33,523 nucleotides of DNA from Butyriboletus loyo. Its lineage: Eukaryota; Basidiomycota; Agaricomycetes; Boletales; Boletaceae. Location of the stretch: the NCBI GenBank assembly GCA_038093515.1, contig JBBPSI010000255.1:1-33523 (forward strand), in the 5' to 3' direction. Within the stretch, counting starts at the first letter, position 1. Every line of letters begins with the position of its first letter. Both the position numbers and the translations under genes were made by a program. The notes under the pieces are model-generated. The model was not told where the DNA came from and searched no databases. It saw only the letters and a program-made list of their open reading frames with translations. Of the stretch, positions 1 to 33,523 are shown piece after piece.

Positions 1-1712
1 CCGTTGACATCCTTCTGCATAAGTACCGCTCCGGTAGCAGTAAGTGAGGCATCTGTCATAACGGCGAACGGTTTTGTGACATCGGGCATGGAGAGGACAG
101 GCTGCCTCAAGAACGACTGTTTGATTGCTTGGAACGCTTGTTCGCAAGCCGGAGTCCAAGCCCATGGGGAGTTCTTCTTGGTCAGATCGTGAAGGGGTTT
201 GGCGATGTGGGAGAAGTCCTGGATAAATCTCCTGTAGAAATTGCAGAACCCAATGAAGGATCTGACTGCCTTCACCGAGGTCAGGGGGTTCCATTCGCGA
301 ATGGCTTTCAGCTTGGTGGGGTCCATCTTGACCTGTCCTTCTCGGACCATCATTCCGAGGTATTCGACTTCCTCAGCGTCGAACGAACATTTCTCCAGTT
401 TGAGGAATAACTTGTGCTCTCTGAGCCTTTCCAGAACACGGATTGTACGGGCTTCGTGTTCGGCAGAGGTGGCAGAATGGATGAGAAGATCGTCCATGTA
501 AATGATTAGCCATCCTTCTGCCATGAGATCGCCGAAAATGTGGTCCATTAAAGCCTGGAAGGTTGCTGGGGAGTTGCAAAGGCCGAAGAACATCACGGTG
601 GGTTCGAACAACCCTTGGGGCGTGATGAAGGCCGCTTTCCAGCGGTCGTTCGGTTTGATGAGGACGTTGTTGTATCCCCAGTGGATGTCCATCTTGGTGA
701 AGATTTTGGACCCTTTGAGACGATCGACGAGGTCGGAGATGAGGGGAAGAGGATAGGCGTTTTTGACTGTATGGGAATTCAGGTACCTGTAGTCCTGACA
801 AGGTTGTAATGAGCCATCCTTCTTGGACACGAAGAAGAAGGGAGCAGCCTGAGGAGACTTCGAGGGAGTGATCTTTCCAGACTTGAGATGTTCCTCGACG
901 AAAGCTTTGCAGGCTTCCGACTCTTTTGGATTCAGGGGATAAACCTTGGCGACTTTCGGGACGAAGTCTTTGTCGAGGTCGATAGTGTGGTCGAAAGATC
1001 GGGACGGGGGTAATTCCTCAGTATTTTTCTTGTCAAAAACATCCGCAAAAGCAGCGAACGGGGTAGGGAGAACTGCTTTCTCCTTGACGACTTGGGCGGC
1101 GATCTCCGTCGTGATAGTTGCTTTTCGAATAGGGTAAGCTTCCCTAGCTGAAGCGTCTACTCGCTTCTTCCAGAGCTTGGTGATTTTGGAGTCTGGGTCC
1201 AAGTCAAGGTACTGTACCAGGTACCGTTGAGCGATTGCCCGAGGAGAGTCGTGTCGGGGCTTCTTGATTTGATCTGGGAGATCGATATGGCCAGTGGCCC
1301 AATCTATTACCGGGTTTGCTTCTCGTAACCACGGTAGTCCCAGGATCATGTTTTCTTTTCCGATATTGAGGACAAGAAAGCTCCGTTCTTCCTCGGTTTC
1401 TCCAACTCTGATGGAGAGGGTGACTTTGTGTCGAATGACTCCTCCTTGGTTGTTTGACCCGTCCATGTTCTGGGCACTAAGTGGCTTGGGTAGCCGTTCC
1501 ATCGGCAGTCTCTTTCGCTTCACTAGATCGCGATCTATGAAGCATCCGCTTGCGCCGCTGTCCACCAGGGCGAATGTGTCGACGATTTGACCCCCTTCGT
1601 GCGCGAATAAAGAGACAGGAACTCGAATTGATTGCGCATTGGGGTTTGATAAAACTACAGGGGCGATTACAAGAGGAGGCGAAGACGTCGAAACTTCCCT
1701 CCTTTCTAAAAA
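1..1712 (-). CDS. Ty3/gypsy pol polyprotein, protease-RT part (runs off left edge)
   Basis: This frame is open from about 1712 down to the window edge with no stop; the rest of pol lies outside. It starts in the -1 frame relative to gag. An aspartic protease comes first (DSGA motif near 1555-1580), then a long linker, then reverse transcriptase with the catalytic YMDD at about 489-500 and the start of the RNase H/tether region. The last 700 bases are close to 18162-18858, so this is a second copy of the family seen at 14567-18858. No stop or frameshift is visible, so the element may be recent. It would copy the element RNA into cDNA in virus-like particles. The gag-pol junction is described under gag. 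Confidence 0.93.
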
Positions 1713-2701
1713 TCCTTTGGCCATTCTTTGGCCACCTTGGTTGCTGCTATGGGCAGCTTTTCTTCATCTTCGTTGAAGCATGCCTTGAGGACATTCAAGA
1801 CGTCTTCTTGTTGGGTGCCTCGACCCTTTAACTCGGACAGGTAGTCGATGAGTGGGGAGGGCTTGGGCTCTGGTTGCGTGACGACGGCGGCGCGTGTGCG
1901 CTGAGGGTTGCGAGGGGGACGAGAGGGTGGTCCTCGGGAGTTCTGCCCATTGCGAGGGGGGCGAGGATGGTTGGTTGAACGACATCCGACTTGGTGGCAG
2001 ATGAAACATTTGTTCTGTTTCATGTACTCCGCACGTTGTACTGGAGTAAGTCGGACGGCGTCGACGTCCATGGCGTTGGGGTCCCTTCTGTTAGACGAGG
2101 GCTTTGAGGAAGAGGAGAAGGTGGGAATGTAGCGCTTCCCGGCGCGGAGGTCGTCGATGCGCTTATGCTGCGCATGGAAAGCGGATGTTTTCTCGGCCCA
2201 TCCGGCAAGCGTGGTAGGGGGCTTCTCGCAAGAGAGGACAGACTCGGCGAGGCGGGGGTCAAGACCGCGGATGAACCACTCGATGAGCGCCTTCTCATCT
2301 ATGATTCCGGACTTGGCAGCGAGGAGCTGGAATTCCGTGACGTATGTGTCGTAGCCGTCCTTGCGGTTGGCCTTGTTCTGGGTTAAGTTCCCCAGGTCGA
2401 TACGAGCGCTTTCTCCTACGTCGAAGGGATGGAAGACTCTGTGAAAGTCTTCGCAGACGGTGGTGAACTCCCTTTGTTGTGCTGTAGGGTGTCCATCTAG
2501 GAGAAGGCTCATCCATCCTTCTGAGAACGTCTTGCCCTTTCCTTCGCTCATTTTCATGAGGAGGGCGTTGATTTTTGACTCATCGTCGGGGAATGCTGTC
2601 TGGTTGGCGGCGAAATATGTGCGCATGGCGAGGAGCCATCGCGAAGCGTCCTCATTGAGGCCAGAGAAGTCCTTGGGAACGATATTCTTTTTGTCCGACA
2701 T
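1706..2701 (-). CDS. Ty3/gypsy gag (capsid/nucleocapsid)
   Basis: An ORF of 331 codons from the first in-frame ATG (2701). It has a Retrotrans_gag-like helical region (WLLAMRTYF near its start, later FIRGLDPRL) and a C-terminal zinc-knuckle-like motif CFICHQVGCRSTNH. That motif has CX2CX4CX4H spacing, so the last two ligands are swapped relative to the usual CX2CX4HX4C. The frame is open upstream, without an ATG, almost to the LTR (about 3092), so a non-ATG N-terminal extension cannot be excluded. The stop codon TAG (1706-1708) directly follows a TTT codon in a run of five T (minus strand, 1708-1712). A -1 slip there enters the open pol frame. Gag would package the RNA and form the particle. 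Confidence 0.88.
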   Translation of the reverse strand: MSDKKNIVPKDFSGLNEDASRWLLAMRTYFAANQTAFPDDESKINALLMKMSEGKGKTFSEGWMSLLLDGHPTAQQREFTTVCEDFHRVFHPFDVGESARIDLGNLTQNKANRKDGYDTYVTEFQLLAAKSGIIDEKALIEWFIRGLDPRLAESVLSCEKPPTTLAGWAEKTSAFHAQHKRIDDLRAGKRYIPTFSSSSKPSSNRRDPNAMDVDAVRLTPVQRAEYMKQNKCFICHQVGCRSTNHPRPPRNGQNSRGPPSRPPRNPQRTRAAVVTQPEPKPSPLIDYLSELKGRGTQQEDVLNVLKACFNEDEEKLPIAATKVAKEWPKDF

Positions 2702-3092
2702 ATCGTTGTTGTTTTCTTCGTCGTCAGAGGGGTCTGCGGGCGGATAGTACGGGGGAGAGGGAGAGCGGGAGTTGTGTGGGGAGACGTGGGGGGTTCTGTC
2801 AAGCCAATCGCTTTGATAACCGTCGTCGCTGGGTTCCGGTTCGTTTTCCTGCCCTAGACCCTGGTCCTCGGGTTGATAAGAGGGTTCGGGGTCCAACTGG
2901 GGCAAAGGGGAAAACTGGGGTTGAGGGTCTGGCGGGGCGGGAGAGTGTGGCGGCGATGGGTTGTCGACGACGATGGGTTCCGGTTCGGGAGAAGGAACAC
3001 GGAAAGAACGACCGACACGTCTGGGACGTTGGATGGAAATGTTGGGCGAGGGGAGGGCGGCTTTACTGCTGAAGAGCAGAAGCGAGGTGAAG

Positions 3093-3102
3093 ATCTAGTT
3101 CT
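3093..3102 (-). promoter_or_regulatory. Putative self-priming primer-binding site
   Basis: Two bases inside the 5' LTR boundary the minus strand reads AGAACTAGAT. This is exactly complementary to ATCTAGTTCT in the LTR (3255-3264, minus strand), the predicted transcript 5' end about 33 nt after a TATAAAG box. I see no match to a tRNA 3' end. This is the arrangement known for Tf1/sushi-type elements, where the RNA 5' end folds back as primer. Inferred from complementarity and spacing only. Confidence 0.65.
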
Positions 3103-3104
3103 TT

Positions 3105-3530
3105 TGTTACGCTGGGCGCTAACAATAGAACAGCGAGGAGGCACTCTGGAGTGGCCTCGAGACTCTGGAGACGATTCTGGAGAAGTCTCAGACTATGTCT
3201 TAGTGCTCGCACTAAGAGTCTGGCAATGAACTAATTGCTAGCAGGTTACTGCGTAGAACTAGATACCGTTACAGGGTGTAAAGACAGTGGCTTTATACTA
3301 CTGAGGTCTGCGCACAGACCATGCTCCCTAATCGGGTCGCGAGAGCAAAAGTACAAACGAGGAAAAGATACTCTAGAACGTTCTGGAGTATGAAAGAAAG
3401 TGCGTCCGTGCGCGGGAAGTGATGACTAAGCAAGAACGGTTGTTACCGTTCAACAGGAACTAGCAAAAGGCTAGGTGAATGTAATAGTCCCAATGGTAGT
3501 GGAGAGAAAAAGTAGACCACTACCGTAACA
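3105..3530 (-). repeat. Gypsy 5' LTR (426 bp)
   Basis: Bounded by the inverted repeat TGTTAC...GTAACA. It is the same length as, and clearly similar to, the LTR at 14567-14992. On the minus strand it has TATAAAG at 3291-3297. It abuts Helitron helicase coding sequence at 3530/3531; the adjacent 5 bp, GATCA (3531-3535), would be one target-site duplication, with its partner outside the window. It is the 5' LTR because gag follows it on the minus strand. Confidence 0.92.
3291..3297 (-). promoter_or_regulatory. TATA box of the gypsy LTR
   Basis: TATAAAG on the minus strand, 33 nt before ATCTAGTTCT, the segment complementary to the primer site. The homologous LTR keeps the same TATAAAG and a near-identical spacing (around 14753 to 14726). 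Confidence 0.6.
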
Positions 3531-5068
3531 GATCAGGCAGCTGTTGATCCTGGACAGGTGCAAGAAGTTGGGAGTACAGGGCATTGATGAGAGAAGCTAT
3601 ATCAGCACCACAATGCATGTGTTGAGGTAGCTCCAAGTCTCCATCAGTAATTCCTATCTGAAGTAGTTGCTGGGCCCATGCATCACATTCTGGATCCTGG
3701 CCAATTTGCATGTTCTGGTGGAGATAGTGTACAGTCATGCTTGCCCAGAGGTTGGAGTGAGTGAGAGTGGCAGGAACAATCTGTTCTCTTGCACCATGCT
3801 GAATCACAGGGAGAGTTTGCCTGAAGTCACCACCAAGCAGAGTGGTAATTCCTCCAAATGGTTGATTCTGGTTCATCAGGTCACGCAGAGTACAATCTAC
3901 ACATTCCACCACATGATGATGCTGAGAGGCAGCTTCATCCCAGATGATGAGAGAGGACCTTTGAATGAGCTGATGGTGAACATCATCCTTCTTGATATTG
4001 CAGGTACTCTGCTCATGGCAAGGAATGGGGATCTTGAAGTGTGAATGGGCAGTATGACCACCAGGAAGAAGGAGTGAAGCAAGACCAGTGGAGGCCACAC
4101 AGAGGACAATTCTCTCTCTCTCTTGAACAGTAGCTGAAATAAGTTGGGTCAGATAGGTCTTGCCACATCCACCACCACTGTGAAGGAAGAACATGGATCC
4201 ATGAGAGTTGAGAACACTGTCCATTGCTGCATGGTAGAAAGCACTCTGGTGAGCATTCAGAGTGGGTAGTGCCCTATCAACAAATTGCTGCAACTCCTGG
4301 ATGTTGAATGCCTGCTGTTCATTGATGAGCTGGTTTCCCTCCTGGATACCCCAATTTCCTTGTGGCCTGGGCATGGCTGGATAGTCAAGCAAGCTTTTTC
4401 CATGTCTTCTAAGGTCCTGGGCTATGAGATGCAAGCCATAGTCATATATCTGCTCCTGGGTAGGCTCTGGAATATGAACAGTATGGGTGAGATGATGACA
4501 CAGATCATCACAGAGATTGTCCTTGGATGCTTCCCACAACTGATCAGGATCCACAGGAGAGCAATGGACCAGTATGACAATAAACAGATGGCAAAGTTGA
4601 AAGCCCATGCTAAAGTGGGCAGCCTCCTGTAAACACAGCAACCACTCACTATCATCTTGCAAGAGACCAAGTGCATGACAGGCCTCCTTGAAGGAATCAT
4701 GGAGATGACCATTGACAGTATGAAGGTGTTCATATGAGGTAGCACCTATGAGAAAATGAATGTTTAGTTTTTCCCCATCTAAATTATAACCAATCTCACC
4801 TTTGACCACAGTGAGCAGAAGGCACAAGTAGAAGGCTTCACCAGCTGAGGGAGGAATGCTATACATGCGTCCAATGGCCTTGTATCTTTGACAAATCTTC
4901 CAGATGGCAGTACTCTTGTTCCAGACAAAGTATTTGGGAAACTCCTGATAGAGGTGGTTGTGTGCTCCAGCAGCAATGAGCTCAGGATTTGCATTGGCCT
5001 TGAACCATCCAAGCAGTTGAGTGTCCTTGGCATTGTTGACCACATTGTCTATTTGAGCTTCAGCTTGA
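3531..5068 (-). pseudogene. Helitron Pif1-type helicase, copy 1, C-terminally truncated
   Basis: Follows the one-base frameshift at 5068-5072. It contains Walker A GGGCGKTY (about 4153-4180), the Walker B-like LIIWDEA, and LLGGDFRQTLPVI, all hallmarks of SF1B Pif1-like helicases in Helitrons, which unwind DNA during rolling-circle transposition. An in-frame 54-nt intron (4746-4799) is inferred. The ORF stops three codons after 3531 inside the gypsy LTR, so the C-terminal helicase motifs are lost here and may continue left of the gypsy element. Confidence 0.9.
4746..4799 (-). other. Inferred frame-preserving intron in helicase (54 nt)
   Basis: AAAG|GTGAGAT...CTAAACAT...CTCATAG|GTGC. Removal joins VVKG to ATSYEHLHTVNG, the usual contiguous sequence in Helitron helicases (family knowledge). 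Being 54 nt with no stop, it is invisible to ORF calling. Confidence 0.7.
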
Positions 5069-5775
5069 AAAACAATGGACTGCTGGCCATTCCATGTGCA
5101 TGGGGAACTCCAAGATATTGTGGCAAGCCTGGGTGGAAGAGACATATCTGGCATCAAGGTAGGAATGAATTTCATCATGACCTTCTGTCTGAATGGTGGC
5201 ACAATCTGGACTCTTGTAGATGTACTTGTGAATGTACTTGGCAGCCTTGATGGAGCTACAGACTTCCAAGTTGATGTGACAGTCAAATTGGACCAACAGC
5301 TCTCTTGGATGAGGAACAACATCCTTATTGCTAAAGACATCTTGATGCTTTTGAACAGTCCTGCCATTGTCAGGGCAAGCATAGTCAGGGTAGCCATCCT
5401 CCTTGATGATGGTATGATCAGAGAATTGCTTTGGAAAGTGCTTCTTGCAAGCACCACCCTCCAAGCATCTTTGAGGAGAACAGGGGCCATGGAGCATGCA
5501 CTTGATGACAGCAGAGTGAAGTTGGGGATGGATGTCAGGGTCTGGAATCTGTGCTGAGATGAGAGCATCCACTTGCTCCACAGTATGAATCTTGTCTTGT
5601 TCCTCCAAAAAGATCAACAGATGCATGTGAGGCAAGCCACACTTCTGATATTCAATGGTGTAGACCAAGCCAGCCACTTGACCAAAGTAGCCATCATGAA
5701 TCTTCTTCACCAAAGCTTGCTGCTTGCCATGAAAGACATGTGTCACCAGATCAGGCCTATCCACAGTAGATTGAC
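5069..5775 (-). pseudogene. Helitron Rep (HUH endonuclease) exon, copy 1
   Basis: Continues from the 49-nt intron with QSTVDRPDLV. It carries the HUH motif in CGLPHMHLLIFLEE (about 5606-5640) and the tyrosine motif AAKYIHKYIYK (two Tyr three residues apart plus a third; about 5213-5250), which are the nicking and strand-transfer residues of Helitron Rep. The frame ends in HMEWPAVHCF followed by a stop, because a run of five A (plus strand, 5068-5072) appears one base too long. The next frame continues the expected protein. The catalytic residues look intact, but the ORF is broken. Confidence 0.88.
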
Positions 5776-5824
5776 CTACAGGATGGTCAGACTTGTAAAT
5801 AATCAAATCTAATGAGACACATAC
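5776..5824 (-). other. Inferred spliceosomal intron in Rep domain (49 nt)
   Basis: CCAG|GTATGT...TGTAG|GTCAAT. Splicing restores the expected Helitron sequence NLLPG-QSTVDRPDLV, whereas both unspliced frames hit stops or nonsense. Copy 2 is truncated before this point, so there is no second copy to compare. Confidence 0.8.
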
Positions 5825-6540
5825 CTGGAAGCAGATTTTGAGTAATTTCTGGCCAGCTCCCATTGGCAGTCATGGTGAGGAAAAGGTCAGGCTTTCTGTA
5901 TTCTCTACAGATGGCCAAGGAGTCTTGAAGCAGCTGCTGCATGTGGCGAGGCCCACCCTTGTGAGTGGAAGGAAGAATGACACAACCAACTTGAGCCATG
6001 TCTTGACCAGCATCTTGACCCATATGATCAATCCCTCAATCCTTGATACAGATCAGCTCTAAGATTTGCCTGATTGTTGGCAACCCAGGTAAGATTGCAC
6101 TGATCAATGGAAGCCCAAGCATCACAGACCAACTGCTGAAACAGACTTGCTCCTTTGAAGAGATTGGGTGGCTCAAATGCCGGTGGATGAATATGCAACC
6201 TGTAGGCATACCAAAGCAGCTGGGTGACCTTCTTGGAGCAATGTAGATGACCATTGTGTAGCTGAAGTGGAATATCCAGATGCCAGCCCTCTTCTCCATG
6301 TGGAAAGAGAAGGACATAGTGGAGAAGAAGGTAGAAGGGATGGAGGTTGCTAATGTGACGTAGACCACCACCTTGAAGGTGTAGAATGATGTCACACTGT
6401 ACTCTGACATTCTCTGAACCATCTCCAGGAATTATGGCAGCTTTCTCTTCAACAGTAGGAAGGTTGTATCTCCTGGCATCAGCTGCCTGTTGCAAGCAAA
6501 GCCTCGTGTGAACATCAGTATGCTCCTCTGCAGGCTTGGC
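5825..6540 (-). pseudogene. Helitron_like_N exon (copy 1), frameshifted
   Basis: Encodes the Helitron_like_N part of the Rep domain, including VLLFPHGEEGWH and the later AICREYRKPDLFLTM and WPEITQNLLPG. A 4-nt insertion around 6024-6031 relative to copy 2 (GATTGATCATATGG against GATCGTATGG) adds a TGA (6028-6030) and shifts the frame, so copy 1 cannot make a full protein here. Otherwise it is close to copy 2 (12862-13482). The exon ends at the 49-nt intron, in the middle of the NLLPG glycine codon. Confidence 0.85.
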
Positions 6541-6595
6541 CTATTTTATATTATAAGTATGTTTGTTGGAAAGAGAGAGATCAATTGCTACTGAC
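6541..6595 (-). other. Inferred spliceosomal intron, Helitron copy 1 (55 nt)
   Basis: CAG|GTCAGT...AAAATAG|GCC. Removing it joins the reading frame ending at YEIMQ to the next exon. The same 55-nt intron is at 12807-12861 in copy 2. Confidence 0.85.
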
Positions 6596-8452
6596 CTGCA
6601 TGATTTCATATGCCTGCTTGTAGAGAGGAGCATATGGATGAATTTCCCTTAGGGTGGTATGCAGATCCAGCAAGATGGCACCATCCAGTTGAGGGTTGCG
6701 CTGAACTCGTCTATCAGTTGCCTCCTGTGGGTCATAGATATAGAGCTGAACATAGGAAGGCTGCAGTCCATCTGGTGGCATGAGGGCACCCATGAGGTGG
6801 TGAAGTGTACCATGGATATGAAAAGCATTTGGCCCAGAGCCTTGAACAGTTTGGTTGTCCACATCAGCACCCACAGAAGTAAATGCCAGGGCATTGTTGT
6901 ATTGACAAATTTTCTTCCTGAACTGTCTATGGTCTTGGGGATCATCAAACAGATTCTGTAGGGCATGTGGCCATTGTTGTATGGGAGGAAGGTTGACTTG
7001 ACCCTGGAGACAGCATGTTCCAAAGCGAGGATTACGAACACCAGAGTTGGCCAGCTTTTCTGAGATGAAATGCAGAGCATGGCAATTGGGACACTGAATG
7101 TCCATTAGTCCAAGGGAGTGGGGTAGGACAGGCTCAGCATATATCTGGCCACCAGGTGGAATGTGATGTGGAGGCTGAAGATGGATGGAATCTTCAGAGT
7201 CACTGGAGCTGGAATCAGATGGATCAGGATTGGGATTGGGAGGTGGATTTGGAGAGAGCCTTGGAGCAGGTCTTGGTGATGGACTTCTGGATCTTGATGG
7301 TCTGGCAGATGGGGAAGGAGGTGGGCTTGGATCTGGATCTGGGCTAGGAGGTGTATGTGGAAATCTTGGAGCAGAACCTGGTATGGGAGAAGGAGGAGGA
7401 GGGCCAGGATCACGATTATTATGGGATTGTTGCCTCTGCTGATCTTGCTCATATTGTTCTGCTGAGCATTGGCTATATTCATGGAGTGCTTCTGAAAGCA
7501 AAGCTTGGGAGAGCTGTTGTACCTGCTGTATTGCATTCTGCTCCTGAAGCTGATGTTCCTCCTCCTGCTGGCGTAGTGCATGCTGTTGCTCTTCAAGAAG
7601 TCTCTGATGTTCCAGCTGCTGCTGTTGCAATACCAGTTGTTGGGCTTCTAGGAGCCTTAAATGTTCAGCTCTCTGTTGATGCAAAGCCTGTTGCTGCACT
7701 TCAAAAAGCCTTTGGTTCTCTGCCTCCTGATGGCGCAAAGCTTGTTGCTGTTCTTCAAAGAGCCTGAAATGGTCTGTCTCCTGATAACGCAAAGCCTGTT
7801 GCTGCTGTTCAAAAAGCCTTTGATGTTCAGCTTCTTGTCTTTGCCAGTGTTCATGTTGCAACTGCACTGAATGGAGATGTTCCTGTTCTTGTTGTTGTAC
7901 CCTCATCAAATGAAAATGAGCCTGAGCTTGCTGAGCTTGCCACTGCCTCTCCTGACTGAAATCAATGACATGTTGGTGACTTTGTACATTTTGTGGAGGA
8001 GGGTGTGAAGGACCAGCTTGGGCAGCAGCAGGAGGCTGGGCAGAGGAACGGTTGTGTCTTCGGTTGCGTCTTTCCTCATGAGCATGATTAAATCCTTCTA
8101 GCAAGCGAGCACTATAATCTACTCTGGCACCCATTTGAGGAAAATGCTGGGGTAGAGGAGGAGGAGGCTGAGCAAATGGTTGATAGCCCAAGGGATGATG
8201 TGGTTGCTGATAGATATGGAATGGCTGAGGAACAGGAGGTAGTGGCTGAGGTGGTGGTAAGAATGGGATATTAACTGGAGGAGGAGAACGCTGCATCCGG
8301 TGCACACGTTGCATCTCATGGTGTTCAATCAAGTGACGTGGCATGCCAGGGTATTGATGAATTGGCACAGGAGGGTGATTCTGAAATTCATATTTTAGCA
8401 TTTTATACCCAACCCAGAACAGAAAGTAACCCACAATCAAAGCAGCAGGCAT
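6596..8452 (-). CDS. Helitron protein N-terminal exons (copy 1): Q-rich repeats plus Zn-like domain
   Basis: The ATG at 8452 is a possible start, but homology with copy 2 continues upstream to about 8575, so the true start may lie in another exon. An intron at 8381-8434 is inferred. The protein begins with Pro/Gln-rich sequence, followed by five tandem 18-residue units typified by EHQRLLEEQQHALRQQEE (about 7545-7835), probably coiled coil. A Pro/Ser/Asp-rich stretch follows, then a Helitron-type N-terminal region with CPNCHALH and later LYIYDPQEATD. The exon ends at a GT donor (6595). The hydrophobic stretch soon after the ATG is translated intron, not a membrane segment. The Q-rich repeat block is unusual for a Helitron; its role is unknown, perhaps oligomerisation. 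Confidence 0.8.
8381..8434 (-). other. Inferred spliceosomal intron, Helitron copy 1 (54 nt)
   Basis: GTGGGT...TTTCAG with a branch-like GCTAAAA. At the same place copy 2 has a 60-nt GTAGGT...TTCTAG segment (10240-10299) that contains an in-frame stop, so removal is required there. In copy 1 the length is a multiple of three and the intron reads through without a stop. Confidence 0.7.
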
Positions 8453-8579
8453 AGGAGCCTGAACAGAAGAACGTGGATGGCGACGGGAGGGAGGAGAGCC
8501 AAGCTGGCGTTGAGCTCGTTCAGCTTGGCGAGAAGCATTCTGGGCACGCTGAGGAGAGGTAGGAGGAGAAGACCTAAAT

Positions 8580-9387
8580 ATCTCTATATATCAGAAATGC
8601 AATACCAACCACAAATTGAAAATACTTATATTCTGAGACAAAGAGAATTCAGAATAGACCAAGCTGAAATCCAGAATCCAGAAGTAGGCCAAGCTAAAGG
8701 CAGAAAGAATCCAAGGAAAAGAAGGAGTAGCCAAGGCTTGAGGTGCAAGGAAGCCAAGGATGCACAGAATTACTTTGCCTTACTCAGTGCCAAGAGCTAC
8801 TCAAGGTAACCAAGCCAGGTGTATGACAGAGCTAAAGGCAAGAAGCCTGAGACAGAGTGAGAAGAAATGACAGATAGAACACCTGTCAGATCTCCCTAAT
8901 CACCAACAGCGTCTCTGATCTGTTGTGCTATCAGAGGTCTCAGCCTGAAAAGGCCTTGGCAACCAGCGGACACACAGAGTTGAATCTGTGAAGCTAGGTA
9001 GTAGAGACTTGATCAAAGGACAGCTTTGAACAGAGAATTGACCACTGCAATTCCAGCCAAAAGACAATATCCAAGCACTTCTACCCAACAATTGGTTTTA
9101 ACTCTCAAGCACTGTATGATAAAGCCAAGGTCAACTGCCTAATCCAAGGACTAACCCTTCAGTCAACAGAAATCTCTTATCTGATCTCTTATCTGATGAT
9201 GAGCCAGAGAGCCATCAGGAGCTGCCAGGGACTTACATACAGTTGTAAAGATCTGTTGTGTTATCTGTGATAGTCAAACCACCAGAAAATCCCAAGAGAA
9301 AGAAGAAGAATGTGTTGTGGTAGGTGAGTCGGGTGATGGTAGGTGAGCAGGCTGCGTCAGGAGTGATTACATAAGCACGCGCGTTAT
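8580..9387. other. Non-coding spacer upstream of Helitron copy 1
   Basis: No convincing coding region; A/G-rich on the plus strand, with several imperfect repeats of CCAAG/AAGCC type. It may be the 5' non-coding part of Helitron copy 1, but no terminus could be recognised. It ends at a solo LTR target-site duplication. Confidence 0.5.
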
Positions 9388-9896
9388 TGTTATAATCATA
9401 ACATCTATTTGTTCTGGACTTAATCGTTTTGCTTCAACTTCACTTTCAAAGGTCACGTGACATAGCGCACGTGATTGTGAGAACTTACATGTGATCTCCT
9501 GCTGACTAAGCATATGATGTCATGGCCTAGACCAGGCCTAGACTCTATGACATCACAACACATGTATTTAATCTCCGTTTACTTCTCTTCTTTTTTGATC
9601 CCTGCGCCTCGTGTGGTTAATCACCGTTGCGCTTCTCTTCTTTAGTCTAGCCATGTATAGTAGTTCATCACACGCACAGCATGGTCTGTGCGCATCTTTG
9701 TACAATATATAAAGGCTCGTGGTTAGACTAGGATTCCCTAGTTTTAACCACTTGTCTATTCGCTGGCAACAGTTGGGGACTAAGCTAGAACTCCTAGTTC
9801 ATACTTGCCAGGTATTTGTGTATACCTGCAACTGTAGTGGACCCTGTGTGACAAGGCATTCGTACTGGCATTCGACCGTGCGTTGCTAGCGTAACA
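9388..9896 (+). repeat. Solo LTR, family A copy 1 (509 bp)
   Basis: Starts TGTTATAATC and ends GCGTAACA, flanked on both sides by the perfect 5-bp duplication GTTAT (9383-9387, 9897-9901). It contains CAATATATAAAGG (TATA-like, near 9705), suggesting plus orientation. No internal region is present, so it is the product of LTR-LTR recombination. Homologous to 12115-12659. Confidence 0.9.
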
Positions 9897-9901
9897 GTTA
9901 T

Positions 9902-10059
9902 GGCGCATGGGGCATCGTGCTCAGGCAAGCCACATGGGAGCGATACCCATAAAAGGGTGAAAACGTGGTATAAGCGAAATACTTGAAATACTCGAAGTAC
10001 ACGTGCAGCCGAAAAGTACCTGAAAAACCCGAAAAAAGTGTCACCTACAAAAAATCCCC
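9902..10059. other. Unassigned spacer before Helitron copy 2
   Basis: No gene recognised. It leads directly into the ATG at 10060 of Helitron copy 2 and may be its 5' untranslated region. Confidence 0.4.
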
Positions 10060-11184
10060 ATGCCCTCCTCCATTCACTTTATTGGATTTAGATCTTCTCC
10101 TCCTACCTCTCCTCAGCATGCCCAGAGTGCTGCTCACCAGGCTCAACAAGATCTGCATCGGCTTGGCTCTCCTCCATCCCATCACTATCCACATCCTCCT
10201 ATTCAGGCTCCTGACACAAACATGCCTGCTGCTTTGATTGTAGGTCACTTTTCATGTGCTACATGCTGTATATCTGAAAAGCTGATATATGAATTCTAGA
10301 ATCATCTTCCTTTACCAATTCATCAATATCCTGGCATGCCACACCATTTGAATGAGCATCATGAGATGCAATGTAGGCACCGAGTACAACGTTCTCCCCC
10401 TCCTATCAACATGCCTCCTCCACCTCCTCAGCCATTTCAGCAAGCATTCCTTCCATTGCTACCTCCACCTCCTCAGCCATTTCAGCAACCATTCCCTCCA
10501 ATGCTACCTCCAAATCCTCAGCCATTTCAGGCCTATCTTCTACCTCAGATGGATGCTAGGGTAGATTACAATGCTCGCCTACTACAAGGATTTGATCGTA
10601 CTCATGAAAGAAGGTGTAACCGAAGACACAATCATTCCTCTGCCCAGTCCTCTGCTACTGCCCAACCTGGTCCTTCATACCAACATGTTATCGATTTTAA
10701 TCAGGAGAGGCAGCAGCAAGAACAACAACAACAGGCTCATTCTCATTTGATGAGGGTACAACAACAGGAACAGGAACATCTCCATTTCATGCAGTTACAA
10801 CATGAACACCTACAAAGACAACAAGTTGAACATCAAAGGCTTTTTGAACAGCAGCAACAGGCTTTGCAGGAACAGGAGGCAGAGGCACAAAGGCTCTTTG
10901 AAGTGCAGCAACAGGCTTTGCAGCAACAGAGAGCTGAGCATTTAAGGGTTCTAGCAATCCATGGCCAGATATTACAACAGCAGGAGCTGGAACATCAAAG
11001 ACATCTTGAACAACAACAACAAGTAGTATATCAGCAGGAGCTAGAACATCAGAGACTTCTTGAAGAGCAACAGCATGCACTACGCCAGCAGGAGGAGGAA
11101 CATCAGCTTCAGGAGCAGAATGCAATACAGCAGGTACAACAGCTGTTCCAAGCTTTGCTTTCAGAAGCACTTCATGAATATAGC
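10060..11184 (+). pseudogene. Helitron copy 2 N-terminal exons (Q-rich repeats)
   Basis: Exon 1 10060-10239 starts with ATG after AAAAATCCCC. A 60-nt intron, 10240-10299, with an in-frame stop is followed by exon 2 from 10300. Exon 2 encodes Pro-rich sequence and then five 18-residue Q-rich units (about 10828-11100). Unit order differs from copy 1: an extra EHQRHLEQQQQVVYQQEL unit is present and one copy 1 unit is missing. The frame runs into the LTR at 11185. It gives the best evidence for the true N-terminus of this Helitron protein. Confidence 0.8.
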
Positions 11185-12007
11185 TGTTACAGTTTTACCC
11201 CTAAGCGTACCCCGCCACTCGTTTTCCCACGCTCTCGCGTACCCGCCATCCCTGCCATCTCGTGATGCCGCCCATCGCCTGCTCCTTAGTCACCTAGTGG
11301 ACGTTACCCACTTCCCCAGTTGTTCTGCAAGTCTCAGTGATGCTACACTGAGATAGCCCCTGTCTTCTCGCCCCGTTGGGCCGGACCTTCAGTTGAGCTG
11401 TCGCGTCCTTCTTTCTTTGACCAATGACATTTGTTACATCACGTGACTAGCACGTGATTAGATTATGACGTGTCAGTACCTTCGCGTCGAGACCCGTATC
11501 CAAGGGCTCTGCTGTTCGCGTCCCCTTTGCCCTGTGGGCCTTACCTCGTGGACATCGTCACTTCGCATTCCGCTCTTCTCATTCGCTGACGATGTTGCCA
11601 CCTTGCTCGGAGCTTCACTCCCTCGTTACCGGCACTTTGCCGCTTCTCTATTTGCCGTTATGACTCGAGCAGACTCATAACCCTTCGCCCCTCGCTGCCA
11701 CGCACAGCTCGGTCTGTGCACGATATCTATTCATATATATACCAGCGTACTTAGCATAGTACGGCTTCCCTAGCTAATTCTACGCATCTACCAAGTGCAT
11801 AGTAATCTAGCAGTATACCCTTCATCTCCCGATTGAGCCGATAAGTCTCTACTTGATCTCGACTGATCGCCACCACTTGACATCTCGAAGACACTTGCTC
11901 AGCAGAAGCCCAATAGCGTCGTCTATGCGAGTCAGCCACTTTCCTCATTAGGCTCGAGCCCCTAGTCAAGTGCTCGCTGCTAGTTATTGTGCGCTATCAG
12001 CGTAACA
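11185..12007 (+). repeat. LTR, family B copy 1 (823 bp) inside Helitron copy 2
   Basis: Starts TGTTACAGTTTTACC and ends ATCAGCGTAACA; nearly the same as 29610-30431. A TATATATACC box is near 11736. The flanks ATAGC and ATATC differ at one base, and about 75 bp of Helitron sequence present in copy 1 is missing at this junction, so it is either a solo LTR with a mutated duplication or a recombination product. Confidence 0.88.
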
Positions 12008-12114
12008 ATATCCCATACCAGGCCCTGCTCTAAGACCTCCACATCCACCTCCCAGCCCAGATCCAGATCCAAGCCCACCTCCTTTCCCATCTGCCAGACC
12101 ATCAAGAACATATA
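12008..12114 (+). pseudogene. Helitron copy 2 fragment between two LTRs
   Basis: 107 bp matching the Pro/Ser/Asp-rich linker of copy 1 (minus strand, about 7300-7400), including repeated CCAGATCCAGATCC. Flanked directly by LTRs on both sides. Confidence 0.85.
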
Positions 12115-12659
12115 TGTTGTAATCATAACATTTATCAGTACATTTCAAACTTTGGACTTAGTCGTTTCGTTGCAACTTCACTTTCAAAGGTCACGTGACA
12201 TAGTGCATGTGATCGTGGGAACTTACATGTGATCCATTGCTGACTAAGCATATGATATTATGGCCCAGATCAGACCTAGACTCTATGACGTCACAACACA
12301 TGTATTTAATCTCCGTTTACTTCTCTTCCTTTTGATCGCTGCACCTCATGTGGTTAATCACCATTGCACTTCTCTTCTTTCTGATCCCCATTGACCCTGT
12401 AGTCTAGCCATGTATAGTAGTTCATCTCACACACAGCTTGGTCTGTGCGCATCTCTGTATAATATATAAAGGCTCATGGTTAGACTAGGATTCCCTAGTT
12501 TTAACCACTTGTCTATTTGCTAGAAATAGTTAAGGACTAAGCTAGAACTCCTTGATCACTCTTGCCAGGTCTTTGTGTAGACCTGCAACTGTAGTTGGGA
12601 CCTCGTGTGGACAAGTATTTGTGCTAGCATTTGACTGCACATTGCTTGGCCTCATAACA
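12115..12659 (+). repeat. LTR, family A copy 2 (545 bp) inside Helitron copy 2
   Basis: Starts TGTTGTAATC and ends CTCATAACA; homologous to 9388-9896. The flanks ATATA and ATCTA do not form a clean duplication, and Helitron sequence present in copy 1 between the two flanks (several hundred bp) is missing. This fits recombination between two separate insertions, or a deletion at insertion. Confidence 0.85.
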
Positions 12660-13482
12660 ATCTATGACCCACAGGAGGCAACTGATAGACATTGTGTTCA
12701 GCACAACCCTCAACTGGATGGTGCCATCTTGCTGGATCTGCATACCACCCTAAGGGATATTCATCCATATGCTCCTCTCTACAAGCAGGCATATGAAATC
12801 ATGCAGGTCAGTAGCAATTGATCTCTCTCTTTCCAACAAACATACTTATAATATAAAATAGACCAAGCCTGCAGAGGAGCATACTGATGTTCACATGAGG
12901 CTTTGCTTGCAACAGGCAGCTGATGCCAGGAGATATAACCTTCCTACTGTTGAAGAGATAGCTGCCATAATTCCTGGGGATGGTTCAGAGAATGTCAGAG
13001 TACAGTGTGACATCATTCTATGCCTTCAAGGTGGTGGTCTATGTCGTATCAGCAACCTCCATCCCTCCTACCTTCCTCTCCACTATGTTCTTCTCTTTCC
13101 ACATGGAGAAGAGGGCTGGCATCTCAATATTCCACTTCAGCTAAACAATGGTCATCCACATCGCTCCAAGAAGGTCACCCAGCTGCTTTGGTATGCCTAC
13201 AGGTTGCATATTCGTCCACCAGCATTTGAGCCACCCAATCTCTTCAAAGGGGCAAGACTGTTCCAGCAGTTGGTCTGTGATGCTTGGGCTTCCATTGATC
13301 AGTGCAATCTTACCTGGGTTGCCAACAATCAGACAAAGCTTAGAGCTGATCTGTATCAAGGCTTGAGGGATCGTATGGGTCAAGATGGTGGTCAAGACAT
13401 GGCTCAAGTTGGTCGTGTTATTCTTCCTTCCACTCACAAGGGTGGGCCTTGCCACATGCAGCAGCTGCTTCAAGACTCCTTG
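12660..13482 (+). pseudogene. Helitron copy 2 N-terminal/Helitron_like_N exons, truncated
   Basis: 12660-12806 encodes IYDPQEATD through YEIMQ. A 55-nt intron (12807-12861, GTCAGT...AAATAG) follows, then 12862-13482 encodes AKPAEE-like sequence and the Helitron_like_N region through MQQLLQDSL. The frame is open, with the GLRDRMGQ stretch that copy 1 has lost. The copia LTR interrupts it directly after CCTTG, which is the expected 5-bp duplication half. Confidence 0.88.
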
Positions 13483-13931
13483 TGTTGAAACAGTAGTGTT
13501 CTATTTCTGTATTTCACTTACAGCCACTACATTTCTAGACAAGTCTAAATGACATCATTGTCTAGACTCTGTCACGCTTATTACATTACAAATAGCTCTT
13601 ATTATGCTATTGGACGATATGCTTAGTCTTATCTCTTATCTCTATCATATTGTCATGTATTTCATATTATACCTTATAAAGGTACTATACAGAACATAAG
13701 TACAAATACTCATGTACTGTATATAAGACAGCCCTTATGGCTTGTTGCTTTTCTCTAGATCTTTCAGTTCTATCATCACTACTGCAATATCTCTAAGTTG
13801 AGCCTTGCTCCTTATACTCTGTTTGCGATACTCTCACTCTTGTATTATCAGTGAGTCTTTCCACTGATAGGTTTACCCTTGCATCCTTCGTTGCCCTCGG
13901 TGCGCCTGCTCGGACTTTACCAATTCCGAAA
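13483..13931 (+). repeat. Copia 5' LTR (449 bp), family C copy 1
   Basis: Starts TGTTGAAACAG and ends TTCCGAAA, immediately followed by a primer-binding site. Same length as 32911-33359 and matching 30637-31085. It contains TGTATATAAGAC (near 13717), a TATA-like box. It interrupts Helitron copy 2 after CCTTG. The 3' end AAA rather than CA is supported by the exact duplication around the 32911 copy and by the abutting primer site. Confidence 0.82.
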
Positions 13932-13943
13932 GGTTATGAGCCC
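13932..13943 (+). promoter_or_regulatory. Copia primer-binding site, half-tRNA initiator Met type
   Basis: GGTTATGAGCCC directly after the LTR. Its complement, GGGCTCATAACC, is the anticodon arm of eukaryotic initiator tRNA-Met, the priming region used by Drosophila copia and related elements, which use a 5' half-tRNA rather than the CCA 3' end. The tRNA sequence is from general knowledge; the match is by eye. Confidence 0.75.
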
Positions 13944-14566
13944 CGCTAGAGGCTTTTAATCTAAACATCTGTCGATTCTCGATAATGTTTCCAGCCCTGC
14001 GGAACGAGAGTGCTATTGCTCTTGGTTTACTATGGGTACTCGCTTTCTTGAGTCTCATACTCGCTTCCATATGTGGTGCATCGAACATTATGTTCTTTAG
14101 CACACTATGGTTGCTAGCTGATTCTTTCATCATCACATTATGAATTGTTTCTCAGGATCACGATTTGACCTTACAATGGTGTTCACCTACTCACCACCAT
14201 GCCTTGTCAATTAGATTGACTTCTCACCCAAGTCCTTCTAACTTACAAGAGGTTAGTGAATGTTCTAGGCCATCTCAAAGAGTCGAGCACCATCGTTGTC
14301 GCTCCTCCTCATACTTTCCTGCACTGCACCACATCCGTTGTTGTACTCCTTCTCCACCACCTCCCTACAATCATCGTCACCCTCGCACTCCAAATAACTC
14401 AGTCGAAATCAACATCTTAGACCTCAACAACATCTTTGGACTTGCCAATCAACCTCCCAATCCTTCCAACAATGTCATCGTACACGACCAGACTGGCCTC
14501 AGCAACACCGTCCCTCCTGTACCCACTATCGAAGTTGTTGCAGAGCCTGGTCCCAGAGCTGGACCC
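13944..14566 (+). other. Copia leader/internal sequence, cut by gypsy LTR
   Basis: Continues from the primer site. No copia Gag could be recognised. A plus-strand open stretch from 14165 to the gypsy LTR encodes a Pro/Asn-rich peptide (e.g. IFGLANQPPNPSNN) of unknown nature. It is truncated at 14566 by the gypsy 3' LTR, whose adjacent 5 bp are GACCC. Confidence 0.45.
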
Positions 14567-14992
14567 TGTTACGCTGGGCGCTAACAATTGAACAGCGAGG
14601 AGGCACTCTGGAGTGGCCTCGAGACTCGTGAAGCGTTTCTGAGCTGGGTCTCAGACTATGTCTTAGTGCGCACACTAAGAGTCTGGAAGTGATACTAATT
14701 GCTAGCAGGAAGCTGCGTAGAACTAGATAAAGTACATGGTGGAAAGGCAGAGCCTTTATACTACTGGGGTCTGCGCACAGACCGTGTTCCTAATCGGGAC
14801 GCGAGAAGGAAAGTACAAGTACGGAAGGAACATTCCAGAAGGTTCCGGAGTGTGAGGGAAAGTGCGTCCGTGCGCGGGAAATGGTGACTAAGCTAGAACG
14901 GTTGGTACCGTTCAAAAGGAACTAGCTGTAAGCTAGGCGAATGAAGTAGTCCAAGTGGTAGTGGATGGAAAAAGTATACCACTACCGTAACA
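14567..14992 (-). repeat. Gypsy 3' LTR (426 bp)
   Basis: TGTTAC...GTAACA, the same length as 3105-3530 and similar throughout. It keeps TATAAAGG and ATCTAGTTCT at TATA-to-start spacing. A purine tract lies just upstream on the minus strand, which marks it as the 3' LTR. Confidence 0.92.
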
Positions 14993-14995
14993 TTA

Positions 14996-15005
14996 CCCCC
15001 TTCCC
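14996..15005 (-). other. Polypurine tract
   Basis: GGGAAGGGGG on the minus strand, three bases before the LTR: the expected plus-strand primer position of an LTR retrotransposon. Confidence 0.75.
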
Positions 15006-15043
15006 ATGGTGGAGACTCCGACTCCACAACTTGAAAACTCCCT

Positions 15044-16315
15044 TCATTGAGACGCTCCCTCGTTGAAGTCGTAATCGTAAGGGTCGTCGGCAGGGAGCTC
15101 CGCCCACGCGTCGTCCCGGAACGTGCAGTTGGCGACGATATGGCCAACGGCTCCACATAGGCCGCAGATACGCTCTGGACAAAACTCCTGTATATGACCA
15201 GGGGCGATCCGATGACAGAACGGACAGGTGTAGTTGGGACAGTCCCTGCGGAAGTGGCCGACGGTCCCGCACTCGAAGCAGAGTTGCGGGCGGACGAGGC
15301 GAGGTCGAGCAAGGCTCGGGCTGGGGTCAGGGGATCTGTCGTCGACGACGATAGGGGAATCACGAGTGCCCCGGCCGGCGAGGTAGGGTGGCGGGGGTCC
15401 GTAGGAAGAGTCATTAGAGCTACCAGCTGCGACGGCAGGGGTAGTGACACGGGGAATAAGCTGGATGGCGGGCGTGCCTCGTCTGGTAGACGGTTGGGGG
15501 GTGACGGAGCGGACGGCTCTATTGGCGATTCTTCGTCCTGCGGCAGTGAGGGTGACGGATCCAGGGATTGCTCCGACCTGGAGTAGCGCCTGGCGAGGTT
15601 GGCGACGCACTGTACGAGGCGGTAGGGGGGAGTGTCGACGAGCGACCTGGGGCTCGTCGACGTCGGTCCGAAAGGACTCCAAGGATTCTCCTGTTGTCTC
15701 ACGAGACGAATCTGCTACCAACGTGGTTGCAGGAGAGCTTCGGACGGGTGGCGCTGGAACAGGTACAGGCGAAGGAGATCTTGCCGGGGGAGGACGAGGC
15801 ACTGGATTGGGGCCGCGAGCCATGGGACGGAGGTAGCCGATGCGGTCGGTGGAGTGAAGGTAAAATTGCCGCTCCCTAGGAGCAAGCGCGATGAGAATGG
15901 GGCGGAGGACTGGAGCCAGAATACCTGGCAGGAGCTGATCGACCACGTAACCGAATCCTTCGGCGTGGAGGATATCGAGGGTGTAGCCCCTAGCCTCCAT
16001 CAAGGAGGACTCAAGGGCAGCGGCATAGACGGGGGGTTGGTTGTCTGGACACAGACGTGTGTGGACGGTACGGGCGAGGGCGTACGAGCGGTATAAAGAG
16101 GCGAGGGTGCGGAGGACGTAGTCCCCGGTGAAGTCCATGCGCTGTTCAAGCGCGTACGTGGCAACGGGATTTTCGAGAACGGCGGCGTAGAGAACGCGGC
16201 GGGAGGAAACAGGAAGACGGGAAGAGCGGACTGGGGGTTGCGGTGGAAGGGGAAGGTTTTCGTTGTTGTCGTTGGCAGCAGAAGAAGCATTGTTTTCGAC
16301 TGGGGAGATGGACAT
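15044..16315 (-). CDS. Extra ORF between pol and 3' LTR: three-zinc-knuckle protein
   Basis: 423 codons from ATG at 16315, starting 11 nt after the pol stop and in a different frame. The N-terminal half is mostly helical-looking (YALEQRMDFTGDYVLRTLAS), followed by a Pro/Ser/Arg-rich linker. Three zinc knuckles close the protein: residues 346-359 CFECGTVGHFRRDC (CX2CX4HX4C), 364-379 CPFCHRIAPGHIQEFC (CX2CX6HX4C) and 384-397 CGLCGAVGHIVANC. An acidic tail follows, and the stop is 51 nt from the LTR. No signal peptide or membrane segment is visible, so it is not an Env protein. It is distinct from the element's Gag, which has one variant knuckle. Likely nucleic-acid binding; the role is unknown. 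Translation may rely on reinitiation after pol or on a subgenomic RNA. The ORF is fully open. Confidence 0.85.
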   Translation of the reverse strand: MSISPVENNASSAANDNNENLPLPPQPPVRSSRLPVSSRRVLYAAVLENPVATYALEQRMDFTGDYVLRTLASLYRSYALARTVHTRLCPDNQPPVYAAALESSLMEARGYTLDILHAEGFGYVVDQLLPGILAPVLRPILIALAPRERQFYLHSTDRIGYLRPMARGPNPVPRPPPARSPSPVPVPAPPVRSSPATTLVADSSRETTGESLESFRTDVDEPQVARRHSPLPPRTVRRQPRQALLQVGAIPGSVTLTAAGRRIANRAVRSVTPQPSTRRGTPAIQLIPRVTTPAVAAGSSNDSSYGPPPPYLAGRGTRDSPIVVDDRSPDPSPSLARPRLVRPQLCFECGTVGHFRRDCPNYTCPFCHRIAPGHIQEFCPERICGLCGAVGHIVANCTFRDDAWAELPADDPYDYDFNEGASQ

Positions 16316-16326
16316 TTTCGAGTGTT

Positions 16327-18858
16327 TTACTGCGAAGATGGGGAAGGAAAGTCTTTGGGGTGGCGCAGTTTATAAGCCTTGAGCAAGGCCTGCGCATGGA
16401 CCAGGTTCCCGTTTGGTTCCCAGGTGTTTTCTGCTGCGGAGTATCCTTTCCAGGACACAAGGAATTGACGGCGTCCCTTTGAGCCGCGATGGGACAAGAT
16501 CCGATCGATCTCGTACTCTTCATCTCCGTCTATTTCTTCCGGAGGAGGGTTTGTGAAATTCGGACCATGTTCTGCGGTTTCACGATAAGGGGTGAGGAGC
16601 GACGCATGGAAGACGTCATGGATCTTCCATGTCGGTGGTAATCGGAGTCTGTACGCCACAGGGGATACGACTTGAGCGATCTCGAACGGCCCTTCCCTTC
16701 TCGGGGCGAGTTTCTTGGACGGGTACCTGAGTCTCAGGTTACGCCCTTCTAACCAAACCTTATCGCCGGTCTTCCACGGGCGGAACTTGGACTGGATCCG
16801 TTCCTTCATCAGGCGGCGTGCCTTTTCGTGGGCTTCTAAAGCCTCCGTTCGGGCTCCCGTGAGTTCCGAGAGCCTGGACTCGAGGGCGGGGAGAAACGTC
16901 TTTCCGATTGGAGGATAAGATCTTGGCTCGTAGCCGACCATCAGAGAGAAAGGGGTCACGTTGGTCGATGAATGCGTCATCGAATTGTGGGAGAATTCGG
17001 CCATGGGGAGGAGTTCGGCCCAACGTTCCGGGTGTCCATCACAGAAGATCCGCAGGTAAGTCTCTAATTCCTGGTTGACTCGTTCTGTTTCGCCGTCGGT
17101 CTGAGGGTGGTAGGTGGAGGAAAGGGCGAGGTCGTAGTCCAGGAGCCTCGCGAGTTCTCTGGCAAAGGCGGAGGCGAACTGAGGGCCTCGATCAGAGATG
17201 CAGCGAGAGTGTAGTCCAAAGCGAAGGAAAACCGTTTTGAAAAACAATTTGGCGACTCCCGCCGCATCGATGTCCTTTTTGCAAGGGGAATAAATTACCC
17301 CCTTCGTAAGCCCATGGTCTACCACGACCATGACAGAATCGTATCCCAGGGAAGGAGGGAGACCGGTGATGAGGTCGACTGACACCTGTTCAAACGGACG
17401 GGAGGCCACACTGGCCAGAGGGGTGAGAGGGGGCACGGTGGGGTGAGTGTTAACCTTATGCGCCTGACAAACAGCGCAGCCGGCGACGAAGCGGCGGACT
17501 AAATTTGCCATTCCTGGCCACCAATAATCGCGTTGCACCAAGTTCTGGGTGCGGAATATGCCACCGTGACCACCAGCGGGACTTTCGTGTAAGGAGCGGA
17601 TAAGGTCGACTCGCGCTGCCTCAGGGATGTAGCGTTTCTTGCGGAAATATAACTCCTTGCCATCGAAATCCCAGTCCCCAGCGTTCATTTTGGGGAAGAG
17701 TGGGGAGTCTTCGTAAAGAGCTTGCATGCAGCGCTTGATCATAGGGTCGCTGGGGGTGGAGGCGGCAATCTTTTCAGCAAGAGCAACGTCAATCTTGCGA
17801 GCGAAGAGATTTTCGGGGAGGAGGGTAACTTCCTGGTTATCGGCGGAAGTGTCAACATCGTCGCGGCGGGATAAGGCATCGGCCGGGCCCATCTGAGTAC
17901 CCGGAATGTGATGGAAGTGCAGGTCGAAATCCTGCAGGAACATAAGCCAGCGTGCTTGCCGGCGAGACAGCTTGTTTGGTTGGCGGAAGTAGGTGAGATT
18001 CTTATGGTCGGTGAGAATTTCCACCTGATGACCAGTACCGCGCAGGTAGTGGCGCCATTCTTCTAATGCGTGAATGACCGCGAGCAACTCGCGATCATAG
18101 ATATCGTAATTGCGCTCAGCGGGCGAGAGCGTCTTTGATAAGTAGGCGCAAGGATGCAGGTCGCCATTGACATCCTTTTGCATGAGCACTGCTCCAGTAG
18201 CAGTGAGAGAGGCATCCGTCATCACGGCAAACGGCTTCGTGACATCGGGCATTGAGAGAACGGGTTGTCGTAAGAACGACTGTTTGATTGCTTGGAACGC
18301 CTGCTCGCAAGCCGGGGTCCAAGCCCATGGAGAGTTCTTCTTGGTCAGGTCGTGCAGCGGCTTCGCGATGTGAGAGAAGTCCTGTATGAATCTGCGATAA
18401 AAATTGCAAAACCCAATGAAGGACCTGACTGCCTTCACTGAGGTCGGGGGGTTCCATTCGCGAATGGCCTTCAACTTGGTCGGGTCCATTTTGACCTGTC
18501 CTTCTCGGACCATCATCCCGAGGTACTCCACTTCTTCGGCATCGAACGAACACTTTTCCAATTTGAGGAACAACTTGTGTTCGCGAAGTCGCTCCAGGAC
18601 GCGGATCGTTCGTGCCTCGTGTTCTTCAGAGGTGGCGGAGTGGATCAGTAGATCGTCCATGTAGATGATTAGCCATCCTTCTGCCATTAGGTCACCAAAG
18701 ATGTGGTCCATTAGAGCCTGGAACGTAGCTGGGGAGTTACAAAGTCCGAAAAACATCACGGTGGGCTCGAACAGCCCTTGAGGAGTGATGAAGGCCGCCT
18801 TCCAGCGGTCGTTCGGCTTGATGAGAACATTGTTGTATCCCCAGCGGATATCCATCTT
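16327..18858 (-). CDS. Ty3/gypsy pol (RT-RNase H-integrase-chromodomain), N-terminally truncated
   Basis: Counting from MDIRWGYNN as residue 1: RT catalytic YMDD at 65-68; RNase H acids D214, E256 and D283; integrase zinc finger H423, H430, C460, C463; integrase DDE D494, D555, E591; a GPF/Y-like segment at 722-725 (EGPFEI); chromodomain about 781-830 (YEIDRILSHR...FLVSWKGY...NTWEP), which targets insertion to chromatin. The order RT-RH-IN-chromodomain identifies a chromovirus. No internal stop is present over 842 codons, but protease and the RT N-terminus are lost at 18858. It would be inactive on its own. Confidence 0.95.
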   Translation of the reverse strand, partial: KMDIRWGYNNVLIKPNDRWKAAFITPQGLFEPTVMFFGLCNSPATFQALMDHIFGDLMAEGWLIIYMDDLLIHSATSEEHEARTIRVLERLREHKLFLKLEKCSFDAEEVEYLGMMVREGQVKMDPTKLKAIREWNPPTSVKAVRSFIGFCNFYRRFIQDFSHIAKPLHDLTKKNSPWAWTPACEQAFQAIKQSFLRQPVLSMPDVTKPFAVMTDASLTATGAVLMQKDVNGDLHPCAYLSKTLSPAERNYDIYDRELLAVIHALEEWRHYLRGTGHQVEILTDHKNLTYFRQPNKLSRRQARWLMFLQDFDLHFHHIPGTQMGPADALSRRDDVDTSADNQEVTLLPENLFARKIDVALAEKIAASTPSDPMIKRCMQALYEDSPLFPKMNAGDWDFDGKELYFRKKRYIPEAARVDLIRSLHESPAGGHGGIFRTQNLVQRDYWWPGMANLVRRFVAGCAVCQAHKVNTHPTVPPLTPLASVASRPFEQVSVDLITGLPPSLGYDSVMVVVDHGLTKGVIYSPCKKDIDAAGVAKLFFKTVFLRFGLHSRCISDRGPQFASAFARELARLLDYDLALSSTYHPQTDGETERVNQELETYLRIFCDGHPERWAELLPMAEFSHNSMTHSSTNVTPFSLMVGYEPRSYPPIGKTFLPALESRLSELTGARTEALEAHEKARRLMKERIQSKFRPWKTGDKVWLEGRNLRLRYPSKKLAPRREGPFEIAQVVSPVAYRLRLPPTWKIHDVFHASLLTPYRETAEHGPNFTNPPPEEIDGDEEYEIDRILSHRGSKGRRQFLVSWKGYSAAENTWEPNGNLVHAQALLKAYKLRHPKDFPSPSSQ

Positions 18859-19090
18859 CCATAATCAAGTGATGCTGTTTCCCCTCGAGCAAACAATGGA
18901 CCTACGTGCTCAGGAAGGTATTGATCTCCTCGGATTCAAGGTAAGCGATGATATGAGGATGATCCAGCCCACTGAGTATCTTTCGTCCCGTCTTCCACTG
19001 TCGTCTCTCTTGACTTGCTTGACGGCAATCATCTCGCCAGTGGACGAGTCGAGGGTAAGGTAAACACGTCCGCACGAACATATCTGGGGG
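18859..19090 (-). pseudogene. MAPKKK-like protein kinase fragment
   Basis: The minus strand encodes GRVYLTLDSSTGEMIAVKQV (glycine-loop end and the VAVK-type lysine, about 19020-19080). After a frame change it reads LDHPHIIAYLESEEINTFLS, then a stop and LLEGKQHHLIM up to the gypsy breakpoint. This is the pattern of the Ste11/Bck1-type MAPKKK N-lobe, but the segment between the lysine strand and LDHPH is shortened, there is an in-frame stop, and the C-lobe is missing. Non-functional. The adjacent gypsy truncation suggests joint rearrangement. Confidence 0.7.
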
Positions 19091-19182
19091 TTGCTTTCAA
19101 ACGAGATGAGGTAAATACTTGGCAAATCAGTCAATAACACTTACATAGTGGACTATATGAGGCCTTGTGCTGTGAACTGATG

Positions 19183-19440
19183 TATATCCTGCTGTGGCGC
19201 GCTCAGGTCGCTCTTTCGGGTCGGAGCTGACGAATTGCTACACGAATATCCTACTTCGGCGTGCTCACTATAGGAAGATCGTTCCTCCGGAGCAATCGAT
19301 GTAGAGACACCCTGCTCCGGCGCGCTCAGGTTGCTTTTTCGAGTTAGCGCCTGACGGATCAATGTAGGAATATCACACTCCGCCACGAACACTATGGGGG
19401 TATCCTGCTCTGGCGTGCTCGGGTCGCTTTTTGAGAGCTG
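19183..19440. repeat. Degenerate tandem repeat
   Basis: Three related blocks, CCTGCTGTGGCGCGCTCAGG (about 19190), CCTGCTCCGGCGCGCTCAGG (about 19311) and CCTGCTCTGGCGTGCTCGGG (about 19400), with related shorter pieces between (CCTACTTCGGCGTGCTCACT). The minus strand is open across 19153-19392 with repeated TRKSxLSAPxQ, so it may derive from a repetitive coding exon. Confidence 0.55.
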
Positions 19441-19476
19441 TCCTTGTGTGCACGAGTTAGTTTATTGCCCTTGACA

Positions 19477-19880
19477 TTACCCCCATCCAGTCAAAAGGGG
19501 TCGGTGAGCTTCGTCAGCATCTGAAGAAACAACTCCTCTTCGAAGAGTGATGTAACAGTTTCCGAGCTCAATGCCATCTAGGCCTTGAGCAGCGACGGCG
19601 GTCACAGAGGCATCGATATATTCGAACAACGCAATTCCTTGACGAGGAAGGAGAAGAAGAAAAAGAGAGAGAGAGATGGTAACACTGCTTTCAACCGTCC
19701 CCGCCAACCTTGAAAAGTCCATTGCCGTCTTCTCGAACAAGATAGAACCTCTTCAGCGCTCCAAGAGTTACTGTGCTTACTCTTCGCTCAAGTAAGTATG
19801 TTGGCAGTCTGCTTACTACTAGGCCATGGGTCTGAATGTCTTCTCCGGACTCTTTGGTTACGCTTTTTTTGTGTGCACCG
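19477..19880 (-). pseudogene. RRM domain fragment resembling U2AF large subunit
   Basis: Minus-strand exon (about 19880-19709): GLVVSRLPTYLLERRV and LGALKRFYLVRE. After a 71-nt GT-AG interval (19638-19708, with a long polypyrimidine tract) follows IALFEYIDASVTAVAAQGLD and GIELGNCYITLRR. This matches the RNP2-helix-RNP1 order of the second RRM of the splicing factor U2AF65/U2AF59, where the family has an FCEYVDPSVTDVAIQGLNG-type stretch. The simplest splice junction leaves the frame one base out, and no other U2AF domain is nearby, so I treat it as a fragment or pseudogene. RNP1 aromatic F and Y are kept. Confidence 0.65.
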
Positions 19881-20119
19881 TGTCCTTCCGTTCATTCGAA
19901 GGGGGCACATGAACTTGTAGAGGAAGTCGAAGGATCTAGAAGTCGCGTGAGGTCTTCCGAGACGGGAGGTGATACGCAAGGACTCGTATCAGTCAGGACA
20001 CAAAACCGCGGTCTTGCAAGCGGCGATTCTATCATCGTGACGTCGTCATCCAGGTCGTCATTTCCAGGGAAAATCGGTACGCTAGATGATGGTGTTGGGG
20101 CGGTGGGGGTGGATAGGCA

Positions 20120-21285
20120 CGCATGAGTTGCTGAAACGAGGACACCACGTCTTCGGCAAGTGACGACCAGCACCATTCGATGAGCGCCCAATGCCGATCG
20201 GGCTTGAGACCCTGAGACAAACACCGTATGAAGGTGGCATCGCTTAGAATATCAGGCCACGGCCATTTTCCAGACGGTACCCGACAAAAGAGGGGGGGGA
20301 GTTGTGTGTACACACTCCGACGGGAAGCTAATGTCAGGTACATATCAGAAAAGTCATGTTTCCGAACGAGTAGATGTCGCTTTTGATGGTATGCTTCGTC
20401 TCCTCTTCGTTGAGCGAGAAGTGTTCAGCTGGCATCGCAGGGTGCCGAGTCCCACGGTGGACATATGAATCCTTCATTTCTCCACCAAGGAGGTACAACC
20501 GAAATCGGTCAGATAAGCATCGTACGGATCTTGACCGAGGATCACGTTATTTTGTCCGTAGCTCTGCGAGCGAGACGAGATTTGTATCTCTTTGCGACGT
20601 ATGTCTGAGAGGTCTTCGTGGACGAGTGCACTCTCCGTAATGAATCATATGAGCATTCTCTGGCGTAAATGAAAGCCAAAACCTACGGTATTGGCAATAT
20701 CCAGTAACTGAAACGCAAAATAGAGAACGCCAGAGACTAACTGCTCTGTAGAGTGTTTTGTTGGTCTTGCTTGCCGACTGTGGGTGGTGTGACGTGTGCC
20801 ACCGCGAGCTCCAAAAACGTGCGCAGTGTACAGCGGGGCATTCATATCGACACCAAGGACGCGCTTCCTTGTCTTCCAAAATCCATACATAATCCCTAGG
20901 AATAGAAACGACATTACGATGGCTAAGCCTCTTCCAGGTACCGAGCTCTCTGCACATCATACTACAAACCAAGATCGAACCTCAAGCTCACTGATCCCGC
21001 GACAAAAAAAGTCAGGTAAGAAAAGACCTACCCGGGCGACCTTGCTTTTTCTCCATCTCCGAGTGATTTTTCATGTTCGTTGACAATGACATTGGATCGA
21101 AACGCTTTCACGGTAACCCGGGTGGGCTGAGGAAAGCCAATGTTATCTTGGAAGAAAAAAGAGAGGGTGCAGCGGGATTCAGAACGACGGGTCAAATCTC
21201 CTTCAAGTACGGCGCCATCTTCGGCCTTGTACCGACACCGGAACGCGTCACCCGAAACCACCTGCTTCACAGTACTGACCATCCG
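20120..21285 (-). pseudogene. Degenerate Ser/Thr or TKL-like protein kinase gene
   Basis: On the minus strand, in order: N-lobe with VTVKAFR (Lys at 21106-21108); an intron-like gap; helix-C region CRELGTWKRLSHRNVV (about 20915-20960); a catalytic-loop-like VHEDL (20612-20620); AYLTDFGCTSLVE with DFG at 20498-20506; then a one-step frame change into RHPAMPAEHF and SDIYSFG (subdomains VIII-IX); and a C-lobe GKWPWPDILSDATF...ALIEWCWSSLAED. The motif order is that of the expanded Agaricomycete kinase families. Frame changes after NVV and after LVEK, and a poorly defined junction before GKWPW, indicate a pseudogene, though some breaks could be introns. Paralogous N-lobe sequence is at 28499-28760. 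Confidence 0.75.
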
Positions 21286-21774
21286 ATCGGATGATGCCGT
21301 CGGTCTGGTCTGGTATGGTGGTTGATGCGAGGAGCCCCAGGCTCAGACCTGAACACTCGCATGGTAAGCGACCAGTGGATTATCAGAGCGACAAGAACAA
21401 GACCCACGAGTCGGGTGGGAGCATTCGGAGCGACAACATTTGTGCTGTGAGCGTTAAAGGGTCCATGCCTGCGAAAGACGGATTATCACAGAGTTCCCCA
21501 CGCCGAACAGCTTGGCACTGGGCCAATCATCTGGCGTAGACAACACTGTTGTTCCCCGACTACCGAATCGTGTAGCATCGGATTGTGGTGATGATTGGGA
21601 ATTACCATACAAATGTGGATCATATATACATTAGTATTGCTAACCTCGTCACCGTGAAAGCGGTAGATAGCGTCTCGGCAGGAACACCTGTCGAGTCGAT
21701 GGGTGGATTGGGGGGAAAAGAGACATGCGCATAGCGAGCACTGCATAACCGATCACACACGAAAATACTAGCAG

Positions 21775-22199
21775 CTAAGTTGCCGTGTGAGGTGGTTTCG
21801 CGCGCTTGAACCTCATGTGTACTTCATGCAAGTGTCTGCGTATGTCCTCCTTGGTCAGCTGCCGGCTCTGCATGCAGCGTGTACCCGGATCGTGAGCTAT
21901 AGTCGTGGACCCATGGCGGCCAGCGAGATGTTCCAAGACGCCTGTACCAGTGACATGCTCCGGGGTTTCTTCGTCATTCACACCACATGAATGGAAGGAA
22001 TGGCTCTGAGACTTTAAAGACAGCGGTGGGGATGGTGGGTTTGTCGCTGAGTGTGTGAACCGAGTCGCTGAGTAGAATGTACAATGAATAAATGAAATTC
22101 GAATTCACCTTGCGTTAAAGCAGGTGATTCTAGTGCTGGAGAACTTGGTGCACTATACCAGGTTGGGCTCGGAGAGGGCCGGTCAAACAATTCGGTCAT
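21775..22199 (-). CDS. Small C2H2-zinc-finger-like protein (tentative gene model)
   Basis: Exon 1, 22199-22109, from ATG: MTELFDRPSPSPTWYSAPSS. A 41-nt GT-AG intron (22068-22108) is followed by exon 2 to a TAG at 21775, with a continuous frame. Exon 2 has SCGVNDEE...LEHLAGRHG and then RCMQSRQLTKEDIRRHLHEVH, reminiscent of the degenerate paired C2H2 fingers common in basidiomycete hypothetical proteins. Further downstream on the same strand (about 21650-21746) CSLCACLFSP...HRLDRC could be a third finger reached by another splice. Function unknown; possible transcription factor remnant. Confidence 0.45.
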
Positions 22200-22604
22200 G
22201 CTACGTATGTACTCAGTGCATCTAGGGATCACTGGATCTCAATGCACTTACCTCGGAGGAAAGGAGGGGGAAGCTGCGATAAATGATTAGGGCTCAAAAG
22301 TGTTTGCGTGATTGGACTAAACCAAAATATTTTACCTGTCCTGGCGACCCTTAGGAACCTCAGTATCCCAACTTGAGTCATCAATGAGGCCGAGGGGTTA
22401 AGCCCAAAAGAGACTGCAGCGGATCGCCTGACGTGACCACGGAATCAACCTGACTTGACCACCATGGGAATAGTTCACGAAGAGGGCAAAAGAGCGGATG
22501 ATAACTCAGGGACAGTCGAATGGAAGACACTATATCCTTCGCTATGGATCGATCTTGTTCCAATGTCGGTCACCCATTGGACGGGACACCATTGGTCGAC
22601 TTGG

Positions 22605-22690
22605 TTTATGGCCCTGTAACGGACGATGACACACGCATCCCTTTCAACTTCCGACCAAGGCGTCCTGCCAGATAACACCTGCAGGAAGTG
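22605..22690 (-). pseudogene. Protein kinase C-lobe fragment
   Basis: After an acceptor-like CTGCAG the minus strand reads VLSGRTPWSEVERDACVIVR, the subdomain X pattern of the same kinase families (compare GKWPWPDILSDATF at 20250). It then loses similarity. No DFG or catalytic loop was found next to it. Confidence 0.5.
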
Positions 22691-23571
22691 ACAGGTACCT
22701 TGGCAGAATTATCAATGCTAACTTGAAACGGAGAGCCTTCACTGCAACCTTGAAAGAAGGTAGAACGAAAGTTGACGCCAGCGTTTGGGTATCAATATCA
22801 GTCTAGGATGGAATCTGGTAAAAACATACGAGTCGAAACTGGACATTGAAGACAGGACACTGCGGTAACTTGTGGCTCGATGTGGAGCAGAGTCCAGGCC
22901 CTAGTATGAGGTCAATTGCCGTTCAAAACACCGTGACTGAGAACAGTCTAGGTAGTAAGAGGACACATGGCTTGGACTCGAGCGCGTTGTGGGTATGCCT
23001 GGGCCTGGCAGGCGGTTGCAAGTTTTGGTCGCGGCGTTAGGCAAAATCATAGGTAACTGATCGCGTTCTGAGAGTCACAAATCATGTGTCGATCATTTTC
23101 TGACTTTGCTTCATACCCAACTTCCCAGGCTCGGACGGCCCATCGACCCCTTGGGTGACACTCTTGCGGTTATACTAGTGACCAACTACTGATCGCAAGC
23201 GGTTGTTTCCTACCAATCTCCAATTTCGACGGAGTGTGGAAACACCCGTGAGGGCGAAACAAGACAGAGCGTGAAGAGCGTATGAATTGAAGGGGGAAAA
23301 GAGAATGAATCTGTACACGTAGTGGTTCGTCGATGATACGAGTTTGAAGGTTTCTAAGGTGATTGGTAATACTGTTTGGTAAGTACAAGTGTAATTGTTC
23401 TCGAGTCCCACGCCGTACTTGCCATGTGCTCGAACAGAAAGATCGCGATGGTCCATCTTCGGTCCATCTCCTTGATCAAGGCCAGTCGGACGTCTTAGCG
23501 TTACCGCTCCGTGGTCGTGACAGTGCCCATCGCCAGCTTATTTTTTTCTTCATAGAATCCCTGGGCCTTCT
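22691..23571. other. Intergenic, upstream region of the oxidase gene
   Basis: No supported gene. It presumably holds the promoter of the oxidase gene; I cannot point to a definite TATA box. Confidence 0.4.
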
Positions 23572-26500
23572 ATGTCTCCCTCAGTCACTCCCAGTCATCC
23601 TCAAACTAGTCCCTCTCCAACCTCGCTCACGACAGTCTCGCGGATCGTTATTGTCGGCGCTGGCACCTTTGGTCTTTCCACAGCTTTTCACCTTCTCGGG
23701 CGCGGATACACAGATGTGACGGTTCTTGATCGAGGGAGGGAGTTACCTGCTGTGGACGCTGCGAGCACGGATATCAACAAAGGTGCGTGCTGACACTTGG
23801 CTTACACCGACCGTCTGGCTCGGTGGCCTACGACAATGAGGAACATGACACTAACGACCTCTTGAAACAGTGGTCAGGTCGTGCTATAGCGACTTATTTT
23901 ACACCAAACTGGCGAGAGAAGCGATGGAAGCATGGAAGCAGCCTACGTGGGAAGGTTGTTATCACGAGTGCGTATTGGTTTGTATCCAGCACGATTTTCG
24001 TTGACTTCTCGACTTTCTCCCTTTTGTTCTTGGATTCTGGCTCCTGTCACCGTCGCTCACCGACACGCAACAACTAGATGCGGCGTGATCAACGTCGGTG
24101 GCATTAACTTTGACGATAGATTGAGGGAGAATGATCGGCAGCTCGGTGCACCCATCGAAGACCTCCCGGACGCCACGGCTGTCCGGACGAAGCTCGTATC
24201 CTCCCTACATCCCACCACCAGCTCCTGCGCCACCCCAACGCACTCGGATTCCGACTTGAATGCACAGCGCATTGGTCCATTCACCAATTACAGTGGCTGC
24301 TTCAATCCTGAAGGAGGTTGGGCAGAGGCAGCGCGAGCAGTAGGAATCCTTCTCTCGCGCGTGAGGGTGATGGGCGGGAGGGTGATTGAGGACCAGGAAG
24401 TCGTCGGGCTCATGAAAAATGAGAACGGGCGGACGATAGGCGTGAAGTGTAGGGATGGCAAGCATTTCGAGGGTGATAGGGTCATACTCACCATTGGATC
24501 TTGGACCGCGTCGACTTTTCCCGAGTTGGGGCTTGACTCAAAATGCTTAGCAACTGGGTAGGTGGGCTTTACCGGTTGTGGTACTGTGGATGTATGGCTG
24601 ACCTCCTTACCAGCCAGAGCGTCGCAATGATACAGCTCAGCACAGAAGAGAAGGAGCGGTACAAAGGATGCCATGTATACTTGGATTTTGACAGTGGATT
24701 CTACACTTTCCCGGTAAGCTTTTCGTTTTTCGTCTCACCTTTTATTTTTATTTGTTTGAATCCTTGCTCTTCTGTAACCGTAATCGGCGTCGCATTTATT
24801 GGTGCGCTAATAGATAAATTCTCTGAAGCTCCTTTGTATTGTGCTCCTAGTTTCCATCTGCACTTTTTCTTTGGGCTCCGCTGCGGTACCACTCTGGAGT
24901 GTTCAGGGGGCTTTCCCTTAACTGCAGATGGTGTCCAGGGGGAACTCACCAAAACATCCGTTATCTGCTGTCCATCTTCATATGCAGCGTCAAACTTTGC
25001 GGCGCAACAAAAAAAATAGCCTCATGTTTTCGCCACGGAAGAGATCCGCCCGTACCTTTCTTTTACACCCTCGCACGCCATACGCCATGTTTCGAATCAC
25101 GGGGTACTCTACTTTGCGATTGACGGCTTCAGCATTTCATGACTCACTGCCCCATTCGCATTGTCGTTTTGTTCATGCGGTTCTTGACATGGTTGACCTG
25201 GACCTTGTGCATATGTGTTCAAAATTATTGATTCAATGATTGGCGGCTCATTCGAATTCGGTTGGTTTCATCATGCAAATGGTTTCGAAGTGGCATCTCG
25301 TCGTTCCTTCGTTTGTTTGGGTTGCGGTTTACTTTTTTTTCCCTTGCTGATTTCTTTGACCAACCCCATACCTGTATCATGATTGGGCTTATCTACTTCG
25401 TCATCCTTTGGGGCTATCCACCAGATTGAACCATGTTCTATCCCCTGATCGGCTAAGATCCATTTCACGTCGTCCAGACAGGGGCCTTTTGTTGTTATCA
25501 CCCCCGACTGTTGATCCCGGTTTCTTTCAGATCTGTTTTATAGTTTGTCTCCCGTGTCTACCTTACGGGAGGTTTATGCATGTTGATCAGTGATCAGTGA
25601 TCATGTCTTGTATGCACTAATGTGGTCACTCCACACCCACATTTACATTTCTCTATTTCTTGATGGGCCTAACCACCATATTCCTTTACTGACTAGTCGC
25701 ACTCACCGTTAGCCAACCGAAGATGGGATCGTCAAGCTTGCCATCCACACGGCTGGACACACTCACATGATCTCCCCAAAGCAGGTTGGTGGTAATATCG
25801 ACCACCCCCCGGTCCGGAAGATATCGACGCCGCGAACAATCACGAGTCACCCGGACGCGGGCGATGGCCTGCGCGTCCCGCGATTAGCACTACAGGCATT
25901 GCGGGAGCAACTTCGCAAGGTGTATCCCGAGCTGGCGGAGAGGTCGTGGGCCGGGACACGGATGTGTTGGTGAGTGACTTCTCTTTTTGTTGTGTAATAT
26001 TTCTCCTTCGATTCTGTTGCATTCATTCCCCACTTGCTGCATATGACGTCCAGGATAAGACTAAAGGTCTGACCAAACCTGTGTCCTGATGCCCGCGCGA
26101 GCTTTGCGTCATTTGGGATGACGTGCGATCGTACGCACGAATATGCCTCTATCATGTCCCCTTGCAGCGCTCCGTTGCATTTACGCAACCGTGACTTGAC
26201 CGAGGGAGGCCAGTCATGGTGCACCTGACCCAAGATGATCCTAGAGGAATCGACTTCTTTTAGAGCATGTAAGTCTTGAAGGTTAGCGTAACAACTGCGC
26301 TCATCAAAACCTCCGTCGCCACATTATCTTTTTATGTGGCCAGATCTGAGACGCTACACCAGCCTAGTAACCCTTTGTCTCCAGCAATTCCCGCCGAATT
26401 ATACATGCGCACTAACGATAAAGTTCACGAAAGGCCCATCAACGGTCGAGACCATGCGGGGATAAGATCCTTCCGTCAGTGCGTTCCCCTCGTGCGAGAT

Positions 26501-27315
26501 TCTGTTACCCTGCATTCCTGGCGTCATGATGTGGCACGTCACTGGACACCGACGACAAGCGATTGGCTGACCTGCTCGCGGGTGTGACTAAGGCCCCCAT
26601 TGCTCAACGGCCCCGATCGTGGCGGCATCACATGAGCCATTCGATACTACATCGACCCTTATGAAGTATATGAATTTTATGACTTTGAATTAGATCTTTC
26701 GATTCGTGTATGCCAGCGGTAGTCGGATTTGGTAGGCGCCGGAACTAAGTACTGAGAACCGACCGATCGTTGAAGACCCCCCTCCACTTTGAATTTCTTG
26801 CTTTATATTTCTAAATTTCGTATTTCTTTATTCTGTACCAGAGATATGTTTATGACTTCGGAAGCTTATTTCATCAATACAGGTACACTGACTCACCCGA
26901 CGGAAACTGGGTCATCGGTCCTTTTCCAGGAGATCCTACCCTGTTCTTGGCTACGTCCGGTAGTGGACATGGATTCAAGGTGAGTGTGACTTATGAATAC
27001 GATTGTTTGAGGCAGAGACAGCTCCGAGTCGAGTTGAGCCTCGATGGCATCGCTTGATTTCCAGGAACGTCTTCAATCTGTTGGCGAATCGGATATACAT
27101 ATCCGTTACTAACTTCCTTCATCTATCCCCTCCTCTCTCAGTTTCTCCCGAACGTTGGCCGCCTCATCGTAGATTCCCTCGAGGGCATGCTCGATGCTGC
27201 GACGGCGGCACGGTTCGCAGTCGACCGGGACGTCGCGGGTGCAAAGAATGGCGAACGTGCGTCGCACGTCACGCAGGAACTCGATATAGGGGAGCTCTGT
27301 GGGCCGGAGGATTAG
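23572..27315 (+). CDS. FAD-dependent amine/amino-acid oxidase (DAO family; sarcosine/fructosyl-amino-acid oxidase-like)
   Basis: Seven exons: 23572-23782, 23871-23967, 24078-24557, 24614-24713, 25713-25969, 26883-26979, 27142-27315. All introns are GT-AG; the total is 1416 nt, a 471-residue protein, fully in frame, typical of the family. The N-terminal FAD Rossmann motif is IVIVGAGTFG (residues 24-33), followed by VTVLDRG; DINKVVRSCYSD follows exon 1. RMCWYTDSPDG near residue 381 places a cysteine where monomeric sarcosine oxidase attaches FAD covalently, followed by SGHGFKFLPNVGRL. These enzymes oxidise secondary amines or glycated amino acids, giving peroxide and an imine; the exact substrate cannot be told. 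There is no C-terminal SKL-type peroxisomal signal (ends GPED). Introns 4 (999 nt) and 5 (913 nt) are far longer than the others (88, 110, 56, 162 nt). Confidence 0.9.
24714..25712 (+). other. Oversized intron 4 of the oxidase gene
   Basis: GTAAGC...GTTAG, 999 nt, between exons that join cleanly (YTFP-PTEDGIVKLAIH). The interior has no recognisable gene. It is probably an old insertion in a short intron; no clear terminal repeats were seen. Confidence 0.65.
25970..26882 (+). other. Oversized intron 5 of the oxidase gene
   Basis: GTGAGT...ATACAG, 913 nt, splitting the tryptophan codon of RMCW. No recognisable gene or transposon signature inside. Confidence 0.65.
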
Positions 27316-28108
27316 AGCTATTGTGACTGTCTGAACGCGTTCAAATTCACTGTATAAGAAATCTGTGATGATTCTCATTCGCTAGGACCACCATCTGCTT
27401 AGCCAGTTAGTCCATCTGAGGGAGGCGGACCAAAAGTCGAGGTTTGACACCTGTCGCGATCGTATGATATGGTACGTGCTGCTCAGATCACCGGGCCAAG
27501 TTGGGATTATTTCTGTCCGCGGACACTTGATGGAAGTTTCAGGACGTTCTCGACGAATTGATCAAGCACCCTGAAAAGCGATTTCTCGGATTGGAAACAT
27601 GTTCTGAGGGTTCTGGACCGAGCGATGACTCTGTATTCCCAGCTCACATTCTTGTTTGCGTGTCTGTTACCCTCATCGACGTCCTGCCTGTGTACTAAAT
27701 AATATTGGCAGTGTAGACTGTTCCTACCAAGGCCATCAGTGAAACGGTTATTGGTCGGAACCAATGACTAGCAGTCTGTAGCAGTCTGTGGCACTCGGCT
27801 ACACTCGGTTAGCATCGGAAACTAGCAACTGTTTTACTGACGAAGCCTCTCCCTTCAAGTTCCACGCCCGGCGCCTCAACCCGCTGTTCCGATTATCATC
27901 GACTCAGGAACTAGTACACACTTACCTCATCGGTTCGAATTATCTACACAATAAAATTCGTTCGCACAACGATTCGAGGATCTCGCCAATGTTTGGCACA
28001 GTACCAGAACTAACCCTGAATGGCGCGCAGCGCGATAAACCTAACTCTATCACTAGGTTTATTAGTATCAGAGCACAGCCTGGTCTTGCCCCTAAACCTT
28101 GACTTTAA
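27316..28108. other. Downstream intergenic region
   Basis: No gene supported. A minus-strand open stretch (27507-27764) contains FRVLDQFVENVLKLPSS but has no recognised family or convincing start. Confidence 0.35.
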
Positions 28109-28498
28109 GGCCTGCCCAACTCCCCCGACTCGGCCAAGCGCTTCCGACAAAACGAAGGCCACCGCTTCACTCCAAGTTCAACAAAATGGAGGCGTTTGCC
28201 GTTCGGGGTTTTGAAAGTCAGGTAGCCATTGTGTTCGGTACCTACGGTACCCTTGCGCCACGTCGCCTGTGGCACTCGAAGAGTCGTCACACCACACCAA
28301 AGACTAGTACCAAAAGATACTAGTGCTAGTACTATTCGCCTGTCTGATTGCTATCAGATTGTGATGTGACTATCATGTGGCAAGGTTAACTTGCTCGTCG
28401 CGCGGCAGCGCTTTCTCCGCTTTCTCCCAGCGCTGGAAGCTGTCGGAATATACAACCTGGCCCCGAACGCTTGGCCGAGGCGGGGAGCCGAGTAGGCC
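28109..28498. mobile_element. MITE-like element with about 32-bp terminal inverted repeats
   Basis: The left end begins GGCCTGCCCAACTCCCC and continues to CTCGGCCAAGCG; the reverse complement of the right end begins GGCCTACTCGGCTCCCC and continues to CTCGGCCAAGCG. About 26 of 32 positions agree. Flanks TTAA and CTAA suggest a short TA-rich duplication. It separates kinase-like sequence (GIWNRL) from what follows. No transposase. Confidence 0.45.
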
Positions 28499-28760
28499 CT
28501 AAGCCTGTTCCAGATACCAAGCTCTCGGCGTATCATCTACAGATCAAGAACGAACCCCACAGGCTGGTCCTGTGGCTAAGTCGAATGTAAAAAGGACGTA
28601 CTCGGCGGGAGACCTTTCTTCCATCTCGTTTGTCTCGTTTGTGTTCGTCGACCATGAAACCGAACCGAAATGCTTTGACGGATACCTAGTCAAAGAGATG
28701 AGGAAGCCAAGAAGAAGAAAAGGAGTCGCGAAAACGACGGCTCCGAAAACATGCATTGTT
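28499..28760 (-). pseudogene. Second kinase N-lobe fragment
   Basis: The minus strand reads VSVKAFRFGFMVDEHKRDKR (Lys at 28674-28676) and, after an intron-like gap, MIRRELGIWNRL. This is paralogous to VTVKAFR...VNEHEK and MCRELGTWKRL at 20930-21120. Sequence after GIWNRL is replaced by the MITE-like element. No catalytic lobe. Confidence 0.65.
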
Positions 28761-29189
28761 GTGTCCACAAGTACAGTGCTACAATATCGTCGTTCCGGGG
28801 CCCTAAGTTCCTTCAAAAATCATATATGGCGGTCAAACGCCAACAGTGTGGGAGGCCGCATGGCGACTAGAGGCAGGAATAGTTGTGCTAACATCCATGT
28901 GAATACCAGGTACCCACGCGAGGTACCCACACAACAATCTTACTGCATTTTCCTACAATGGCAGAAGGAAAAGCGAGTTAGCAAGGACATAACATGTGAA
29001 GAGACAAACCTAAACCAACCTGGGATCCCTGAAGTTTGGGCGATGTGAATATTCGTCTTCAAGTGCCGAGTACGTTACCAACCAGTTGTCCAGTATACTG
29101 ACAAACCGAGCATGTGAGACTTTGGTGCCACCAGTAGCAGCCAAAATCATACATCAAAGTGTGCTGCTAGCACAAAAGGTGTGGTACAT
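28761..29189. other. No gene recognised
   Basis: Unremarkable sequence; open stretches here overlap the antisense of the kinase fragment. Nothing supported. Confidence 0.3.
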
Positions 29190-29420
29190 CAATCAGCTAA
29201 TTTACAACTCAATAAGATCCTCAGATATTGATATATCATTGATAAATAGTAGTAGTGACAAATATTTCTCATCTTCCACCTCTAATACATCACTAATAAA
29301 TAGGATCCTCAGTTAGTGATCCTAATAGTGATATATCATTGATATATCACTCTCAGCTATGCAGTTATCTCATGCCTACCAGTGATTTCCCACCTCTAAT
29401 ACATCACTAATACATCAGTA
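29190..29420. repeat. AT-rich palindrome and direct-repeat cluster
   Basis: A perfect 25-bp palindrome (AGTGATATATCA, one base T, TGATATATCACT) at 29327-29351. A related partial copy lies near 29230, and the direct repeat CACCTCTAATACATCACTAATA occurs twice (about 29277 and 29391). GATCCTCAG also occurs twice. Possibly a MITE core or a replication/hairpin structure. Confidence 0.6.
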
Positions 29421-29609
29421 CAAAGTAGTCTACTCCTGGTGCTTTTCTGATTATTTAATCATAGCAAAATGATTGCCAGGGCTTCTGGCTGCCCTTGACC
29501 TTCTTTGTCCGCATTTTGAGTGATTACATAAGTGGCTGTGAAGCAGTGACATCACCAGGGGTAATTCCCAGAAGCAGCCACTGCTTCCATAACATTCTTT
29601 ATTGGAAAT

Positions 29610-30431
29610 TGTTACAGTTTTACCCCTAAGCGTACCCCGCCACTCGTTTTCCCACGCTTACGCGTCCCCGCCGCCCCCGCCGCCTCGCGATGCCGCCCAT
29701 CGCCCGCTCCCTAGTCGCCTAGTGGACGTTATCCACTTCCCCGGTTGCTCCTGCGAGTCTCTGTGCCGTTGCACGAGATAGCCCCTGTCTTCTCGCCCCG
29801 ACGGGCCGGACCTTCAGCTGAGCTGTCGCGTCCCTCTTTATTTTGACCAATGACATTTCTTACATCACGTGACTAGCACGTGACTAGATTACGACGCGTC
29901 AGTACCTTCGCGTCGAGACCCGTATCCAAGGGCTCCGCCGTTCGCGCACCCTTCGCCCTGTGGGGCTCACCTCGTGGACATCGTCACTTCGCCTTCAGCT
30001 CTTCTCATTCGCTGACGATGTCGCCTTCTTACTCGGAGCTTCGCTCCCTCGTTACCGGCACTTTGCCGCTTCCCTTTTCGCCGCTATGACTCGGACGGAC
30101 TCATAGCCCTATGCCCTTCGCTGCCACGCACAGCTCGGTCTGTGCACGATGGCCCTTAGTATATATACTCGCACTTAGACTAGTACGAGTTCTTTAGCTA
30201 ATTCTACGCATCTACCAAGTGCATAGTAATCTAGCAATATACCCATCTCTTGCCGATAAAGCCGATAAGAGCCTGCTCGATCTCGTCTGGTCGCCACCAC
30301 ACAAGATCTCGCCGACACTTGCTTTGCAAGACACCCGATAGCGTCGTTCACGCGAGTCGGCACTTTCCTTATTAGGCTCGAGCCCCTAGTCAAGTGCTCG
30401 CTGCTAGTTATTGTGCGCTATCAGCGTAACA
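29610..30431 (+). repeat. Solo LTR, family B copy 2 (822 bp)
   Basis: TGTTACAG...GCGTAACA, flanked by the perfect 5-bp duplication GAAAT (29605-29609 and 30432-30436). Nearly identical in structure to 11185-12007; AGTATATATACTCG near 30158 is TATA-like. Confidence 0.92.
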
Positions 30432-30436
30432 GAAAT

Positions 30437-30636
30437 CACCTAGATCATATATTTTTCATTGCTCCCTCCTTATTGCAGCTACTTCCCCTTTTTGAATACA
30501 TGATCTGACTGTAGGTACATAGTGTACATATCATAATGGACTGTTCCTACTGCTTACATGAGGTCCTGAAAGGCCCTATAAGGCAAATATCAATATATGG
30601 TGAAAAACAAAACACATAACCACATATTTGATATAT
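30437..30636. other. AT-rich spacer between two LTRs
   Basis: No gene or repeat recognised in these 200 bases. Confidence 0.35.
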
Positions 30637-31085
30637 TTTTGGAATTGGTAAAGTCCGAGCAGGCGCACCGAGGGCAACAAAGGATGCAAGGGTAAACCTA
30701 TCAGTGGAAAGACTCACTGATAATACGAGAGTGAGAGTATCGCAAACAGAGTATAAGGAGCAAAGCTCAACTTAGAGATATCGCAGTAGTGATGATAGAA
30801 CTGAAAGATCTAGAGAAAAGCGACAAGCCATAAGGGCTGTCTTATATACAGTACATGAGTGTTTGTACTTATGTTCTGTATAGTACCTTTATAAGGTATA
30901 GTATAGAATACATGACAATATGATAGAGATAAGAGATAAGACCAAGCATATCATCCAATAGCATAATAAGAGCTATTTGTAATGTGATAAGCGTGACTAG
31001 GTCTAGACAATGATGTCATATAGACCAGTCTAGAAACGTAGTGGCTGTAAGTGAAATGCTGAAATAGAACACTACCGTTTCAACA
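30637..31085 (-). repeat. Copia LTR, family C copy 2 (449 bp)
   Basis: Reverse-complement copy of 13483-13931 (on plus: TTTTGGAATTGG...CGTTTCAACA). The flanks TATAT and AAGAA do not match, and copia pol begins abruptly at its right side, so it is probably a recombined solo LTR that removed the upstream part of the pol gene. Confidence 0.85.
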
Positions 31086-33458
31086 AAGAAGGTTATCGAT
31101 GCAAAATTACCAACCAAACCAAGATTTGGAACCCTCAAGGATGTTTGGTAGTGCAGGCTTCTGCCTTGCTTCCAAACAATCCCCTCCACTGGTTTCAGGC
31201 AAAAATGCTTACTCCAGATGTCGGGATCCACTCCTTGCAGGATGTTGGATCTTCTTCATTGTGGCACCACCGTTTTGGTCATCCTTCCAAGAACGTGTTA
31301 CGCCATGCTTACAAGAACATTAAGGGTATGCCGTTAATACCTGAACCTTCTGACGACATTCCTTGTCGAGGCTGTGCCTTAGGCAAGATGCATGAACGTC
31401 CCTATGCGCCTTCATCCAAATGCACATCTCAGGTCCTTGGGCTAGTGCATTCCGACTTGGTCGAATTCCCCACACACTCTCGGACTCAGAAGCGCTACAT
31501 TTTGACTTTTATTGATGACTTCTCTGCTTTTGCCGTTGTGCGGTTTTTACGCCTTAAATCTGAGGCAGCTGATGCTTTTAAGGAAGTGGTTATCTGGGCT
31601 GAACGTCAGACCCAGTCTTCGCTTCTTGCTGTCTGTTCGGATCGTGGGGGGGAATACATGTCTAAAGACATTTGGACGTTCCTCTCGTCCAGGGGCATTG
31701 AGCATCAGCTCTCTGTACCTCACACCCCTCAACAGAATGGACGTGCAGAGCGATTTAATAGGACCATCCTGGAAAAAGAAGAAGCCATGCGCCATACTGC
31801 CTGTCTACCTAAAGTCTTCTGGCAGGACGCAACTGAAACCTCACTTCATATCTACAATCGACAACCGATGCATCGTCATAATTGGAAAACCCCCATCGAG
31901 ATGTTCTCTGGGGAGAAACCGGATGTCTCCTATTTCCGGGTATTTGGATGCCATGCATACATTTTTATAAAGAAGGAACTCAGGGAAAACAAGTTGTCTC
32001 CAAAATCGGAACAAGCCACATTCATCAGATATGAACTTGGCACCAAAGGCTATCGCTTTTGGTCTCCAACCCGAAGATGAGTTCTAGTAGAGTCTGTTGC
32101 GACTTTTGATGAAGAAAACTTCCCACATTGTTCCAAAGAACAGAACGATAGACAAGCTGCAATTCCGCCTCCAATTCTTTCAACAGATGCTGATGAACAT
32201 GGAGATGATGAAGATAGTATATCTGATACCCCACCATCAAACCAACAAAGAGCTGACGAGCCACCTCCACTAGGAGTATGTTTTGATGGAACTGGTATAA
32301 TACGTGAAGGCCTACCACCAATTTCCCCCATTTTAAATCCTGACGAAATGCAACAACTGTCTCCTCAACCATCTGTCACACCTTCACCATGGGTTATCCC
32401 TGAATATCCACCATCACCTTTAATCCTCGACCCTCCATTTCCTGATTCCATTCATGAAGAACAACAACCGTTATTCTCACCTCCACACCCTGGAGTTAAA
32501 AGAGAAATGCCAGATACTGGACATAGATTGTCCATAACGGATCGACACCAACATAAACGCCAAATGATACCTCCATTGGAAACCTTTGAAGATCCTGGTC
32601 GGATTCGTCCTTCCACTTTCTTACCTCCAATAAGAGTATATCCTGAACGAATCACTGAATTTCACAATCGTCCTCATCAACATCATCTGACATGAGATGT
32701 TCATGCTCAAGGTCACCAACGTGACTTATATGATGAGTTCGATCAGGATTTATGGTCTCAAGGTGCTCCAATCCCAATGATCAATGATCCAGATTTCTTG
32801 CAGACTGGTCAGGACTTTAATCCTCGTCCTACTCACATCCGTATTCCACAGATTGTCCCAGATAATGCTTATGGGAATCAACCTCCGATCGAGATAGAAT
32901 GAGAGATACATTTCGGAATTGGTAAAGTCTGAGCAGGCGCACCGAGGGCAATGAAGGATGCAAGGGTAAACCTATCAGTGGAAAGACTCACTGATAATAC
33001 GAGAGTGAGAGTATCGCAAACAGAGTATAAGGAGCAAGGCTCAACTTAGAGATATCACAGTAGTGATGATAGAACTGAAAGATCTAGAGAAAAGTGACAA
33101 GCCATAAGGGCTGTCTTATATACAGTACATGAGTGTTTGTACTTATGTTCTGTATAGTACCTTTATAAGGTATAGTATGAAATACATGACAATATGATAG
33201 AGATAAGAGATAAGACTAAGCATATCGTCCAATAGCATAATAAGAGCTATTTGTAATGTGATAAGCATGACTAGGTCTAGACAATGATGTCATATAGACC
33301 AGTCTAGAAACGTAGTGGCTGTAAGTGAAATACAGAAATAGAACACTACTGTTTCAACAATACATTGAGGACTGGATCCTATTCAGGAGGAGTTAATTCC
33401 TATTCCACAATCAGTTAATCAACCAAGACCCACAAATGAAAAAGATGACTTAGGACAG
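31086..33458 (+). pseudogene. Ty1/copia pol fragment (integrase and downstream linker), decayed
   Basis: Open from 31086 in one frame: GAG-pre-integrase zinc motif (WHHRFGHPS ... CRGCALGK), then integrase core with D in LVHSDL, D in CSDRGGEY and E in NGRAERFN, then an acidic/Pro-rich linker. The frame is broken only by four TGA codons (32078-32080, 32693-32695, 32900-32902, 33366-33368), and it resumes after each. A solo LTR (32911-33359) is inserted within it. Gag, protease, RT and RNase H are absent; the right side is cut by an LTR at 33459. Confidence 0.88.
32911..33359 (-). repeat. Solo copia LTR, family C copy 3 (449 bp)
   Basis: Reverse orientation (on plus: TTTCGGAATTGG...GTTTCAACA). 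Flanked by the exact 5-bp duplication ATACA (32906-32910, 33360-33364). The interrupted copia reading frame continues in register after removing the LTR and one duplication. This copy fixes the LTR ends. Confidence 0.9.
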
Positions 33459-33523
33459 TGTTACGCTGGAGTGCGAAACAACTAGCAGTGAGCACTTGAA
33501 TAGGGGCTCGAGCCTAATTGGGA
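33459..33523 (-). repeat. Start of a family B-related LTR (cut by window end)
   Basis: TGTTACGCTGG... and GGGGCTCGAGCCTAAT match the reverse complement of the 3' end of the 11185/29610 LTRs with several differences, so it is a related LTR in minus orientation. The rest lies beyond the window. Confidence 0.75.

Follow-up and report, generated by a model that had tools for sequence, protein, structure and literature searches.

Gag and pol are described as the usual frames of LTR elements in the text of Muszewska et al. 2011 (PMC3248453), and according to literature the third genes of LTR retrotransposons are usually taken as envelope-like (PMC5408684). In the window, by which we mean the whole analyzed stretch of 33,523 nucleotides from Butyriboletus loyo, a chromovirus carries a further frame that separates its pol from its 3' LTR. 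Here we ask whether this frame, termed ORF3, is a regular gene of the element, how its protein is made and what role it may play.

The ORF3 locus and its element

ORF3 (15044-16315) starts with ATG and encodes a lysine-free three-zinc-knuckle protein of 423 amino acids. Like all element features located in the window, it lies on the reverse strand. The pol stop codon TAA (16327-16329) and a spacer of 11 nt precede the start codon (together 16316-16329), and 51 nt separate the end of ORF3 from the 3' LTR (14567-14992; 426 bp, TGTTAC...GTAACA). An intact frame of 423 codons at these distances from pol and LTR had been proposed by the first-pass annotation, and the re-derived coordinates agree. 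The three zinc knuckles that it had recognized, one with unusual spacing, were also confirmed by mapping: knuckle 1 comprises residues 346-359 (CX2CX4HX4C; 15239-15280), knuckle 2 residues 364-379 (CX2CX6HX4C; 15179-15226) and knuckle 3 residues 384-397 (CX2CX4HX4C; 15125-15166). With an E-value of 1.1e-7 they match Pfam zf-CCHC (PF00098) and are of the nucleocapsid-like CCHC type. Two stretches with similar counterparts in homologues are found further towards the N-terminus, the linker motif SLESFRTDVDEP (residues 211-222; 15650-15685) and the motif GAIPGSVTLTAAGRRIA (residues 248-264; 15524-15574). An alpha-helical N-terminal domain is predicted for residues 36-154 (15854-16210) by a low-confidence structure model; the mean pLDDT of the two models was 36.9 and 46.8, too poor for use.

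Upstream of ORF3 the 3' part of pol (16327-18858) encodes RT, RNase H, integrase and a C-terminal chromodomain (16369-16515). The window copy is 5'-truncated at 18858, and gag as well as the pol start are visible only in other copies. These include another, likewise incomplete member of this family at 1-3530, with gag (1706-2905; Retrotrans_gag and one CX2CX4CX4H motif) and 5' LTR (3105-3530). Further repeats occur in the window. Large inverted and direct duplications, 76-95% alike, surround long frames at 3520-8579 and 9388-13482 that appear Helitron-like by eye. At 30637-33360 a direct repeat of 450 bp (97% alike) flanks the frame 31145-32080, which by eye resembles a copia-type integrase; the same repeat was found again, inverted, at 13483-13934.

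Fetched copies revealed the complete element, a Ty3/gypsy chromovirus of 7.1 kb with the order LTR, gag, pol, ORF3, LTR. Pfam search of pol returned RVT_1, RT_RNaseH, Integrase_H2C2 and Chromo above cut-off and rve below cut-off; the order of RT, RNase H and integrase, the C-terminal chromodomain and the flanking LTRs are those of chromoviruses. Both LTRs are present in 15 of the 20 copies fetched with flanks, with a total length of 7121-7129 bp and the ends TGTTAC and GTAACA, and identical 5-bp flanks were observed at five of these 15. Gag, pol and ORF3 are all open in 11 of the two-LTR copies, pol in the -1 frame relative to gag. In five copies the Gag end reads GATTTTTAG or GATTTTTGA (gag-pol junction, for example at about 2215-2230 of copy L009), and a frameshift at the stop codon is possible from this arrangement. 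Between the two LTRs of a copy, mismatches were counted at 1 to 37 positions out of about 425 (15 copies). The ORF3-bearing family includes recent insertions, with one LTR pair differing at only 1 of 424 sites.

A sequence of 10 nt in the LTR, ATCTAGTTCT, located downstream of a TATA box, is complementary to AGAACTAGAT, the 10 nt directly behind the LTR. This complementarity is invariant in the 15 aligned full copies (L009-L028 set). Complementarity between LTR start and primer site is the known self-priming arrangement of Tf1-type elements, and the element shares it with the Tf1/sushi-type chromoviruses; judged by this likeness, it is likely to prime itself in the same way. Tf1 is not known to have a third gene.

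Regular presence and purifying selection

ORF3 was present in all 20 copies first fetched. Since these had been selected by ORF3 and are therefore biased, its presence was retested with the C-terminus of pol as query. In the own genome (30.3 Mb) the best 150 of 423 candidates were scored, and a script found an ORF3 match within 2 kb downstream at 130 of them, or at 131 if a match on contig 143 is added. Eight of the remaining 19 pol ends were examined; each is immediately followed by ORF3 sequence, which is incomplete in five cases. The count covers 139 of the 150 scored pol ends, and none of these was found without ORF3. A pattern of the pol-ORF3 junction, allowing up to two mismatches, occurs at 125 places compared to one for the reversed control. 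Absence from other copies would have pointed to a one-off capture, according to the first-pass annotation. Instead, every pol end examined carries ORF3 sequence, and ORF3 is a resident, regular third gene of the element.

A search with ORF3 itself yielded 404 candidates, the best 99 of which were scored and are 85-100% identical. No internal stop occurs in 85 of these, a set biased to intact copies by its selection as the best-scoring ones. Stop codons within the 99 copies are TGA in 17 of 20 cases, TAA in two and TAG in one; the excess of TGA fits a C-to-T decay of CGA codons. Two of the copy labels, L030 and L037, refer to one and the same place.

Selection was assessed by pairwise omega according to Nei-Gojobori, using pairs with dS above 0.05. 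The median omega is 0.059 for ORF3 (207 of 210 pairs), 0.054 for gag (118 of 120) and 0.015 for pol (101 of 105); the set was picked by ORF3 similarity, which lowers dN. Comparisons that involve the divergent copies L032-L034 (12 pairs, dS reaching 1.0) gave an omega of 0.09-0.14. Near-duplicates (L014/L013 and L027/L026) were retained in the omega medians and in the lysine counts given below, and excluded from the alternative-frame shuffles, the junction comparison of divergent copies and the analysis of polymorphic sites. Constraint is unevenly distributed along the protein. Residues 37-168 are the most constrained part with a pN/pS of 0.015, followed by the motif-bearing stretch 206-275 (0.055) and the knuckles (0.080), and two other linker stretches reach 0.33 and 0.25. 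The dN/dS below 1 that the first-pass annotation had asked for is thus found as strong purifying selection. With omega far below 1 and copies that are 85-100% identical and mostly free of internal stops, ORF3 is beyond chance. From the low omega and pN/pS values we infer that it is needed by the element or for its spread.

An alternative frame of 261-274 codons, starting within ORF3 and entering the LTR, is open in 20 copies as well. As a gene it was ruled out, since 282 of 2000 shuffles that keep the ORF3 protein and codon usage are equally open inside ORF3.

Homologues and the absence of lysine

Apart from its knuckles, ORF3 matched none of the models in Pfam or NCBIfam above cut-off. The libraries searched contain no model for its protein family. 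Matches to CO dehydrogenase/ACS over the knuckles, below cut-off where one exists, were taken as chance matches of cysteine-rich sequence. The statement that ORF3 is not the element's Gag is supported: comparison with the element's own gag by hhalign gave a probability of 0.4%, and Pfam contains no capsid-type gag model matching ORF3 or its homologue P0002. An origin of ORF3 from Gag is therefore unsupported by profile comparison.

Homologues were found in metagenomes, one by the first protein search and eleven, including that one, by an alignment search with E-values up to 0.1. A region-limited protein search returned nothing, and three scans of viral contigs revealed no relative. Several of the metagenome homologues are partial. 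P0002, a protein of 350 amino acids, is 37% identical to ORF3 over 407 aligned columns, corresponding to most of its length, and carries the same three knuckles including CX2CX6HX4C in the middle. The middle knuckle of P0009 shows this spacing as well. P0002, P0003, P0004, P0006 and P0007 begin at a methionine homologous to the ORF3 start. In P0010, a chromodomain continues into ORF3 in one uninterrupted frame; this may reflect a pol-ORF3 fusion in another lineage or the loss of the pol stop there. The join indicates that the link between ORF3 and pol is older than the present family.

The most unusual property of ORF3, newly noted in this analysis and missing from the first-pass annotation, is the absence of lysine. 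All 21 copies counted contain no lysine and 44-46 arginines. In gag (24-25 lysines, 16 sequences) and pol (75-78 lysines, 15 sequences) the lysine content is normal, and the ratio of lysine to arginine in ORF3 differs from that in pol with p 1.9e-11 and from that in gag with p 6.7e-9 (Fisher test, one copy each). P0002 contains no lysine along with 32 arginines, and P0003 (303 amino acids), P0004, P0006, P0007 and P0011 are lysine-free, too. One lysine each occurs in P0001, P0005, P0008 and the ORF3 part of P0010 and two in P0009, most of these homologues being partial; the divergent own-genome copy L034 has two lysines in ORF3. Sixty-six ORF3 codons are one step away from a lysine codon. Lysine is involved in none of the 39 amino-acid-polymorphic sites of ORF3, whereas gag and pol together show it at 15 of 109 such sites (p 0.012). 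The two alternative frames of ORF3 contain a total of 10 AAA and AAG triplets, which shows that the gap is specific to the reading frame. It is long, conserved and unlike the composition of comparable proteins, as is characteristic of a lysine desert.

Conserved lysine deserts are described as common in proteins of the ubiquitin system (PMC10169902), and the low lysine content of foamy virus Gag is said to confer partial resistance to interferon (PMC5127032). By analogy with these cases, the simplest reading is that selection would keep ORF3 lysine-free to avoid ubiquitination and degradation. A modification other than that by ubiquitin could also be the target of the avoidance.

Synthesis and possible function of ORF3

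The spacer between pol and ORF3 measures 9 nt in eight, 10 nt in seven and 11 nt in five of 20 copies; copy L009, nearly identical to the window copy, likewise has 11 nt. In divergent copies 8-10 nt were found, so that the overall range of 8-11 nt covers all three phases. This variation rules out a pol-ORF3 fusion by readthrough or by a fixed frameshift as common mechanism and makes a separate ORF3 protein likely. Termination-reinitiation behind pol, as suggested by the first-pass annotation, is possible judging from the arrangement, and the short, steady spacer fits reinitiation as well as splicing. A serious competitor, to which we give somewhat less than an even chance, is translation from a spliced RNA, in which a donor near the transcript start in the LTR would be joined to the acceptor-like CAG next to the pol stop, or else from a brief transcript of an internal promoter. 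A splice-acceptor-like, pyrimidine-rich tract (16330-16352), putative in function, abuts the pol stop with its CAG end, and 17 of the 20 positions upstream of this CAG are pyrimidines. Scored against the other YAG sites with no AG in the preceding 15 nt, the junction CAG is unbeaten in nine of 13 copies, with ties, and beaten by one site in four; a YAG site in the leader likewise scores 17-18 pyrimidines. A donor-like GTRNGY about 53 nt past the presumed transcript start is common to the five copies examined. Within pol of five copies such donor-like sites are rare (0-1 compared to 2.9-4.0 in shuffles), and in ORF3 they are not (2-4 compared to 2.3-2.6).

Other observations speak against splicing. 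Out of 2000 synonymous shuffles, 469-666 produced an acceptor of equal strength, and pol contains a second site with as high a score; since shuffles match the acceptor so often, splicing is only suggested. Moreover, the run of invariant codons at the pol end is one of 16 runs of five or more, and the donor-like sites of gag are not significantly depleted (0-1 compared to 1.4-1.7 in shuffles). Against an internal promoter, the TATAAA reads TATAAG in several copies. A fungal intron of about 5 kb would be extraordinary. A precedent for spliced retrotransposon RNA is given by an Arabidopsis Ty1/copia element, in which splicing is described to yield a short gag RNA (PMC8892269).

The most likely function of ORF3, proposed with moderate confidence, would be RNA handling for the element. 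The best explanation as a whole, which we put forward tentatively and at a little under even chances, is that of a selected third gene whose separate protein serves as nucleocapsid-like RNA cofactor and is kept lysine-free. According to this explanation, translation of ORF3 would begin at its own start codon, a short distance past the pol stop. The element RNA would be bound by the three knuckles together with the arginine-rich linker, and the constrained N-terminal helical domain would mediate self-association or contact with a partner, for example Gag. The protein would act in trans, for instance in packaging or by helping the RNA 5' end to anneal to the primer-binding site of the same RNA, and the lysine-free state would let it escape ubiquitination and degradation. 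The mechanism is preferred because the element is self-priming in appearance and its Gag carries a single atypical CX2CX4CX4H motif, so that a separate RNA chaperone would help. The role as second nucleocapsid or RNA chaperone proposed in the first-pass annotation is plausible. Counted against a chaperone are the net charge of only +3 in the knuckle region and the acidic C-terminal tail. Zinc knuckles alone are not diagnostic, as they occur in proteins without a chaperone role, too, and self-priming elements are not known to need such a third gene.

Among solved structures, the ORF3 profile matches Air2, a subunit of the TRAMP complex, best (E 4.9e-7, against 0.0012 for the runner-up). Similar to Air1/Air2, ORF3 has three closely spaced knuckles with short linkers and a widened middle knuckle; the linker between knuckles 1 and 2 comprises four residues in both ORF3 and Air2, and the middle knuckle is widened to X6 and X5, respectively. 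The match covers the three knuckles and ends there, in comparison with a solved chain of 124 residues that is not full-length Air2, and Air2 has more knuckles than ORF3, with a further match at 97-122 of this chain. Two alternatives draw on this likeness. ORF3 could be a host-directed accessory factor, using its Air2-like knuckles against nuclear RNA surveillance or silencing, or working beside a host ubiquitin ligase and lysine-free to avoid its own tagging. The frequent lysine deserts of ubiquitin-system proteins and the low-lysine Gag of foamy viruses mentioned above would suit such a factor equally. We regard it as a possible yet rather unlikely role, as the resemblance is restricted to the knuckles, where knuckle-knuckle matches are generic, no ubiquitin-related domain was found in ORF3 with Pfam and NCBIfam, and within the set of copies analyzed, all from one genome, an omega as low as that of gag hints at no arms race. 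The other alternative, capture of a host gene by an ancestor of the element, appears improbable. The lack of homology to known retroelement proteins outside the knuckles would agree with it, and so would the knuckle array, which among solved structures is closest to a host protein, as far as this first-pass suggestion goes. In the own genome, however, the 150 scored matches to an Air2 query all lie between 25 and 31 bits with no outlier, and the best three, the only ones identified, are ORF3 copies; introns could hide a host gene from this search. Furthermore, the metagenome homologues include one that continues into a chromodomain and several incomplete ones, which is what copies of an element would look like.

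The position between pol and the 3' LTR and a hydrophobic stretch of 19 residues (128-146) could point to an envelope-like gene of the kind found in errantiviruses or Athila elements. This reading is very improbable. The stretch contains Arg and Pro, and the hydropathy peak of P0002 (1.52) is found at a different place. By eye the N-terminus is polar without a signal-like segment, a clear membrane anchor is missing, and the knuckles are typical of nucleic-acid binding proteins. The first-pass claim of no membrane or signal features is slightly too strong in view of the Kyte-Doolittle mean of 1.82 for residues 128-146. A more far-reaching idea is that of a dedicated lysine-free accessory gene, working at or escaping the host ubiquitin system while handling the element RNA. 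Its product would parallel the accessory proteins that complex retroviruses encode, and expression might proceed via a spliced RNA that skips gag and pol; in our estimation this is unlikely.

The preferred nucleocapsid-like cofactor can be placed among known systems. Retroviral nucleocapsid proteins share the CCHC knuckles (PF00098) with ORF3 and are part of Gag; in contrast, ORF3 is a gene of its own, and its three knuckles include a middle one of unusual spacing. The available descriptions of foamy virus Gag (PMC7828637, PMC5127032) likewise depict a nucleic-acid-binding protein with arginine-rich binding parts and low lysine. There, it is Gag itself in which GR-rich sequences replace the Cys-His fingers, whereas ORF3 is an extra gene with knuckles, so that the likeness is one of description. 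Non-envelope, family-specific third genes behind pol are also described for bdelloid rotifer LTR retrotransposons, but these ORF3s are esterases, exonucleases, coiled-coil or membrane proteins, and the terms "zinc knuckle" and "CCHC" are absent from the main text on them (PMC5408684). For fungi, Novikova et al. 2010 (PMC2864245) mark an "additional ORF", with function unknown, in a figure that compares fungal Ty3/gypsy elements with one from a spikemoss. The text of that paper gives no owner, sequence, domain or selection test, and the comparison with ORF3 is one by text only. At the level of titles and beginnings of abstracts, the literature showed no fungal element with an ORF3 that lacks lysine or carries three knuckles, with subscription papers, figures and supplements outside this scope. 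The first-pass expectation of an undescribed function is subject to the reservation that an "additional ORF" as such had been drawn before.

ORF3 is a knuckle gene, most probably non-envelope and selected as strongly as gag, in a family of at least 99 copies with recent insertions. Strong selection, copy number and recent activity open its role to a direct genetic test. Finally, its lysine-free protein suggests that this retrotransposon may be under genuine pressure from ubiquitin control.
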